DNA of 64,000 bases from NCBI GenBank assembly GCA_947492585.1, contig CANLND010000014.1:1-64000 (forward strand). The letters run 5' to 3'. This DNA is from an uncultured Paracoccaceae bacterium. Lineage in GTDB: Bacteria; Pseudomonadota; Alphaproteobacteria; Rhodobacterales; Rhodobacteraceae. This document shows, piece by piece, positions 1 to 64,000 of this stretch. Positions within the stretch are counted from its first letter, which is position 1. Every line of letters begins with the position of its first letter. A program made the translations under genes and the position numbers. The notes under the pieces are model-generated. The model worked only from the letters and a program-made list of their open reading frames with translations. It was not told the DNA's origin and did no database searches.

Positions 1-2073
1 ATGATCGGCGTCCTGCTGGCCATAAATCCGATCGTTGTCAGCCCCGCCCCAAATGCGGTCCGCACCCACGCCCCCCCAGATGCGATCTGCCCCTGCCTCT
101 CCCCAAAGCTGATCCGCGCCCATATTACCCCAGATATGATCGGCGGCGTCATTGCCGTTCAGCACATCCGCCCCCGCGCCGCCGCGCAGATGGTCCGGGC
201 CTGATCCCCCCTGCACTGTGTCATCCCCCCGATCCCCCGCAAGCGTGTCAGCCCCTGTTCCGCCTTTCAACACATCGCTCCCTTCACCGCCGGACACGTG
301 GTCATTTCCGGTCCCGCCATCCAGCGTATCAGCCCCTGTGCCCCCTTCCAAAGCATCCGCCCCCGTGCCTCCCTCCAGCTGGTCGTCGCCCGTGCCCCCC
401 AGCAACGTATCGGCACCCGCGCCGCCTTCCAGCGTGTCATTTCCCACGTCACCAGACAGCTGATCATCGCCGCGCCCGCCATCAATGCTGTCAGACCCCG
501 CGCCCCCGGACACTGTTTCGCTGCGCTCATCTCCCACCAAAACATCATCCTGCGCGCCACCACTTAAATTGCTGGCGGGCAGAGTCTCGCCAAGCGGCAG
601 ATGCTGCGCCCACTCCCAGCCCAGGGGCCACAGGTCTGTCAGGTCAAGCGGGCGCCCATCGGCACTGCGCACCCGGATCTCCAATTGCTCCCAATGCAGG
701 GTGATTCCATCGCGTTCGTCACGCAGCGTGAGTTGGCCAGGATTGCGCAACCCCACAAGCAGGCTCAGGTCCAGCTGGTCGCGCCCGACCTCAAAATCAC
801 GAATTTCCACCACGCCAGAGGCCTGTTGCAGCACAAAGCGATCCGCGCCTGCGCCGCCCTCCAACCGGTCCCCCTCGCCGCCCTGCACCAGCATGTCATC
901 CCCGGCCCCGCCGCGCAGAGAACTGCCGCCGCCCTGACTGATCAGCAGGTCATCCCCAGCCGTGCCCGTCAGCGGCGCGCCCGGCGTCTGCGCCACCTCG
1001 CCCAAAGCGTCGCGCGCCAGCACATAGCGCGCCAGACCTTCCCCCTCGGGGGTCACACCGCCTTCGCTGGCCACAAAAATTGACACCTCCTCTGCCCCCA
1101 CATGGGTTTCCAGCGCCGTGACATTGTGCAGACCAGTGTCAAAGCCCTGCACCTGCTGCGCCGCCTGCACCAATTGGCCCGAAGGCAGCAGGCGCAGCAG
1201 CTCCATCCCGCCGTCGCCGCCAGCCGCCAATACAAACACATGGTCCCCAACCTGAAACAGGTCCAATGCCGTCACCCCACCAAAGCGACTGCCCAGACTG
1301 TCCAGCAGATGATCGCGCAGGGTTAAATCACCCGACGCCTCCACCGAAAACACGCTGAGACTGCTGGTCCCGGCGGCGGCCACAACCGCCCAGGTCTGAC
1401 CATAGGCCTCCCCCACCTCCAATGCGGTGGGGGCAGACAGGCCCAGACCTTCGGCCGCGCCCAGTTGATCCGCAGGGGTCAGCGCGCCAGACCCAGACGA
1501 GATCTGATAACTGCGCAGCCCGCCCAGCGATGTGTCCGCCACCAATAGCAACTGCTGCCCGCCAACCTCGACCACCTGCAAAGCACTGGCAGAAACCTCG
1601 GTATAGGCCTGCGCGTTCCCGTGGCGCGCCACCGCCTCCATCTGACCCTGATCTGACACTCGCCAGCCGCGCAGGCCGGTGTCGGTCTGGCCAAACACCA
1701 CATCCTGACCGTTCAGCTGTGTGGTGGTCAGCGCATCGATCTGGCGGGCGCCGGGCAGGGTCCAGCTGTCCTGCCCCTCGATATGGCCCCGATCTGTAAC
1801 CGCATGGCTGTCCAGCTGCCCGCCGCTGCTGCCCGCCAGCAGCAGCCGGTCCTGATCCAACAGCGCCACTGGCCCGGTGGCAAGCCCGGCCCCCTGATGG
1901 GCGCGCGCATCGATCAGCTGCAGATCCTCCAGATCATAGCTGCGCACCCCCCCGCCCGACCGTTCCACCGCAATCAAAACCGGCCCCGATGCCCCCGGCA
2001 CCACCACCAGATCGACCACGCCCTGCGCCGCCCGATTGCCCAGTCCAAACCCGCCTTCAAACCTCAGATCCAT
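1..2073 (-). CDS. RTX calcium-binding protein with N-terminal beta-propeller-like region (C-terminus cut by window edge)
   Basis: The minus-strand frame is open from an ATG at 2073 to the window edge, giving 691 codons without a stop. Residues about 1-350 form beta-rich repeats (LLLVADTSLGGLRSYQ and similar) that resemble a beta-propeller of surface or secreted proteins. Residues about 360-420 carry a first block of nonapeptides (GTAGDD, GGAGDD, GGAGAD) followed by a DRFVLQ...IRDFEVGRDQLDLS segment, as in serralysin-type C-terminal modules. From about residue 505 to the edge there is a second, longer array of GGxGxDxL repeats. RTX proteins of this kind are normally exported by type I secretion and fold on binding calcium outside the cell. 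No secretion ABC transporter is in the window. The frame stays open about 50 codons upstream of 2073, with a GTG as alternative start. The role (adhesion or matrix protein) is inferred from the polysaccharide context. Confidence 0.85.
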   Translation of the reverse strand, partial: MDLRFEGGFGLGNRAAQGVVDLVVVPGASGPVLIAVERSGGGVRSYDLEDLQLIDARAHQGAGLATGPVALLDQDRLLLAGSSGGQLDSHAVTDRGHIEGQDSWTLPGARQIDALTTTQLNGQDVVFGQTDTGLRGWRVSDQGQMEAVARHGNAQAYTEVSASALQVVEVGGQQLLLVADTSLGGLRSYQISSGSGALTPADQLGAAEGLGLSAPTALEVGEAYGQTWAVVAAAGTSSLSVFSVEASGDLTLRDHLLDSLGSRFGGVTALDLFQVGDHVFVLAAGGDGGMELLRLLPSGQLVQAAQQVQGFDTGLHNVTALETHVGAEEVSIFVASEGGVTPEGEGLARYVLARDALGEVAQTPGAPLTGTAGDDLLISQGGGSSLRGGAGDDMLVQGGEGDRLEGGAGADRFVLQQASGVVEIRDFEVGRDQLDLSLLVGLRNPGQLTLRDERDGITLHWEQLEIRVRSADGRPLDLTDLWPLGWEWAQHLPLGETLPASNLSGGAQDDVLVGDERSETVSGGAGSDSIDGGRGDDQLSGDVGNDTLEGGAGADTLLGGTGDDQLEGGTGADALEGGTGADTLDGGTGNDHVSGGEGSDVLKGGTGADTLAGDRGDDTVQGGSGPDHLRGGAGADVLNGNDAADHIWGNMGADQLWGEAGADRIWGGVGADRIWGGADNDRIYGQQDADH

Positions 2074-2364
2074 CTCGCACCCTCGCGCCACAGAATTGCC
2101 CCGTTTGATCAGCCTGACGCGGAGACTTGGCAGCGCGGGACCGGGAATGCGGCAAAAGCAAGGAGACTGTCTTCAATCTAAGAACAATGCGTCGGAGTTT
2201 TGCCTTGCTTTGATCCCGCTTTGTCCGTGCGCCCGTTGTGCCGCATGTGTGTTGCACCTGCCCCGCACGCCCCATTTGCGCAACGCTCATCCGGCTCGGG
2301 CACAGTGGCGGGATGCGACCCTGTGCTGCCCCTCTCTTGCTGCCTGCCCAACCGGAGTGCCCCG
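2074..2364. promoter_or_regulatory. Divergent intergenic region between RTX gene and DUF2793 gene
   Basis: This 291-base spacer separates two divergent genes, so it must hold promoters for both. I see no convincing -35/-10 pair or inverted repeat. The ribosome binding site of the plus-strand gene (GGAG, 7 bases before the ATG at 2365) lies at its right end. Confidence 0.4.
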
Positions 2365-3534
2365 ATGTCTGATCTGTCCCCGCGCCTGTCCCTGCCCTAT
2401 CTGCTGCCTGCTCAGGCGCAAAAGCATGTCACCCATAATGACGCCCTGCGCCATCTGGATGCGGTGGTGCAGCTGGTTGTGCAGCGCGTGGACGCGCAGA
2501 CCCCGCCTGTGGACCCAGCTGTGGGCGCGGCCTATGCTCTGGGGCCCAGTCCCAGTGCTGCCTGGGCCGGACAGGCGCATACTCTGGCGATCTGGCAGGG
2601 GGGGGCCTGGTTGTTTGTGCCACCAGAACTGGGATGGCACCTGTGGGATCTCAACAGCCATCAGATGCGGGTCTGGGCGGGCAGCAGCTGGACCGCCGTG
2701 CCCTGCCATGCCACACCGCAGATTGGCGTGGCCACCAGCGCGGATGCCACCAACCGTCTGGCGGTGGCGGCGCCGGCGTCCTTGTTTACCCATGCCGGAC
2801 AGGGCCATCAGATGAAGCTGAACAAGGCCAGCCCCCCCGACACCGCCAGCCTGCTGTTGCAGACCGGTTTTAGTGGCCGCGCTGAAATGGGCCTGTTGGG
2901 CAATGATGCCTTCGGCGTCAAACTGTCCAGCGATGGCAGCAATTGGGAGGAAGCCCTGCGCCTGTCGGCCAGCGGCGGACCGCGTCTGGAACTGCTTCAA
3001 TCCAGCGGCAGTGGTGATCTGCTGCGGGCTGAGGCGGGCGGCAGCACCGCCATGCGCCTGACGGCCGCGGGGGATGGGCTGTGCGCGGGCAGCTGGCAAT
3101 CGGGTGGTGCGGATTACGCCGAGTTTTTTGAATGGGCTGATGGCAATCCAGACCACGCGGATCGGCGCGGCCTGTCGGTGGTGCTGGAGGGCGCAAAAAT
3201 CCGCCCCGCCCGGCCCACAGAAACACCCATCGGCGTGGTCTCAGCCACGCCAGCCATGGTGGGCGAGGCTGATCTGGAGGAGTGGCCCGGCACATACCAG
3301 CGCGACACTTTTGGCGCGCGTCTGTTTGACACTCTGCCAGATGGCAGCCGCGCCGCACGGATCTCCCCGGACTTTGATCCCGATCAAACCTATGTGCCCC
3401 GCTCCCAGCGCCCGGAATGGGCCATGGTGGGGCTGTTGGGAAAATTGGTGCTCTGCGCTGATCAACCCACCGATCCGCGCTGGCACAAAATGGCCGACCT
3501 GACGCAGGGCCTAGAGCGCTGGTTGCTGCGCTAG
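2365..3534 (+). CDS. DUF2793 protein with C-terminal peptidase G2 (autoproteolytic chaperone) domain
   Basis: A 389-aa protein. The ATG at 2365 is preferred over longer in-frame starts because a GGAG site precedes it by 7 bases and the product then begins with the DUF2793 signature (LPYLLPAQAQKHVTHNDALR). Residues about 5-110 are the DUF2793 domain, found in tail-fibre or head-spike proteins of alphaproteobacterial phages and gene transfer agents. Residues about 240-389 contain DYAEFFEWADGNP, LSVVLEGAKIR and GVVSATPAMVGE, which match the peptidase G2 / IMC autoproteolytic domain that trimerises and then cuts itself off fibre proteins. No other phage structural genes are present. The protein may therefore be a stand-alone fibre or adhesin that recognises surface polysaccharide. 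That role is inference; the domain calls are by motif. Confidence 0.75.
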   Translation: MSDLSPRLSLPYLLPAQAQKHVTHNDALRHLDAVVQLVVQRVDAQTPPVDPAVGAAYALGPSPSAAWAGQAHTLAIWQGGAWLFVPPELGWHLWDLNSHQMRVWAGSSWTAVPCHATPQIGVATSADATNRLAVAAPASLFTHAGQGHQMKLNKASPPDTASLLLQTGFSGRAEMGLLGNDAFGVKLSSDGSNWEEALRLSASGGPRLELLQSSGSGDLLRAEAGGSTAMRLTAAGDGLCAGSWQSGGADYAEFFEWADGNPDHADRRGLSVVLEGAKIRPARPTETPIGVVSATPAMVGEADLEEWPGTYQRDTFGARLFDTLPDGSRAARISPDFDPDQTYVPRSQRPEWAMVGLLGKLVLCADQPTDPRWHKMADLTQGLERWLLR

Positions 3535-3583
3535 GCCCTGTGCTGACCTATGTTAGACTATGTTTTTGGCGAAGCCCGCACGC

Positions 3584-4558
3584 CTAGGCCACGCCCGCGC
3601 GCAAACAGTCATGGATGTGCAAAATGCCCAAGGGGATTTTCTGCGCATCCACCACAAACAGGGCGCTGATTTTCTTTTGGTTCATAATCGCCAAGGCTTC
3701 GGCCGCCAGACTGTCGGGAAAAATGGTCACCGGATCCGCCGAGGCCACATCCCGGGCACTGAGGCTCAGCAAGCCCTCAAGATTGCGCCGCATATCGCCA
3801 TCGGTGATCACCCCGGTCATCTGACCCTCTGCGTTCACCACACCCGCCGCGCCAAAACCGCGCGCGGTCATTTCCAGGATCACATCCGACATTGGCATGT
3901 CGTCCCGCACCAATGGCACGGCAGAGCCTGCGTGCATCAACTGGGACACCAGACTAAGCCGCGCGCCCAGCTTGCCGCCGGGGTGATAATCGCGAAAGTT
4001 TTCCGGCTGGAATTTACGCTGTTCCATCAAGGCCACCGCCAGCGCATCGCCCAAGGCCAGGGTCAATGTGGTTGAGGTGGTCGGCGCCATGCCAATGGAG
4101 CAGGCCTCGGGCAGATCTGCCAGTGTCAGTTTAAACCCAGCCGCCCGCATCAAGGTGCTGTCTGGGTTCTTTGAAATCGCAATCAAAGGGATCGAAAACC
4201 GGCTGCAATGGGCGATCATATCGCTCAGCTCTGATGTTTCCCCCGAATTAGAGATCAGGATGCAGACATCCTCCGGTGTCACCATGCCCAGATCGCCATG
4301 GCTGGCCTCGGCGGGGTGCACAAAAAACGACGGCGTGCCGGTCGAGGCCAGCGTGGCGGCAATTTTGCAACCGATATGGCCGGATTTCCCCATGCCGGAC
4401 ACCACAACCCGTCCGGTTGAGCGCAGGATCAATGCCACAGCAGCGTCAAAATCCTCGGGGATGTTCTCGGCCATGGCCAGCAGCGCCTGGCCTTCTTGCT
4501 GCATCACACGTTGCGCAGCGTGATGCGCAGACTGGGTCTCTGTTTCAATGTTCAGCAT
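3584..4558 (-). CDS. kdsD: KpsF/GutQ-type arabinose-5-phosphate isomerase
   Basis: A 324-aa protein of normal family length. The N-terminal SIS domain (residues about 30-170) shows RVVVSGMGKSGHIGCKIAATL, TGTPSFFVHPAEASHGDLG and ISNSGETSE. Two CBS domains (about 205-320) follow, with TRGFGAAGVVN and GVITDGDMRR. The enzyme converts ribulose-5-phosphate to arabinose-5-phosphate, the first step toward Kdo. KpsF copies in group 2 capsule loci support the Kdo linker of ABC-exported polysaccharides, which fits the kpsTEM-like genes of this window. An AGGA site sits 7 bases before the ATG. It is divergent from the giant glycosyltransferase gene. KpsC/KpsS, which build the Kdo linker, are not in the window. 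Confidence 0.92.
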   Translation of the reverse strand: MLNIETETQSAHHAAQRVMQQEGQALLAMAENIPEDFDAAVALILRSTGRVVVSGMGKSGHIGCKIAATLASTGTPSFFVHPAEASHGDLGMVTPEDVCILISNSGETSELSDMIAHCSRFSIPLIAISKNPDSTLMRAAGFKLTLADLPEACSIGMAPTTSTTLTLALGDALAVALMEQRKFQPENFRDYHPGGKLGARLSLVSQLMHAGSAVPLVRDDMPMSDVILEMTARGFGAAGVVNAEGQMTGVITDGDMRRNLEGLLSLSARDVASADPVTIFPDSLAAEALAIMNQKKISALFVVDAQKIPLGILHIHDCLRAGVA

Positions 4559-4603
4559 GCAGAAATCCTATTTCAAAACCCCAAAGCGCCGCGTCACATC
4601 TCT

Positions 4604-4622
4604 GACGGGCGTCTCGCCCGTC
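4604..4622. repeat. Small GC-rich palindrome (GACGGGC-N5-GCCCGTC)
   Basis: Perfect 7-bp inverted repeat with a 5-base loop, in the 279-base spacer between the divergent kdsD and giant glycosyltransferase genes. Its flanks (the sequence reads on into CCTAC) resemble small interspersed palindromes of Rhodobacterales genomes. It has no U-tract fitting a terminator in either direction. The rest of the spacer shows no clear promoter. Confidence 0.35.
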
Positions 4623-4837
4623 CTACAAAAAACGCTTTCAAAGTACAATGAGAGCGCACAGACCGCGCCGGTGGCGCTGGCGGAACGCGCGTCGGGGCAT
4701 TGCATTTATGAACACGATCACGCAAGTTCTCAAAAAACCAAAATTAAGCCGCCCGTATCTTTCTGACAGGGCTAAGAGGCGTTGAATATCCAATACGCGT
4801 TATTCCGCAGGACGACATATAAAAGAACGGCACATAC

Positions 4838-7800
4838 ATGCAAATTTCCACACGGCTGCAGCATTTATTTTCACATATTTTACCCCCCCGCGACGGCGCA
4901 GTAGACCAGACACCCTTAGCGCCGCACGCCCCCGCATCAGATCCCCCCGCCCCGCCCGCTGTCGCCGATGCAAAACCTGAAGAAACGCCAGCTCCAGTCG
5001 TGGATCTTGCCACCCTGATCAGGGACGCAAAGGCACAGGTAAAAGCCAAAGAATTTGCAGCCTCTGCGGCGCTTGCAACGCAGATCATGGATCTCGCCCC
5101 GGACCGGCGCGAAGGCTATCGCATTTACGCCGAGTCCTGCGCCAAAGGTGAAATCAACCTGGGATCGGCGTATGACATATTGCGCCGTGGCTACGGGAAA
5201 AACCTGCTGACAGCAGACATGCGGGATGTTCATCTGCGCCAAATCCTGACAGCGGCCATACATACCGCAGATACGGGCGCGGCCGTGTCCACCGGTGCCG
5301 ATCTTTTGCAGCAGGGCAACACCGACGAAATTGCGGCGCTCTTTTTGCAAGGCCCCCCCCAGCATCACACAGGAACCTCGTTCTGGCGTGACGTCCTTGC
5401 TGGTGTAGTGGCCCGGGTGACGACAGGGGAACAACACGATCTTTTGGCGATTCTGAAACCCTACCAGGACATGTTGTCCACATCGCTATCCACGGGTCTC
5501 TCAAACCCCGCCCCCAAAAAGAACCCCGCGCAGAACAAACCGATTGTGCACGTTGCCGCCACGCTCACCGCCAAGGCCCCAAAAGACGATGCCACCAGCG
5601 CCGACACATCGGCGTTTGAGCAATTGCAGGATCTTTATCCAAAACTACAGGCCAAACCTGACGCGCTTGGCCTGTGGAAACAGGCCGGGGATCTGGTGGG
5701 GCGCCGGGACGTCAGCCAGCGCCAGACCGCGCTGGAGGAATTGGTCCGCTATGCCCATGCCTCAGCCGCCCTGCCCTTGGATCGGCTTGGCATGTTGCTT
5801 GCAGGGTTTTCACAAAAATCCAGCTACAATGCGCTGGTCCCCTCTCCCGAACGTCAGCTGGCCATTGATCTGCTGCTGGCCGCCTATGAAAAGAGCGGCA
5901 AATCAGAGCTCGCAAACGCCGCCTTTAGCATCTTGCTTGGCTTGAATGATCTGGACGGCTGCACGCGTATACTTAACCTGTGGCAGGCGAAATCCCCAAA
6001 AGACGCGCATCAATATATCTCAAGATCACGCCTCGCGGTGGCCCATGAGGATCTGGACGCCAGCCTGACATATGCCCAAGACGCGGTCACCTGCGCGCCC
6101 GAAAGCGCGGCAACACATCGCCGTGTGTCCCATGCCTACCAAAGCCTGTCAGCCTATAGTGCCGCCCTGTCTCATTTGCAGATTGCCCGGGATATCCGGC
6201 CACAGGATGTGGGGATGCGCCAGGAGGCCGACAGATTACAACAGGAAGTGTCTGCCATCCGCGCCTTTGCGCCGGAACCCTTTGACGGCAGCCACATTGT
6301 GCCCCTGGCCCCCGACAGTGATCTGCGCCAGCTGACACAGGCGGCACAGGCAACCGCCCCCCGTCACCGCACCGCGCCAGGTTGGGTGCTCATCGCACCG
6401 TCAGAGCACAGAGAGCCTTTGCAAAACGACCTTGGAGCTTTGGAGACACTGCCAGGGGGGGCGGCGTTTTACTTTGGCGGCTGTACTTCAGATGAGCCTG
6501 CGCCAAGCGCATCGGACTGGGCGCTGCTGCCCCAGTCGACGTTGCAGCTGTTGTTAGAGCGTGGAGCCCGCAGCGGTCAGGCCTGTCTTGAAGATCTGCG
6601 CAGGCACTTTCGCGGCTGCTATCTGCCCTTGGCCGCAGCCCTGCGCGCAGGGATTCAGCCCCCCGTAGAACAGCCCCAAGAGGCCCCAAAACCCACATCA
6701 ACACCGGTGTTCACCGCTGCCGCCGCCCAATTGATGGCCCAGCCCCCCGAGGCAATCGACCCGGCCTCGGTCGCGCAGATGGACACCAGCCAGATCCTTG
6801 TCGCGACCCCTCAGGACTGGAGCGCGATCCAATCCGCCGTCCACTTGCTTGATCTGCATGTGGTGATGCTTATTCCCGCAGGCTTTACCGACGGATGGGG
6901 CCATCTGCTGGATCCCGATGTTGTCAAAAATACAAGCTGGCTGGCCTATGCCTCCAGCCTTATCTTCACCGATCTCAAAGACGAAGAACGCTTTGAAGAC
7001 CGGGTGCAGATCGCCGCGCCGGTCTATGACAGCTACGAAGACGGTTTGACCACCGCCTGTGCTGTCGCCCAACAGCGCGTCTGCCTTGCGATCGGTGCGG
7101 GGCTTGGCAATATGCTGTTTGTCACGCCTTTGATCCGCGAGATTGCCGAAACAACAGGATGCCCTGTGGATCTTGTGGTCAATTCCCCTGTGAGCACTGC
7201 GGTACAGCTTTTTGGGGAAAGCCCCTTTGTGAACATTGTCTGCACCACAGATCGCTGCCGACGTGTGGCCTATGACAAGGTCTTTGTCACCAGCTGCTTT
7301 GGCAATGTGCCCTTTGGCCTGCGCACCAAAAAACGCATATCCCAACGCCCTGCCTATGATTTCATGACCCGCACACGCGATATGAATGAAGCCGAATATA
7401 ATTTCCTGTCAGCCGAAACCCTGTTTCCAGGGCTCACCCAGCCAAAATCCCTGGCCGGGCGCATGTTCATCCGCGCCATTGATCCCCGCCCCGCCCCCCG
7501 TGCTGGGGCGCAGCCGGTCATTGGGGTCAGCGGACCCAAGAAAACCGATCTGTGGTCGCGCCGCCAATGGTCCAAATTCCCCGAACTGGTGCAGGCCTAT
7601 CACGCCGAAGGCACCGATATCCGGGCCTTTGGACTGCCCGGCGAAGACATTGATGGCGCTCTCGACTGCACCAGCGGCGTATTGCGTCAGTCGATCCGCG
7701 CCATGGCGGACTGTGATCTGTTCATCTGTGGTGACGGCGGGATTTTCCATATCGCAGACGCATTGGGGCTGGACACGGTTGCCATCTTTGGTCCCACAAG

Positions 7801-9913
7801 CGCCATCAAAAATGGCCCCGTCAACGGGCGGACAACCGTCTTGCAAAGCGATATGGCCTGTGTGCCCTGTCAGTACAATCAGTCCTTTATGGACTGTCGT
7901 TACACCGCCTGCATGAGCGCCATTACCCCGCAGCAGGTGCGCGACATCGTCAAACGCCGTCTGGCGCAGGATCCAGATCCCGAATTGCTGCATCTGCCGG
8001 ACAGCGCGCGCCAAAAGCCCGCTGGAAACTTCCGCTTTGCTCAGTCGGATAAAACCCAATGTTATCAAATGATGCAGCTTGGGCAAAAAGCAACCCACAC
8101 GTTGTTTGACAGTGCCCTGCGGCACAATCGGCTGGCGCGCGCGCAACATCACATCGAATGGATTTTCACCACAGGCTCCGCCCAAAACACCGACTGGCTG
8201 AAACGGGCCAGACTGACATTGCGCCGGGGTGAATTTGCAGAAGCGCTGCAAATCTGCGGCGCGCAGGCCCCCTTTGCGCCCACCCAAAAAGCAGCGGCCG
8301 AATGGCTGCGGATGCAATTGGAAGCTCTGCTGAAAACCCACGACACCACCGGCGTGCTGACCCTGTGGCAGGACCGTATGGACAGCTTCGCCCCCGCGCC
8401 GGACGACAAAGGCCTGCGCGACATTCACTCCCGCATCCACTGGAATGTGGCGCAGGCCTTGTTGCGGCTTGGCCGCTGGCAGGAGGCCTATACGGAAATT
8501 GAAACAGCCCTCAGCCTGGATCCGAAATTAACCTCGGCCCAAAAGGCCTTGCTGAGTTTCAAATCCGCCTCTTACAACAGCCCAGAAGAGCGCGCCAAAA
8601 TCACCGGGGACACAAAGCCCCGACTGCTGATTTCCAGCACCGTATCAGCGCGCGAAACGCTCAGCGCGTGGCGTGATCAGTTTGAAATTTTCCGCGCAGA
8701 AGACGAACTGCCTGCCAGCTTTGCAGGGTTTTCGGCTGTGATCCGGCATCAGAACGAAGATCCGGCACAACCGCTGGAAGCCTGTCTGATCAATGACGGT
8801 ATCCTGGCCGCCCCCCGCAAACTCCCGCAGGTTCTAAAAGCCCTGTCCACAGCAGGCACCCCCCAATCCGGGTCTGACAAAAAGCGGATTGTCGTTGTTG
8901 CCCATCACCATCTGGAACTGTGGAACCCGCGCGGCGGGGAACGCTCGACCCATAATATCGTCAGCAAACTGCAAGAACAGGGCCATGACATTCTTGTTGT
9001 TGTTGAAAACAAGAAAAACGAAGAGGTCGGCTGCGAGATCTGCGAAGGGCTGCCCTATGTGCTGGCGGGGCGCTATGCGCTGAAACAGACGCTGGAAGAC
9101 GTGCTGGACACCTGGATGCCAGATGCCGCGATTTTGTACGGTGAAACGGCGCTGCGGGCTTATGAAACACTGCTGGACCGGAATGTCCCCTATCAGATGT
9201 TCCCGCGGGATTGGCAAGAGATCTGCCCCCGTCCCTATACCAACCTGCTGAACCGAAACCCGCTGAAAACACAAGACGGGGCCTTTTATCATCTGCTGAA
9301 CGGCGCCGCTGAGGTGATCACAAATTCAAACTACGTCGGTGAGGTCATTCGCCATCTGCACGATCTGCCCTCGATCAATTCATATGTGCCGGTTGAACAC
9401 CCCGAACGGGGGGGGCGACATGATCCCAATGGGCCCATCCTGCTGGTGAACCCGCGCAAGATGAATGGCGGGGCTTTGGTCATGAAACTGGCCAAAGAAA
9501 TGCCACACCGCCGGTTCCGGGTTGTTGGCGATTACGGCAAACCCTTCCCGCCCAATGTCGACGTCGAGCCGTTTTTCAATGGCCGCTATGAAGACCTCTA
9601 TGATGGCAGTTCCGTGTTCCTGTTCCCGCTGATTGGCGAAGACCCCTGTGGCACCGGCCGAGTGGTGTTTGAGGCCTTGCATTGTGGTGTGCCAAGCATC
9701 TCAATGGATATTGGTGGCATGAAGGAAGTTCTGCCTCCCGAATGGCTTGTCGCCGGGGAAGACCCGCAGGAGTGGAGCGTCGCAATCGAGCAGATCCTGG
9801 CCGATCCAGACGCCAGCGCCCGCTGTGACACCCTGCTTGGAAAATTTGAAGCCGACGCACAATTTGCAATCGTCAACGCCAGCTTAAAGCGAATTCTCAA
9901 CAATGATGCATGA
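4838..9913 (+). CDS. Giant TPR - GT9 (heptosyltransferase-like) - TPR - GT4 fusion glycosyltransferase
   Basis: A 1691-aa protein. Residues about 60-130 and 260-480 are alpha-helical TPR-like repeats; about 490-740 is an unrecognised region. Residues about 745-1040 are a GT9 heptosyltransferase-like domain: it opens with AIGAGLGNMLFVTPLIREI, has FICGDGGIFHIADALGLDTVAIFGPTS..NGP at the nucleotide-sugar site, and a Cys-rich tail (CVPC, then CMSAITPQQV). More TPR-like helices span about 1050-1290. Residues about 1349-1691 are a GT-B GT4 domain, with HHHLELWNPRGGERSTHNI at the start and GEDPCGTGRVVFEALHCGVPS near the end. There is no signal peptide or membrane segment, so it is probably cytoplasmic. 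The start has only a weak ribosome site. The methyltransferase gene overlaps its end by 11 bases. With heptose-precursor genes nearby it probably transfers heptose plus a second sugar; the acceptor is unknown. Confidence 0.8.
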   Translation: MQISTRLQHLFSHILPPRDGAVDQTPLAPHAPASDPPAPPAVADAKPEETPAPVVDLATLIRDAKAQVKAKEFAASAALATQIMDLAPDRREGYRIYAESCAKGEINLGSAYDILRRGYGKNLLTADMRDVHLRQILTAAIHTADTGAAVSTGADLLQQGNTDEIAALFLQGPPQHHTGTSFWRDVLAGVVARVTTGEQHDLLAILKPYQDMLSTSLSTGLSNPAPKKNPAQNKPIVHVAATLTAKAPKDDATSADTSAFEQLQDLYPKLQAKPDALGLWKQAGDLVGRRDVSQRQTALEELVRYAHASAALPLDRLGMLLAGFSQKSSYNALVPSPERQLAIDLLLAAYEKSGKSELANAAFSILLGLNDLDGCTRILNLWQAKSPKDAHQYISRSRLAVAHEDLDASLTYAQDAVTCAPESAATHRRVSHAYQSLSAYSAALSHLQIARDIRPQDVGMRQEADRLQQEVSAIRAFAPEPFDGSHIVPLAPDSDLRQLTQAAQATAPRHRTAPGWVLIAPSEHREPLQNDLGALETLPGGAAFYFGGCTSDEPAPSASDWALLPQSTLQLLLERGARSGQACLEDLRRHFRGCYLPLAAALRAGIQPPVEQPQEAPKPTSTPVFTAAAAQLMAQPPEAIDPASVAQMDTSQILVATPQDWSAIQSAVHLLDLHVVMLIPAGFTDGWGHLLDPDVVKNTSWLAYASSLIFTDLKDEERFEDRVQIAAPVYDSYEDGLTTACAVAQQRVCLAIGAGLGNMLFVTPLIREIAETTGCPVDLVVNSPVSTAVQLFGESPFVNIVCTTDRCRRVAYDKVFVTSCFGNVPFGLRTKKRISQRPAYDFMTRTRDMNEAEYNFLSAETLFPGLTQPKSLAGRMFIRAIDPRPAPRAGAQPVIGVSGPKKTDLWSRRQWSKFPELVQAYHAEGTDIRAFGLPGEDIDGALDCTSGVLRQSIRAMADCDLFICGDGGIFHIADALGLDTVAIFGPTSAIKNGPVNGRTTVLQSDMACVPCQYNQSFMDCRYTACMSAITPQQVRDIVKRRLAQDPDPELLHLPDSARQKPAGNFRFAQSDKTQCYQMMQLGQKATHTLFDSALRHNRLARAQHHIEWIFTTGSAQNTDWLKRARLTLRRGEFAEALQICGAQAPFAPTQKAAAEWLRMQLEALLKTHDTTGVLTLWQDRMDSFAPAPDDKGLRDIHSRIHWNVAQALLRLGRWQEAYTEIETALSLDPKLTSAQKALLSFKSASYNSPEERAKITGDTKPRLLISSTVSARETLSAWRDQFEIFRAEDELPASFAGFSAVIRHQNEDPAQPLEACLINDGILAAPRKLPQVLKALSTAGTPQSGSDKKRIVVVAHHHLELWNPRGGERSTHNIVSKLQEQGHDILVVVENKKNEEVGCEICEGLPYVLAGRYALKQTLEDVLDTWMPDAAILYGETALRAYETLLDRNVPYQMFPRDWQEICPRPYTNLLNRNPLKTQDGAFYHLLNGAAEVITNSNYVGEVIRHLHDLPSINSYVPVEHPERGGRHDPNGPILLVNPRKMNGGALVMKLAKEMPHRRFRVVGDYGKPFPPNVDVEPFFNGRYEDLYDGSSVFLFPLIGEDPCGTGRVVFEALHCGVPSISMDIGGMKEVLPPEWLVAGEDPQEWSVAIEQILADPDASARCDTLLGKFEADAQFAIVNASLKRILNNDA

Positions 9914-11078
9914 TCTGCAGAACGTCCTGGAACACGCCCAAACCGCACGACAGAAGAATGATGTCTCCGCGCTGCTAAAACTCAGTCGCGAGGCGGCCTA
10001 TTCCGCCTCGCGCTGTCATCAGCTGCTGGGGGATCTGTACCGGGAGAAAAAGCTATTTGAAGACGCCGCCCAGGCCTACCAGAACTGTGCCGCCACCAAC
10101 GCAAGCGCGATCTACGGTGAAATCGAATGCTGGAAAAACCTGAAAGATCGCGCCGCCTTTGGCGATGCGGTCGCGCGCTATCTTGCCTTAGAGGGGGGGA
10201 ATCTGGTTCTTCTGTCGCGGATTTTTCTGGCGGCGGCTGAAATCGAAGAAACCGACCTTGCCACAACAGTGTTTGAAACGATCTGCGCCGTGCCCGAAGC
10301 CGCAGATGCCCGCACCGCCTTTCGGATTGCCAAAGCCTTGCTGCTGATCGGCGAAAAAGACCGCGCCCAGCCTTATGCCGCACAGGCCAAAGCAGGCGCG
10401 GGCGAGGATGAGGTTTTGTTGCTGGAGATCGCCACGCTCAACTACGATCTGAACGAATATTGGGAACAGCGCTACAACACCTCTCAGGGGGAGCGGACCC
10501 CGGTGCCGGTGGCGGACCAATCTGACGCCGCCTATCGCATACGCCGAGACCGCGACATCCAGTTTCTGGACCGGGTGTTTGATCAGCTGTTTGCCGAAAC
10601 ACAGTTTGACACCATGGCCGATTGTGGCTGCGGATCAGGCCGGTTGACCCCCTGTATCGCAGCGCGCGCCACTCATCTGGACAGCTTTGACATCAGCCCC
10701 ACCGCCATTGGCTATGCACAGGCAAACAATCCAGATCTGGCCCATGTCAAATTTCAGGTGGCCAATCTGGCCGAGACCCCATTGGACGCACAGGCGTATG
10801 ATCTGGTCTTTGACTTCACCGCCGTGCAGCACGTGGCGGATCCTGTTTTGTGGAAAACGGTTCTGGAAAACTACGTGCGCGCGGTGAAACCCGGCGGGTA
10901 TCTGTTTTTGGTGCAATACGGTGGCAATGACACCGATCGTCAGGTGTTTCATGTCAACAACGCGTCAATTGACACCTATATTTCCACGCTCGAAGCAATG
11001 GGCTGCGTGCTGATACACCGGGAAATCAGCCCAACCCCCGACAATCCAACCGAAGAGTGTATTGTCTTTCGCATTTAA
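9903..11078 (+). CDS. TPR-fused SAM-dependent methyltransferase
   Basis: A 391-aa protein whose ATG (9903, with a second Met at 9906) lies inside the last codons of the upstream giant glycosyltransferase, so the two are translationally coupled. Residues about 1-190 are helical repeats of TPR type (SRCHQLLGDLYREKKLFEDAAQAYQN). Residues about 225-390 are a class I methyltransferase: motif I DCGCGSGRL, an acidic residue in DSFDISPTAI, motif IV-like YDLVFDFTAVQHV and PGGYLFLVQYGG. It probably methylates a sugar of the glycan made by its partner, for example O-methyl capping. Substrate and capping role are inferred only from context. The TPR part may dock it on the TPR segments of the giant enzyme. 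Confidence 0.82.
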   Translation: MMHDLQNVLEHAQTARQKNDVSALLKLSREAAYSASRCHQLLGDLYREKKLFEDAAQAYQNCAATNASAIYGEIECWKNLKDRAAFGDAVARYLALEGGNLVLLSRIFLAAAEIEETDLATTVFETICAVPEAADARTAFRIAKALLLIGEKDRAQPYAAQAKAGAGEDEVLLLEIATLNYDLNEYWEQRYNTSQGERTPVPVADQSDAAYRIRRDRDIQFLDRVFDQLFAETQFDTMADCGCGSGRLTPCIAARATHLDSFDISPTAIGYAQANNPDLAHVKFQVANLAETPLDAQAYDLVFDFTAVQHVADPVLWKTVLENYVRAVKPGGYLFLVQYGGNDTDRQVFHVNNASIDTYISTLEAMGCVLIHREISPTPDNPTEECIVFRI

Positions 11079-11085
11079 AACGTCA

Positions 11086-11115
11086 GTGGAGCACCCTTTG
11101 GGTGCTCCACGTTTT
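11086..11115. terminator. Bidirectional intrinsic terminator
   Basis: Perfect 11-bp stem GTGGAGCACCC / GGGTGCTCCAC with a TTT loop (stem 11086-11110), preceded by AAAAC (11077-11081) and followed by GTTTT. It therefore has a T-run in both directions. It sits between the convergent methyltransferase and aminotransferase genes. Confidence 0.9.
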
Positions 11116-11132
11116 GAGGGAGCCACAGAAGA

Positions 11133-12263
11133 TTAAGCTGTGGGTTTCGCAACTTCGAGGAAACAGGAGATGACCCGGTCCTGTTGCGCTTCGGTGAGTT
11201 CGGGGAACACCGGCAGGCTCAGAATGTTTTCAACAATCTGCTCGGTCACGGCCAAAGACCCTGACACCCGGTGCTCTGCGGTTTTCATTGCAGGCTGCTG
11301 GTGGCACGGAATGGGGTAATGCACCCCGGTTGCAATGCCCTGCGCCTTCAATGCCGCCTGAACCTCGTCCCGGTTGGCCACTTCCACAATGTAAAGATGG
11401 TACACGGCCTTGGCTTTTGCGTCCGGCGTGATCACCTTGAACCCGGCCGCTTGCAGGCGCGTGTCATACCGCGCCGCAATGTCACGGCGGGCCTGTGTCC
11501 AGTTTGGCAGATGAGGCAGCTTTACGCTCAGCACTTTGGCCTGCAACGTGTCCATGCGCAGGTTGTCCCCGATCATGGCGCTTTCGTATTTGCCCGTGCG
11601 CCCGTGGTCCACATAGCGCCGGATGTTCTCCGCCGCGTTTTTGTCCCGTACAATTGTCGCGCCTGCGTCGCCATAGGCGCCGAGGTTTTTACCGGGATAA
11701 AAGCTGAAACCCGCCGCATCACCAATGGTAGAGACCGTCTGACCATCCCATTGCGCCAGATGCGCCTGTGCACAGTCTTCGATCAAGGCCAGATCGTGGC
11801 TTGCGCAGATGGCCTGTAGTTTGCCCATATCACAGGGTGTGCCGTAGATATGAACCGGCAAAATCGCGCTGGTTTTCTCGGTCAGCGCGGCTTCGACCGC
11901 CTCAGGATCAAGGGTGTAATCCGACGCGCGGATATCAACAAAAACAGGCACCGCGCCAACATTGACCACAGATTCCACCGTGGCAAAAAACGTATGAGAC
12001 GGCAGGATGACCTCATCCCCCGGCTTCACCCCAGCACCGCGCAACGCAAGCGTCACCGAGGCCGTGCCATTTGCACAGCCAATCACCGCCCCTGCCGCCA
12101 CGCCAAGACGTTCAGCAAACGCAGCTTCAAAGGCGGCCAAGGTTGGGCCTTTGATAAAGTCCGTGTTGGTGATGACGGTGGCGATTTCACGGTCCATCTC
12201 GTCCTTTAGGCTGGCGTATTGGGCCTTTAGGTCGACAAAGGGGATTGCATCAATGTTGCTCAT
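11133..12263 (-). CDS. DegT/DnrJ/EryC1/StrS sugar aminotransferase (WbpE-like)
   Basis: A 376-aa PLP-dependent sugar aminotransferase of typical length. It begins IPFVDLKAQYASLKDEM, the usual family start. NGTASVTLAL and EDCAQAHLA are cofactor-site motifs, and the Schiff-base lysine lies in FSFYPGKNLGAYGDAGA. The WbpE subfamily aminates C3 of UDP-2-acetamido-2-deoxy-3-keto-glucuronate. The assignment rests on the two genes immediately upstream, an acetyltransferase and a Gfo/Idh oxidoreductase. These complete the WbpB-WbpE-WbpD order of reactions toward UDP-2,3-diacetamido-2,3-dideoxy-glucuronate. The start overlaps the acetyltransferase stop by 4 bases. Another keto-sugar substrate cannot be excluded. 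Confidence 0.85.
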   Translation of the reverse strand: MSNIDAIPFVDLKAQYASLKDEMDREIATVITNTDFIKGPTLAAFEAAFAERLGVAAGAVIGCANGTASVTLALRGAGVKPGDEVILPSHTFFATVESVVNVGAVPVFVDIRASDYTLDPEAVEAALTEKTSAILPVHIYGTPCDMGKLQAICASHDLALIEDCAQAHLAQWDGQTVSTIGDAAGFSFYPGKNLGAYGDAGATIVRDKNAAENIRRYVDHGRTGKYESAMIGDNLRMDTLQAKVLSVKLPHLPNWTQARRDIAARYDTRLQAAGFKVITPDAKAKAVYHLYIVEVANRDEVQAALKAQGIATGVHYPIPCHQQPAMKTAEHRVSGSLAVTEQIVENILSLPVFPELTEAQQDRVISCFLEVAKPTA

Positions 12264-12892
12264 GATTGGATACTTTTCTTGTAATCTTTGATTTCCTCTA
12301 CAGGGCGGATGACGCGGGCTGGATTGCCTGCCACAACCATGCCTGCAGGCACGTTCTGGGTCACGACAGACCCAGCCCCCACCAAGGCATTTGCCCCAAT
12401 CTCAACCCCAGGCAGCACCGTCACATTGGCGCCGATTTTGCAGCCAGAGCGCAAAATACACCCGTCCAGGTTTTCCTTTGACGATTGCGACGCGGGATAG
12501 CGCGAATTGGTGATGACCACATTTGGCCCGATCCACACATCCTCTTCCAGAATGGTGTATTCCGGCACAAACACCTGCGTGTGGATCCGCACCCGATCCC
12601 CGATCGTCACGTGATGTTCCACAACAGACAGGGTGCCAATCGACACATCATCGCCAATCGTGTTCGCTTCGCGAATATTGGCCTTATTGCCGGTGCGAAA
12701 GCGTGCCCCGATCTGGTTGGCCCCATAAATGATGGTGCCAGCGCGCAAAATCGCATCATCGCCAATCTGCGTGGGCGCCGCTCCGGCCTGGCCCACCAGA
12801 ACCCAGTCTTCTACAACTGCGGTCCCGGCAAACACAGTCGACGGATCAACCTGCGCCGAAGCTGCGACAGAAACCTCCGCCTGCTCAACCAT
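12260..12892 (-). CDS. Left-handed beta-helix sugar N-acetyltransferase (WbpD-like)
   Basis: A 210-aa protein starting at ATG 12892, inside the last codons of the upstream oxidoreductase (8-base overlap). Hexapeptide repeats run through most of the chain (IGDDAILRAGTIIYGANQIGAR, IGDDVSIGTLSVVEHHVTIGDRV, IGANVTVLPGVEIGANALVGAG), ending with NVPAGMVVAGNPARVI. Such trimeric acetyltransferases use acetyl-CoA to acetylate nucleotide-linked amino sugars. Here it would act on the 3-amino group made by the aminotransferase. An upstream in-frame start exists but lies deep in the oxidoreductase gene and lacks family sequence, so it was rejected. Confidence 0.85.
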   Translation of the reverse strand: MVEQAEVSVAASAQVDPSTVFAGTAVVEDWVLVGQAGAAPTQIGDDAILRAGTIIYGANQIGARFRTGNKANIREANTIGDDVSIGTLSVVEHHVTIGDRVRIHTQVFVPEYTILEEDVWIGPNVVITNSRYPASQSSKENLDGCILRSGCKIGANVTVLPGVEIGANALVGAGSVVTQNVPAGMVVAGNPARVIRPVEEIKDYKKSIQS

Positions 12893-13964
12893 TGATGCGC
12901 GTTCTCCCCAAAGGCGCCGCACGCTGGCGGAACCGCAGGCTGACCGGCTGGCCGGTGGCCGCAGATTCATAGATCGCCAGGATCAATTCCAAAGACTGGC
13001 GGCCTTCCAGACCATCCACCAATGCCGGGCCACCCTCGGTCAGCGTGTGCACCACGGAATCGTAATAGGCTTTGTGGCCAAAGCCATAAACCCCGGGAGG
13101 GTTTTCAGAGATGGCTGCAAACTGTTCTGCTGTCAGATCATCCGCGCCTTCGAATTTCAGAGTTTCAAGCCGGTTGACCGCAACCCCGCCAATCACCGCG
13201 GTGCCCTTTTCGCCCAAAATAGACAAAGAGCCTTCGAGGTTTGTTGGCCGCGTGGCTGTGGTCGCTTCGATGACACCCACCGCGCCAGAGGCAAATTCAA
13301 CAATCGCCACGCCAGTGTCTTCACATTCGATGTCCGCCAAAGCGGCCCGCGTGGTGGCAAAGACCGAAATCGGCTCGCCCAGGAAATAGCGCAGCAGGTC
13401 AACGTGGTGGCTGGCCTGGTTGGCAAACACGCCGCCATCCATTTCCCAGGTGCCGCGCCATGCGTCCTGATCATAATAGGCCTGATGGCGCGCCCAACGT
13501 ACCCGCACGCTGCCCATGGTCAGACGGCCGAATTTGCCCTCTTCAAAGGCTTTGCGCACCGCCACAACAGGTCGGTTAAAGCGGTTTTGTTTGACGACAA
13601 ACAGCTTCCGGTCCGCTTCATCACACAGACGGATCATATCATCCGCATCCTGCAACGTCAGCGCCATCGGCTTTTCAACCAGTACGTGTTTGTTCCATTT
13701 CACCACTTCCCGAGCATGATCGGCGTGGTTGCCGCTTTCGGTGAGGATTGAAACAACTTCAATGGCATCGGAATGCACCGACATCAGCTCTTCCAGCGTT
13801 TTATAGGCCGGCACATCATGTTTGCTGGAAAATTCTTCAGCCCGGGTGCCTTGGGGGTCGCAGACCGCAACCAACTTTGCCCCAGAAATCTGGCCAGATG
13901 CCAACAGTTCTGCGTGCCGCACTGCAACGCGCCCACATCCCATAATTGCAAAACCAATAGTCAT
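12885..13964 (-). CDS. Gfo/Idh/MocA oxidoreductase (WbpB-like UDP-sugar 3-dehydrogenase)
   Basis: A 359-aa NAD(P)-dependent oxidoreductase. Its N-terminal Rossmann fold begins IGFAIMGCGRVAVRHAELL. The conserved EKPMAL lysine motif lies near residue 95, and GGVFANQASHHVDLLRYFLG holds the catalytic His region of the C-terminal domain. WbpB-type enzymes oxidise C3 of UDP-GlcNAc-uronate before transamination. It is the first gene of a three-gene operon with overlapping ends; an AAAGGA site precedes the ATG by about 8 bases. The WbpA-type dehydrogenase making UDP-GlcNAcA and the WbpI epimerase are absent from the window. The dehydrogenase at 57767 looks like the UDP-glucose type instead. Specificity is inferred from the gene set. 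Confidence 0.85.
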   Translation of the reverse strand: MTIGFAIMGCGRVAVRHAELLASGQISGAKLVAVCDPQGTRAEEFSSKHDVPAYKTLEELMSVHSDAIEVVSILTESGNHADHAREVVKWNKHVLVEKPMALTLQDADDMIRLCDEADRKLFVVKQNRFNRPVVAVRKAFEEGKFGRLTMGSVRVRWARHQAYYDQDAWRGTWEMDGGVFANQASHHVDLLRYFLGEPISVFATTRAALADIECEDTGVAIVEFASGAVGVIEATTATRPTNLEGSLSILGEKGTAVIGGVAVNRLETLKFEGADDLTAEQFAAISENPPGVYGFGHKAYYDSVVHTLTEGGPALVDGLEGRQSLELILAIYESAATGQPVSLRFRQRAAPLGRTRING

Positions 13965-14245
13965 CGAAACAATCCTTTCTCGAGCATCCTAGGCTCACAG
14001 TTTCCCAAGGGCCTGACACTTGGTGCCATTCACTGCGCAATTGGGGAAACGTTCCTGTCACTTCCCAACCTATGACACCAGTCGTCCTGATCTGTAATAG
14101 GGTTTAAAATCCGAGACGATTTTGCGCCCGAATACATCCGTTTCAACTAACGTTTAGACACAGAGCAAGTCAATCACAGTCTCAGCCCAAACACAGATGT
14201 GCAGCAACCTCGCTCAAACAGCCACAGATGAAACATCCCCTTGTC
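13965..14245. other. Non-coding spacer with inverted GTTTCCCAA / TTGGGGAAAC arms
   Basis: This 281-base spacer lies upstream of the oxidoreductase operon and downstream of the giant minus-strand gene. It holds GTTTCCCAA at 14000-14008 and TTGGGGAAAC at 14041-14050, with a further CTTCCCAA nearby. No gene or clear promoter is visible. It must contain the promoter of the wbpB-like operon. Confidence 0.35.
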
Positions 14246-17200
14246 TCACCCCTGCACAGTTTCCAGATGCAGCAGCACTTTATCGCGCACCTCTTCCAGC
14301 GACAGATCCTGCATCCCCGTGCAGGTCTTAAACCGATCGGTGAACTGACAGGGGCAGCAGTCATTTTTGGGCGAAATCACCTGACTGTCCGGCGACAGGG
14401 GACCGTTTTTCACCACGCTGGTCGGGCCAAAAAGCGCCGTCAGCGGCACCCCAATGCCATCGGCCACATGCATCAAGCCGCTGTCATTGGCAATGACATA
14501 GCCCGCATCGCCAATTGTCTGGAGCGTTTCAACCAAAGGTGTTCCGGTCCGGTCCACCGTTCCAGCCACATATTCATGTGGCATGCCGGTTGAAATCACC
14601 TCCCAGCCCCGCGCCATCAGGTCTTTGGCCAAGGCTTCAAAAAGCGGCCAGCGTTTGACCTCCCATTCCCCCGGTTTGCCCCCCGCATGCAGGACAATCC
14701 TGCGACTGCCAAGCCCTGTGGGCTTTTGATCGCGTACAAAATATTTGGCCACATCCTCAGGCTGATAAGTCAGGCCGATATCCGCCGCCACCAAACAGTC
14801 CAGATTATACTGGGATTCATGCATGTTTTCCGTCGCTTCAAACGGAATTTTATGCCGCGCAATAAAGGTCCGTTTGGCATGGAACTGCGGCACCGCTTTG
14901 CCAAAGGAGGCCAAGACCAGAACCAGATCATAGCGGCGGCGCATATACTCAGAGTCAGATCCGTACACCATGCCCACATAAGGCGATCCGGCAAACAGCC
15001 ATTCACAGCCTGGGAAATCCTGATTGATGACAATATCCACCGGCTGGCCCAGATGTTCCGACAGCCGACGAATGGCGGGCGTACATTGAATGATATTGCC
15101 AATGCCATTTCCAACCGCCACCAGAACCGGACGCAGAGCCTGGCGCACCAATCGCGCATGGACCGGCACCTGATCGGCAAATTCATAGCGCTCTGAATTT
15201 TCAACCGCCCGCTGCGCGCGCTGTGCCCAATACGCCGGATCTTCCTGCAAATGTGTCAGCTCTTTGGCCCAAAGCTCTGCCTGTTCCGGCAAGGCCACAC
15301 CAGATTGCGCCAGCAACAGCGGAACATTGCCCCGGTTGCTGCCAATCACCGGCACCCCAAAGCGATGCGCTTCAATCACCACCCGCGAAAAGGTCTCAAT
15401 AAAGCGGTAGCTTGGCACCATCACACACCAGGCCCGTTGATACAGCGCCGCCATATCCTCGACCTGATCGATGATCTCCAGATTGTCCAAACCTGCCTGC
15501 TGCACCGCGATCTGGGCTTCTTCGCGGGCGGATTGCCCGGCGATGGCCACAAATTTGTAGGTCGGGCAGCGCGCCGCCACCTGCAACAGCAGATCAAAGC
15601 CTTTTTCGGGCCGCGCGTTCACCAACAGCACAATATCGCGCCCCTCCCGAACCGCCTCTTGCGTGGTGGTTGTGGGCAGGGAATACAACACATCCGTTGT
15701 CAGGGTGTGATGCGTATATTGCATCTCCTGCGTATAGGCTGAATTGGCATAGACCGCCTCATTGCGCAGCAGCAGCGGGGTGAATTCCTTTTTGGGCGCG
15801 GCCATTTGATCGATGTCCGGGAACCAGCCACTGCCGCGCAGCATCTCACGCCAAAAATGCGTGCCATACACAATCGCCACCTCCAGATCCTGGGTGCAGC
15901 GCAATACAAAAGGCCCCGACCCCGTCACCACATGGAGCAGCGTCGGAGCGCGCTCTAACAGCAGCTGCCGGAACCCCTGTTCATCGTTGTCGCGCAGTTG
16001 CAAAAACGCAATACCGTCCGGGGTGACCCCCTCGTTCTGGCTGTCCCCGCGGTGCCCCACCAGAACCGGGCGAAATCCCATGCCCCGATACAGCTGCGCC
16101 ATGCCGCGCAGGAAATGCTCGGCCCCGCCAAACAACGTATGGCCCGAGGATGAGATCAGAAAAACCTCTCCGCCCAGCTGGGCCAGTGGCTGCATGTGGG
16201 TCGGCAGCTCCTGCCCCAAAGGCGGATAAATCTCGCGCCCCCGCCGCATCACAAAGGCCGGCAACTCCGCCTCAACAGCCGGAGTTGCGCCATCAAAGGC
16301 CGCCAAGGCCTCGCGCGCAAACTCAGCTGAGACCGCCACCAGCTCACGCCCTCCCCCCGGCACCGCCGCACATAACACGGCGTCCGTCGCCCCGCGCAAA
16401 CGATCACAGATGGCACGGCGCGCGCCCACATCATAAGAGGGCGCATCAAACACAATCCAATCATGTGTCGCCTGTTCAATGGCCCGGCGCAGCCCCATCG
16501 ACGCGTCGCCCGCCACCTGTGCAACCTCATCGGCAAACGCCGTCCACTCCTCTGCCTGCCCCGCGCAGATCGACAGCGACAGGGGCGTGTTGTGCCCGGC
16601 ATCAAAAATCGCCAAATTTGTCAAAACCCGCTGTGCGCTGACCTTGTCCGGTTCAATTTCCAATGCCTTTTGCGCGCGCTGGCGGGCGTCGCCATACCGT
16701 CCGTTTTCAAGATAAATCGCCGCCAGATCCGCATTGATTGTTCCTGAATTTGGCTCAATTTCCAAAGCCTGCTGCAGCAAATGTTCCGCGTCTTTTTGCT
16801 GGTCGGCATGGGTGCAGATCATTGCCAGCTCGCGATAGGCGCTGGCCTGTCTCGGGCTCAGCCGGATCACCGCTTCAAAATGCTCTTTGGCCTGATCAAA
16901 CACGCCCTGACGCGCCAGCACCCGCGCATAGATAAAATTGGCCCGGCTGTTGTTGGGATCGGTCTCCAATAAACCTGCCAAAGTCTCGGCCGCACGATTA
17001 AGAACACCCGATTTCAGATCACATTCGGCCAGTTCGAGCGCCACCAGATTTGCCCGTGCGCCCAACTCACCGGCGGTTTTGAAACAGGTCGCCGCGTCTT
17101 TGGAATTGCCAATTTCACGCTGGATACGGCCCAGAGTGTACCAACTGTCCTGACTGTTGGGGCGAATGTCCATGATCTGGCGCAGGGTCTCTTGCGCGGC

Positions 17201-18370
17201 CTCAGGTTTGCCCGCTTTTTTCTGGGTTTCACGCAAATGGAACAAGCGCGCCGCGGGATCCTGCTCATCGGCCTGCGCCTGCGATAAAATCTCTTCTGCC
17301 CGCTCCACCTGCCCAATCCGCAGGGCCGCCCGCCCATAAGCCACCCGAAGATCCGGCGTCAGCAGAGCTTCTTTTTCGCACTGTTCAAAGCTTGCAAAGG
17401 CTTTGTCATGCTCCTGCAATTCCGTATAGCCCCTAGCCTGCATCACCCATTTTTTGGGATCTTCGATCTGCGCATCCTGCAGGCGCTGCAAGGCCTGCAA
17501 GGCCTCGTCCCGCGCCCCCAGTCTGTCGCGGGCCTGCGCCAAATGAAACAGCACCGCAGGCTGCACATCTGGCCGCGCAGCCAGATCCTGCAACAGCCCC
17601 GATGCCTGCGAATTGTCTGCCAGCTGCAAATACGCCCGCGCCCAGACCAGCCGCGCGGCCGGCCCCAATGGGTGCAGCGCCTGCGCCCGCTCCAGCGCAG
17701 ACACGGTTTCGGCGTAGCGCGCTCTTTGAAAGGTCAAGATCCCTAGATCGCGCAGCACATCATGTGCGTCACCATAGGTGGCCAAATATGCGTCGAGGAG
17801 AGAGTGCGCCCCGGCCAAATCCCCAGCCTTGCGCAAAGCCGCAGCCTCTGTGCGCTGCGCCGCCTGATGGGTTTTTCGCGCGCGCGACAACAGCGCCTCG
17901 TGTTGCGGATCCAGCGGCGCAATCATACGGAGCCGTTCAAGAGCCTCGATCACCCCGGCCATATCGCCAGTGCCCTCGCGCGCAAGGATCAGTTCCGACA
18001 GAAATTGAGGATCGTTTGGCCGCTTGCGCAGCAGGTCTTCCAGCAGCCGTATCGCCACCGGATAGTCCTGTTGTTTGCGAACGCGCTGAACTTTTTTATA
18101 TTTAAAGAATGTGAACATCTGATACGTCCCAATCAAAACTTTCAGCGCCAGCCACGGTCTGTGTCTCACATATGAGACCAAACCGCAGACGAAGAGGCCA
18201 ACAAACGCCCCGCAGTACAGGATAAGCCACAGCAAGATCCAATCTGTCCCAATATTTTGGCAAGCGCCAGATATTGGGGCATAATATCGCTCACTATTGG
18301 CGCCCAAAGGGGCTGCATATCTGAAACTGATAGCGGTATACGCGTCGGCATTACAATCGGTTTCTGCCAT
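14246..18370 (-). CDS. Giant membrane-anchored TPR - GT4 - GT9 (heptosyltransferase-like) fusion glycosyltransferase
   Basis: About 1374 aa from ATG 18370. Alternatives are ATG 18427 (better AAGG site) and ATG 18118, which would drop the membrane segment; the longer frame runs into the divergent hldD gene and is not credible. Residues about 44-68 (WILLWLILYCGAFVGLFVCGL) form one transmembrane helix. Residues about 90-560 are TPR repeats with canonical spacing (FDQAKEHFEAVIRLSPRQASAYRELA). Residues about 730-1070 are a GT4 domain (SGHTLFGGAEHFLRGMA, ARPEKGFDLLLQVA, RVVIEAHRFGVPVIGS). Residues about 1080-1374 are GT9: AVGNGIGNIIQCTPAIRRL, IANDSGLMHVADGIGVPLTALFGPTSVVKNGP, CCPCQF. The modules are those of the giant gene at 4838 but with GT4 before GT9. 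Likely an inner-membrane enzyme adding heptose and another sugar; acceptor unknown. Confidence 0.8.
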   Translation of the reverse strand: MAETDCNADAYTAISFRYAAPLGANSERYYAPISGACQNIGTDWILLWLILYCGAFVGLFVCGLVSYVRHRPWLALKVLIGTYQMFTFFKYKKVQRVRKQQDYPVAIRLLEDLLRKRPNDPQFLSELILAREGTGDMAGVIEALERLRMIAPLDPQHEALLSRARKTHQAAQRTEAAALRKAGDLAGAHSLLDAYLATYGDAHDVLRDLGILTFQRARYAETVSALERAQALHPLGPAARLVWARAYLQLADNSQASGLLQDLAARPDVQPAVLFHLAQARDRLGARDEALQALQRLQDAQIEDPKKWVMQARGYTELQEHDKAFASFEQCEKEALLTPDLRVAYGRAALRIGQVERAEEILSQAQADEQDPAARLFHLRETQKKAGKPEAAQETLRQIMDIRPNSQDSWYTLGRIQREIGNSKDAATCFKTAGELGARANLVALELAECDLKSGVLNRAAETLAGLLETDPNNSRANFIYARVLARQGVFDQAKEHFEAVIRLSPRQASAYRELAMICTHADQQKDAEHLLQQALEIEPNSGTINADLAAIYLENGRYGDARQRAQKALEIEPDKVSAQRVLTNLAIFDAGHNTPLSLSICAGQAEEWTAFADEVAQVAGDASMGLRRAIEQATHDWIVFDAPSYDVGARRAICDRLRGATDAVLCAAVPGGGRELVAVSAEFAREALAAFDGATPAVEAELPAFVMRRGREIYPPLGQELPTHMQPLAQLGGEVFLISSSGHTLFGGAEHFLRGMAQLYRGMGFRPVLVGHRGDSQNEGVTPDGIAFLQLRDNDEQGFRQLLLERAPTLLHVVTGSGPFVLRCTQDLEVAIVYGTHFWREMLRGSGWFPDIDQMAAPKKEFTPLLLRNEAVYANSAYTQEMQYTHHTLTTDVLYSLPTTTTQEAVREGRDIVLLVNARPEKGFDLLLQVAARCPTYKFVAIAGQSAREEAQIAVQQAGLDNLEIIDQVEDMAALYQRAWCVMVPSYRFIETFSRVVIEAHRFGVPVIGSNRGNVPLLLAQSGVALPEQAELWAKELTHLQEDPAYWAQRAQRAVENSERYEFADQVPVHARLVRQALRPVLVAVGNGIGNIIQCTPAIRRLSEHLGQPVDIVINQDFPGCEWLFAGSPYVGMVYGSDSEYMRRRYDLVLVLASFGKAVPQFHAKRTFIARHKIPFEATENMHESQYNLDCLVAADIGLTYQPEDVAKYFVRDQKPTGLGSRRIVLHAGGKPGEWEVKRWPLFEALAKDLMARGWEVISTGMPHEYVAGTVDRTGTPLVETLQTIGDAGYVIANDSGLMHVADGIGVPLTALFGPTSVVKNGPLSPDSQVISPKNDCCPCQFTDRFKTCTGMQDLSLEEVRDKVLLHLETVQG

Positions 18371-18481
18371 ATGTCCGCGCAATCTAGGCACGACTGCTTG
18401 ACCTGAAAAGCGAGAGGTGGAATACATCTCACAGCCTTGAAAAGCTGCTAATATTTGACCGAACACAAGGGTAGGAAACAT

Positions 18482-19468
18482 ATGTTTCTCGTCACCGGAG
18501 GCGCCGGGTTTATCGGCTCTAACATTGCCAATCAATTGAGCAAGCAAGGCAAAGACGTTATGATTTGTGACTGGCTGGGCCAGGACAATATCAAATGGAA
18601 AAACCTGATCGGCACAACGATCCACCGCTTTGTTGCGCCCGAAGATCTGCCTGCCACGCTGCAGGCCTCTCGCGGTAAAATTGAAGCCGTCATTCACATG
18701 GGGGCAATTTCGGCCACCACCGAGACCGACGGCGATCTGGTGATGCGCTCCAATTTCCAACTGTCGCAGGATTTGTGGAACTGGTGCGCCAGCGAAGACA
18801 TCCCCTTTGTCTATGCTTCCTCCGCCGCCACCTATGGCGACGGCGATCTTGGCTTTGTGGATGGCAATGATCTGGAGGCCACCCGCCGCCTGCGTCCGCT
18901 CAATCTTTATGGCTGGTCCAAACAGCTGTTTGACATCTGGGCGCTGGATCACGTCGCCAAAGGCCGGCCCAGCCCGCGCCAATGGGCAGGCCTGCGGTTC
19001 TTTAACGTCTATGGCCCCCGCGAGAACCACAAAGGTTCAATGATGAGCATCGTCTGCCGCAACTATGAAAAATGCGCCGCCGGGGACACTGTTCAGCTGT
19101 TTAAATCCCACAAGGACGGCGTCAAAGATGGCGAACAACTGCGCGATTTCATTCACGTCGAAGACTGTGTGAACGTCATCGAGTTCTTGCTGAACACGCC
19201 CAACCGCAACGGTATCTTTAATGTGGGCACCGGTCAGGCCCGCAGTTTCCGCGATCTGATCACTGCGACCTATACCGCCAGTGGTCACAGCGAAAAAATT
19301 GAATATATTCCGATGCCGGAACAGCTGCGCAATCGATATCAGTACTTTACCCAGGCCGATATGACCCACCTGCGCAGCAGCGGCTACAATCGCCCCTTCC
19401 TGACCCTTGAAGAAGGGGTGCAGAAATACGTCACCGAATATCTTTCTCGCAGCGAACATGATCGCTGA
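18482..19468 (+). CDS. hldD: ADP-L-glycero-D-manno-heptose 6-epimerase
   Basis: A 328-aa protein, close to the usual 310-330 aa. ATG 18482 is chosen because the protein then opens with the Rossmann motif MFLVTGGAGFIGSNIANQL and an AGGA site precedes it; a start 27 bases earlier adds non-family residues. The motifs GAISATTETDGD, YASSAATYGDG and YGWSKQLFD are those of HldD, and YGWSK holds the catalytic Tyr/Lys. It converts ADP-D-glycero-D-manno-heptose to the L-glycero epimer, the final donor. It heads the plus-strand set hldD-hldE-gmhA-gmhB. Confidence 0.95.
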   Translation: MFLVTGGAGFIGSNIANQLSKQGKDVMICDWLGQDNIKWKNLIGTTIHRFVAPEDLPATLQASRGKIEAVIHMGAISATTETDGDLVMRSNFQLSQDLWNWCASEDIPFVYASSAATYGDGDLGFVDGNDLEATRRLRPLNLYGWSKQLFDIWALDHVAKGRPSPRQWAGLRFFNVYGPRENHKGSMMSIVCRNYEKCAAGDTVQLFKSHKDGVKDGEQLRDFIHVEDCVNVIEFLLNTPNRNGIFNVGTGQARSFRDLITATYTASGHSEKIEYIPMPEQLRNRYQYFTQADMTHLRSSGYNRPFLTLEEGVQKYVTEYLSRSEHDR

Positions 19469-19497
19469 TCGAACGCCCGCAGGCAGGAGTTAAACCC

Positions 19498-20952
19498 ATT
19501 TCGCCGTTATTGGATTTCAAATCAGCTCGTGTCGCCGTGTTTGGCGATTTTGTACTGGATCGCTATGTCACCGGCACCGTCAGCCGGATTTCTCCAGAAG
19601 CCCCGATCCCGGTGCTTCTCAAACAACAGGAAACTGCGGTTTTGGGCGGCGCAGGCAATGTCGCGGCCAATATTCACACCCTGGGCGCCACCCCCATTCC
19701 CGTTGGTCTGTTGGGCGATTGCGCCGAAGGCCGTGAGGTCTGTTACCAGTTGGACAACATGGGCATTTCTGCCGCCCATCTGAACCAGACCGGCGCGCGC
19801 AACACCCCGGTGAAAACCCGTTTCATCGGCGGCCATCAGCAGATCCTGCGGCTGGATCGGGAAACCATCCAACCGCCGTCAGCATCAGAACATCAATGGC
19901 TTTTGGATGCAGCCCAATCGGTGGACTGTGACATCGCCATCCTGTCCGATTATGGCAAAGGCACCCTGCTGAACGGCGCCGCCGAAGCCCTGATTGAGGT
20001 TCTGCGCGCCCGGAACATCCCTGTGTTGGTGGACCCCAAAGGCACCGATTACAGCAAATACCGGGGCGCAACGGCCCTGTCGCCCAATCTCAAAGAACTG
20101 GGAGAGGTCAATGGCGCGCCCTTGCAGGGGGATACACAAATCATCACCACCGCGCGCGGATTGATTTCAGATCTTGATCTGGACTTTATGATAGCCACCC
20201 GCGGCGAAGACGGCCTGTCGATTGTCCTGGCAGAGCGTGATTTTCATATGCCCACCTTTGCGCGTGAGGTCTTTGATGTCTCGGGCGCCGGTGACACGCT
20301 GATCTCAGCCTTTTCAGTGGCGTTTGCCTCTGGGCATTCCATCGAGGACAGTTCGCGGATTGCCAATGCAGCCGCCGGCTTGGTGGTGGCCAAAAACGGC
20401 ACTGCAACCGTCACCCAGGCCGAGGTCGAACAGGCCCTGCACCAACGCAGCCAACGCAGTGGGGACGAAAAAATCCAAACCCGCGCAAATGCCCAGGCCA
20501 CCGTCAAAAGCTGGCGGGATCGTGGCCTGAAAGTGGGCTTTACCAATGGCTGCTTTGATATTTTACACCCCGGTCATGTGTCGTTGTTTGATCAATCCGC
20601 AGCCCGCTGTGACCGGCTGGTGGTTGGCTTGAACACAGATGCCTCGGTGCAGCGTCTCAAAGGTCCAACGCGCCCGGTGGTCGATCAGGACTCCCGTGCC
20701 CAGGTTCTGGCCGCGCTTGGCATGATTGATCTGATTGTTCAATTTGACGAAGACACACCTTTGGAGCTGATCACAGCGCTACAGCCGGATGTGCTGATCA
20801 AAGGCAGCGATTACCAGGAACATGAAATTGTCGGTGCCGATGTGGTCAAAGCCAATGGCGGCCGTGTGGAACGCGCCATTCTGGTAGATGGCAAAAGCAC
20901 CAGCCGCATCGTAAAACGCATTTCCGACACCACAGAAAGCACCGCTACATGA
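19498..20952 (+). CDS. hldE: Bifunctional heptose-7-phosphate kinase / heptose-1-phosphate adenylyltransferase
   Basis: About 484 aa. Residues about 5-315 are a PfkB-type kinase: FGDFVLDRYVTGTVSRISPEAP, VLGGAGNVAANIHTLGA and the anion-hole motif DVSGAGDTLISAFSVA. Residues about 345-480 are the nucleotidyltransferase, with VGFTNGCFDILHPGHVSLFDQ and GLNTDASVQRLKGPTRPV. It makes heptose-1,7-bisphosphate and, after GmhB removes the 7-phosphate, ADP-heptose. No ATG or GTG is available at the 5' end. The AGGAG site at 19485-19489 lies 8 bases before an ATT codon at 19498 but 20 bases before the first TTG (19510), so an AUU start is the better fit. It lies 29 bases after hldD and overlaps gmhA by 4 bases. 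Confidence 0.9.
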   Translation: MSPLLDFKSARVAVFGDFVLDRYVTGTVSRISPEAPIPVLLKQQETAVLGGAGNVAANIHTLGATPIPVGLLGDCAEGREVCYQLDNMGISAAHLNQTGARNTPVKTRFIGGHQQILRLDRETIQPPSASEHQWLLDAAQSVDCDIAILSDYGKGTLLNGAAEALIEVLRARNIPVLVDPKGTDYSKYRGATALSPNLKELGEVNGAPLQGDTQIITTARGLISDLDLDFMIATRGEDGLSIVLAERDFHMPTFAREVFDVSGAGDTLISAFSVAFASGHSIEDSSRIANAAAGLVVAKNGTATVTQAEVEQALHQRSQRSGDEKIQTRANAQATVKSWRDRGLKVGFTNGCFDILHPGHVSLFDQSAARCDRLVVGLNTDASVQRLKGPTRPVVDQDSRAQVLAALGMIDLIVQFDEDTPLELITALQPDVLIKGSDYQEHEIVGADVVKANGGRVERAILVDGKSTSRIVKRISDTTESTAT

Positions 20953-21527
20953 CCAGTCTTGACGATTATATCGCCCGCAGCGAACAGGCACTGCGCCGCA
21001 TGCGGGACGCCAATCTGGGCCCGGCGCTGGAGCAGGCGGCGGACGTGCTGGTCAGCGCGCTCAGCCAGGGCAAACCGGTTCTGGTCTGCGGCAATGGCGG
21101 ATCGGCCAGCGACGCCGAACATATTGCCGGCGAACTGGTGGGACGTTTTCTAAAAGAGCGCCCCGCGTTTAATGTCATTTCTCTGGTGTCAAACGCCGCG
21201 GTGATGACAGCCTGGTCCAATGATTATGACTATGAAACCGTGTTTTCCCGTCAGGTGCAGGGGCACGGAGCCGAAGGCGGCGTGCTGCTGGGCATCTCCA
21301 CCAGCGGCAATTCGGCCAATGTCATCAAAGCCGCAGAACAGGCGCGCGCGATGAACATGTCGGTGGTCACTCTGACCGGTGAAGGCGGCGGCAAGCTGGC
21401 AGCGCTCTCGGATGTTTTGCTGGCGGTGCCAGACAAAACAACCGCGCTGGTGCAGCAGGGTCACATCACCCTGTATCACCATCTGTGCTACCTGCTGGAA
21501 GAACGTCTGGCCCCCAGCGCCACATGA
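20949..21527 (+). CDS. gmhA: Sedoheptulose-7-phosphate isomerase
   Basis: A 192-aa protein of standard length, made of one SIS domain. It shows VLVCGNGGSASDAEHIAGELVG, AAVMTAWSNDYDYETVFSRQ, LLGISTSGNSANVI and the C-terminal QQGHITLYHHLCYLLE, all diagnostic of GmhA. It converts sedoheptulose-7-phosphate to heptose-7-phosphate, the first committed step of heptose synthesis. It overlaps hldE and gmhB by ATGA junctions, so the genes are translationally coupled. Confidence 0.96.
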   Translation: MTSLDDYIARSEQALRRMRDANLGPALEQAADVLVSALSQGKPVLVCGNGGSASDAEHIAGELVGRFLKERPAFNVISLVSNAAVMTAWSNDYDYETVFSRQVQGHGAEGGVLLGISTSGNSANVIKAAEQARAMNMSVVTLTGEGGGKLAALSDVLLAVPDKTTALVQQGHITLYHHLCYLLEERLAPSAT

Positions 21528-22156
21528 GTTTTCTGACCGAACCCGGCGTCTGGGTGGAACGGCGCAGCGCGCGCCGCTTTCCAACTGGACGCGCGCTGTT
21601 TCTGGACCGCGACGGGGTGATCAATGTGGATCATGGCTATGTCGGCGATCCCAAAGATGTCACCCTCATCGCGCCCACCGCGCGGCTGATTGCACGGGCC
21701 AATGCCGCCGGGATTGCAACCGTGGTGGTCACCAATCAATCCGGCATCGGCCGGGGCTATTATGATTGGGACGGGTTTGCTGCCACCATGGACCGCATAC
21801 ATGAAACGCTTGTGCCCTATGGCGCCACGCTCGATATGGTCTGCGCCTGCGCCTATCACCGCGATGCCCTGCCGCCCTATCAGGACGCGTCGCACCCCAC
21901 ACGCAAACCCAATCCCGGCATGATCACCCTGGCCTGCGCGGCGCTGGATCTCGACCCGGCAGCCTCGTTGATCATCGGGGATTCCTGGAGCGATATGCAG
22001 GCCGGCGCGGCCGCAGGTGTCCCCACGGGGGCCTATCTGGGACGCACACCACCGCCCAGCCCGCTTCCAACGTGCCACGTCACCGCCTATAGTCTGCCAC
22101 AGGATGGGGATCAGCTGCTTGCAGATTACGAGACCCACTTACAGGCCACAGCCTGA
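21524..22156 (+). CDS. gmhB: D-glycero-D-manno-heptose-1,7-bisphosphate 7-phosphatase
   Basis: A 210-aa HAD-superfamily phosphatase starting at ATG 21524, overlapping the gmhA stop (ATGA). ALFLDRDGVINVDHGYVGDP holds the catalytic DxD near residue 27; VVTNQSGIGRGY and RKPNPGMITLACAALDLDP are GmhB motifs; IGDSWSDMQAGAAAGV is the Mg-binding motif. CACAYH is part of the variable metal-binding loop of the family. It dephosphorylates heptose-1,7-bisphosphate between the two HldE steps. With it the four ADP-heptose genes are complete on this replicon. Confidence 0.95.
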   Translation: MSFLTEPGVWVERRSARRFPTGRALFLDRDGVINVDHGYVGDPKDVTLIAPTARLIARANAAGIATVVVTNQSGIGRGYYDWDGFAATMDRIHETLVPYGATLDMVCACAYHRDALPPYQDASHPTRKPNPGMITLACAALDLDPAASLIIGDSWSDMQAGAAAGVPTGAYLGRTPPPSPLPTCHVTAYSLPQDGDQLLADYETHLQATA

Positions 22157-22209
22157 CATCAACGCCGATGTCCCTGATCCTCACTGTGCCAGACGGGCAC
22201 ACTGCGGCG

Positions 22210-22240
22210 ATAGACGCCCCGCAGGGCGTCTATTCCCCTG
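22210..22240. terminator. Hairpin between convergent gmhB and GT2 gene
   Basis: Perfect 10-bp stem ATAGACGCCC (22210-22219) / GGGCGTCTAT (22224-22233) with a CGCA loop, lying between convergent genes. The flanking T-tract is short, so it may act as a weak or factor-assisted terminator. Confidence 0.6.
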
Positions 22241-22245
22241 CCGTC

Positions 22246-23397
22246 CTAGTCTGACCTGCCGGCTGTATGAAATTCATCATAGATCAGAATGTTGCGCGTG
22301 GCCGTGACATGCGCCCCAATCTCCTCATGCAGGATGCGCACCTGTTTCTGGGTCTCTTCAATGTTGCGCTTCACGTCTTCCAGACGTTTCAGACTGGATT
22401 GCGACAAGAAATATTCCAGCGCTTTGCCCCAGCCCTGCTCACGTAGGAACAACGCATAAAGCCACACATCCGTATCCGCAAAATCCGCAAGCGCCGGCCC
22501 GTCAAAAATGTCAGCGTCAATTGCCTTCAGCGCGGTTTCAGCGCGGCGAAAATAGCCGGGCGCCGCCTTTGGGTGGAGGCGGCCAAGATGCCAGCTCATA
22601 TTGCCCAAAAGCCAAGACACCGCTTGCGGGTAAAATACCTTGGACTGTTCAGGCGTCAACGCCGCAACGATTGTTTCAAAGTGGTCGATAAACGCGGTCA
22701 GCTCACGGCCCGTGCTGGCCATGGTCTGCCCCGGACGATTGACCCGGTGATAACAAAGGGTCACATCCAAAAACGCAATACGATCCGTTTTCAGACAGAC
22801 CGCCCAGTGGAACGGATTGTCTTCGAAAAAGAAATCCCCTTCGGGAAAGCGCAGATCCTGATCGTTCAGAAACTCCCGACGGTAAAATTTGCGCCAGGGC
22901 ACCGCGATCATCGACACCGCCTGCAACTGGCGCTGCTGTGGATCAGATGCCGGCGTTAAGACGCTCCAACGCGCTTCATCTGCGGGCGTGTGATAGCGGG
23001 CATTTTTCTCGTCAAATTCCTGATAGTTCAAAATCAGGATGTCCACGTCCTGTTGTGCAAACACCTCGCGCCCGTGGCGAAACCCTGCTGGATCCAGCCA
23101 GTCATCGCCATCAACGAAAAACACCGTCTCGCAGCGGGCCATATCCAGCCCGATATTGCCGGCAATGCCCACCCCGCCCATCGTGTTCTGCCCCAGAAGC
23201 ACCGGTTTGCATGTCACGTCTTTGGCACACGCCCCATGGGCACAAAAATCGCGAATGATCTCGACGGTCTGATCGCTGGAGCCATCATCCACGATGATGA
23301 TTTCATCCCCCGGCACCGCAACCTCAGCCACACTGTCCAGACAGCGGCGAACATAGGCTTCGATATTATAGGTTGTGACAATAAAAGAAGTTCTCAT
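22246..23397 (-). CDS. GT2 family glycosyltransferase
   Basis: A 383-aa protein. The N-terminal GT-A fold reads MRTSFIVTTYNIEAYVRRCLDSV, then IIIVDDGSSDQTVEIIRDF and the metal-binding VFFVDGDDWLDPAGF (DGDD near residue 96), as in capsule and LPS GT2 enzymes. No membrane segment is evident. The C-terminal third is helical and ends in a possible coiled coil (LKRLEDVKRNIEETQKQVRIL). The start directly abuts the stop of the upstream GT2 gene. It probably adds one sugar of the glycan of this arm; donor and linkage cannot be read from sequence. Confidence 0.85.
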   Translation of the reverse strand: MRTSFIVTTYNIEAYVRRCLDSVAEVAVPGDEIIIVDDGSSDQTVEIIRDFCAHGACAKDVTCKPVLLGQNTMGGVGIAGNIGLDMARCETVFFVDGDDWLDPAGFRHGREVFAQQDVDILILNYQEFDEKNARYHTPADEARWSVLTPASDPQQRQLQAVSMIAVPWRKFYRREFLNDQDLRFPEGDFFFEDNPFHWAVCLKTDRIAFLDVTLCYHRVNRPGQTMASTGRELTAFIDHFETIVAALTPEQSKVFYPQAVSWLLGNMSWHLGRLHPKAAPGYFRRAETALKAIDADIFDGPALADFADTDVWLYALFLREQGWGKALEYFLSQSSLKRLEDVKRNIEETQKQVRILHEEIGAHVTATRNILIYDEFHTAGRSD

Positions 23398-24369
23398 TTA
23401 GACATCATCCTTTAGATGGCCAAGAAGATCTGAGGACAGGCCTGGGTCTTCCAATGCAATGACGCGAAAGTCTTTTGGAGACACATGCCGCAGAATGAAT
23501 TTTGCACATTTTGTCTTGAATTCGCGTTCAAACCCCGGATCCAGATTTTGCGGAATCCAGCGCATCAGCTTGGTATAAAACTGCCAGAACGCCAGATTGA
23601 TCCCCACGCAAAAGCGGCCCGATTCCATGCGATTTTGCACATTGTTCAGGGCTTCAAACACCCGCAAACGATCGGCATCGCGGCGATTGGTGATCCGCGC
23701 GCCACCGGCGCTGACAAAATGTCTCAAACCCGGCGTGTGGGAATAGATCACCCGCTGCGCCATCAAAAAGCTGGCCCAATGGATTTCGATATCATTGTGC
23801 ACCGGAATTTCCGTGCACTGGATCTGATGTGCCCGCAAAAACGCGGTCCGGTATAATTTATTCCAAGGGTAGGCACTGACTGCGACCATCATGTGCATCT
23901 GTTGCACAGACATCACCTGCGGCTCATCGCTTTTGGGCAACTGGTCCCAGCACCGTTCATCCACCGGCACGCCGCAGGCCCTGCCCTGCGCCTCTTCACG
24001 GCTGTCGATGTGGCGGAACATCGCAAAATCAAACGCCCCATCATAGGCGATAAAACGCTCTAGAAGCGGGCCATATTCGGCGGTGGGCAGATCATCTGAA
24101 TCCAGGAAGATGACAAACGGGCAGGTGACAGCCTCTAGCCCGGTATTGCGCGCGGCGCCTCCGCTTTTGTTTTCAGCATGGCGCAGAATTTTGACGGTTT
24201 TCTGCGCGGCCTGTGCAGCAGCAACATCAATCTGCCCCTGCAAAGGCTCTGCCGAACAGTCATCCACAATAATAATCTCTGCAATGCAGGACACCTGTAT
24301 CAGACGAGACAACGCCGCCTGCACACCATGCGCATCATTCCAGGCCGGGATAACAACCGAGACGGTCAT
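23398..24369 (-). CDS. GT2 family glycosyltransferase
   Basis: A 323-aa protein with a GT-A N-terminus: VSVVIPAWNDAHGVQAAL, EIIIVDDCSAEPLQ, GGAARNTGLEAVTCPFVIFLDSDD. The DSDD metal motif is near residue 92. The C-terminal part resembles its downstream neighbour (SAYPWNKLYRTAFLRAHQI against IAVPWRKFYRREFLNDQDL), so the two probably arose by duplication and specialisation. Its ATG overlaps the stop of the upstream 200-aa gene (ATGA), giving a three-gene minus-strand unit. Confidence 0.85.
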   Translation of the reverse strand: MTVSVVIPAWNDAHGVQAALSRLIQVSCIAEIIIVDDCSAEPLQGQIDVAAAQAAQKTVKILRHAENKSGGAARNTGLEAVTCPFVIFLDSDDLPTAEYGPLLERFIAYDGAFDFAMFRHIDSREEAQGRACGVPVDERCWDQLPKSDEPQVMSVQQMHMMVAVSAYPWNKLYRTAFLRAHQIQCTEIPVHNDIEIHWASFLMAQRVIYSHTPGLRHFVSAGGARITNRRDADRLRVFEALNNVQNRMESGRFCVGINLAFWQFYTKLMRWIPQNLDPGFEREFKTKCAKFILRHVSPKDFRVIALEDPGLSSDLLGHLKDDV

Positions 24370-24968
24370 ACGGCAAAAAGACGCAAATCTGTTACGCTCA
24401 GATCAATCTCCTGAGGCGCAAAGAACAACACCAATTCACGCCAGTTGGCGGTCAACGGCACCATCTCAGATGACCCAACAGGATGCAGATCAATATGGCG
24501 CCCGGGCGCGGTGGTGCTGACCAGATGTTTCTCCAGAAAGAAATCACGGAATTTATTGCCTGTGCCGCTGCGCAGACACACCCGGGTTGTTGTCGCTCTT
24601 TGATGGGACTGGGTTTTGATCAGCACACCAAAGGTATCGATCTGTGAAAAATCCAAAGGCCCCAGTTCAAAATGCACAGCCGCCCACCCGGACGCGGGCA
24701 CGGCCGAGGCCTTATAGCGCAGCAATGTGCCCGCCGGACCCGATGTGTCCAAAACCCGCGGCGCCTTGAGATCCTGATGCAGTTTCATTCCGGATCTGAT
24801 GATTTTTTCCTCCGGAAAAGGCCCGGACATCTCCGCATCACGCAGGGCGGCAAACTCTTTGTTCAGCACAGAACAAGCCAGGACAGCGTCCCCCTGCGCG
24901 ACTGGCGCTTTGGGGGGCGATGACTTGAGAACTTTTTGAACCACTTTTTGAGCCTGGGCAGCAATCAT
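24366..24968 (-). CDS. Uncharacterised beta-sandwich (carbohydrate-binding-like) protein
   Basis: A 200-aa protein I cannot assign to a named family. Residues about 85-200 alternate strands and turns typical of a jelly-roll carbohydrate-binding module (GWAAVHFELGPLDFSQIDTF, WRELVLFFAPQEIDLSVTDL). Residues 1-60 are probably unstructured or helical. No signal peptide or membrane segment is seen. A good AAGGA site precedes the ATG by 9 bases, and the gene is coupled by overlap to two GT2 genes. A role in binding glycan acceptor or donor for those enzymes is a guess from context. Confidence 0.65.
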   Translation of the reverse strand: MIAAQAQKVVQKVLKSSPPKAPVAQGDAVLACSVLNKEFAALRDAEMSGPFPEEKIIRSGMKLHQDLKAPRVLDTSGPAGTLLRYKASAVPASGWAAVHFELGPLDFSQIDTFGVLIKTQSHQRATTTRVCLRSGTGNKFRDFFLEKHLVSTTAPGRHIDLHPVGSSEMVPLTANWRELVLFFAPQEIDLSVTDLRLFAV

Positions 24969-25018
24969 GCCTGAAGATCCTTTTGATATAGAATTATTTT
25001 GCTCCGCGTCCGCACCGC

Positions 25019-26209
<1,191 letters not shown>

Positions 26210-26390
26210 CTAGAGTGGTCTTCTTAAACGGCAAATCCCCATCCGCAACAAGAGCCTTCGCCCGCTTTCCCACCGCAGATGCAACAGAAACACGCTCAAA
26301 CAGCGCAGATGATTGCCCCTGTAGAGAAAATCTCATACACCCGGTGTCACGCGCACTGCACCGTCAAACTCACGGATCCCAAAGACAATA

Positions 26391-27629
26391 ATGTTCTTAA
26401 AAAAAATCCTACAAAAACGTCTATTTGGGCGCCCCTCGCCGCCCCCGGCTGAACAGGGGATCAGATCCAATCAGGCACCAAAGCCTACCTCCGACACACC
26501 GCAGCGCAAAACCCTGATTGTTCACATCGGCGACCACAAGACCGGCTCCACCTCAATTCAGCTGGCCTTTGCCAAAAAGCAGGTCGAACTGGACGGTGCT
26601 GCCGTCTTTTATCCGGCCCGGCTGGCCATGAATGCGCTGGCCGAAAAATGCATGGACTATGTGAATGACAAAACCCCAAACAAGCAGAAACGCGCGGCCC
26701 AGCATCTGTCCGGTTTGGCGGATAAAATAGCCAGCAGCTCTGCTGAATTCACCCTGTTGTCCGGGGAGGCCTTTGAAACGGTTCCCGCCAAAACCCTGCA
26801 TCAGGTTCTCGAAGATTTTTTTGCACCCGTGGTCGATGACATTCGCATTATTGCCTATGTGCGCCCCCATGCCGCCCGATTGACCTCCAGCTATGCCGAA
26901 CGGACCAAAATTGGCGTCAAAACGGTTCTGGGCAGCTCGTTGGGCGCGTTTGTCACCCAACACAGCAAAAGCCGCAGCTTTCATTACACGGATCGCTTTG
27001 CCTCATGGGCGGCCCAGTTCCCGGAGCGTTTTGTGCTGCGCCCAATGATCCGCAGCGAACTTCACAATGGGTCTGTGGTCGAAGACTTCCTACACCATGC
27101 CTTTCCCGACCATGCCTATAGGCTGTCCCCTGACAGCCAGGCCAATGAATCCCTCTGCCTTGAGGACCTGATGCGCCTGAAAGTGCTGCAACAGCATCTC
27201 CTAGCCCACACCAATAATGATCTCCGGCTCAAGGTGGGATGGGAGATTTCCCGACTGCTGGACCAAATGCCGCCGCCTGCGCATCGCACAAAACTCAAAC
27301 TGGACCGCGCATTGGCACGCGACATTCAAGCCTGCTATCAAAAAGATGCTCAGGCCATGGATCAACAGTTTTTTAGCGGAAAACCCCTTCTGCAACAGGA
27401 GCTGTCCAAGGCCGTCGACAGCGCGTTAGAGCTGCCCCAGTCTCATGAACCAGCAGACCATCTATCCCCCGAAGAGCTGCGTTCGCTTGAGATGATGTCA
27501 AAATTTGCGGCCGGGCTATTGAACCACAACAACGTCGACTGGGCCTCCGTGTTACATCGCAAACGCCTACAAGATGTAAACCACGCCGCACCTCAAAACA
27601 CCTCTTCCCACTCGGGCACGATCTCATGA
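26391..27629 (+). CDS. Sulfotransferase-like P-loop protein
   Basis: A 412-aa protein. After a basic, low-complexity N-terminus, residues about 45-57 (HIGDHKTGSTSIQ) match the 5'-phosphosulfate-binding loop of bacterial sulfotransferases that use PAPS. IIAYVRPHAARLTSSYAER near residue 160 resembles the 3'-phosphate-binding segment (R followed by Ser). The remainder is divergent. No signal peptide is seen. The start lacks a clear ribosome site. Its stop overlaps the start of a second protein of the same type. It may sulfate the glycan of this arm, as is common in marine bacteria; the acceptor is unknown. Confidence 0.7.
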   Translation: MFLKKILQKRLFGRPSPPPAEQGIRSNQAPKPTSDTPQRKTLIVHIGDHKTGSTSIQLAFAKKQVELDGAAVFYPARLAMNALAEKCMDYVNDKTPNKQKRAAQHLSGLADKIASSSAEFTLLSGEAFETVPAKTLHQVLEDFFAPVVDDIRIIAYVRPHAARLTSSYAERTKIGVKTVLGSSLGAFVTQHSKSRSFHYTDRFASWAAQFPERFVLRPMIRSELHNGSVVEDFLHHAFPDHAYRLSPDSQANESLCLEDLMRLKVLQQHLLAHTNNDLRLKVGWEISRLLDQMPPPAHRTKLKLDRALARDIQACYQKDAQAMDQQFFSGKPLLQQELSKAVDSALELPQSHEPADHLSPEELRSLEMMSKFAAGLLNHNNVDWASVLHRKRLQDVNHAAPQNTSSHSGTIS

Positions 27630-28735
27630 AAGTCATCATCTATTTCGGCCACCACAAAGTTGGCTCTACGGCCTTGCAGGCGTTTTTGGCCAACAATGCG
27701 TTGCAGCTGCTGCAACAGGGCATTCTGTACCCTGCCGTCGAAAGTCAGGGATCTGCCCATATGCTGGCCCTGGCCACTGGACGACGCCGCGCGCCGGATC
27801 TGAACTGCATGAACCTGCGCGAGCCGCACAATGCGCTGGCCTTTCGTATGCTGGCACAGGACAGCCCAAAGAAAACAACCCCGCCCTGGCATGGCGCCCT
27901 GCCCCCGCTGCATGCCATGCTGCGGGCCATCCGCCATCAGGTCGAAATACTGGTGCCAGACACTGTCATCCTGTGTTCGGAAGTGTTTTCCAATTTTGGC
28001 CCCAGCAAACCCGCGTTGATTGCGCAGCTGAAAAAACAGTTTCCCGACGCTGATTTTGAACTCTACTGCACGCTGCGCCGCCCCGATGACTATATGGCGT
28101 CCTGGTTTGGTCAGCGCCTGCGCTTTGGCCGTAAACTCGACGCGCTGGATCATGGCACCGCTCTGGCAGACACCCGCTCCATTCATTTTGACTACCAAAA
28201 AATGATCGCCCCCTGGGTTGCTGCTTTCCCCGATGCCAAACTGCATCTGCGCAACTACGCGGAGGTCTTGGCTGCGGGGGGATCGGTACAGGATTTCACC
28301 ACCCAGGTCGGATGCCAGTTTCCCCGGAACGTGTCTTATGAGGGGCCCAACAACCAAGGCCTGCCGCGCAGTTCTTATGAAATCGTGCGCCGCGCCTTTC
28401 ATGATCTGCCCACAGAGCAGGCGAATATGGTGCTGCAATTTTTCCTAAGGCGGGGGAAATCTCTGACCCCGGTTCCCGACAAAAAGGTAGAGCTGTATGG
28501 CGCCGATCTGCGCCAGCAGCTGGCCGATCAATTTGACCCTATCAACCGCTATCTGGGAACGTTGATTCAGACTGATCAGTTTTTTGAAGATCTGGATCAG
28601 ATGCGCCAGCCCCGCCCCGTTTCCCTAGACGACGCCAACAGATCTTTGTTGCAAACTCTCACCACAGACATCATCGCAAATGATGCAATTTACGCACACA
28701 TACAGTCTCTAAAAAAGGAAATTGGTGTAGCTTAA
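27626..28735 (+). CDS. Sulfotransferase-like P-loop protein, paralogue of the upstream gene
   Basis: A 369-aa protein coupled by ATGA overlap to the upstream sulfotransferase-like gene. Residues 6-18 (YFGHHKVGSTALQ) are the predicted PAPS-binding loop, with the same HKxGSTxxQ pattern as its neighbour. CTLRRPDDYMASWFGQRLR near residue 150 resembles the 3'-phosphate-binding motif. The rest is divergent, so the two probably act on different positions or sugars. The GlfT-like gene follows after 18 bases in the same direction. Confidence 0.7.
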   Translation: MKVIIYFGHHKVGSTALQAFLANNALQLLQQGILYPAVESQGSAHMLALATGRRRAPDLNCMNLREPHNALAFRMLAQDSPKKTTPPWHGALPPLHAMLRAIRHQVEILVPDTVILCSEVFSNFGPSKPALIAQLKKQFPDADFELYCTLRRPDDYMASWFGQRLRFGRKLDALDHGTALADTRSIHFDYQKMIAPWVAAFPDAKLHLRNYAEVLAAGGSVQDFTTQVGCQFPRNVSYEGPNNQGLPRSSYEIVRRAFHDLPTEQANMVLQFFLRRGKSLTPVPDKKVELYGADLRQQLADQFDPINRYLGTLIQTDQFFEDLDQMRQPRPVSLDDANRSLLQTLTTDIIANDAIYAHIQSLKKEIGVA

Positions 28736-28753
28736 CCCTATGCTGTTGTCCCC

Positions 28754-30568
28754 ATGATCACATTGCAAAACTTTCTCGCGCCGGAACCCGGCATCTGTAC
28801 CGAACAGAGCCTCTATCACCGTGAACACGGGGCAGTTGGGTTTTCTTATGGCAGCGGCACCTATGTCATCCCGCGGGGCTCACGCCTGTCATTTGACACC
28901 TATTTCAACCTGTTCAATCTGGACAGCTGGCGCGCATGCCAGCTTGACGGGTTGTTTCTGGAACTTTGTGGCCAGGGTGAGGTTGAACTGCAAATCACCC
29001 ACACCCCAACCGGCCGATCCCCCGAGATCGCACAACGCGCGGTGGTCACTCTTGATGCGGATCATCCACATCTGCTGGATCTGAGCTCCTTTTTGAGCAA
29101 AGACCACAGCGGTGTGCTGACGCTTGCCCTGACTGCAATTGGGGATCAGGTGCAGCTACATCAGGCGCGCTTTGCCACCCAAAGCCTGCCCGAACGTGCC
29201 CTGCCCTCCCTGACTGTTTCGATCACCACCTTCAAACGCGAAGCCGAAGTGCGCAACACCGTGTCCCGGCTGGACGCGTTTCTGGAAACCTTTGCCTTTG
29301 GGGATCAGATCCGGGTGCAGGTGGTCGACAATGGCCAAAGCGCCGAAATTGCCGCCAGCGCCAAAGTAACCCCCTTTGACAACCGCAATCTGGGCGGCGC
29401 CGGCGGATTTGCCCGCGGCCTGCTCGAGGCCGAAGCGGCCGGCGACAGCCATTGCCTGTTTATGGATGATGACGCCTCGTTCCATATGGAAAACATCGCC
29501 CGCACCTATCTGTTTCTGGCGCTGGCCAAAGACCCCAAAACAGCTGTTGCCGGGGCCATGATCAACACCACCAACAAATGGGCAATCTGGGAAAACGGCG
29601 CCTGGTTTGATGGTGCCTGCCGCCCGCTGCACGGGGGTGTGGATCTGCGTAAAAGCAACGCTTTGATGGAGATGCAGCACGCCGTCACCGATCCCAAACC
29701 CGAAACGTTTTATGGCGGCTGGTGGTTCTTTGCCTTTCCCATCGCCCACGTGCGCCATCACCCCTTTCCCTTCTTTGTGCGCGGCGATGACATCTCGTTT
29801 TCACTGGCCAATGACTTTGCCATTCAGACCCTAAACGGGGTGGTGTCGTTTCAGGATGATTTCACCGAAAAAGAAAGCGCCCAGACCCTGTATCTGGATC
29901 TGCGCAATCACATCCTGCATCATCTGGTATTTGACACCCTGGCGCGCAGCCCGCTGGGCACTGCACGAGTGCCACTACGATTTATTCTGCGTTCGCTGTT
30001 GCGCCTGCATTACTCCACCGCCGAAGCCCAATTGCTGGCCTGGCGCGATGTCATGTCCGGGCCGCAGTTCTTTGATGAGAATATCGACATGAGCGCCCGG
30101 CGCGCGGTGATCAAAGAGATGTCCCAAGATGAGGCCTGGCAGCCCGCAGCACACCAGCCACAAGAGCACCGCTGGCGCAACATTGGCCGCCTGTCGCGTG
30201 CCTGGCGCACCCGCTGGGGGTTGTTGACGCTGAATGGGCATCTGATCCCGTTCTGGAGCAAACTGGGCAGCCGCATTACCCTGCAGATCAAGGATCGGGG
30301 ATTGGTCTACCATTCTTTGGGCGCGGCGCAGATTACCTATCTGAACACCGCCCGCGACAAGGCCTATTGCCAGCGCCATGACAAAAAGCGCTTCTTCCGT
30401 ATTGCGCTTGAGGTTCTCAAAACCACCTGGGACTTCTATCGCAACTTTGACAGTCTCAAAGCCGCGTATCGCAGCGGCTATGACGAGATGACCCAGAAAT
30501 CATATTGGCAAAAGACCCTGTCGCCCACAGCCCCCGATACACATGCCAAATCCCAAGCGGCGGAGTAA
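28754..30568 (+). CDS. GlfT-like galactofuranosyltransferase (GT2 with N-terminal beta-sandwich)
   Basis: A 604-aa protein. Residues 1-145 form a beta-rich domain (VELQITHTPTGRS, GVLTLALTAIGDQVQL). Residues about 149-370 are a GT-A domain starting LTVSITTFKREAEVRNTVSRL, with NRNLGGAGGFARGLLEA, the metal motif LFMDDDASFHME (about 234-245) and FVRGDDISFSLAN. The C-terminus is helical (HILHHLVFDTLA). This layout and the DDD motif resemble mycobacterial GlfT2-type galactofuranosyltransferases. With glf nearby it probably polymerises or adds galactofuranose from UDP-Galf. It has no clear ribosome site at the start and ends at a strong terminator. Confidence 0.82.
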   Translation: MITLQNFLAPEPGICTEQSLYHREHGAVGFSYGSGTYVIPRGSRLSFDTYFNLFNLDSWRACQLDGLFLELCGQGEVELQITHTPTGRSPEIAQRAVVTLDADHPHLLDLSSFLSKDHSGVLTLALTAIGDQVQLHQARFATQSLPERALPSLTVSITTFKREAEVRNTVSRLDAFLETFAFGDQIRVQVVDNGQSAEIAASAKVTPFDNRNLGGAGGFARGLLEAEAAGDSHCLFMDDDASFHMENIARTYLFLALAKDPKTAVAGAMINTTNKWAIWENGAWFDGACRPLHGGVDLRKSNALMEMQHAVTDPKPETFYGGWWFFAFPIAHVRHHPFPFFVRGDDISFSLANDFAIQTLNGVVSFQDDFTEKESAQTLYLDLRNHILHHLVFDTLARSPLGTARVPLRFILRSLLRLHYSTAEAQLLAWRDVMSGPQFFDENIDMSARRAVIKEMSQDEAWQPAAHQPQEHRWRNIGRLSRAWRTRWGLLTLNGHLIPFWSKLGSRITLQIKDRGLVYHSLGAAQITYLNTARDKAYCQRHDKKRFFRIALEVLKTTWDFYRNFDSLKAAYRSGYDEMTQKSYWQKTLSPTAPDTHAKSQAAE

Positions 30569-30577
30569 TCCCGCCAC

Positions 30578-30615
30578 AAGATCCTGTTCTGAGGGCGCTC
30601 AGGACAGGATCTTTT
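30578..30615. terminator. Strong terminator overlapping the 3' end of the kpsT-like gene
   Basis: A 16-bp stem AAGATCCTGTTCTGAG (30578-30593) / CTCAGGACAGGATCTT (30598-30613) with one G-U pair and a GGCG loop, followed by TTTT. It ends the plus-strand GlfT-like gene. Its right arm lies within the last codons and stop of the convergent kpsT-like gene. Confidence 0.9.
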
Positions 30616-31252
30616 CATGCAGGTCAATGGCCTCTTCCAGATCCTCAAAATAGCGCGCCTTGCCGTTCTCAAGCACCACGCCGGCATTACAGAACTGGCG
30701 GATCTGATCCATCGAGTGATTGACCATGATGGCGCTGGCGCTTTCCATCCGTTCGCGAAACAGCTGCCGGCTTTTGCGCTTGAACGACCGATCCCCCACC
30801 GCCGTCACCTCATCCACCAGATAGGTGTCAAATTTGATCCCCATTGATGCACCAAAGGTCAGACGCGATTTCATGCCGCTGGAATAGCTCGACACCGGCA
30901 TGTGAAAGGATTTCCCCAGCTCAGCAAAATCCTGCACAAAGGCCACCAGCTCATCCGTGTCCACGCCGTAAATGCGCGCCACAAACCGCACGTTCTCGGC
31001 CCCTGTCAGCTCGCGGTGGAACGATGAAGCCAATCCCACCGGCCACGAAATGGTGCCATCGCTCAGCACCCGACCGCTGTCGGCGTGCAAAGTGCCCGAA
31101 ATCATCTGCAACAGGGTCGATTTCCCGGCCCCGTTGCGCCCCAATAGAGCCAAAGATTTCCCCGTGGGCAAGGTCAGGGACAGATCATCAATCACCACCC
31201 TGCGTTGGCCACGCAGACGAAAGCTTTTGGTCAGATGCTCAATACGGATCAT
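30599..31252 (-). CDS. kpsT: Polysaccharide ABC exporter, ATP-binding subunit (KpsT-like)
   Basis: A 217-aa ATPase, the usual length for capsule exporters. Walker A GRNGAGKST is at 38-46, the signature SSYSSGMKSR at 121-130 and Walker B YLVDEVTAVGD at 144-154, followed by the H-loop in MVNHSMDQI. SWPVGLASSFHRELTGAENV is the KpsT/Wzt-type Q-loop region. There is no C-terminal carbohydrate-binding domain of Wzt type, so it belongs with group 2 capsule exporters that act after chain completion. It lies 11 bases downstream of the kpsE-like gene; the permease gene is divergent from them. Confidence 0.93.
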   Translation of the reverse strand: MIRIEHLTKSFRLRGQRRVVIDDLSLTLPTGKSLALLGRNGAGKSTLLQMISGTLHADSGRVLSDGTISWPVGLASSFHRELTGAENVRFVARIYGVDTDELVAFVQDFAELGKSFHMPVSSYSSGMKSRLTFGASMGIKFDTYLVDEVTAVGDRSFKRKSRQLFRERMESASAIMVNHSMDQIRQFCNAGVVLENGKARYFEDLEEAIDLHEKILS

Positions 31253-31263
31253 CCTGTCGCCCC

Positions 31264-32622
31264 TCAGCGCCGATCCCGGATCGAATAATAGACCAATGCC
31301 AGAATGGACCAGCCCAACAACGAAAAGATCAGGGTCAGACCAATCAGGATCAACCGCTGCGGATATTGTGCCGCCTCGGCATGGGTGGGTTTGATATAGG
31401 CCGCCAGATACCGGCTTTGACGATTGACCTCATCGCGGGCCACCTCCAGCGCTGTCAGCGCCGCGCGATAACTTTGCTCGGCATATTCCCGGTCCACCAC
31501 CAACCGTTCATATTCGGACAGCAACGACGGGTAATCCTCTCCGATGCCCCCATTTTGCGTGGCCTCCGCTGAGGCAAAAGAGGTGCGCTCCAGATCAATC
31601 CGTTTGCGGATCACATCAATGCGTTTTTGGGCATTGGTCAGGCGGGGATCATTGGTCCCCAAAGAGCCCCGCAGAAGATCAAATTCAATCAACGCCTCTG
31701 CCAGCTGCTGCTGCAGATTGTTCATCACCCCCATACGGCCCTGAATGTCAGCTTCGGGATCGACAATCCGGGTGCGGGTGCGAAACTGGATCAAGGCTTC
31801 GCGGGCATCTTTCAACCGGTTCAACGCCTCCTCAAGATCGGCCTGCGCATAGCCCATCGCATCGGCGCGCGCCTGTTCGTTCAACGCATTGATCCGGGTC
31901 TGACTGAGTTCCACAATGGTGCGGGTGATCGCCTGCGCCATATCCGCATCATAAGCCGCGGCGCGCACCTCGATCAGCCCTGATCCGCTGTCATACGAAA
32001 TGCCCAAAATCCGTTGCCAGTACCAGGTTAGGTCTTCCAGCGTTGGATCCGGCCAGAGGGCAAACATCCAGTCGCGCGGCCAATGCGCAGCAAAGTGACC
32101 TTTGAGATCAAGAGCCGCATCCACATCCGCGACCAGTTCCTGGCTTTGAATATATTCATACAGGATATCGCTGTCAGAGGCGGTGCTGCCACCGGTGAAC
32201 TGCGCCAGCCCCCCCAACAGATCATTGGCACCTGCGCTTTCCTGACTGCGCACCGCAAACCCCGCGCTCGAGCCATAGCGGTCTTCTGCGATAGCGGTCA
32301 GATAAAAGATCACCAATGCCACCGGCAACAGCACCAGCAGTCCAAAGCTGGCCATCAGCCCCCAGTGACGCCGCTTCATCTTGGCGGGTTTTGCCATCGG
32401 GGGGCGCTGTGCGGCCGCCAGCTGCTGTTGCAGCTTTTCCACGGTCTCTTCGGCCGCGATGGCACGGCGACGCGCAGCGGCCACTTTGCCACCGCCCTTC
32501 TTTTTGCTGCCTTGCAGTTCTGAGGTGTCTGCACCTGCAGGCAACGCCGCCAAGGTCGCAGGTTGTGGGTCTGCGTCTTGCGACGCCGGCTTTGCTTCAG
32601 CGGCCGCGCGGTCCTGTGTCAT
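31264..32622 (-). CDS. kpsE: Capsule polysaccharide export inner-membrane protein (KpsE-like)
   Basis: A 452-aa protein starting at ATG 32622 with an AAGGA site in front. Residues 1-90 are charged and flexible (SKKKGGGKVAAARRR). A membrane helix follows (about 97-120, LMASFGLLVLLPVALVIFYL), then a periplasmic part with FAVRSQESAGAND and a long coiled coil (about 240-380). A second membrane helix near the C-terminus (RLILIGLTLIFSLLGWSIL) precedes a short cytoplasmic tail. This is the PCP-3 / KpsE layout; such proteins link the ABC transporter to the outer-membrane exit protein. The N-terminal extension is longer than in E. coli KpsE but common in alphaproteobacteria. Confidence 0.9.
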   Translation of the reverse strand: MTQDRAAAEAKPASQDADPQPATLAALPAGADTSELQGSKKKGGGKVAAARRRAIAAEETVEKLQQQLAAAQRPPMAKPAKMKRRHWGLMASFGLLVLLPVALVIFYLTAIAEDRYGSSAGFAVRSQESAGANDLLGGLAQFTGGSTASDSDILYEYIQSQELVADVDAALDLKGHFAAHWPRDWMFALWPDPTLEDLTWYWQRILGISYDSGSGLIEVRAAAYDADMAQAITRTIVELSQTRINALNEQARADAMGYAQADLEEALNRLKDAREALIQFRTRTRIVDPEADIQGRMGVMNNLQQQLAEALIEFDLLRGSLGTNDPRLTNAQKRIDVIRKRIDLERTSFASAEATQNGGIGEDYPSLLSEYERLVVDREYAEQSYRAALTALEVARDEVNRQSRYLAAYIKPTHAEAAQYPQRLILIGLTLIFSLLGWSILALVYYSIRDRR

Positions 32623-32751
32623 CGATAACTGTCCTTTTGGAGCCACAGCGTGCCCCTGCCTCAGAGCTGTTTGTAAATGTCATATCTATCGCCCATAGTA
32701 TCACCCGTAAGCCAACCGTTCACAACGGGTTTTCACCGCCCAAGAGTTTTC

Positions 32752-33588
32752 ATGACCAACCTTTCCCAGCCACCTCTTTCTCCGCCTGTTGCCCCGGATC
32801 TGACCCCGGTGCGCAGCAGCAACCGGCGCTTTGCCGCGATGCGCACGATTGTCGCGCTGATGCTGCGCGAAATGTCGACCCGTTACAGCCGCACCCCCGG
32901 CGGATACCTGTGGAATGTCATCGAACCTTTGGCGGCCATTTTGTTTCTCAGCCTTGGGTTTTCCCTGTTTCTGCGAACCCCCGCCCTTGGGACCAGCTTT
33001 CTGCTGTTTTACGCCACCGGCTATATGCCCTTTGATCTTTATGGGGTGATCGCGCGCACCTGCGGGGGGGCGATCACCTTTTCCCGCCCGTTGCTGCGGT
33101 TTCCGGCGGTCACCTGGGTCGACGCGCTATTGGCCCGGTTTGCGCTGAACGGGCTGACGGGCGTGCTGAACACCGGGCTATTGCTGGGCGGAATTTTACT
33201 GCTGATCGACAGCCGCACCATTCTGGACCTGCCGCCCATTTTGCTGGCCCTGTCGCTGTCCTTGATGCTGGGGCTCGGGGTGGGGGCCGTCAACTGCGTG
33301 CTGACCGGATTGTTCCCCATCTGGAGCCTATTGTGGGGGATTATCAACCGGCCACTGTTTCTCGCGTCGGGGGTTTTCTTTCTTTATGATGAGATGTCAC
33401 CACTGGCCCGCGAGATTTTATGGTACAATCCACTGGTCCATGTCGTTGGATTGATGCGCAGCGGGTTTTATCCAACCTATACTGCCGCATATGTCAACGT
33501 GACCTATGTCATGCTGATCGCGACCACCCTGTTGGCGCTGGGGCTCTTGCTGCTAGGGCGCTATCACCGCGATATCATCAACCGATAA
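32752..33588 (+). CDS. kpsM: Polysaccharide ABC exporter, permease subunit (KpsM-like)
   Basis: A 278-aa ABC-2 type permease. Met at 32752 is preferred to one 75 bases earlier because it gives the usual short cytoplasmic N-terminus. MLREMSTRYSRTPGGYLWNVIEPLAAILFL is the typical start of KpsM proteins. About six membrane helices follow, with WYNPLVHVVGLMRSGFYPTY before the last one. It forms the membrane pore with KpsT. It is divergent from kpsE-kpsT across a 129-base spacer rather than in one operon with them, which is unusual. Confidence 0.9.
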   Translation: MTNLSQPPLSPPVAPDLTPVRSSNRRFAAMRTIVALMLREMSTRYSRTPGGYLWNVIEPLAAILFLSLGFSLFLRTPALGTSFLLFYATGYMPFDLYGVIARTCGGAITFSRPLLRFPAVTWVDALLARFALNGLTGVLNTGLLLGGILLLIDSRTILDLPPILLALSLSLMLGLGVGAVNCVLTGLFPIWSLLWGIINRPLFLASGVFFLYDEMSPLAREILWYNPLVHVVGLMRSGFYPTYTAAYVNVTYVMLIATTLLALGLLLLGRYHRDIINR

Positions 33589-33598
33589 CACCTGCCGG

Positions 33599-33625
33599 GC
33601 TGCGCCTCACTGACTGCGGCGCAGC
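33599..33625. terminator. Hairpin between convergent kpsM and GT2 gene
   Basis: An 8-bp stem GCTGCGCC (33599-33606) / GGCGCAGC (33618-33625) with an 11-base loop, just after the kpsM-like stop and overlapping the 3' end of the convergent GT2 gene. There is no T-run, so it is a weak candidate. Confidence 0.4.
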
Positions 33626-34626
33626 ACCTCGGCATGGGTGAGGCCCGGACGGCGCAGAAGCCCATCCCAGATGGCGCGGCGCAGCAGGCGTAAAAACACC
33701 GCCCGATCCGCACCGTAATGGCGGGATTTCAGCAGCCATTTGGGCAGGACCACCATCAGGGCTGGCCAGAACAGAACCCCCGCGGCCATGCGGTACAGCA
33801 GCATCAGATTGCGGTGATAGTAATAGACCTTCCACAAAGGCGTCAGGCGACCATTTTGCACCGCTCCGGCCCCGGCATCTTTGCCCTGAAAGCTGGTCAG
33901 GTCATGTTCAAACCGCACAGCAGGTTCAAAACCAATCCGCCCCCCCGATTTGGTCAGCCCTAAGGTATAGATGCCATCGTCACCATAGATGAACAGGGAC
34001 GGGTCCGGATAGCCAATGCGGCGCACCGCGTCCGCTGAGATAAAAAAGCCCACAAACGATGTCACATCAATCTGCAACCCGTCGCCGTCATAATCCGAGG
34101 GCTGGATATGAAAGCCAGAACGCCCGCCACCCAGGGCGGTGCGCAGAAATTCCCGACCATGCCAGAACGGATTGCGCGAGGGGCGGTTCATCTCGCAGAT
34201 CTCACCTGAGGGGAAATAGACCGCCGCCGCCACTGCATCCCATTTGTCTGCGGGCAGAGCATGAAAGGCGGCAAATCCTCCCGGCGCGGGGCGGCCGTCA
34301 TCATCCATCACCACCAGCCAATCGGGCGCATGGGTTTCCATCGCGTGGCGCATGCCCCATTCAAATCCGCCCGCACCACCACTGTTGATGTCACTGGTCA
34401 GGATATCCAGCCGGGGATCGGCCTGCGTCGCCAGCCAATCTGTGGTGCCATCGGTGCTGGCATTGTTGACCACCACCACCTGCGCCAGTTCGTGGGCAGG
34501 GCTGTCCAGCAGGCGCGCCAGTGTCACCTTGAGCTTGTCCAAGCGGTTGTATGTCACCACCACAGCCACCAGCCGCCGTGAGATATCCGGCATTGGCAAA
34601 ACATCGGGGGCGGGGGCGAGGGTCAT
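33607..34626 (-). CDS. GT2 glycosyltransferase (rhamnosyl/galactofuranosyltransferase-like)
   Basis: A 339-aa protein from ATG 34626, preceded by AAAGGAA. The GT-A domain shows RLVAVVVTYNRLDKLKVTLARLL, VVVNNASTDGTTDWL, INSGGAGGFEWGMRHAME and the metal motif WLVVMDDDGRP (DDD near residue 105). FGFFISADAVRRIGYPDPSLFIYGDDGIY-type residues follow, and HRNLMLLYRM lies near the end. This pattern fits the GlfT1/WbbL-like group of GT2 enzymes that begin galactofuranose or rhamnose chains. A GlfT1-like priming role beside glf and the GlfT-like gene is possible but not proven. Confidence 0.82.
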   Translation of the reverse strand: MTLAPAPDVLPMPDISRRLVAVVVTYNRLDKLKVTLARLLDSPAHELAQVVVVNNASTDGTTDWLATQADPRLDILTSDINSGGAGGFEWGMRHAMETHAPDWLVVMDDDGRPAPGGFAAFHALPADKWDAVAAAVYFPSGEICEMNRPSRNPFWHGREFLRTALGGGRSGFHIQPSDYDGDGLQIDVTSFVGFFISADAVRRIGYPDPSLFIYGDDGIYTLGLTKSGGRIGFEPAVRFEHDLTSFQGKDAGAGAVQNGRLTPLWKVYYYHRNLMLLYRMAAGVLFWPALMVVLPKWLLKSRHYGADRAVFLRLLRRAIWDGLLRRPGLTHAEVLRRSQ

Positions 34627-34723
34627 GGCGTGGTATTCCTTTGGTGCCCCGTTTGGGTGAGGCAAATATCTGGGACAATCTGTTGCATCAGCAAAAGCCG
34701 AAATCCCAGCGGGATGTCAAACA

Positions 34724-34836
34724 TGTTTCCCCGCCGCGCCGTGTTGGTCAAAACAAACGAGACATCTGCGAAACACCACAGGGGATCTGCAAATGTTTCG
34801 CATGCGAAACAATCAAAAACATGAATATGTTTCGCG
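34724..34836. promoter_or_regulatory. parS-like centromere cluster downstream of parB
   Basis: A perfect 18-bp palindrome TGTTTCGCATGCGAAACA lies at 34794-34811. Related half sites are TGTTTC at 34724-34729, TGCGAAACA at 34767-34775 and TGTTTCGC at 34828-34835. The arms match those of the general parS consensus (TGTTTC...GAAACA) with a widened centre. The position directly after parB supports a ParB-binding partition site. Confidence 0.85.
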
Positions 34837-34887
34837 TAGTACAAAAAAGGGCGCCACCCGCGCCCCTGTCCTGTGTCGTGTCTGATG

Positions 34888-35982
34888 TTACGCCTCGCGG
34901 CGGCGCAGCCAGTCCTGCAAGTCCGCCAGAAGGTCTTCGCCAACCGCAGTCCCCATCAGTTCAATCTTACCCTCATCCGGGGAAAACCCCAATCGTAGGC
35001 CGGGACCCGCGTTCAAAATCAACCGCTCCCCGACGGCCATTTTGGGGGTGGTGCTGCGCACACGAGGACGGACCGGCGAGGCCCCCTGCGTCACGGGGTG
35101 ATCCGGGGGCGAGGTTGCCTCAGCAGCGGGCCGGGGACGCTCAAGCGCGGCGTTCAAGACGGCCAACTCTTCGTCTGGTGTCCCTCGCGGGGTCTTTAAC
35201 ATTTCAGCTTCCAGAGCCGCCAAAAAAGCAGGCGAGCTTTCGATCTCTTTCACCAGCGCCAACCCCAGCCGTTCGCTGATGGCGGTGGGGAAATGCAGCA
35301 GACCATCCAGGCTTTCGACCAAGGTCACAAAGCTGCCAATCTTGGAGCGACGGGACCGGGTGGCATTGCCAAACAGACCCTGAAGTGCTAGTTTTTGGCT
35401 CTGAAATACGCCTTCTTTCAGCGCACGCACCGCAATACGGGCGCGTTCATAATGCGAAAGATTGACCCGAATTTCATTCTCTTCGACCATCGCCACATAA
35501 GCCGCCTCGGCGCTGTCAGGTTCAATCACCCGCGCCAGAACAGTGGCAAACTGCGGCGCGCGGCCGCCATCATGTAATGCGGTCAGCGCCGTCAAACGTC
35601 GCCAGCCCGAAATCAAACCATGGGTCATGCCGTCAACCAGTTCGGGCAGGGCGACCACTTCAATTGGGGTTTGCTGGCCACGGGCCCGCAAAGACGCCTC
35701 TAGCGCCTCCATCTCTTCGGGGTTCTGCTCCAGCCGGTCGCGCACCAGATAGCCACCGTCGATCGCAGACAGGGGCAGTTCCTGGATCATCAGACCTTTG
35801 CTGCGCGCCTCGGCCAGCACGCTGGACAGCTCTTCGAGAGCGGCATGGGCGGAAGCCTCACTGGCGACCTGCGCAATGGGCGCGCTGCTGGCCCCCAAAG
35901 GGGCGGCAGACAGGGGCGCTGATGTGGCGTCAGGCGCCAGATAGCTGCCTTGGGCTGGGGTCAGTCGTTTGCGTTTTGCCAT
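34888..35982 (-). CDS. parB: Plasmid partition protein ParB
   Basis: A 364-aa protein from ATG 35982, preceded by a GGAG site. Residues about 65-185 are the ParB N-terminal CTPase domain: LPLSAI, ISGWRRLTAL (about 124-133) and ENEIRVNLSHYERARIAVRAL are the conserved boxes. A helix-turn-helix region follows (ATRSRRSKIGSFVTLVESL), then a C-terminal part ending in a short dimer-type segment. It binds parS next to its own 3' end and works with ParA to segregate the replicon. It lies 52 bases after parA on the same strand. Confidence 0.95.
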   Translation of the reverse strand: MAKRKRLTPAQGSYLAPDATSAPLSAAPLGASSAPIAQVASEASAHAALEELSSVLAEARSKGLMIQELPLSAIDGGYLVRDRLEQNPEEMEALEASLRARGQQTPIEVVALPELVDGMTHGLISGWRRLTALTALHDGGRAPQFATVLARVIEPDSAEAAYVAMVEENEIRVNLSHYERARIAVRALKEGVFQSQKLALQGLFGNATRSRRSKIGSFVTLVESLDGLLHFPTAISERLGLALVKEIESSPAFLAALEAEMLKTPRGTPDEELAVLNAALERPRPAAEATSPPDHPVTQGASPVRPRVRSTTPKMAVGERLILNAGPGLRLGFSPDEGKIELMGTAVGEDLLADLQDWLRRREA

Positions 35983-36034
35983 ATCGTTAGGTCTCCTCGT
36001 GCCAGCACACTGACAGCAGTCTGTTATCGCAGCC

Positions 36035-37462
36035 TTACTGGGCCGCGCGCGCCTCTTGCGTCGCCTCAAGCTCTTCGCGGCGCCACACGCCCAGCAAGAG
36101 CCGTTTGAAGGCGGCATAGGTGGCATCAAAGGTCTCGCGCCCGCGCGCATAGGTCTCGCGGTTGAAATCGCGATAATCGGCTTCATAGATGCCCGAGACC
36201 TGCTCGCCGGCCTGTCCGATCAGGGCGGTGTAATCCTGTTTGTGCGGGCTGAGGGTTGGCCCCAGATAAGCCTGCATCAACCCCGCCAGCTCGCCCTGTT
36301 GGGCGCCGTCGTAGCGGGTGATGACCGTGCGCACCGCATCCCATTCAAACCCCATCTCAGGCCGGCCCAACGCGCGGGCGGCAAGGTTTTCACCATCTTC
36401 GATCGAGGCAAAGGTGGAATGCAGCATGTCAAAGAAACGACCGGTGCTGTCAAATTCCAGAAACGACGCGCCCATGGGCACCAGCAGAATGTCAGCGGCC
36501 GACAACCCGTTGATGGTGAGATAGCCAAGGGCCGGGGGGGTGTCGATAAAGATCACATCGTAATCATTCAGAACCCCATCCGCCTCCAGCCGATCGGTCA
36601 GCGCATCCCACAGTTTCCAGGAGCGCGCGGCCATGCGCCAGACCGGGATCTGGAATTCCGCCCAATAGAGATTCAGCTGCGCGCCGATCAGATCGATGTT
36701 GGGCCAATGGGTGGATTGGATCACGTCCTGCGCGGTCATCTCCATCGCAGCTGTCAGCCCTTCGTCCAGCGGCTGGGGCGGATCACCGCGGTCCAGACGG
36801 CGCTGGTTTTCCAGCCGCAGATGATCACCGTAATGGCGCGCCAGCAGCGGAAAAGCGGTTTGCCATTCATCGTCAACCTGCCCGCCAAAAATGGAGGTCA
36901 TCGAGCCCTGACTGTCGAGATCAATCACCAGCACCTTGTAGCCGTCCAGCGCTGCCGACATCGCCAGATGGGCGGCGGTGGAGGTTTTGCCGACGCCGCC
37001 CTTAAAGTTGGCCACCGCGACCATTTTGGCGGGCAGGTCTTTGGGCCGGTAGGGGGTGTAGTCTTTGGCTTTGGACCCCTGCGCACCAAAGAACGCCCGC
37101 AGGATCAGAACCTCATCCAGTGTGAACCATTTGGCGCCGCCTTCGACCTCAACCTGACCTTGGGGCAGGGAGGGGTTTTGTTTCAGCACCCGGCGGAAAT
37201 GGGCCTGGGCGACGGGGATCAGATAGCGGGTGATTTCCCATGTTGAGAACAGGCGCAGCTGTTTTTGCCCGGCTTCATTCATGCCCCGGCTGGCCAGATC
37301 CGCGCGGCCCCGACCACAGGCTTCGGCGATGGCCGCAAAGCCTGTGGTGCTGGTGGGCGCATCCAGATCCGCCAAAGCGGCATCGGGATCGATGTTGAAA
37401 TAGGGCGGCAGATCGGCGCTGACGGTGCTGCGTTCGCGCGTTTTGGGACTGTCCTTTGCCAT
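36035..37462 (-). CDS. parA: Plasmid partition ATPase ParA
   Basis: A 475-aa protein from ATG 37462 with an AAAGG site; a longer frame reaches 37561 but adds residues unlike the family. Residues about 70-145 form an N-terminal DNA-binding region (TLDEVLILRAFFG), as in type Ia ParA proteins that repress their own operon. The deviant Walker A box FKGGVGKT is at 153-160, with LVIDLDSQGSMTSIF next and the Walker B region VIFIDTPPALGYLTINGL. The long size fits plasmid type Ia ParA. It shares the intergenic origin region with divergent repA. Confidence 0.95.
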   Translation of the reverse strand: MAKDSPKTRERSTVSADLPPYFNIDPDAALADLDAPTSTTGFAAIAEACGRGRADLASRGMNEAGQKQLRLFSTWEITRYLIPVAQAHFRRVLKQNPSLPQGQVEVEGGAKWFTLDEVLILRAFFGAQGSKAKDYTPYRPKDLPAKMVAVANFKGGVGKTSTAAHLAMSAALDGYKVLVIDLDSQGSMTSIFGGQVDDEWQTAFPLLARHYGDHLRLENQRRLDRGDPPQPLDEGLTAAMEMTAQDVIQSTHWPNIDLIGAQLNLYWAEFQIPVWRMAARSWKLWDALTDRLEADGVLNDYDVIFIDTPPALGYLTINGLSAADILLVPMGASFLEFDSTGRFFDMLHSTFASIEDGENLAARALGRPEMGFEWDAVRTVITRYDGAQQGELAGLMQAYLGPTLSPHKQDYTALIGQAGEQVSGIYEADYRDFNRETYARGRETFDATYAAFKRLLLGVWRREELEATQEARAAQ

Positions 37463-37953
37463 GGGGCAAACCTTTTTAACTGCGGGCCAGATCCGCGGGC
37501 GAGAGGGGAATTCTGCGGTGTGATTTGGCCAATGTATCGTGTTTTCAGTAGAATACCACAAAAGGCATTACATGAAAGAAATATCGACACACACCTTAAT
37601 TTTTCTAAGCAAATCACACGTTTGCAACAAAGGTGACGGCGGGATTTTGCGCAATTTCGAAGCGTCTTGGATTTTTTTCCCTGTTATTTATGAGTTATAT
37701 ATTAGTTACGGCACCAAAGACACTACACAATATCCCTTTGTTTCAAGGGGATGGGGGGCAAAATTTTGGATGGGGTGAATCTAAAACCCCGATCAAATGA
37801 ATCTAATCCCCCGACAAGGTGACTCTGAACCCCCGTTGCGAGGGGCTGTGGATAACTCTAAGGTGAGCGTAATCAAAACCACGAAACCCGAGTCAGCCCA
37901 ACAAATGAGGCCAGCCGGGATGAGGCAAAGCCCAAAGGGCAGGTGGCAGTGAC
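37463..37953. promoter_or_regulatory. Intergenic region between parA and repA (promoters, AT-rich segment, origin)
   Basis: The 491-base spacer is AT-rich between about 37540 and 37720 and must hold the divergent promoters of parA and repA. Inverted 9-mers GTGTGATTT (37518-37526) and AAATCACAC (37611-37619) could be operator arms. The 12-mer GTTTGCAACAAA at 37620-37631 recurs inverted in the promoter region at 57442. The iterons and the DnaA box lie in the right third. Confidence 0.6.
37775..37855. other. oriV: Putative replication origin: three 22-bp iterons plus DnaA box
   Basis: Three directly abutting 22-bp repeats occupy 37775-37796, 37797-37818 and 37819-37840. They share the core (G/A)TGA(A/C)TCT(A/G)A followed by a C-rich run and G. 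A perfect DnaA box in inverse orientation, TGTGGATAA, is at 37847-37855. An AT-rich stretch lies to the left and repA begins 98 bases to the right. This is the standard layout of an iteron-controlled theta origin bound by RepA. Confidence 0.85.
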
Positions 37954-38985
37954 ATGAGCAACGGTGCAGTGACGGCGGGATACCCGCCGGAAGGGCAGGG
38001 GGATTTTTTCCTTTGCGATATCTTTGATGCGATTCCCAAAAACGATCTGGCGTCGATGGAACATCCGCTGTTTTCCTTGGCGACGCGGCCGGACCGGCGC
38101 ATTTTGAATTATGAACACAATGGTGCCCAGATCACCGTGACCCCCAGTGTCAAAGGATTGGCGACGATCCATGACAAAGACATTCTGATCTTTTGCATCA
38201 GCCAGCTGATGGCGGCGCTGAACGCGGGGCGGCAGGTCAGCCGCACCCTGCATCTGACGGCGCATGATCTGCTGATCGCCACCAATCGCGAAACGTCGGG
38301 CGATGCCTATCGGCGGCTGCGTGAAGCGTTTGAGCGGCTGGCCGGGACCCGCATCACCACCAATATTGTCACCGGTGGTCACGAGGTGACCAGTGGATTT
38401 GGGCTGATTGAAAAATGGGAAATTGTGCGCCGCGCGCCGGCCTCTGGACAGAAATCAGGACGTATGATCAGCGTGGCGGTGACGCTGTCGGATTGGCTGT
38501 TTCGGGCGGTCTTGTCCAAATCGGTGCTGACGCTGAACCGCGATTATTTCCGTCTGCGCAAACCGCTGGAGCGGCGGATCTATGAGCTGAGCCGCAAGCA
38601 TTGTGGTCGCCAGCCAGAATGGGTGGTGTCGGTGGACACGCTGTTAAAGAAATCCGGATCGGCCAGCCCGCGCCGGGTGTTTCGCAAAATGCTGCGCGAC
38701 ATGATCAAGGGGCAGACCTTGCCGGATTATGCGCTGGAAGAATTGTCCGGTGATCTGATCCGGTTTTCCCGCAAAGGTGCGGTGGTTGAAGGCGCGCCGC
38801 AGTCGCTGCCTGTTTTGAAATCCGAAACACTGGAGCGTGCGCGCACGCTGGTGCCGGGCGCTGATGTTTACGCGCTAGAGGCAGAGTGGCGCGCCACCTG
38901 GATCCGGACAGGAAGCCCGGTGTTGCGCAGCGCCGATGGGGCGTTTTTGGGCTGGGTCAAAAAACGCACCACCCCTGATCGTTAA
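37954..38985 (+). CDS. repA: Plasmid replication initiator RepA
   Basis: A 343-aa initiator. It resembles alphaproteobacterial RepA proteins, with HPLFSLATRPDRRILNYEHNG near residue 37, KDILIFCISQLMAALNAGR and LTLNRDYFRLRKPLERRIYELSRKH in the second winged-helix half. Such proteins bind iterons and open the origin. The gene starts 98 bases from the DnaA box and reads away from parA-parB. This RepA plus parAB arrangement is one of the plasmid types known in roseobacters; the exact compatibility group would need a tree. Confidence 0.92.
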   Translation: MSNGAVTAGYPPEGQGDFFLCDIFDAIPKNDLASMEHPLFSLATRPDRRILNYEHNGAQITVTPSVKGLATIHDKDILIFCISQLMAALNAGRQVSRTLHLTAHDLLIATNRETSGDAYRRLREAFERLAGTRITTNIVTGGHEVTSGFGLIEKWEIVRRAPASGQKSGRMISVAVTLSDWLFRAVLSKSVLTLNRDYFRLRKPLERRIYELSRKHCGRQPEWVVSVDTLLKKSGSASPRRVFRKMLRDMIKGQTLPDYALEELSGDLIRFSRKGAVVEGAPQSLPVLKSETLERARTLVPGADVYALEAEWRATWIRTGSPVLRSADGAFLGWVKKRTTPDR

Positions 38986-39019
38986 TTTACGTCATGTGTC
39001 GGCATTAAGATTTAAAGCA

Positions 39020-39036
39020 AGGCGCCTTAGGCGCCT
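39020..39036. terminator. Hairpin after repA
   Basis: A 7-bp perfect stem AGGCGCC / GGCGCCT with a TTA loop, 35 bases after the repA stop. Only a short T stretch follows, so termination strength is uncertain. Confidence 0.45.
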
Positions 39037-39120
39037 GTTAAGGGGTCGACATGCGTCGGCCCTTTTTGGCCTGAAACCGGGCATAAAGGTTAAGAGCCTA
39101 CAGCATTTTATCAATGAACC

Positions 39121-39135
39121 TTAATGTTGCCTTAA
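39121..39135. promoter_or_regulatory. CtrA-like binding site upstream of beta-helix gene
   Basis: TTAATGTTGCCTTAA matches the full CtrA consensus TTAA-N7-TTAA exactly. It lies 99 bases before the start codon of the beta-helix gene. A further TTAAC half site occurs about 40 bases downstream. Confidence 0.6.
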
Positions 39136-39234
39136 TTCCTTCCGCAAAGCGCCCGTTCTTCCCCGTTTACCCAAGTTAACGCCACGCGGTGAAAGTACCG
39201 CAAAAATCCATGGGTGTTGCAAGGAGACTGAGGC

Positions 39235-41196
39235 ATGAGTTTTGACCGGATCATAGAGAATGTAGTGTTGACCGACACGCTGGTGCTCGAGGGCACGGAC
39301 TGGGACAATACATTGATCCGCAATGTGATCATCAAAGATGTGAGCGGCAATGGTATCTTGCTTCGCGACGTGGCCAATGTGCGCATTGAAAATGTCACCA
39401 TCCACAATGTGACGGGCGATGGGATCAAGCTGAGCACCCAGGGGGGCACGCGGGATGTGGTGATTGTCGACAGCCACCTGCATGACATTGGTCAGGACGG
39501 GATCAACGCCGGCCAACGTGATGACAATGATGTGGACCATCCGGGCCTGCGGATTTTGAACAACACGCTGGAAGATGTGGCGCAAAACGGCCGCGGCGAT
39601 GGCATGTTGCATGGGATCTATGTGCAAAGCACCGATTATGTGATCGATGGCAACATCATCCACGGCGTGCCCGATGGCAATGGCATCTCGGTGCGCAGCT
39701 CAGGTCAGGTGAGCAACAATCACATCTCTGAAACCGAGCAAAGCGGCATTGCCTATTTTGCCAACAACTACAAAGGCAGCAGTGATGCGCTGGTGATCCG
39801 TGACAATGTTTTGGCGGACACGGGCCGCGATGGTCTGCGCTCGCCCATTGATCTGCTGGAAGTCTATAACCGTTGGGAAGAGCAGGTGGTGTCGCGTATC
39901 GATATCACCAACAACCGGGTGACGGCGGTGGATGTGCCTGTGGTGGGCATTGCACCGGATTATGCCGATCTTGCGGTGGATATCACGCAAGAGGGCAACC
40001 GGGTGATTGCACCGATTGAGGCGGGGGCGGCTGGATTTGGGGATCCGGATGGTGATCCTGAGATTGCGCCGCTGCCTGCCGAGCAGATCGAGTGGCCGCT
40101 GATGTCTGAAGACAATGTACGTCTTATGCTGGCCAACAGCGGATTTGGCGAGAGCAGGGTGCTGCTGTCTGTGGGGCAGGCCGCGCCTGAGGTGCGTACA
40201 TTGGATCCGGGCACCATCTTGCGCGTGTCCAATTTCCACGAAGTGGGTCTGTCGGTCTATGCGACCTCTGGGCACTCTGAGGCGCTGTTGAGCGTGGATG
40301 CGGGCCGGGTTGGGGTGCTGTCAGAGGGGGAGGACATGGCCTTTGCCGGGGATCGTCCGGTGTTGATCTCGGGCGATGAAACGTTGCGGTTTTATCTGGA
40401 AGACACCGAGATGACGCAGGTCACCCAGGTTGCGGTTGGGCTGGATTATGTGAGCGATGGCGAAACGGTGACGCTGGAGCTGTGGAGCAATGGTGTCTTT
40501 TTGGCCGACGTGACCCGCGCGGCCACTTCGGTGGTGCAGATTGAAACAGATGTGGCGTTTGATCAGGTGCGGCTGGCCGCCGGGACTGACAGTGATTTTG
40601 CCCTGTCGTTTTTTGAATTTGGCACCAGTGCCACGCCGACCCTGCCGCAGGGTGATCAGATAGAGGTCGCCACGGTGAGCGCGGGAGGCAGCCTGACCAC
40701 CAGCGTGGGGGGGGGCTCTTTTGCGCAGGTGGTGCAGAATTCGGTTGAGGCCAACAGTTACAGCCTGCCCACCGGAACACGCGCTGCTGAGGTGAACCTG
40801 AACGAGATCGGGGTCAAGCTTGCGGGAGTGGACGGTGTGGTGGCGATTGATGCGGGGCAGATGTACATCACCGGTGATGATGAGCTGGGCACGGATGCGG
40901 AACTGATTGCCGGAGACGACCAGTTTGTGTTCAGCCTGAAACCAGTTGATGGGGTGGGGGATGCCACATCGGCGGTGTTGGATCTGAGCGATTTCAGCGC
41001 CGGTGAAACGGTGATCCTAGAGGCCTTTCATGATGGCATGTATCTGGGGCAGACGGTGCACACGGGCGGCGATGAAATTGTGTTTTCCACCCATGGGGTG
41101 TTTGACGCGCTGGTGGTGCGGGCGGGGGAGGGCAGTGATTTTGCGCTCACCGGGTTTGAGTTCCAGCGGCTTGATCTGGATCTGGGCCTGGCCTGA
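39235..41196 (+). CDS. Right-handed parallel beta-helix protein, possible polysaccharide lyase or epimerase
   Basis: A 653-aa protein with a strong AAGGAG site. Residues about 15-250 form parallel beta-helix coils (VIIKDVSGNGILLRDVANVRI, ENVTIHNVTGDGIKLSTQGG, GIYVQSTDYVIDGNIIHGV) of the pectate-lyase or mannuronan-epimerase fold. Residues about 370-470 and 550-653 are two copies of a beta-sandwich domain (compare GETVTLELWSNGVFLADV with GETVILEAFHDGMYLGQTV, and DSDFALSFFEF with GSDFALTGFEF). There is no N-terminal signal peptide; type I-like or other unconventional export is likely. It probably trims or modifies exopolysaccharide. Catalytic residues cannot be fixed from sequence alone. A CtrA-like site precedes it. 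Confidence 0.78.
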   Translation: MSFDRIIENVVLTDTLVLEGTDWDNTLIRNVIIKDVSGNGILLRDVANVRIENVTIHNVTGDGIKLSTQGGTRDVVIVDSHLHDIGQDGINAGQRDDNDVDHPGLRILNNTLEDVAQNGRGDGMLHGIYVQSTDYVIDGNIIHGVPDGNGISVRSSGQVSNNHISETEQSGIAYFANNYKGSSDALVIRDNVLADTGRDGLRSPIDLLEVYNRWEEQVVSRIDITNNRVTAVDVPVVGIAPDYADLAVDITQEGNRVIAPIEAGAAGFGDPDGDPEIAPLPAEQIEWPLMSEDNVRLMLANSGFGESRVLLSVGQAAPEVRTLDPGTILRVSNFHEVGLSVYATSGHSEALLSVDAGRVGVLSEGEDMAFAGDRPVLISGDETLRFYLEDTEMTQVTQVAVGLDYVSDGETVTLELWSNGVFLADVTRAATSVVQIETDVAFDQVRLAAGTDSDFALSFFEFGTSATPTLPQGDQIEVATVSAGGSLTTSVGGGSFAQVVQNSVEANSYSLPTGTRAAEVNLNEIGVKLAGVDGVVAIDAGQMYITGDDELGTDAELIAGDDQFVFSLKPVDGVGDATSAVLDLSDFSAGETVILEAFHDGMYLGQTVHTGGDEIVFSTHGVFDALVVRAGEGSDFALTGFEFQRLDLDLGLA

Positions 41197-41209
41197 GCCG
41201 GATGTAAAA

Positions 41210-41233
41210 CGGCCCCGCTGCTGTGCGGGGCCG
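41210..41233. terminator. Bidirectional terminator hairpin
   Basis: Perfect 9-bp stem CGGCCCCGC / GCGGGGCCG with a TGCTGT loop, between the convergent beta-helix and FemAB-like genes. A-rich bases flank both sides (TAAAA before, GTGTGAAAAA after), so it suits either direction. Confidence 0.75.
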
Positions 41234-41251
41234 GTGTGAAAAAGGGCGGGA

Positions 41252-42337
41252 TCAGCTGCGTTTGTGCCACAGCGCCTTGAGGCGCTGTTTGTATTTTGAG
41301 CCCCGATAGGCGCGGCGCAGTTTGTTGGTGATCAGATACAACAGCGGGCGCAGGGGTTTGATCATGATCGGCATGACCTGCACAATCTGCGGCCCATAGC
41401 TGGTTTTGAATTTTTCGCGGCCTGCGGCGCTGGCGTCTTTGTCCAAGGTGGGATCGGGGAACCCCACCATATCAAAGGCGGTGGCGCCTTTGGATTTCAG
41501 ATCCACCATCACGTCCCACATCAACAGATGGGCGCGCGGCACTTTGCGCACATCGGGGGCGGTGGCGGAAATCAGGTTATAGCCGATGCGCCCTTCGATG
41601 TAATTGACCGACCCGCCAATCAGCCGCCCGTCCCAGTCCACCGCCAGCAGGCTGCCGCGTTCGGGATGTGCGGTGAGATAATCGTAATGGGGTTCAAACC
41701 GGTGCTGGCTGTCGATCTCCATATCGGTGGCCTCGGCCATGTCGATCATGATCTGGCTCAGGGCTTCGGCCTCGGCGCGGGACGCCACCGGGCGGGTGCT
41801 GAGGTTCTGGCGTTTTGACTTGCGGATCTTGTACTGGCAGTCCTTGGCAAAGGATTTCAAAATGTCATCGGTGTCGGGGGTCAGATCGACCAGCGCCGTG
41901 GCGGTGGGCAGGTTTTGCAGATCGCGGCTGATGCGATGATAGCCGAGACCCTCGGCGGCGGCGGTCCAGGCGGGGATGTCCTGCCCCAGAACCGAAGGGT
42001 TCAACGCCAGGCTGATGCCGCCCAGTTTTTTGATTTGGCGCTCCAACGCGGGCATTAGAGCCTGAAACTGTTCTGGCGTGGCCACCACCGGGCCGCGCCG
42101 CATCGAGGCCAGCCCCATCCCCCGTTTCAGCCAGTTCATCCGCACCAGACCCGCTGCCACCAGGGCCCCGCTGTCATCATGTGCGGCCATACAGTAATAC
42201 CCCTGCCGCCCCGAGGGCGTGTTCAGATCCCGCCAGACGGGCCATTGATGCACTGCGCCGCGGGGGTGGTCGCACAAAAAGGCATCGATCTCGGCCAGCA
42301 GGCTGGGGGCCGGCTCTGAGGTGAGGGTAATGTTCAT
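41252..42337 (-). CDS. FemAB/GNAT-like acyl- or aminoacyltransferase
   Basis: A 361-aa protein from ATG 42337; longer frames add non-family residues from the divergent gene region. The sequence GPVVATPEQFQALMPALERQIKKLGG and the second GNAT-like half (SFAKDCQYKIRKSKRQNLSTR, GSLLAVDWDGRLIGGSVNYIEGRIGYNL) match FemAB-family proteins, which consist of two GNAT folds. GREKFKTSYGPQIVQV near the end is typical. Members outside Gram-positive bacteria occur in exopolysaccharide and exosortase loci and are thought to add aminoacyl or acyl groups. The substrate here is unknown; the downstream polysaccharide locus is the likely context. Confidence 0.8.
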   Translation of the reverse strand: MNITLTSEPAPSLLAEIDAFLCDHPRGAVHQWPVWRDLNTPSGRQGYYCMAAHDDSGALVAAGLVRMNWLKRGMGLASMRRGPVVATPEQFQALMPALERQIKKLGGISLALNPSVLGQDIPAWTAAAEGLGYHRISRDLQNLPTATALVDLTPDTDDILKSFAKDCQYKIRKSKRQNLSTRPVASRAEAEALSQIMIDMAEATDMEIDSQHRFEPHYDYLTAHPERGSLLAVDWDGRLIGGSVNYIEGRIGYNLISATAPDVRKVPRAHLLMWDVMVDLKSKGATAFDMVGFPDPTLDKDASAAGREKFKTSYGPQIVQVMPIMIKPLRPLLYLITNKLRRAYRGSKYKQRLKALWHKRS

Positions 42338-42454
42338 GAGGTAATTTGCCTTGTGCCGAGCGGATGGGTCTTTTCCACATTTGGGTGAGCTGGTAGCGTC
42401 AAAACCGCGCCCGCCCTTTGGGAATGTGAACTTTATTGTCTGGATGTATCTACA

Positions 42455-43108
42455 ATGCTTGCGAAAATTAAAAGACAATTTGAAAAAACCCAAAAATTGG
42501 GCGTCAAAGGTGCTGCGAAAAAGCTGTTTCGCGACAAAATCTATTCTGTCGACCACGTGTTGATCCTGGATCGGTCACTGGAGGAGGATTATCCACTGAA
42601 AAAAGTGCGGGCCAAAGGGGTCACGGCGCGTGTGGCCTCAACCATGGAAGAGTGCGCGCCGCTGTTCGCAGCCTTCCCGGACCGGGCGGCCTATTTTCGC
42701 GATTACATCCAGCAGGGGTGCCATGTGATGTATGGGGTGCGGGATGATAAAGTGGAGGCCTATGTCTGGGTTTCCACCCAGGATTTCTACGACAAATATC
42801 TGTACCGCTGGACCTTTGTCTTGGAGCAGGCGCAGATGTATCAATATGCCGGCTATGTGGTGCCGGAACGGCGTGGATCGACCCTAAGTCTGGCGATGAT
42901 GAACCAGGCCAATGCGCATTTCCACGCTTTGGGGTTTCATAAAACACTGGCGGCGGTGTCTGTCGACAACAGTCCGTCGATGAAATTTCACTCCAAGCTG
43001 CAGTACCGCGCTACCGGTGCGGCGTTTAACACGTATAAATTGTTTGGCTTTCGCTGGGCCCGCGCGGCGGAACCGCGCGCCGAAATCAGCATGTTCCCGC
43101 GCGCGTGA
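42455..43108 (+). CDS. GNAT-family N-acetyltransferase
   Basis: A 217-aa protein divergent from the FemAB-like gene across 117 bases. The N-terminal 40 residues are basic and helical (KIKRQFEKTQKLGVKGAAKKL). A GNAT fold follows: YGVRDDKVEAYVWVS, YQYAGYVVPERRGSTLSLAMMNQA (acetyl-CoA loop region) and LGFHKTLAAVSVDNSPSMKFHSKL, which has the NxxS/M-type strand after the CoA site. The substrate is unknown. Together with the FemAB-like protein it may decorate a polysaccharide or lipid precursor. Confidence 0.78.
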   Translation: MLAKIKRQFEKTQKLGVKGAAKKLFRDKIYSVDHVLILDRSLEEDYPLKKVRAKGVTARVASTMEECAPLFAAFPDRAAYFRDYIQQGCHVMYGVRDDKVEAYVWVSTQDFYDKYLYRWTFVLEQAQMYQYAGYVVPERRGSTLSLAMMNQANAHFHALGFHKTLAAVSVDNSPSMKFHSKLQYRATGAAFNTYKLFGFRWARAAEPRAEISMFPRA

Positions 43109-43156
43109 CGCGGGGCACTTTTTTGGGGGCTGCGGGACTTTCATCCACGCTGGTCA

Positions 43157-43176
43157 GACCTTATCGGCATAAGGTC
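43157..43176. terminator. Hairpin between convergent GNAT and GT4 genes
   Basis: Perfect 8-bp stem GACCTTAT / ATAAGGTC with a CGGC loop, located between two converging genes. There is no T-run, so termination is presumed from position. Confidence 0.5.
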
Positions 43177-43180
43177 ATGA

Positions 43181-44275
43181 TCAGGCGGCGCGCAGGGCTT
43201 GATCAAACATGTCCTGATAGGCGTTGATGGCCGCCTCTTCATCAAAATCATGCACCGCCGTCAGCGCCTGTGTGCGATAGGCATGGCGGGTGGCCTGATC
43301 CTGCGACAGGGTACAGATGGCCTCGGCCAGTGCCGGCGCGCTGTGATCTGACAACAGCTGTCCGGCCTTGCCCTGTTGCAGCAGCTGCGGCGGGCCAAAA
43401 GGGCAATCCACGCTCAACACGGGCACGCCGCGCGCCATGGCTTCGATGATGGCATTGCCCAGACCTTCGCGCCGCGAGGTGCAGACAAACAGATCCGCCG
43501 CCCCGTGCACCTGATCCATATCCTGCGCATAGCCAGGCAGGTGCACCATGTCGTGCAGGCTGTGCTGGGTGATGCGCTCCTCTAATCTGGCGCGTTCCGG
43601 GCCTTCGCCGTGGATCGTCAGGCGCAGATCCGGGTGTTTGGCCTGGGCCAGCGCAAAGGCATCAATCAGCAGGTCAAATCGTTTTTCAGAGGCCAGACGC
43701 CCCACCGAGACGATATTGCGGGCCACGTCGGGCACTGGGTTCAGGGCGGCAATGCGGGTGACCACCGGGTTGGGGGCGCAGACAAAATCAGGCGCGCGTG
43801 CGCCCATTAGATCGCGCAGATCATGGCCAATCTGATCCAGTGGTCCGCCGGTAAGATCGGCACGCGGATACAGCATCTGCATGGCGCGCCGGCGCAGGCC
43901 GGGACGTTTGGCCTCTTTTAGGAACATCGCCGGGGGCGTGTGTTCCATGATCAGGGTTTTGACAGCGGTGCCCGGCAGGGCTGCGGCCAGCAAGGTATAA
44001 AGATTGGCCGCATTGGTGGCGGCAATCAACAGCTCGATGCGCGCGTCGCGACACAGGCGCGCCAGTTCAAAAATGCAGCCCGGTGCTTTGGGCTGGCTCA
44101 GCGCTTTGACGGTGACATCTGCGGGCAGGCGCTCCAGCAGCTCACCGCGTTTGTCCTGCAAAATCAAAAACGGCGTAAAGCGGCTGCGGTCCAGCCCTTG
44201 CAGCACCTTCAGGACCACGCCTTCGACGCCGCCGCTGGAAAAATGGGGAAGGAAAAATGCGATATTTTTGGTCAC
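43181..44275 (-). CDS. GT4 family glycosyltransferase
   Basis: A 364-aa GT-B enzyme. GTG at 44275 is chosen because the protein then opens NIAFFLPHFSSGGVEGVVLKVLQGL, the normal family start, and an AAGGACGAG ribosome site lies just upstream; the frame runs further but would overlap the divergent export gene. IVSVGRLASEKRFDLLIDAFALA is the donor-domain start, and CTSRREGLGNAIIEAMARGVPVLSVDCPFGP contains the conserved EGxxxxxxEAMA donor-binding motif. It probably transfers one sugar to a lipid-linked intermediate. No membrane segment is evident. Confidence 0.88.
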   Translation of the reverse strand: MTKNIAFFLPHFSSGGVEGVVLKVLQGLDRSRFTPFLILQDKRGELLERLPADVTVKALSQPKAPGCIFELARLCRDARIELLIAATNAANLYTLLAAALPGTAVKTLIMEHTPPAMFLKEAKRPGLRRRAMQMLYPRADLTGGPLDQIGHDLRDLMGARAPDFVCAPNPVVTRIAALNPVPDVARNIVSVGRLASEKRFDLLIDAFALAQAKHPDLRLTIHGEGPERARLEERITQHSLHDMVHLPGYAQDMDQVHGAADLFVCTSRREGLGNAIIEAMARGVPVLSVDCPFGPPQLLQQGKAGQLLSDHSAPALAEAICTLSQDQATRHAYRTQALTAVHDFDEEAAINAYQDMFDQALRAA

Positions 44276-44461
44276 TTGGTCTCGTCCTTGCCTGCCTGAT
44301 CTGATTCTGGGGCGCTGCCTTGCGGCTCTTGTGCCATATCGGTGGTATTGCGACACCAGTTTAACTGCAAAACCTATTGTATTAACAAAATCTCTTCCCA
44401 ATAAAGCCGGAACATCGTAACAGGCCAGCAACATCTTTTGCCTGTCAAACATGGAGCGGCT

Positions 44462-45646
44462 ATGCGTTTTTTCAAGGGAGGCTTGGTGCTGGCCACATGT
44501 GTTGGACTGGCCCAGGCGGCGCTGGCACAGACCAGCGATTTTACATTGGCCCCCGGGGATTTGGTGGATGTCTCTGTCTTTGCCCGACCGGATATTTCCC
44601 GCCAGTACCGGGTGCGTGCGGATGGCACGATTTCTTTGCATCTGGTTGGCGCCATTGCGGCCGCTGATCTGCTGCCTGCGGATCTGGAAACCGAAATTGA
44701 AGCGCGGCTGAGCGCGACCTTTAATGAACCCGTTTCCACCACGCTGGAAGTGGCCGAATGGCGGCCTTTGACGGTGACGGGTGATGTGATGGAGCCGGGC
44801 GCTGTGCCGTTTCGACCGGGCACCGATGTGCGGATTGCGGTGGCCCTGTCGGGTGGTTTTTTGCGCGGGCAACAGATGAGCGGTGACGCTTCCAGCAATA
44901 TGCGCGTGCAGGCTGAGGTTGGGTATATCGAACAATATGAAGCCCAGCTGGCGGCTTTGCTGGCAGAACAGGACCGGCTGCGCGCGGATCAGGTGTCAGA
45001 TCAGGCGCTGGCACAGATCACCGCATTGGTTGGCCCGACCGCCGCCCAAGAGCTGGCGGACAGTCAGGCGGATCTGGGGCGGGCACTGGTGGTGCAGGCC
45101 TCTTTGGAACACGACGCGCGCAGCGCGCAACGTGATCTGGCATCCGAAGAAGCCGAGGCCTATGCCCAGCGTCAGGCGGTGATTGGTGAACAGCTGGCGG
45201 TGACGCTGGAAGAGTTGGGCAAGCAGCAAGAGCTGCTGGAGCGCGGCATTGCGGTCTCTTCGGCGCTGTTGGATTTGCGTCAGGACGCGGCCAGCCTGCG
45301 CAGCGATGAGTTGGAAGCGCTGGGGCTGGAGTCTGCGGCGCGCCAAAAAGTGGATCGTTCGGTGACAGGTCAGCGTCTGGCGGAAGCCACCCAAGCCCGC
45401 GACCGGGCCACCCGTCTGGCGGATGTGCAGGCGGAAATTGTGGAGTTGCAAACCCAGATCACGGAGTCACGCGGCTTTGTGGTGGCTTTTGGCGGCAGCG
45501 CCATGCTGGGAGAAAACGATGAGGCACGCCAAAGCTATGTGATTTTCCGCCGTCAGGGGGATGAGGTTCTACAGATGCAGGGCACGGCCGATATGTTGTT
45601 ACACCCCGGTGATATTGTCGACGTAACTGTTTCATACGCGCCCTAA
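44462..45646 (+). CDS. Polysaccharide export periplasmic/outer-membrane protein (Wza/GumB-like)
   Basis: A 394-aa protein from ATG 44462 (GGAG site 5 bases upstream). Residues 1-22 are a signal peptide ending ALAQ, without a lipobox Cys, unlike E. coli Wza. Residues about 25-105 are the Poly_export domain (FTLAPGDLVDVSVFARPDI, RVRADGTISLHLVGAI), and an SLBB segment follows (RPLTVTGDVMEPGAVPFRPGTDV). Residues about 160-340 are a long coiled coil not found in Wza, followed by a last beta region (LLHPGDIVDVTV). It probably forms the outer export conduit; the coiled coil may bridge the periplasm to the Wzc-like protein. It heads a long plus-strand operon. Confidence 0.88.
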   Translation: MRFFKGGLVLATCVGLAQAALAQTSDFTLAPGDLVDVSVFARPDISRQYRVRADGTISLHLVGAIAAADLLPADLETEIEARLSATFNEPVSTTLEVAEWRPLTVTGDVMEPGAVPFRPGTDVRIAVALSGGFLRGQQMSGDASSNMRVQAEVGYIEQYEAQLAALLAEQDRLRADQVSDQALAQITALVGPTAAQELADSQADLGRALVVQASLEHDARSAQRDLASEEAEAYAQRQAVIGEQLAVTLEELGKQQELLERGIAVSSALLDLRQDAASLRSDELEALGLESAARQKVDRSVTGQRLAEATQARDRATRLADVQAEIVELQTQITESRGFVVAFGGSAMLGENDEARQSYVIFRRQGDEVLQMQGTADMLLHPGDIVDVTVSYAP

Positions 45647-45651
45647 CAAAG

Positions 45652-47016
45652 ATGAGCCGGATGTTTCTTTTTGCGACCTTGCGCCAGCTGGCTGTGATGC
45701 TTTTGCTGGGCGTCACACTGGCGGCCACGCCTGCAGCGGCGGTGGACCTGAGCCAGATCACGGCCAAACCAAATCCGCGGCTGGGCCTGTCCTTTCCCGG
45801 CGCGAACCCGGCCAATTACAGCGCCATCGCGGATGCAGGCATTGGCGTGGTGCGCATTTCGGCGGCCTGGAAACGGATTGAACCCCGCCGGGGCCGGTTT
45901 GATTTTTCCGGGTTGGACCGCCGGGTGCGGGGCTTGCAGAAGCTGGGGCTGACGCCGTTCATTACATTTGAATCCAATGCCAATTGGGCGACCCAGAAAC
46001 GCACTCAGAAGGTTAAGAACGCCACCCCAAAACACGCCGAACGCTGGGCGCATTTTATCACCACGGTGGTGGCGCGCTATGACGGTGACGGGCAGGATGA
46101 TATGCCCGGGCTGATCCGCCCGGTGCGCTATTGGCAGGTGGCCAATGAATGGGTGAGCGATCGCAACAAATCTGGCGGCTGGGCCAGTTCTGCGGACGAT
46201 CTGATCCGCTATGTCACAGTGGCGCGGGATGCGGTGAAGGCCGAGCAGCGCAATGCTATTTTTGTGATGGGCGGCATGGCGGCCTTTAATATGGATGTGC
46301 TGCTGGTGGCGCGCGACAAACGGTCATTTGAGGTGCGCCAAAGCTGGAGTGCCACCTCAGAAACCGTGGCCTCGCAGCGTGAGATGCGTGGCGCGCAGAT
46401 TTCCCAATTTATCGATACTCAGGTGATGCCGGTGCTGACCAAAGCGCCGTTTGATATGGCTTCGGTGCATTTATATGGCCCGGAAAACCGTGATGCGGCC
46501 CGGCTGGCGATGATGCGTCGGGTCACGGGCAAGCCGGTGCTGTCTTCGGAATGTGGCGGGCCAACCCTGGATTACGGCGGCACCTATTCCGAGGCCGAGC
46601 ATTTTCGCGCAGTGATCGAACGCAATCTGAATGTGCTGGCGGCGGGCGCGCGGTTCTGCCTGTGGTTCCGTCTGGGCGAAGCCAAAGGCAGCACCTATGG
46701 CAACCGCCGCACCGCGCTATATGACACCAAAGCCCAACCCAAAGCCGGGGTTTATGCCTATCGCGCCCTGGCCCGGTTGATCGACGCTGACGCGCGCATT
46801 TCGGTGGTGGGTCCTGGCCATTACCGCATTCGCCGCGGCGCGGGCCAAAGTATTTCGATTGCCTGGGGGGCCGCTGCCGCTGGCCTGCGGTCGCAGTCTG
46901 ACATGCTGTGCCTTTCTGATGCTAAACGTGGCCAGTTGACGGCCAACCCCGCTTCGTGTTCCAGCGCTGCAATGACTTTTGCCGGCGCTGGCCTAACGTC
47001 CCTCTTGTCCCCGTAA
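45652..47016 (+). CDS. Secreted GH-A clan glycoside hydrolase-like protein
   Basis: A 454-aa protein beginning 6 bases after the export gene. Residues 1-29 form a signal peptide ending AAA (LLLGVTLAATPAAA). A TIM-barrel glycosidase follows: GVVRISAAWKRIEPRRGRFDFS, then the acid/base motif YWQVANEW (Glu near residue 166) and a candidate nucleophile in VLSSECGG (Glu near residue 299). These fit GH39/GH5-type enzymes. It probably trims or releases the polysaccharide in the periplasm, as glycosidases in other exopolysaccharide operons do. Substrate is unknown. A Cys pair near the C-terminus may form a disulfide. Confidence 0.82.
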   Translation: MSRMFLFATLRQLAVMLLLGVTLAATPAAAVDLSQITAKPNPRLGLSFPGANPANYSAIADAGIGVVRISAAWKRIEPRRGRFDFSGLDRRVRGLQKLGLTPFITFESNANWATQKRTQKVKNATPKHAERWAHFITTVVARYDGDGQDDMPGLIRPVRYWQVANEWVSDRNKSGGWASSADDLIRYVTVARDAVKAEQRNAIFVMGGMAAFNMDVLLVARDKRSFEVRQSWSATSETVASQREMRGAQISQFIDTQVMPVLTKAPFDMASVHLYGPENRDAARLAMMRRVTGKPVLSSECGGPTLDYGGTYSEAEHFRAVIERNLNVLAAGARFCLWFRLGEAKGSTYGNRRTALYDTKAQPKAGVYAYRALARLIDADARISVVGPGHYRIRRGAGQSISIAWGAAAAGLRSQSDMLCLSDAKRGQLTANPASCSSAAMTFAGAGLTSLLSP

Positions 47017-47025
47017 AGATGCCTT

Positions 47026-48702
47026 ATGCTGACCCATTACATTGAACTTCTCAGCTTTTATCGTCGCAACATTGTCAGGACTGCCCTGATTTCGGGCGCG
47101 GGTGCTTTGGTGCTCAGCCTGTTGTTGCTGCGGGAAATGCCGATTTATGAATCGACCGTGACCATGAACATGCAGCCTTCACTGGAAGAGCTGCAGTTCA
47201 ACAATGCCTTTTTGGGCGTGAGCCAGTTCAACCCGGCCACGATCATTGCCCAGACCCATATCGAAAACCTGCTGTCGCGCCCCATTGCGGGACGGGCGAT
47301 TGATATTTTGGTCAGTGAAAACGGCGGTGATCTGCCGGCGGAACCACCGACCTTGATGGATCATATCCGCATGGGGGCCTTCAAAACTCTGCGGATCCTC
47401 AATTCGGGGTATTTTGTGGAACTGCCCGAGCGGGAGATTTTCATCAACGATCTGATCAGCGCCACCAAGATCGAGATCGTGGAAGGGTCGTATATTTTGC
47501 AGGTCTCGGTGTCTTATACCGATCCGGTGATTGCAGCGGCGGCGTCAAATGCGCTGGCACGGGCCTATATTGAACACACACAAGAAGAGTTCAACGCGGA
47601 TGCCACACGGGTGGATGCGACATTGCAGGCGGTGCAGGAAGAGGGCATTGCCCGACTGAACAAGATGCTGGAAGAGCGCCGTGTCGTCGAAACGCGTCTG
47701 GGCATTTCCAGTATTTCCAATGAACGCACCTATCGTCAGGACAACCGCAGTGCCGCGCGCACTGCGCTGGAAGAGGCGGGTGTCGATCTGCTGGAACGTC
47801 AATCGCAATTGGATGCGGTCGTGGATGCGCTGGCCAGCGAAGGGGATGCAGGCATTGCCCGTCAGCTGCGTCAGGATCTGGTCGAAGTCCGCGGGGCCAT
47901 TGCCGGCGCGCGGGTGCGCCAACAACAGCGCCGTGAAAACCTGATCGAAGCCGAAGCGGCCCTGCGGGATCTGGACCGGGCACAAGAAGCCTTTGTGGAT
48001 GTGGACCAACGCATTCTGGAAATCCGCACCGATCTGACAGAACTGCAAGAACGGCGCATTCAGATTGATCTGGCGCGCAACGCCCGCCTGTCACAGGTGC
48101 GGATCATCAGCGATGCAGAGCCGCCGGTCTATCCAAAATTCCCCAAAGTGCTGATCAATACGATCGTGGGCTTTATTGTGGGGGGCATTCTGGTGATGGT
48201 GCCGATCTTTGGTCGCGATGCTTTGGGCAACCGCCTGCGCACCACCGAAGACCTGCGCGGCGTGTTTGGCCGTCGCACCTTGCCGCGGCTGACCGCAGAT
48301 CTGTTGCGCAGCGCCCGTGCTGTGGTGGATCGCAACCAACGCCCCTCCGCTGAGCTGAAAGCCTATGCAGAACAGGTCGGACAGCGCATCGCATCCGAAG
48401 GCGCCAAACGCTGGCCCACGGATACGCTGTATGTCACCACCATGGACAGCACCGGCAAAGCAGGGGATCTGAAACTGGTGCTGCAAGCCGTGGTGCAGAT
48501 TCTGGAGCGCAAAGACGCCTCGGGGGAAGTGCTGCCGGTTGAGGCGCTGGTGCCGATTTCCAAAACATCAGATTGGACTGCGCTGAGCAAACGCCATGTG
48601 GTGATTGGCCTCACGGCGGGGGCCACTGCCCAGCCCGACGCCGAAAGCCTGGCAGGAGATGGCCAGACGGATGGCACTTCATATGCGGTGATGCTGGCAT
48701 GA
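47026..48702 (+). CDS. Wzc/GumC-like chain-length protein lacking a functional kinase P-loop
   Basis: A 558-aa inner-membrane protein. Membrane helix 1 is at about 20-38 (ALISGAGALVLSLLLL), followed by the Wzz domain and a long periplasmic coiled coil (about 190-360). Helix 2 is at about 380-400 (VLINTIVGFIVGGILVMV) after the Pro-rich PPVYPKFPKV. The cytoplasmic part (about 405-558) resembles the fold order of a BY-kinase, but the Walker A position reads TTMDSTGKAGDLK, lacking the usual GxxGxGKT, and no Walker B or Tyr cluster is seen. It probably sets chain length with the true kinase at 62040 acting separately. It overlaps the deacetylase gene by ATGA. Confidence 0.8.
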   Translation: MLTHYIELLSFYRRNIVRTALISGAGALVLSLLLLREMPIYESTVTMNMQPSLEELQFNNAFLGVSQFNPATIIAQTHIENLLSRPIAGRAIDILVSENGGDLPAEPPTLMDHIRMGAFKTLRILNSGYFVELPEREIFINDLISATKIEIVEGSYILQVSVSYTDPVIAAAASNALARAYIEHTQEEFNADATRVDATLQAVQEEGIARLNKMLEERRVVETRLGISSISNERTYRQDNRSAARTALEEAGVDLLERQSQLDAVVDALASEGDAGIARQLRQDLVEVRGAIAGARVRQQQRRENLIEAEAALRDLDRAQEAFVDVDQRILEIRTDLTELQERRIQIDLARNARLSQVRIISDAEPPVYPKFPKVLINTIVGFIVGGILVMVPIFGRDALGNRLRTTEDLRGVFGRRTLPRLTADLLRSARAVVDRNQRPSAELKAYAEQVGQRIASEGAKRWPTDTLYVTTMDSTGKAGDLKLVLQAVVQILERKDASGEVLPVEALVPISKTSDWTALSKRHVVIGLTAGATAQPDAESLAGDGQTDGTSYAVMLA

Positions 48703-49955
48703 CCCTGGCTGCTGCCGCTGCTCACAGATCCACCGCGCGCGGCGCAACGCCGTTTAATCGCCGGCGGGCGCGCAAAGCGGCGTTTCGCCGCGCGGCTTTG
48801 TGGGGCGGTGGCGGCGTTGTTGCGGCTCTGATGCTGGCTGTTTTGGGCTTTTTGTTCACCGGGGCTGTGCTGGCCCTGATGGGCTGTGTGCTGGCGCTGC
48901 GGAGCCTGCATCACCCCGGCGGTGTGCCTATATTGGTGTATCACAGCGTGAGCCCTCAGGCCGAGTGGCTGCCCTGGGCCAAAAACACCTCTATTCGCCC
49001 CGAGGTGCTGCGCTGCCATTTGCGGGCCCTCAAGGCCGGTGGCTGGACGGTGATTTCAACCCTGGATCTGATCCACGCGCGCCAGACCGGGGCGGCGCTG
49101 CCGCGCCGGGCGGTGGTGTTGCAGTTTGATGATGCCTATCTGGACAACTACCTGTTTGCTGCGCCCATTCTGCGCGAATTTAACGCCCCGGCGATGATCT
49201 TTGCCTCGAGTGATTTTATTGCCCCCGGCGAAGATCTGCGCGATGCGGCCCGCTCTGGTCCGCCCGAAGGCTGGGCGGGCTATATGAACGCTGCTGAGCT
49301 GCGCGCACTGGATGCGGATCCGCTGTTTGACATCGAAGCCCATGGCACCAACCACGCCCGTATTCCGGTGGGCGAAACAGCAGGGGACACCGTGGCCGAG
49401 GGGGATTGGAAGCGCCATGCGCCATTGTCCTGGGCCAATGAGACGGGGGATAAATCCACCTGGTATCTGGCAAAATCTCCGCCCGAAGGTCTGACCGCGG
49501 GCAGTGTTTTGCCGCGCCACGACTCGGCGCTGGCGGGGCATTGGTGGCGGGACGGAACATGCGAAACCGAGGCCGAATTTGCCACCCGTGTCGGCACCAT
49601 GCTGGCCGAGGCGCACAGCCGTCTGGGCGCCATTTTGGGCCGCGCACCGCGGGTCATGGCCTGGCCGTTTGACCGCTGCACCAATGTGTCGATTGCCGCT
49701 GCCAAAGAGGCTGGATTTGACGCGGTGACCGGGGGCGCAGGCGAAAACCGTACTGACGAAGACCCCACGATCCTCAGCCGTGCGCATGTGCAGGATTACG
49801 CCTTTGGCGCGGGGCCGTTGTGGCTGGAAGGTCTGGCAACCTGGGCGCGGGCCCATTCGGCGGCCGGACATTGGCATTGGCATGTGGTGACGGTGCTGGC
49901 GGCGCGCGCGCGTAAGCGCAAGTTTGGCGCCACGGGATATGGGCGCGCATCATGA
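48699..49955 (+). CDS. Membrane-anchored polysaccharide deacetylase (NodB-like)
   Basis: A 418-aa protein whose ATG overlaps the preceding stop (ATGA). Residues about 30-65 form membrane helices (ALWGGGGVVAALMLAVLGFLF). The NodB homology domain follows: PILVYHSVSP, VVLQFDDAYLDNYLFAAPIL (catalytic Asp and metal Asp near 144-146), DIEAHGTNHARI with the metal-binding His pair, and RVMAWPFDRCT. It probably removes N-acetyl groups from the polysaccharide during export, as PgaB/IcaB-like enzymes do, altering charge and stickiness. It is coupled to the Wzy-like gene downstream. Confidence 0.85.
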   Translation: MTLAAAAAHRSTARGATPFNRRRARKAAFRRAALWGGGGVVAALMLAVLGFLFTGAVLALMGCVLALRSLHHPGGVPILVYHSVSPQAEWLPWAKNTSIRPEVLRCHLRALKAGGWTVISTLDLIHARQTGAALPRRAVVLQFDDAYLDNYLFAAPILREFNAPAMIFASSDFIAPGEDLRDAARSGPPEGWAGYMNAAELRALDADPLFDIEAHGTNHARIPVGETAGDTVAEGDWKRHAPLSWANETGDKSTWYLAKSPPEGLTAGSVLPRHDSALAGHWWRDGTCETEAEFATRVGTMLAEAHSRLGAILGRAPRVMAWPFDRCTNVSIAAAKEAGFDAVTGGAGENRTDEDPTILSRAHVQDYAFGAGPLWLEGLATWARAHSAAGHWHWHVVTVLAARARKRKFGATGYGRAS

Positions 49956-51343
49956 GCTCTACGAGCCCAAAAGCCCCAAAACAAACCCTGATTTGCGGGG
50001 GGCTGGGCAGTCTGTTGGCTGTGGGTGTGGGGCTGGTGACCCACCCGGTGCTGTCGGTGGCGCTGCCGATTGCCTTGCTGATGGGAATTTGGCTGTTCAT
50101 GCAGCCCTTTTTGGGCGTGTTGTCGCTGGCGGTTTTTGCCCATTTGGATGCGGTGGAAAAGCTGCTGTTTGGCTTTTTGCCGCTGTCGTATTTCAAACTC
50201 ACTGCGGCGGCCACGGCGGTGGTTTTGTTTTTGCGCGGCGCGCAGATGCGGCCGCAGATCACCATATTGTTGCGCGAACCGGTGGCGGTTTTAGGGTTTT
50301 TGTTTCTGGTTCTGTCCTTTGTCAGCGCGGTGTTTTCCGCCAATAAAGGTCTCGCGCTGGATGCGCTGAAAACCTATATCAGCCTCTATCTTTTGATGGC
50401 GCTGGTGATCGCCTTTGCCGATACGCCGCGCCGGATCACCTTGTTGCTGTATGCGCTGGCGGCGACCTCGCTGGGCTCGGCGCTGTTGTTGTTTCTGGAT
50501 CTCTTTGCCGGCATCAGCATCGCCCAGGCTGATGCCGCCACCACGGCGCGCACCTCGGAAGGGTTTGATCGCTCGTCTGGCGGGTCGGACTATAACCCCA
50601 CTACGGCGGCCTCGATGTTGCTGACGGGGGTGATTTTTGCGCTGGTGCACGCGTTGGAAAGCCCAAAACTGCGGATGGTGATGCTGGCGACGCTGGCGAT
50701 TGGCACCATGGCGGTGATCTTGTCTTTTGCCCGCTCTGCGGTGGTGGGCTATGCGATCATCGTGTTGCTGTTGATGTGGCGCTATCGCAAGGAAAAACTC
50801 CTGCCGCTGGCCCTGATTGGGGGCATGTTTGCGCTGCTGCTGGCGCTGCCGTTCATTCCGGCGGAATACTGGGAGCGGATCGGCTCTATTTTTGGCGGCA
50901 GCGGCGGCGATTGGACGCTGGGGCGGCGGCTGAGCTATAATATCATCGGCCTTGATCTGTTGTGGAAGAACCCGTTTTTGGGCGTGGGGCCGGGCAATTT
51001 CCCGCATCACTTTATCGACCCTGAATATCGCTATTTGCCGGGGCGGACCCTGTTGGGGCGTGAGTTGCACAATATGTTCCTGTCGGTGTCTGTGCAGCTG
51101 GGGCTGGCGTCGCTGTCGTTCTTTGGCATGCTGGGCTATGGTCTGGCGCGGGTGAGGGCGGTGGCGCGGGCCCCCAAGACGCCGCAGATGCGGGTGCTGG
51201 CGCTGTCTTTGGGCTATGCCTTTGGCGCCTATCTGATTGTCAGCCTGTTCCTGCCCAATGAATTCACCAAATACACCTGGCTGTTGGCGGCGCAATGTGC
51301 GGCGCTGTATCAGGTCAATAAACGCATGGAGAGCCCCACATGA
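49952..51343 (+). CDS. wzy: O-antigen ligase/polymerase family protein (Wzy-like)
   Basis: A 463-aa membrane protein with about 11-12 helices. The Wzy_C / O-antigen ligase signature region includes FLGVGPGNFPHHFIDPEY and RTLLGRELHNMFLSVSVQLGL, with the conserved His-Asn in the large periplasmic loop. VILSFARSAVVGYAIIVLLLMWRY is the family's preceding helix. It probably joins lipid-linked repeat units into long chains. It lies inside the export operon with overlaps on both sides (ATGA with the deacetylase, 4 bases with the GT4 gene). Ligase function cannot be ruled out, but the Wzx/Wzc context favours polymerase. Confidence 0.87.
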   Translation: MSSTSPKAPKQTLICGGLGSLLAVGVGLVTHPVLSVALPIALLMGIWLFMQPFLGVLSLAVFAHLDAVEKLLFGFLPLSYFKLTAAATAVVLFLRGAQMRPQITILLREPVAVLGFLFLVLSFVSAVFSANKGLALDALKTYISLYLLMALVIAFADTPRRITLLLYALAATSLGSALLLFLDLFAGISIAQADAATTARTSEGFDRSSGGSDYNPTTAASMLLTGVIFALVHALESPKLRMVMLATLAIGTMAVILSFARSAVVGYAIIVLLLMWRYRKEKLLPLALIGGMFALLLALPFIPAEYWERIGSIFGGSGGDWTLGRRLSYNIIGLDLLWKNPFLGVGPGNFPHHFIDPEYRYLPGRTLLGRELHNMFLSVSVQLGLASLSFFGMLGYGLARVRAVARAPKTPQMRVLALSLGYAFGAYLIVSLFLPNEFTKYTWLLAAQCAALYQVNKRMESPT

Positions 51344-52545
51344 AGATGCTTGTGGTGGTGAGCGAATTTCCCAAGATCACCGAGACCTTCGCCTATCGCA
51401 ATATCGTGGAATATGACCGTCTGGGCCATGAACCCTGGCTGTTCCACATCAAACCCTTTCGCAAAAACGACACGGTGCATGGGTTTTTCCAACCGATGAT
51501 GGGGCGGGTGTTCAGCCTGCCGTATTTTGGCCGCAAGACGGTGCTGCCGTTTCTGGCAGAATGGGCGCGCGCGCCGTTGAAAATGGCGCGGCTGACCGCG
51601 CGGCTGGTGGCGGCCCATTGGCGCGAACCCAAACGCGGGGTGGCGGTGGCGGCTCTGTTCCCCAAAGCCGTGGCGCTGGGACGCTGGAGCCGCAGCCGCG
51701 GCATCGAACATATCCACGGTGAATTTGCCGGCCATCCGGCCAATGCCGCCTATATCGCGGCACAGGTTGCAGGCGTGCCGTTCAGTTTCACCGCCCATGC
51801 CAATGATATTTTTGTCAGTCAGGCGATGCTGGTCGAAAAAGCCCAAGCGGCCCGTTTTGTGCGGTCGATCAGCACATATAACATCCGGTACCTGAGCGAA
51901 CTGAAGGGATTTCCCACTCAGGATCTGCGCCTGATCCGCTGTGGCGTGACGCCTGAAATCACCCAGGTTCCCGCACCAGATGCGCCGGATGAAACTGGCT
52001 TGCGCATCTTATATGTCGGCTCTCTTATTCGCAAAAAAGGCGTGACCCACCTGTTGGACGCCCTGTCGCGTCTGCCCGCAGATATGGCGTGGCGCGCGCG
52101 TATTGTTGGCGGCGGGGATCTGGCTGATGCGCTGGCGGCGCAGGCGCAGGCCCTGGGCCTGTCAGAGCGGATCACATTCGAAGGCCCCCAGCCGGCCGAA
52201 GCTGTGGCCGAGGCGCACCGCTGGGCCCATGTTCTGGTGGTGCCGTCCATCATTGGCACCGCAGGCCGCGTCGAAGGCATTCCGGTGGTGTTGATGGAGG
52301 CCATGGGTCACGGTCGTGCGGTGATTGCCAGTGCGCTGTCTGGCATTCCTGAATTGGTCGAAGACGGCGTGACCGGCTGGCTGACCGAGGCTGGCGACGC
52401 CGATGCCATTGCAACCGCGCTGACCGATATGTCCAAGGACTGGCCACAGGCGGCCCTGCGGGCGGCGGCGGGTCAGGCCCGGATCCGTGACGAATATCTT
52501 ATTTCTGACAATGCCCGCGCGCTTGCCGCGGAAATGAACCGCTGA
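51340..52545 (+). CDS. GT4 family glycosyltransferase
   Basis: A 401-aa GT-B enzyme. It begins LVVVSEFPKITETFAYRNI, shared with colanic-acid and EPS GT4 enzymes (WcaL/ExoL type). HIHGEFAGHPANAAYIAA and FSFTAHANDIF occur in the acceptor domain. LRILYVGSLIRKKGVTHLLDAL opens the donor domain, and GRVEGIPVVLMEAMGHGRAVIAS is the EGxxxxxxEAM donor motif. It adds a sugar to the lipid-linked repeat unit of the Wzx/Wzy system. It overlaps wzy by 4 bases. Confidence 0.88.
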   Translation: MKMLVVVSEFPKITETFAYRNIVEYDRLGHEPWLFHIKPFRKNDTVHGFFQPMMGRVFSLPYFGRKTVLPFLAEWARAPLKMARLTARLVAAHWREPKRGVAVAALFPKAVALGRWSRSRGIEHIHGEFAGHPANAAYIAAQVAGVPFSFTAHANDIFVSQAMLVEKAQAARFVRSISTYNIRYLSELKGFPTQDLRLIRCGVTPEITQVPAPDAPDETGLRILYVGSLIRKKGVTHLLDALSRLPADMAWRARIVGGGDLADALAAQAQALGLSERITFEGPQPAEAVAEAHRWAHVLVVPSIIGTAGRVEGIPVVLMEAMGHGRAVIASALSGIPELVEDGVTGWLTEAGDADAIATALTDMSKDWPQAALRAAAGQARIRDEYLISDNARALAAEMNR

Positions 52546-52565
52546 CCCAAAGGATCTGTTCTCTT

Positions 52566-53714
52566 ATGTTGACTGCCGTGTTCTGGATCTCTGCTGTGGC
52601 GATGATCTATTCTTTGTTTGGCTATGCGTTGTTGTTGCTGGGGGTGGCGCGACTGTTTCCGGCCTGGCAGCCGCGCAGTGATCGTTCTGCCCCAACAAAG
52701 GTGAGCTTTCTGATTGCCGCCTATAATGAGGCGCCGGTGATTGCGGACAAGCTGCGCAACACGTTGGGACTGGACACCGGCGGCGCGGAACTTGAGATCA
52801 TCCTGGTCTGTGACGGTTCTTCAGATGGCACTGCGGATGCGGCGCGCAGCGTGGATCATCCCAGCATCACCGTGTTAGAGCCGGGCCGTCAGGGCAAGGC
52901 GCTGGCGCTGGACAGCGGATTGGAGCGCTGTTCGGGGGATGTTGTGGTGTTTTCCGATGCCAATGCCATGCTGGCGCCGGGCTCGTTGACCGCGATGCTG
53001 CGCCATTACAGTGACGCCCGGGTGGGCGGTGTCTGTGGTCAGATCACTGTTGAGGCCAAAGGCGGCGGCATTGGGGCCTCTGAAGGTCTGTTCTGGCGCT
53101 ATGATCAGGCGATGAAACATGCCGAGGCGCGGGTTGGGGGCACGGTGTCCGCACAAGGCTCGGTCTATTCGCTGCGCCGCGATCTGGCGCGCGCACCGCG
53201 TCTGGGCTGCACCGATGATTTTGACATCTCGGTGGCGGCGGTCCATGCCGGCAAACGTCTGGTGTTTGAACCCGATGCCCGCACCACCGAAGAAACCACC
53301 GAAGATGTTTCAAGTGAAATGCGGCGCCGGGTGCGTTCATCAGAACGGGGCTGGCGCAGCCTGATGACCAATGCGGCGCTGATGAACCCGTTTCAGCACG
53401 GGCTCTATGCCTGGCAGTTGATTTCGCATAAATTGGTGCGTCGTCTTAATCCGCTGTTTCTGGTGCTGTTGTTTGTCTCTAACCTGGCGTTGATCGGGCA
53501 GGGGGCCTTTTATACGCTGGTGGGGCTGGGGCAGATTGCCTTTTATGGCTTGGCGCTGGCCGGGCTCGCACGTCCCGCGCTGCGCCGCCACAAAGTGGTA
53601 GGTCTGGCCAGTTTCTTTACCTTTGCGCATGTGGCTTTGGGCTGGGGGATTGCCCGTTGTATGGCGGGACAAAAGAGCACCCTGTGGACGCCCGCACGTG
53701 AGGAGGCCAGCTGA
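52566..53714 (+). CDS. Membrane GT2 glycosyltransferase (ExoA/NodC-like)
   Basis: A 382-aa protein with an N-terminal helix (about 5-27), a GT-A domain and two to three C-terminal helices. KVSFLIAAYNEAPVIADKL, IILVCDGSSDGTADAA, GKALALDSGLERC and VVVFSDANAML carry the nucleotide and metal motifs. CTDDFDISV holds the catalytic TED-like Asp. RVRSSERGWRSLM resembles but does not match the Q/RxxRW processivity motif. It is either a processive synthase or a single-sugar enzyme of the repeat unit; the degenerate motif favours the latter. A 20-base gap separates it from the GT4 gene, and its stop overlaps the sulfotransferase start (TGATG). Confidence 0.82.
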   Translation: MLTAVFWISAVAMIYSLFGYALLLLGVARLFPAWQPRSDRSAPTKVSFLIAAYNEAPVIADKLRNTLGLDTGGAELEIILVCDGSSDGTADAARSVDHPSITVLEPGRQGKALALDSGLERCSGDVVVFSDANAMLAPGSLTAMLRHYSDARVGGVCGQITVEAKGGGIGASEGLFWRYDQAMKHAEARVGGTVSAQGSVYSLRRDLARAPRLGCTDDFDISVAAVHAGKRLVFEPDARTTEETTEDVSSEMRRRVRSSERGWRSLMTNAALMNPFQHGLYAWQLISHKLVRRLNPLFLVLLFVSNLALIGQGAFYTLVGLGQIAFYGLALAGLARPALRRHKVVGLASFFTFAHVALGWGIARCMAGQKSTLWTPAREEAS

Positions 53715-54640
53715 TGATGGATCCTGTGACACAGAGCAGCGACAGTTTGGTCGGTCAGGGCGCGATTTTTGTGCTGGGTCTGCAACGGTCGGGCACCACC
53801 TGGCTGTCCAATATGCTGGTGGGCTCTGGCGCTGTCGCAGCGGTGGCCGCCGAAGAACATCAGGGCGTGCATGAAAGCGTCTATTTCTCACATTTTTCCC
53901 GCGCCTTTGGACCGTTTGACGACCCGGATGCACGGGCACGGTTTGAAACCGGGCTGGCAGAGTCTGATTATTTCCTGCTGACCGACCTGCCGCGTGCGTT
54001 TTTGACCAAAGCCGTTGCCGCCTCGCGCGATCATGCGGAGGTGTTTGAACGTCTGATGCGCCGGGTGATGATGGATCAGGGCTGTACGCGCTGGCTGGAA
54101 AAATCGCCGCATCACACCCTGTTGGCCGAAGATCTGGCTGCGCGGTATCCCGAGGCGCAATTTGTCTGTGTCGCCCGGCGCAGCCGCAGCCTGCTGGCGT
54201 CGCGTCTGGCGGCCTATGGGCGCACGCCCTCACAGGGGGTGAAACGGCTGGCGGATCTTTTGCGTGGGGCCTTGGTCAATGCGCTCTATACCCGGCATCT
54301 GGAGCGGTTTGTGGCGCAGAGCCCCCGCGCCATTTTGCTGCACTATGATGATTTTGCCGCGGATCCCGTGACGGGCCGGGGACAGCTGGTCGATTTTCTG
54401 CAGCTGGGCGTGGATCCCAACACATTGGAAAGTGCCTATAAGGCCAATTCGAGCCATAAAGGCCGGGCCAAACAGACCCGCCGCCTAAGTGCGTTGGATG
54501 GGATGATGATCACGCTGGGCGATGGGGCGGGCCGGGTGCTGCCTTTGGGTCTTTTGGCGCGGATCGAAGCCAAACGCCGGGCGCGCCGTGGTGCGGACTG
54601 GCCCGAATGGGTCTGGCGCCGCAGCGGCTGGCAGCCCTGA
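53714..54640 (+). CDS. Sulfotransferase
   Basis: A 308-aa protein. Residues about 18-32 (FVLGLQRSGTTWLSNML) are a classical PAPS 5'-phosphosulfate loop. RWLEKSPHHTLLAEDLAARYPEAQFVCVARR is the conserved core seen in bacterial Sulfotransfer_3-type proteins, with the 3'-phosphate Arg/Ser in ARRSRSLLASRL. It probably sulfates a sugar of the exopolysaccharide. It is the last gene of the operon and ends 24 bases before a strong terminator. Sulfation of matrix polysaccharide is common in marine bacteria. Confidence 0.87.
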   Translation: MMDPVTQSSDSLVGQGAIFVLGLQRSGTTWLSNMLVGSGAVAAVAAEEHQGVHESVYFSHFSRAFGPFDDPDARARFETGLAESDYFLLTDLPRAFLTKAVAASRDHAEVFERLMRRVMMDQGCTRWLEKSPHHTLLAEDLAARYPEAQFVCVARRSRSLLASRLAAYGRTPSQGVKRLADLLRGALVNALYTRHLERFVAQSPRAILLHYDDFAADPVTGRGQLVDFLQLGVDPNTLESAYKANSSHKGRAKQTRRLSALDGMMITLGDGAGRVLPLGLLARIEAKRRARRGADWPEWVWRRSGWQP

Positions 54641-54663
54641 TGATTTAAATTGAGCGTTAGAAG

Positions 54664-54694
54664 ATCCCCCCGTCTTTGGTCTGGGGGATTTTTT
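54664..54694 (+). terminator. Intrinsic terminator of the exopolysaccharide operon
   Basis: Stem ATCCCCC (54664-54670) / GGGGGAT (54683-54689) followed by six T residues, 24 bases after the sulfotransferase stop. It lies before the convergent flippase gene. Confidence 0.9.
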
Positions 54695-54700
54695 GTCTCT

Positions 54701-56293
54701 TTAGGTCAGACGTGGGCGCACTTTAAACACCACAAAAGCCAACCCCATGACCACAAATGCACCAGCGCCGGACAGGGCCAGTTGCAGCAGCGCCAAAGGT
54801 TTGGGGGCAATGTCGCCAAACCACAGAACCATCAGATCCGGCAGCACCCATGCGCCGGGCAGCAGGGCCAATGCGGTGGCAACAGCGGCCAGCAAAAGCG
54901 GGCGCGCGCCAGAAAGAACCGCGCTTTGGGCGCGAAAACTGCCGCGCTTTGACAGCCAGATCGCCAGCACCAGCGCAGGGGCAACAGGGCTAAGCAACAG
55001 GGTCAGCGGAATGCCAGGCAGCCCCAGCAGTGGTGTCAGCCCGTAAAACAGCGCCAAACGCGCCGCCAGTTCCACCAGCATGGCCACTGTGATCAATCGC
55101 ACCATCGGCAGGGCGTCTTCGGCGACAATGCGCACCAGCATCATCCGCAACACCAGCGCACTGGCGGGGGCCAGCGCCATCAGCTGCACCAGTTGTACAA
55201 TCTGCGCCCGCTGATCGCTGTCGGCAAAGGCACCATAGCCCAGCACAATTTCAACCAAAGCACCGGCATTCAGCACCAGACCCAGCGACACCGGCAGCAC
55301 CAGCGCCAGCCCGACCAGCAGCGCCCGTTGAAAGGCGGTGCCCAGTTCAACCCCGTCGCCGGAGGCACTGCGTCGGGACAGATCTGCAAAAACCACAAGG
55401 ATCAGCGCCGAGGCCAGTGTATTGCCCAATAGCGCGCCCAAGCGCTGGCCAAAATCCAGCATGGCGACGCCGCCGGGCCCTTGGGCTGCGGCCACGGCCG
55501 TTTCCAGCCACAAAAAACCCAGCGCACTGAAGGCGAGAATAACGGCCACAGCCCCCCGGCGCGCGGTTGCGGGAGCCTGTGGTTTTTTGGCGGGGGCGGC
55601 GTCTGTGTCTGGGCGTCGGCTGATGCGCAGGGTCAGTGCCAGGGTCAGTGCCGCGACAGCCACGGCCGCCAGCGTATAGGCCCAGGCGGCGGCGATGGCC
55701 GCGCCACTGGCAGCGGTTAGGGCCAAAGCCAGCGCAACGGCACCGCGCGGCGCCTGTTTTATGGCCGCCGGCGTGCCAAACAGCCCGCGCACATTGCAAT
55801 AGGCGGACAAGGCTGTGGTGGCGACAGCGGCGGGCAGGGCCAGCGCCAAAATCCAGATCACACGGGCGGCAAGATCCTGCGTGGCCGGGGCAAAGTCGGG
55901 CGCGATCGAGGCCACCAACTGGGGGGCTGTGGTCACCAAAGCAACAGCCAGCGCGGTGCCCAGCAAAATGGCGGCGCCTGCGGATTTGCGGATGATCAGC
56001 CAGATTGAGGCCCCGGCTGCGGCCTGAGCGGCCACCATGGGAATGAACACAACGCCGATGATCTGATGCAGGGTTTCGGTGATCGCAGTGATCAGGCGGC
56101 GGCCCAGCAAAAAGGCATCGGCATCAGCCCCCACACCCAGACGGCGGGCAATCAGATGTGACACCACAAGCGCCAAAAGCAGCCCCAGGGCTTGCCCCGA
56201 GAACTGCGCCAGACCTTTTTTCACCAAAGATCCGCGTGGTTTGGACGCGGATCCTGTGGTCTGTTCAGAGGTTGTGTGCGTTGGGTCAGGCAC
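54701..56293 (-). CDS. wzx: Wzx/MurJ-like lipid-linked oligosaccharide flippase
   Basis: A 530-aa protein with about 13-14 membrane helices. SGQALGLLLALVVSHLIARRLGVGADADAFLLGRRLI is the typical N-terminus of the MVF/MurJ-like branch of flippases, and a second pseudo-repeat begins near residue 250. It moves the undecaprenyl-linked repeat unit to the periplasm before Wzy polymerises it. Its start overlaps the stop of the sugar transferase gene by 8 bases, so initiation and flipping enzymes are cotranscribed. MurJ itself is excluded by context rather than by a diagnostic residue. Confidence 0.85.
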   Translation of the reverse strand: MPDPTHTTSEQTTGSASKPRGSLVKKGLAQFSGQALGLLLALVVSHLIARRLGVGADADAFLLGRRLITAITETLHQIIGVVFIPMVAAQAAAGASIWLIIRKSAGAAILLGTALAVALVTTAPQLVASIAPDFAPATQDLAARVIWILALALPAAVATTALSAYCNVRGLFGTPAAIKQAPRGAVALALALTAASGAAIAAAWAYTLAAVAVAALTLALTLRISRRPDTDAAPAKKPQAPATARRGAVAVILAFSALGFLWLETAVAAAQGPGGVAMLDFGQRLGALLGNTLASALILVVFADLSRRSASGDGVELGTAFQRALLVGLALVLPVSLGLVLNAGALVEIVLGYGAFADSDQRAQIVQLVQLMALAPASALVLRMMLVRIVAEDALPMVRLITVAMLVELAARLALFYGLTPLLGLPGIPLTLLLSPVAPALVLAIWLSKRGSFRAQSAVLSGARPLLLAAVATALALLPGAWVLPDLMVLWFGDIAPKPLALLQLALSGAGAFVVMGLAFVVFKVRPRLT

Positions 56294-57278
56294 TCAGAGC
56301 CATGGCATCAGTGCCAACTTGTGTGTTGCTTTGTGTGCCCATCGAGATCTGGTTGACCGGTGCCAGAACCACCACTTTGCCAAGGGCATAGCGTTCGATC
56401 ACATGGGCGCTGACGTCATCCAGGCTTTCATAGGTGTATTGACCTGCGACAGCGGTTGCGGTCAGGCGGATCTGGGCGCGGCGCAAACCGCCGTTGCGCA
56501 GACGCACCACAACACTGGCTGTGTCATCCAGCGGCGCAGTGGTGGCGACGGTCAGCGTGTCAAAGGTCATGGTTTTGATGGTGATGGCGGGCTGATCGGC
56601 AGAAGAGGTCAGCGTCAGATCGGTGCAGCGGTTGGCCAATTTGGTGCCGAGCACCGGGCATTTTTTGGCCAGTTTGCGCACCAAACGGGTGAACATCGAT
56701 GAGATGATGCACAGGGTCAGGCCAATTTCAGCGCGGATCGACACCGGGCGGGCCACGGACGCATTGTTCATGCGGGCGCGAATGCGTTTGCTGGCGCCAT
56801 GGCCAAAGTAGGCCTGGGTGGGACCAAGCAGGCCGGGGCGCACTTCAAAGCGGGTGTCATAGCCGGGGATCGACTGCACATGCTGGGCACGGATCACATC
56901 CCGCACGGGGCGGGGGCCACAGATGTTCATATCACCGCGGATCACATTGATCAGCTGAGGCAGCTCATCCAGACGAGAGTCGCGCAGGAAGCGGCCCATT
57001 GGCGTAAAGATATCCGCATCTGCTGGCAGGGTGCGGTCTTTGGTCAGGGCGGCGGCACGTTTGCTGCACAGGGTGCGGAATTTTAGAATGTGAAACGCGG
57101 ACATATTCATGCCAATACGTTCGCCGCGATAAAGGATCGCAGGACCCTGGGTGGCCACAAGCAGCACAATCACCACCAACGTCACAGGCAGGGTGGCAAT
57201 CAACAGCAAGAGCGCAACAAAAATGTTGTACAGGCGGTAAGCAACCGGTCGAGCGGGTCGAAAGCCAACGTGATACAT
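56286..57278 (-). CDS. Polyprenyl-phosphate sugar-1-phosphate transferase with C-terminal extension
   Basis: A 330-aa protein. One membrane helix lies at about 17-43 (IFVALLLLIATLPVTLVVIVLL). The catalytic domain has GPAILYRGERIG, FHILKFRTL, the Asp-Glu pair in SRLDELPQLINVIRGDMN and CGPRPVRD (usually VGPRP), which are hallmarks of WcaJ/PssY-type initiating transferases. ARPVSIRAEIGLTL follows; residues about 215-330 are an extension with beta-strand pattern (VVVRLRNGGLRRAQIRLTATAV) of unknown function. It loads the first sugar onto undecaprenyl phosphate. It is the first gene of a two-gene operon with the flippase. Confidence 0.88.
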   Translation of the reverse strand: MYHVGFRPARPVAYRLYNIFVALLLLIATLPVTLVVIVLLVATQGPAILYRGERIGMNMSAFHILKFRTLCSKRAAALTKDRTLPADADIFTPMGRFLRDSRLDELPQLINVIRGDMNICGPRPVRDVIRAQHVQSIPGYDTRFEVRPGLLGPTQAYFGHGASKRIRARMNNASVARPVSIRAEIGLTLCIISSMFTRLVRKLAKKCPVLGTKLANRCTDLTLTSSADQPAITIKTMTFDTLTVATTAPLDDTASVVVRLRNGGLRRAQIRLTATAVAGQYTYESLDDVSAHVIERYALGKVVVLAPVNQISMGTQSNTQVGTDAMALSA

Positions 57279-57766
57279 AGTTCGTAAAACCTATTAGTTC
57301 TATTTCATGGCAACAAAAGCAGCGTGTGGTGCAAATGCTGCACTTGCAGCACTGGCGTCATTCCGCTTGCTGTTTAAGATAGTTTTCATCGAATTCCATA
57401 GAAATTTTAGCGAATGCTTGTCTTTTTTGTGGTGATTTTAATTTGTTGCAAACAAAACGCATTTTTAAGACACTTTGACCTATATTTAGTGACAATCTCT
57501 GAAGCGGTGGGGCGGAGGCCTGCGCCGGTTTGCTCTGGGGGATGATCTTGTCTCAGGTCTCTGCCCGAGACCTGCACATAGAGCCTTATCTGCAATTGCG
57601 CCGCTTAGGGGGACACCGTATAGCATTGAAAACCGAAGGGATCCGCATGACGACACGGGGCGGCCCTTTTGCAAAACGGCAAAGCGCAATTTCAGGAGGC
57701 TTTGTTTCCCGCTCTGTGAGGGTCAGATAAAGACTGCCCCCGAGGGAAACATGGGGAAGGTTAGAT
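57279..57766. promoter_or_regulatory. Long divergent regulatory region with two perfect inverted repeats
   Basis: This 488-base non-coding stretch separates the sugar transferase and ugd, and is AT-rich on the left. It contains TTTGTT-GCA-AACAAA (57442-57456, 6-bp arms) and CAGGTCTC-N5-GAGACCTG (57554-57574, 8-bp arms). Both could be operators, or the second a leader hairpin. A GGAAGG ribosome site precedes ugd at its right end. No small gene is supported. Confidence 0.6.
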
Positions 57767-58933
57767 ATGAAAATTTCAGTTGCAGGCCTGGGATATGTAG
57801 GTCTTTCGAACGCGGTGCTATTGGCCCAGCACAATGAGGTGACCGCGGTAGACGTCTCGCAAGAGCGGGTGGATATGGTCAATGCGGGCACCTGCCCCAT
57901 TGTGGATGCAGAACTGGAAGAGTTCCTGAGCAGCCATGATTTGTCGCTCACAGCCACATTGGATGCGGCAGAAGCCTATCGTGATGCGGAGTATGTCATT
58001 GTCGCCACGCCCACCAATTACGATGCCAAGTCGAACTATTTCGATACCTCTTCTGTTGAAGCGGTGATCAAACAGGTGATTGCGGTGAATAGCACCGCAA
58101 CGATTGTGATCAAATCCACCATTCCGGTGGGCTATGTGCGGGATCTGCGCGCCGAGCTGGAGACCGATCAGGTGATCTTTTCACCTGAATTCCTGCGCGA
58201 AGGTCGCGCGCTTTATGACAATCTGCATCCCTCGCGCATTATTGTCGGGGAACGCTCTGAGCGGGCGCAGATTTTTGCCGATCTGTTGTTGCAGGGCGCG
58301 GAAGAAAGTGACGTGGACATTCTGTTCACCGATGCGGATGAAGCGGAAGCGATCAAACTGTTTGCCAATACCTATCTGGCGATGCGGGTGGCCTTCTTTA
58401 ACGAATTGGACAGCTATGCGATGGCGGGCGGCATGGATTCCCGTCAGATCATCGAAGGTGTTTCCTTGGATCCGCGCATTGGCAGCCATTATAACAATCC
58501 CTCCTTTGGCTATGGCGGCTATTGCCTGCCCAAAGACACCAAACAGCTGTTGGCCAATTACAGCCATGTGCCGCAGAACCTCATCCGTGCCATTGTGGAT
58601 GCCAACCGCACCCGCAAAGAATTTCTGTCGGATCGGATTTTGATGCGCGGCCCAAAGGTGGTGGGCATCTATCGTCTGGTGATGAAGGCCGGATCTGACA
58701 ATTTCCGCCAGTCGTCCATTCAGGGCATCATGAAACGGCTAAAGGCCAAAGGCGTTGAAGTGCTGGTGTATGAACCGGTGCTGGAGGAAGAAGACTTCTA
58801 TCGCTCACGCGTGGTGCGGGATCTGGGCTATTTCAAAGACAATTGCGATGTGATTGTTGCCAATCGTGTGACCGAAGATCTCGAAGATGTGGCCGATAAG
58901 GTGTTCACCCGCGATCTGTTTGGAGCGGACTGA
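57767..58933 (+). CDS. ugd: UDP-glucose 6-dehydrogenase
   Basis: A 388-aa protein, the length of E. coli Ugd. [19 protein letters not shown] is the NAD-binding motif. [51 protein letters not shown] and [20 protein letters not shown] (catalytic Cys) are the family signatures. The short-type sequence with ATPTNYD and NYFDTS fits UDP-glucose rather than UDP-GlcNAc dehydrogenases. It makes UDP-glucuronate, used directly or by the epimerase downstream, whose start overlaps its stop by one base. Confidence 0.94.
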
Positions 58934-59970
58934 TGGACAAAACGCCCCCTGCCGCATCCTCACCTTGTGTTCTGGTGACTGGGTCTTCGGGCTTTATTGG
59001 ATTTCACCTGTGCCAGCATCTGTTGCAGCAGGGGTTTCGGGTGATCGGCATTGATAATCTGTCCGATTATTATGACGTGTCCCTGAAACAGCGCCGTCAG
59101 GCGATGTTGTTGCAGCACGCGGGCTTTCAGGTGGTCAATGAGAGCATCGAAACGCCGGGGGTGATGTTGCAGCTGTTTGCAGATCACCAGCCCGATTATG
59201 TGGTGCATCTCGCCGCGCAGGCCGGGGTGCGCTATTCGATCGAAAACCCGCGCTCATATCTTGAGAGCAACCTGATCGGCACCTTTGAAATTCTTGAAGC
59301 CGCCCGGGCGCATCCGCCAAAACATATGCTGTTGGCCTCGACCTCGTCGGCCTTTGGCGCCAACACCGAAATGCCCTATCAGGAGACGCAAAAAGCCGAC
59401 CATCAGATGTCGTTTTATGCGGCCACCAAAAAATCCACCGAGAACATGGCACATTCTTATGCGCATCTGTTTGATCTGCCGGTCACCATGTTCCGCTTTT
59501 TCACCGTCTATGGTCCTTGGGGGCGGCCCGATATGGCGCTGTTTAAATTCACCAAGGCAATGTTGGCGGATGAACCGATCGACATTTACAACCACGGCGA
59601 CATGAAACGCGATTTCACCTATGTCACCGATCTGGTCGCAGCCATCCGCCTGTTGTTTGATGCGGTGCCGGAACGTCCTGCCGATGGTCAGGTGCCTGAC
59701 GGCGACAGCCTGTCGCCAGTGGCGCCGCACCGGGTGGTCAATATTGGCAACTCCAAGTCGGTGCAGCTGACCGATTTCATTGCAGCCATTGAGGCTGCCA
59801 CCGGCCTCACTGCCAAACGCAATCTGATGCCGATGCAGCCCGGCGATGTGCCCGCGACCTGGGCGGATGCGGATCTGTTGCAGTCCCTGACGGGCTATTG
59901 CCCCAAAACAGAAGTGTCCGAAGGGGTTCAGGCCTTTGTGGACTGGTATCGCGCCTATTATCAGGTCTGA
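58933..59970 (+). CDS. NAD-dependent epimerase, probable UDP-glucuronate 4-epimerase
   Basis: A 345-aa short-chain dehydrogenase/reductase. CVLVTGSSGFIGFHLCQHLLQQG binds NAD. HLAAQAGVRYSIENPRSYLESNLIGTFEIL and STSSAFGANTEMPYQE precede the catalytic YAATKKSTE (Tyr-x3-Lys). FRFFTVYGPWGRPDMALFKF is diagnostic for UDP-GlcA 4-epimerases (LspL/CapI type). It converts UDP-glucuronate to UDP-galacturonate. The gene pair with ugd indicates that the exopolysaccharide contains uronic acids. A strong terminator follows. Confidence 0.9.
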   Translation: MDKTPPAASSPCVLVTGSSGFIGFHLCQHLLQQGFRVIGIDNLSDYYDVSLKQRRQAMLLQHAGFQVVNESIETPGVMLQLFADHQPDYVVHLAAQAGVRYSIENPRSYLESNLIGTFEILEAARAHPPKHMLLASTSSAFGANTEMPYQETQKADHQMSFYAATKKSTENMAHSYAHLFDLPVTMFRFFTVYGPWGRPDMALFKFTKAMLADEPIDIYNHGDMKRDFTYVTDLVAAIRLLFDAVPERPADGQVPDGDSLSPVAPHRVVNIGNSKSVQLTDFIAAIEAATGLTAKRNLMPMQPGDVPATWADADLLQSLTGYCPKTEVSEGVQAFVDWYRAYYQV

Positions 59971-60002
59971 AACCTGACACCTCACAGACCAACGGATGGA
60001 AC

Positions 60003-60026
60003 AAGGGCGCTGCGGCGCCCTTTTTT
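60003..60026 (+). terminator. Intrinsic terminator after the epimerase gene
   Basis: Perfect 8-bp stem AAGGGCGC / GCGCCCTT with a TGCG loop and a run of six T, 33 bases after the stop of the UDP-glucuronate epimerase. Confidence 0.93.
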
Positions 60027-60129
60027 GTGCGCGCAGGTGAGGCAGGGTCGGAAGAAATAGAATTTAAATCAACTTTTAAGTGTAGAGTTTCAAGGTGCAC
60101 AAAAACCTACCACGGCGCTTTGTTGATCG

Positions 60130-60230
60130 TAAACTTTTCCTTAAAAAATGCGCAAAACGTTGATAATGCGCAAAATTTTGACACATATCTAACTAAGGTC
60201 AGTCGCAATATATTTTTAACTTTTCCTTGA
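60130..60230. promoter_or_regulatory. AT-rich promoter region with near-CtrA and tandem repeats
   Basis: Two near-consensus CtrA sites share the same spacer: TAAA-CTTTTCC-TTAA (60130-60144) and TTAA-CTTTTCC-TTGA (60216-60230). Between them lies an imperfect 18-bp tandem repeat starting ATGCGCAAAA at about 60148-60183. The next gene starts at 60260. Confidence 0.45.
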
Positions 60231-60259
60231 ACACAGATTGCCGTTTGGGAGCATTGACC

Positions 60260-60787
60260 ATGACAACACACGCTATTGTAATATCTAAGGTTCAGGCCCA
60301 ATCTCTTTTGTCCAAGGGCCGTATGATGCTGACCCGTGCGGCACTGGCTGGCGCGGTGGGTCTGGCGGCTTTGTTGCCCTTAGGCGTCACCAGCACTGCA
60401 GAGGCCGCCCAGCCGTCTTATGTCGTCAAAAGTGATCGCGGCGGGTATCTGCATGACCGGCTGATTGAACTGAACAACCTGCGCCGCAATGGGGTGCGTG
60501 TCGAAATTCGCGGGCGGGTGTGTTATTCGACCTGCACCATGTTTTTGGGCCTGCCGCACAGCTGCGTAGATCCCCAAACCACCTTTGGCTTTCACGGCCC
60601 CTCGCGCAGCGGTCGCCGACTGGCGCAGGCGGAATTTGATTATTTCTCACAGGTGATGGCAGAGCATTACCCCAAACCGCTGCGACAGTGGTTCATGCAC
60701 ACCGGGCGCAAGCGCATTTCCGGCGTACATAAAATCAAAGGCAGCGAGCTGATCAGCATGGGCGTGCAGGCCTGCCGCAACGCTTAA
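60260..60787 (+). CDS. Exported ClpP/crotonase-like predicted periplasmic protein
   Basis: A 175-aa protein from ATG 60260, preceded by GGGAG. A signal peptide is seen in residues about 12-50 (AALAGAVGLAALLPLGVTSTAEAA). The mature part contains VRVEIRGRVCYSTCTMFLGL and CVDPQTTFGFHGPS. The Ser in a Cys-Tyr-Ser-Thr-Cys motif followed by GFHGP resembles periplasmic ClpP-like proteins (COG3904-like), where Ser and His would be the catalytic pair. Activity is uncertain. Cysteines may form disulfides. It sits alone between a terminator and the phosphatase gene, with its own AT-rich promoter region. Confidence 0.6.
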   Translation: MTTHAIVISKVQAQSLLSKGRMMLTRAALAGAVGLAALLPLGVTSTAEAAQPSYVVKSDRGGYLHDRLIELNNLRRNGVRVEIRGRVCYSTCTMFLGLPHSCVDPQTTFGFHGPSRSGRRLAQAEFDYFSQVMAEHYPKPLRQWFMHTGRKRISGVHKIKGSELISMGVQACRNA

Positions 60788-60926
60788 CCCCGGTCATGAG
60801 GGCGTGCCTCACCCCTTGCTTCGAGGGGGGGCGGCCCTTATCACAGGTTTTTGGAGCCCTGGAGGCCCCGGCTCACCTGGCCCGGGGTCTGCGGCGTTTG
60901 GGGGCCATAACCGGGAGAAAGCCTGC

Positions 60927-61676
60927 ATGAATTTGTCATCTCTGCTGCACCGCTTGCAGCGGTTTGGCGGGCAGGCGCGATTTGCGCCGCCCCGCGCGGC
61001 GGCGCCTCTGTGTGTGATTGGTGATGTGCATGGCTGCCTGCCGCAGCTGGAGCGTCTGCTTGAACAGGTGCCCGCGGGGCATCAAATTCTTTTGGTGGGG
61101 GATTATATTGACCGCGGTGAAGACAGCGCCGGGGTGCTGCGCCTGTTACAGGCCCGCCCGGATCTGATCTGCCTGCGCGGCAATCACGAAGATATGCTGC
61201 TGCGGTTTTTACGCGATCCGGTGGCCTCTGACGGGGCGCGCTGGCTGCGCCATGGTGGGTTGCAGACGCTGGCGTCTTTTGGTGTGGCGGGCGCGCGCGA
61301 ACGGATGACTCCTGCCGCGCTGACAACATGCCGGGACCAGTTACAGATTGCCCTGGGGCCTGATCTTTTGGAGTGGCTGTCCGGGCTGCGCTCATATGTG
61401 CAATCTGGCAATCTGTTGATCACCCATGCCGGAGCCGATCCGGCGGTGGCGGCGGATCAGCAAACCCCTGGGGTTTTGGCCTGGGGGCATCCTGACTTTG
61501 CCCGCCGCAGCCGCAGCGATGGCATCTGGGTGGTGCATGGTCATACCATTGTCGATCAGCCGGTGGTGGCGCAGGGGCGGATCTCAATTGACACGGGCGC
61601 GTTTGCAGGCGGAGCGCTGACGGCGGTCTGCCTGTCGCCCTCGGCGGATCCGGTGCTGCTGCAGGCGCCGCGCTGA
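60927..61676 (+). CDS. PPP-family serine/threonine protein phosphatase
   Basis: A 249-aa metallophosphoesterase from ATG 60927 (GGAG site 10 bases upstream; an earlier in-frame start adds Pro/Gly-rich non-family residues). Metal motifs are present in order: VIGDVHGCLPQLERLL (about 31), LLVGDYIDRGEDS (about 57), LRGNHEDMLL (about 84), ITHAGADP and VVHGHTIVD. This is the bacterial PrpA/PrpB-like diadenosine tetraphosphatase / protein phosphatase pattern. Its position next to a BY-kinase suggests a role in phospho-control of the exopolysaccharide machinery, but typical Wzc partners are Tyr phosphatases, so this link is speculative. Confidence 0.87.
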   Translation: MNLSSLLHRLQRFGGQARFAPPRAAAPLCVIGDVHGCLPQLERLLEQVPAGHQILLVGDYIDRGEDSAGVLRLLQARPDLICLRGNHEDMLLRFLRDPVASDGARWLRHGGLQTLASFGVAGARERMTPAALTTCRDQLQIALGPDLLEWLSGLRSYVQSGNLLITHAGADPAVAADQQTPGVLAWGHPDFARRSRSDGIWVVHGHTIVDQPVVAQGRISIDTGAFAGGALTAVCLSPSADPVLLQAPR

Positions 61677-62039
61677 CACGGTGATCTGTGGTTATGGGGC
61701 GCTGCTGGCGATCTTCTGCCGTATAATTGTGCAGCTATATCCTGTGTTTTACCACATATAATCAACTTTGGGCAGAAATGCGCGCATAATTCCATGAGGT
61801 TGGGCGCAGAACTGAGCATTTTAGGTCAAAATTCAATTTGGAAACCGGCCAGAAGCTGCAGGGCTGTTGTCTGCGTGGGCGCGGGCCACTAAAGGAGGGA
61901 GGCAGGAAGCCTGATCTTTCTTGATTGAACCGGATCCTTCAGGACGCGACGCGGTTTTTGCAAGGGAGACAGGGCCGTTTTCTGCATGCCTTTGGGGATC
62001 CCCCCGGTTGATTTTTACTGTCTATGGAACATTTTCCCG
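61677..62039. other. Non-coding spacer before the BY-kinase gene
   Basis: A 363-base stretch without a supported gene. It has an AT-rich segment around 61720-61800 (several TATAAT-like words) that probably holds the promoter of the kinase gene. A strong Shine-Dalgarno-like AAGGAGGGAGG near 61890 is not followed by a credible start. An in-frame ATG at 61986 would extend the kinase by 18 residues. Confidence 0.4.
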
Positions 62040-64000
62040 ATGAATGTACCCTCCGCGATTTCAAAGTCCCAGACATCCTCCGGCCCGATTGCCTCTCCGT
62101 CGCAGACCACGGCTGAGGATGAGGTTCTGGATCTTGGCGCCCTTTTAGCCACCCTGTGGCGCGGCAAATGGATCATTGCTGGGCTCACCACTGTGATGGT
62201 GCTCATGGGCGGGTATTACGCCTATGTGGCGGCGCCGCGTCTGTTCACCTCCAGCGCGGTGGTGATGCTGGAAACCAAACAAGAAGCGGTGGTGGACCTG
62301 CAAAGCGTGGTCACGGGATTGAGCGGTGACAGCACCGAGATCAACTCTGAACTTGAGGTGCTGCGCTCACGCGGGTTGATGGGGAAGGTGGTTGATAAGC
62401 TGAATCTGATCGACGACCCTGAGTTCAACGCAGATCTGGTGGCGCCGTCGGCTCTGGCGCAACTGAAAGAAACGATCAAATCGGCTGTGGGGGGCGGAAA
62501 TGCTCCGGCCCGCCCGGATGACATTGCGGCGCAGATGACCCGTGACAGCGTGATTTCGGCGCTGCTGGAGACCAGCCGGGTGCGCAATGTGCCCAGTAGT
62601 TTGGTGTATCAGGTGACGGTGACCACGGAATCGCCGCTGAAATCCGCCCGGATCGCCGACACCATTGTTGATCTTTATATTCTCAACCAGATTGAAGTGA
62701 AATTTGAGGCCACCGAACAGGCCACCACCTGGCTGGCGGATCGGGTGGCTGAGCTGCAAACAGAGCTGGAGACCACCGAAGCGGAGGTGAGCGCCTTTAA
62801 CAGCGCCACCACGTTGATTTCTCCGGAGGCGCTGCAGGCGCAGGAAATTCAGTTGAAGGATCTGCGCGAACGGATTGTTCTGGCAAAAACGGCAGATAAG
62901 ACAGCCGCGGCGCGTTTTGCCGCAATGTCAGCGGCCCAAACCCCCGATCAAAAGGTCGAGGTGAGCAACGATCCACAATTGCACCGTTTGCTGGCGCAGA
63001 TCGATGGGGCCCCCGAGGCGCAGGGTCAGTTTGATCTGGCCTTTCAGCGCCTGTTGGCCCGGTCGGCGCTAGAGGCGCGCCGGGCCCAGCAACAGGTGCA
63101 GGCTCTGAGCCTTTCCGAGACGGAGCTGACGGCCGAAATCACCCGTCAGAACAGCGATCTGATCACCCTGCAGCAGCTCACCCGTGAGGCCGAAGCGGTG
63201 CGTCTGCTTTACGAATATTTCCTGACCCGCCTGAAAGAGACCTCGGCACAGGAGGGCATTCAAAAAGCCGACAGCCGTTTGCTGTCGCGGGCGGTGGTGC
63301 CGGTGCTTCCCTCGGCGCCGCGTAAATCGCTGATCCTCGCCATGAGCGGCATATTGGGCCTGTTGATCAGCTCAGCTTTGGTCTTGGCGCGCGAAGCCTA
63401 TCGTACGGGGTATCGCTCGGCCGAAGAGCTGGAGCGTAAAACAGGCTATAGCGTGCTGGGGCAGATCCCGTTGCATCCAGTGGGCAACCGCAAGGCGTTT
63501 TTGGAATATCTGGCCCAAAAACCCTCGTCTGGGCTGGCGGAATCCCTGCGCAACCTGCGCACGTCCTTGATGTTGTCCAATGTGGACCAACCGCCGCAGG
63601 TGGTGATGTTAACCTCCTCACTGCCCGGCGAAGGTAAGACGACCAATGCAATGGCCCTGGCGCAAAACTTTTCCGGGGTTGGCAAAAAGGTATTGCTGAT
63701 CGAAGGCGACATCCGTCGCCGCACCCTGAGCGGTCTGGTGCAACAAAGCCAGGCCGGGGGCATCGTTGCGGTGCTGGCCGGCGAAAAGACACCACAAGAA
63801 GTGATTGCCCGCAGTGATCTGTTGGGCTGTGATGTACTGGCGTCGGAAGAGACCAGCGCCAATGCGGCGGATCTTTTTGCCTCGGAGCGGTTCAAAACGC
63901 TGTTGAAGGATCTGCGCGAGATCTATGATCTGATTGTGATTGATACGCCGCCGCTTTTGGCGGTGTCTGATGCACGCCTGATTGCTCCCAATACCGATGC
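62040..64000 (+). CDS. wzc: Wzc-type polysaccharide co-polymerase with BY-kinase domain (C-terminus cut by window edge)
   Basis: The frame is open from ATG 62040 to the window end (653 codons). Membrane helix 1 is at about 43-66 ([20 protein letters not shown]), followed by a Wzz domain ([41 protein letters not shown]) and periplasmic coiled coils (about 230-400). [10 protein letters not shown] precedes helix 2 (about 425-450). The cytoplasmic kinase has Walker [11 protein letters not shown] (about 526-535), Walker A' [10 protein letters not shown] (Glu where Asp is usual in the first position) and Walker [14 protein letters not shown]. The Tyr cluster lies outside the window. It controls chain length and export in the Wzx/Wzy system. 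The start is uncertain: the ribosome site is weak and an in-frame ATG exists at 61986. Confidence 0.9.

Follow-up and report, generated by a model that had tools for sequence, protein, structure and literature searches.

A rare GT4-GT9 glycosyltransferase family beside ADP-heptose genes on a probably circular plasmid of an uncultured Paracoccaceae bacterium

The window (the whole stretch of 64,000 nucleotides that was analysed, from an uncultured Paracoccaceae bacterium) encodes two giant glycosyltransferases, A and B, which carry GT4 and GT9 domains in opposite order. Judged by sequence comparison, B and its relatives are a rare GT4-GT9 family that occurs sporadically across the Alphaproteobacteria. 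The reading favoured here, in which we place somewhat better than even confidence taken as a whole, is that B is a bifunctional transferase of a plasmid locus that would add a GT4 sugar and a GT9 heptose to an exported polysaccharide. A would be a separate, more diverged composite with a GT9 domain from the lineage of the giants and a GT4 domain from elsewhere, rather than a reshuffled copy of B. No published description of these giant GT4/GT9/TPR proteins was recognised in the open-access literature searched.

Domain architecture of genes B and A

Gene B (14246..18370, minus strand) encodes a protein of 1374 aa when read from the ATG at 18370, a start that is uncertain. Pfam placed TPR repeats at residues ~100–595, GT4 at 908–1059 (best stretch) and GT9 at 1235–1342, all above the curated cut-offs. 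The modules were delimited as a TPR region (residues 91–600; 16571..18100, minus), a GT4 domain (residues 716–1078; 15137..16225, minus) and a GT9 domain (residues 1078–1374; 14249..15139, minus). The GT4 domain scored 61.9 bits with Glycos_transf_1 (cut-off 26.4) and retains an intact EX7E motif, ETFSRVVIE; in the GT9 domain GN replaces GD, followed by the motif FGPTSVVKNGP and a Cys tail. The predicted structure of residues 706–1374 matched the GT-B enzymes sucrose-phosphate synthase, MshA and PimA, with the GT9 structure 3tov at rank 20. A hydrophobic helix at residues 44–68 (18167..18241, minus), weaker in the relatives, is a possible anchor, and residues ~44–65 are strongly hydrophobic (19-residue mean of 2.39). 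GC3 in codons 1–43 is 0.395 as against 0.62–0.71 downstream, so that translation may start later and the membrane anchor is conditional on the start codon chosen.

Gene A (4838..9913, plus strand) encodes a protein of 1691 aa that lacks a hydrophobic helix at the amino-terminus, no strong hydrophobic stretch being found near that end. With this proviso on the start of B, the earlier note was right that an anchor is predicted in B only, and also that the two orders differ: TPR-GT4-GT9 in B and GT9-TPR-GT4 in A, where Pfam located GT9 at residues 949–1019, TPR_2 at 1199–1230 (24.1 bits, below the cut-off of 27) and GT4 at 1572–1656. The GT9 domain of A (residues 744–1042; 7067..7963, plus) is a divergent member of the subfamily that includes the B domain, and its region, modelled with low overall confidence, gave WaaC as the top structural match. 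The GT4 domain (residues 1341–1691; 8858..9910, plus) scored 31.6 bits, above the Pfam cut-off of 26.4, and its EX7E motif starts with Cys in place of the first Glu, so that only half of the expected GT4 features, profile match and intact motif, were found. The loss of this Glu, together with an Arg in the A GT9 domain for the Lys of the KRW motif, counts against the favoured reading. The idea of a decayed GT4 domain ahead of the A GT9 domain was unsupported, as residues 471–760 (pLDDT mostly <50 in the structure model) showed no match in comparison with a GT4 N-lobe profile.

Genomic setting and distribution of the family

Divergent from B lies hldD, for ADP-heptose 6-epimerase (18482..19468, plus; TIGR02197 above cut-off), and then hldE, for heptose-7-phosphate kinase/heptose-1-phosphate adenylyltransferase (19510..20952, plus), which exceeds the cut-off of TIGR02199 and falls below those of the full-length equivalog and kinase-domain models. 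These are followed by a gmhA-like sedoheptulose-7-phosphate isomerase gene (20949..21527, plus) and a gmhB-like heptose bisphosphate phosphatase gene (21485..22156, plus), both named from best matches below the equivalog cut-offs. A polysaccharide ABC exporter (30599..33588, mixed strands) comprises an ATPase (30599–31252, minus), a BexC/CtrB/KpsE-like protein (31264–32646, minus; below the cut-off of that model) and a permease (32677–33588, plus). The replicon (34888..38985, mixed strands) consists of a parB-like gene (34888–36186, minus; match to the partition protein RepB model below cut-off), parA (36035–37561, minus; AAA_31 above cut-off) and an RPA-family repA (37954–38985, plus; PF10134, 331 bits), i.e., the initiator with ParA and ParB by which a RepA-type plasmid is recognised. 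The contig ends overlap exactly by 77 bases, and the locus belongs to a RepA-type plasmid of 108 kb that is probably circular. A plasmid of Sulfitobacter S223 akin to it (identity of 74% for parA, 68% for repA and 41–60% for the exporter) also carries B relatives. The plasmid seems to make an unusual heptose-containing surface coat and, since the ADP-heptose pathway is plasmid-borne, the means of building such a coat may pass from one bacterium to another in a single package.

Both GT9 domains of the genome fall within the window. PF01075 was matched at E ≤ 1e-5 in 5 of 295 genomes of the family; three of these matches (G207, G053 and G090) are stretches of 33–36 profile positions, leaving full GT9 domains in two genomes (G000 and G050), and hldD was matched at E ≤ 1e-60 in one of the 295. 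Heptose pathway and GT9 are thus each rare in the family and adjoin here. Of 200 genomes from the family of Roseomonas, two had a GT9 match at E ≤ 1e-20, namely G775 and the genome at the centre of the sample; of 186 from the class of Rhodoblastus one had, again the central genome. Among eight assessable B-type loci, window included, hldE adjoins the B-type gene in six; the seventh holds a 78-aa hldE fragment and the eighth none. Wenxinia marina (G050) gave no hldE match at E ≤ 1e-10 and no hldD match at E ≤ 1e-60 in the presence of a split GT4/GT9 pair. Its donor may therefore not be ADP-heptose, which argues against this donor being universal among the relatives.

GT4 directly precedes GT9 in 10 of the 12 subfamily members, making the order of B the usual one. 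In the member L040, TPR repeats stand immediately before GT9 and no GT4 was found, so GT4 is not an obligatory partner of GT9; this member also counts against the favoured reading. In two relatives, Wenxinia marina and Sulfitobacter S223, the GT4 lobes are encoded on adjoining genes, each lobe fused to another module (TPR or GT9), which offers a natural test of how separable two enzyme lobes are.

Residues of the GT9 subfamily and proposed function

The GT9 domains of B and A scored 51.5 and 49.9 bits, respectively, with PF01075 (cut-off 22), and 52.7 and 42.9 bits with the NCBIfam equivalog for LPS heptosyltransferase II (WaaF), short of its cut-off of 134.6. The catalytic-base Asp (D13 of HepI, D110 of TibC) is Asn in all 12 subfamily members; it is kept in 4/4 canonical GT9s from genomes of these members. 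Replacement of this residue in HepI (D13A) lowered activity 4688-fold (PMC5713226). At the position of the donor-side D261 of HepI all 12 members have Asp, and the Lys of KRW, taken as HepI K192 through alignment to WaaF with an ambiguous placement against HepI itself, is present in 11 of the 12, the Arg of A being the exception. Four Cys occur in the tail of 11 members and three in that of L040, with a spacing unlike that of TibC; the B tail has two neighbouring Cys among its four and lacks the final Cys of the other members.

In the favoured reading, the TPR region of B would serve to arrange the protein itself or its partners. The GT4 domain would transfer one sugar with retention, as expected from its family, and the GT9 domain would transfer heptose; ADP-heptose, which the adjacent hldD-hldE-gmhA-gmhB genes would supply, is the donor suggested by linkage. 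With Asn at the base position, another group would activate the acceptor, or the reaction would differ. The substitution could also leave the GT9 domain poorly active or inactive, which counts against this reading. If the reading is true, this branch of GT9 has a catalytic mechanism other than the textbook one and is tied to an ADP-heptose pathway nearly absent from the sampled members of the family. A bolder version, which we entertain only tentatively, is that the giants belong to a new GT9 class that dispenses with the canonical Asp base and might hand a growing glycan from one active site to the other within a single chain, with a GT4 half that can work even as two polypeptides and with A assembled independently in the reversed order.

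The invariant Asn might instead indicate GT9 domains that are non-catalytic and bind donor or acceptor or serve as a scaffold, leaving GT4 alone to transfer sugar. This is unlikely, as the D261-equivalent Asp and nearly always the KRW Lys are retained, the domain is conserved across orders and linked to hldE, and a distant free-standing GT9-type frame without GT4 (G775) also has Asn at this position. TPR regions are known in protein-modifying transferases, and the GT9 domains could accordingly glycosylate protein, like TibC, rather than polysaccharide. With its four Cys the tail is reminiscent of the iron finger of TibC, which also has four (PMC4358343); however, the profile score for WaaF (65 bits) far exceeds that for TibC (16 bits) and the neighbours are polysaccharide genes, making a TibC-like role improbable.

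Origin of the pair and comparison with known systems

The earlier note had proposed that A and B arose by domain shuffling within the locus, i.e., from one ancestor by a swap of GT4 and GT9. The GT9 modules are indeed homologous (32% identity across ~290 aa; at 155 bits, well outside what chance would give), and both have the motif FGPTSxxKNGP (position 1314 in B, 984 in A) and CxPCQ (1338 and 1008). The first motif, called unusual in the earlier note, is not private to the pair, because three giants of other genera also carry it (5/12 members in all). The GT4 domains align with 31 bits only, and a tree with A and B as GT4 sisters was rejected (AU p = 0.0067); in this tree the free-standing GT4s f_L039 and f_RhizCB_2, the two split genes and L040 were dropped, and two long proteins were cut to the GT4 part. 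In the GT9 trees, A and B fall in one five-member group and their sisterhood was not rejected in three row sets (AU p = 0.099, 0.209 and 0.114), but the best tree joins A with the giants of Roseomonas, Pseudoroseomonas and Rhodoblastus and not with B (support 89/88, not starred). The first of these trees retained a canonical row (L021) with >100 aa of extra N-terminal frame, and the later one had G775 as outgroup; the placement of A is unsure because its branches are long. The B GT9 domain is 50% identical to that of Roseomonas, as against 31–32% to that of A. Local permutation is therefore very improbable.

The earlier note had also held that absence of the pairing from other genomes would speak against it, and this was the outcome in the limited sample, where the A order turned up in no other genome. 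No second A-type gene was detected in the 295 family genomes with residues 740–1691 of A as query (G050 matched in GT9 alone), in the plasmids searched or in 18 genus genomes queried with the GT9 pair, and in a phylum draw of 398 genomes at the strict threshold of 1e-25 the sole match was the genome itself; the scan of genome contigs used B-type queries, not A. A phage or virus origin gained no relative in viral-contig scans or in a phage search with A, and kinship of A with L040, in which TPR stands directly before GT9, was rejected (AU p = 0.0068).

Among known systems, WaaF and WaaC have in common with the subfamily the GT9 fold, the C-terminal donor half with the D261-equivalent Asp and, for all members but A, the KRW Lys. 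They differ in that the subfamily has Asn for the base Asp and the window GT9s are fused to TPR and GT4, and B stays far under the heptosyltransferase II cut-off. The autotransporter heptosyltransferases TibC and AAH are similar in the GT9 fold and a C-terminal Cys cluster; they are unlike the subfamily in Cys spacing and in Asp110, the proposed base of TibC, which the subfamily replaces, and the sequence match is weak. Alg13/Alg14, classed as GT1 and distantly GT28-like (PMC8993221), and EpsE/EpsF place GT-B lobes on two polypeptides, as does the GT4 of Wenxinia and Sulfitobacter S223. Unlike Alg13/14, the split enzyme here is a GT4 with each lobe joined to TPR or GT9. Roseobacter RepA-type biofilm plasmids with a rhamnose operon are a known plasmid class. 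A Sulfitobacter rfbABCD plasmid is on record (PMC13386836). The present replicon resembles this class in its RPA-family initiator, ParAB and surface-polysaccharide genes, and differs from it in that the activated-sugar cargo within the window consists of ADP-heptose genes.

Domain organization of genes A and B and the putative anchor of B

The frame of gene B runs from 18370 to 14246 on the minus strand and encodes 1,374 amino acids. Translation and Pfam analysis confirmed the domain order claimed in the earlier note, i.e., TPR repeats, GT4, and GT9 in B, and GT9 before GT4 in gene A (4838–9913, plus strand), with a short TPR match between the two. The common GT9 tail and Cys-rich end proposed for the pair were also found in both proteins, as FGPTSxxKNGP and CxPCQ. 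Alignment of the two GT9 domains gave 155 bits with 32% identity, and the similarity outside GT9 was weak (TPR, 33 bits; GT4, 31 bits). Structural modeling of B residues 706–1374 (mean pLDDT 72.8, pTM 0.72) returned sucrose-phosphate synthase (6kih), MshA, BshA, and PimA as the best PDB matches, the GT9 protein 3tov being at rank 20. The model of A residues 471–1045 (mean pLDDT 57.4, pTM 0.49), of which the GT9 part was the better one, matched WaaC, 3tov, WaaF, and TibC; six-row alignments underlie both models.

B had further been suggested to be tethered and A to be soluble. A strong N-terminal hydrophobic stretch was present in B (19-residue mean, 2.39), and none comparable was seen at the N-terminus of A (best 19-residue mean, 0.88). 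However, the anchor depends on the start of B, which is doubtful owing to the low GC3 of codons 1–43 (0.395) as against 0.707 in codons 44–84 and 0.62–0.69 beyond. The usual hydrophobicity threshold for such a stretch is 1.6; in the first 150 residues of nine relatives the best values were 0.70–1.63, two of them (1.62 and 1.63) reaching the threshold and none approaching the value of B. Gene A is followed, with an 11-base overlap, by a gene (9903–11078) for a methyltransferase whose N-terminus weakly matches TPR and which is possibly, at a guess, a capping methylase.

Probable plasmid setting and distribution of the GT9 subfamily

The window represents bases 1–64000 of C14, a contig of 107,955 bases whose first 77 bases are identical to the last 77. 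Such matching ends usually indicate circularity, but may also result from a repeat. It encodes an RPA-family replication gene, parA, and a parB-like gene; given these replicon and partition genes and the matching ends, C14 is very probably a RepA-type plasmid. Adjoining B and divergent from it are hldD, hldE, gmhA-like, and gmhB-like genes, together an ADP-heptose route, the gmhA and gmhB calls being best matches below curated equivalog cut-offs. Beyond the heptose genes are GT2 proteins, UDP-galactopyranose mutase, a GlfT2-like protein, and an ABC exporter including a BexC/CtrB/KpsE-like part. A second polysaccharide set (41252–59970), past the replicon, comprises a MurJ-like flippase, Wzy_C (O-antigen-ligase/polymerase-like), an initiating transferase, a polysaccharide deacetylase, and a sulfotransferase. 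Consecutive genes for a DegT aminotransferase, hexapeptide acyltransferase, and GFO/IDH oxidoreductase (11133–13964) form a likely amino-sugar route.

A PF01075 search of the own genome (assembly 95.6% complete) identified two GT9 domains, both in the window. Among 295 family genomes, evenly drawn out of a larger group, PF01075 matched five at E ≤ 1e-5, with just 33–36 profile positions covered in three, leaving longer matches in the own genome and Wenxinia marina only. hldD was found in one of the 295 (E ≤ 1e-60), and the GT9 pair profile matched one of 18 genus genomes (1e-10), in both cases the own genome; a search with B at 1e-20 matched three of the 295, one through the GT4 part alone. 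A single scan of genome contigs, dependent on two short peptide patterns, revealed at least four loci, in Roseomonas populi, Rhodoblastus acidophilus, Wenxinia marina, and Pseudoroseomonas aerophila, and plasmid searches led to Sulfitobacter sp. S223 plasmid unnamed3, the counts of these scans being lower bounds. The S223 plasmid has homologues of the replicon, partition, and exporter genes of the window (identity: parA, 74%; repA, 68%; exporter, 41–60%) and of its DUF2793 protein (51%), and is hence a sister plasmid in organization. Both polysaccharide plasmids encode this DUF2793 protein (window, 2200–3534; S223 locus L009, 47082–48209), and the copy in the window bears a Peptidase_G2 autoproteolytic domain.

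The GT9 subfamily comprises 12 domains scoring 327–493 bits against a profile derived from five members, compared with ≤41 bits for canonical GT9s of the same Roseomonas-type genomes. A GT4 or GT4 C-lobe lies immediately N-terminal to GT9 in 10 of the 12 members. In the Pseudoroseomonas member L040, whose frame is cut by the contig start, GT4 was sought before GT9 and not found, TPR-like sequence standing there instead; in A, a GT4 before GT9 was not detectable and the only one follows it. Pfam TPR repeats were present in eight of nine scanned proteins, with the S223 split pair represented by its upstream partner and the S223 giant as the exception. A thirteenth, distant relative in the Roseomonas-family genome G775 (L050 1423–2559, minus strand; 98 bits) is a free-standing frame of 378 aa containing GT9 only. 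The Roseomonas giant (L011 6590–11461) has an extra GT domain, Glyco_trans_1_2, at residues 189–326 before the TPR region, and some GT4/GT9 giants may thus be three-headed. A DUF6165 protein, not found in the window, adjoins the split GT4/GT9 genes in both S223 and Wenxinia, and a Roseomonas TPR-GT4-GT9 protein carries it as an N-terminal fusion (L009, from the S223 plasmid, 27845–28234; relatives' loci L010, 6247–6618, and L037, 9162–9527).

Origin of the two genes and of the split GT4

The earlier note had suggested a local permutation. In the GT9 tree with canonical rows, seven members formed a clade (96/98) outside which lay A, B, and the Roseomonas, Pseudoroseomonas, and Rhodoblastus giants; the same seven/five split was obtained without canonical rows (99/98). 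With the G775 relative as outgroup, A, B, and the three giants were grouped (85/87), and A and the three giants excluded B (89/88), neither grouping being starred. A sister relation of the GT9 domains was not the best arrangement and was not rejected (cost in log units 3.9, 2.2, and 3.3, with AU p values of 0.099, 0.209, and 0.114). In the GT4 tree, B grouped with other GT4-GT9 proteins (82/85) and A, on a very long branch, with free-standing GT4s (89/87). Here the sister relation was rejected (17.2 log units, AU p 0.0067), and placement of A with all B-type rows was not (p 0.09). Judging from these trees, descent of A and B from one locally permuted gene seems hardly plausible; more likely, the GT9 domain of A would derive from the lineage of giants and the GT4 domain from another source.

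In Wenxinia, and likewise in a second pair of S223 genes, the first protein stops after the GT4 N-lobe, and the downstream gene encodes the GT4 C-lobe at its start and GT9 after it. The junctions, TGATG in S223 and TGAGATG in Wenxinia, fall at an identical protein position. As the GT9 domains of these split genes group at 100/99, a single event can account for both splits. Split GT-B enzymes are already described, e.g., Alg13/Alg14 and EpsE/EpsF (PMC8993221).

Linkage to heptose genes and comparison with known heptosyltransferases

Counting the window, hldE adjoins B-type genes at six of eight assessable loci, L040 being outside these eight. A seventh, Roseomonas L011, has only an hldE fragment of 78 aa (3587–3820) beside the giant, and hldE was looked for in Wenxinia and not found. 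A further hldE lies on contig C18 of genome G677. Among the S223 heptose genes (L009 23509–27641), an AGE-family epimerase is placed between rfaE2 and a HAD phosphatase, and no gmhA match was found within the 50 kb compared. Alongside the observed family and fold assignment, gene linkage, and kept and replaced residues, a mechanism may be proposed in which one glycan, presumably the exported polysaccharide, would be modified by GT9 with the use of ADP-heptose and by GT4 with another sugar, and the TPRs would organize the partners. It is proposed with caution, mainly in view of Wenxinia, where no hldE was found, and of the lack of Asp at the base site.

According to a review, the proposed base of HepI, D13, is present in all the heptosyltransferases compared there, and D13A lowers specific activity 4688-fold (PMC5713226); the TibC counterpart is given as Asp110 (PMC4358343). 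Profile alignment to WaaC and 3tov, in which the N-terminal pieces are short and low-scoring but ungapped, placed Asn at this site. The residue is Asn in all 12 subfamily members and in the G775 relative, which also has KRW, NDSG, and a CxxC...C...C tail. Asp was found in four of four canonical GT9s from genomes also holding subfamily members. The donor-side Asp is present in 12/12 members and the KRW Lys in 11/12, being Arg in A. The EX7E motif of GT4 is kept in B and starts with Cys in A. The C-terminal tail contains four Cys in 11 of the 12 members, the exception being L040 with three; B has two of its Cys side by side, and Gly stands where others have the last Cys. This tail is reminiscent of the four-Cys iron finger of TibC, although its spacing is different.
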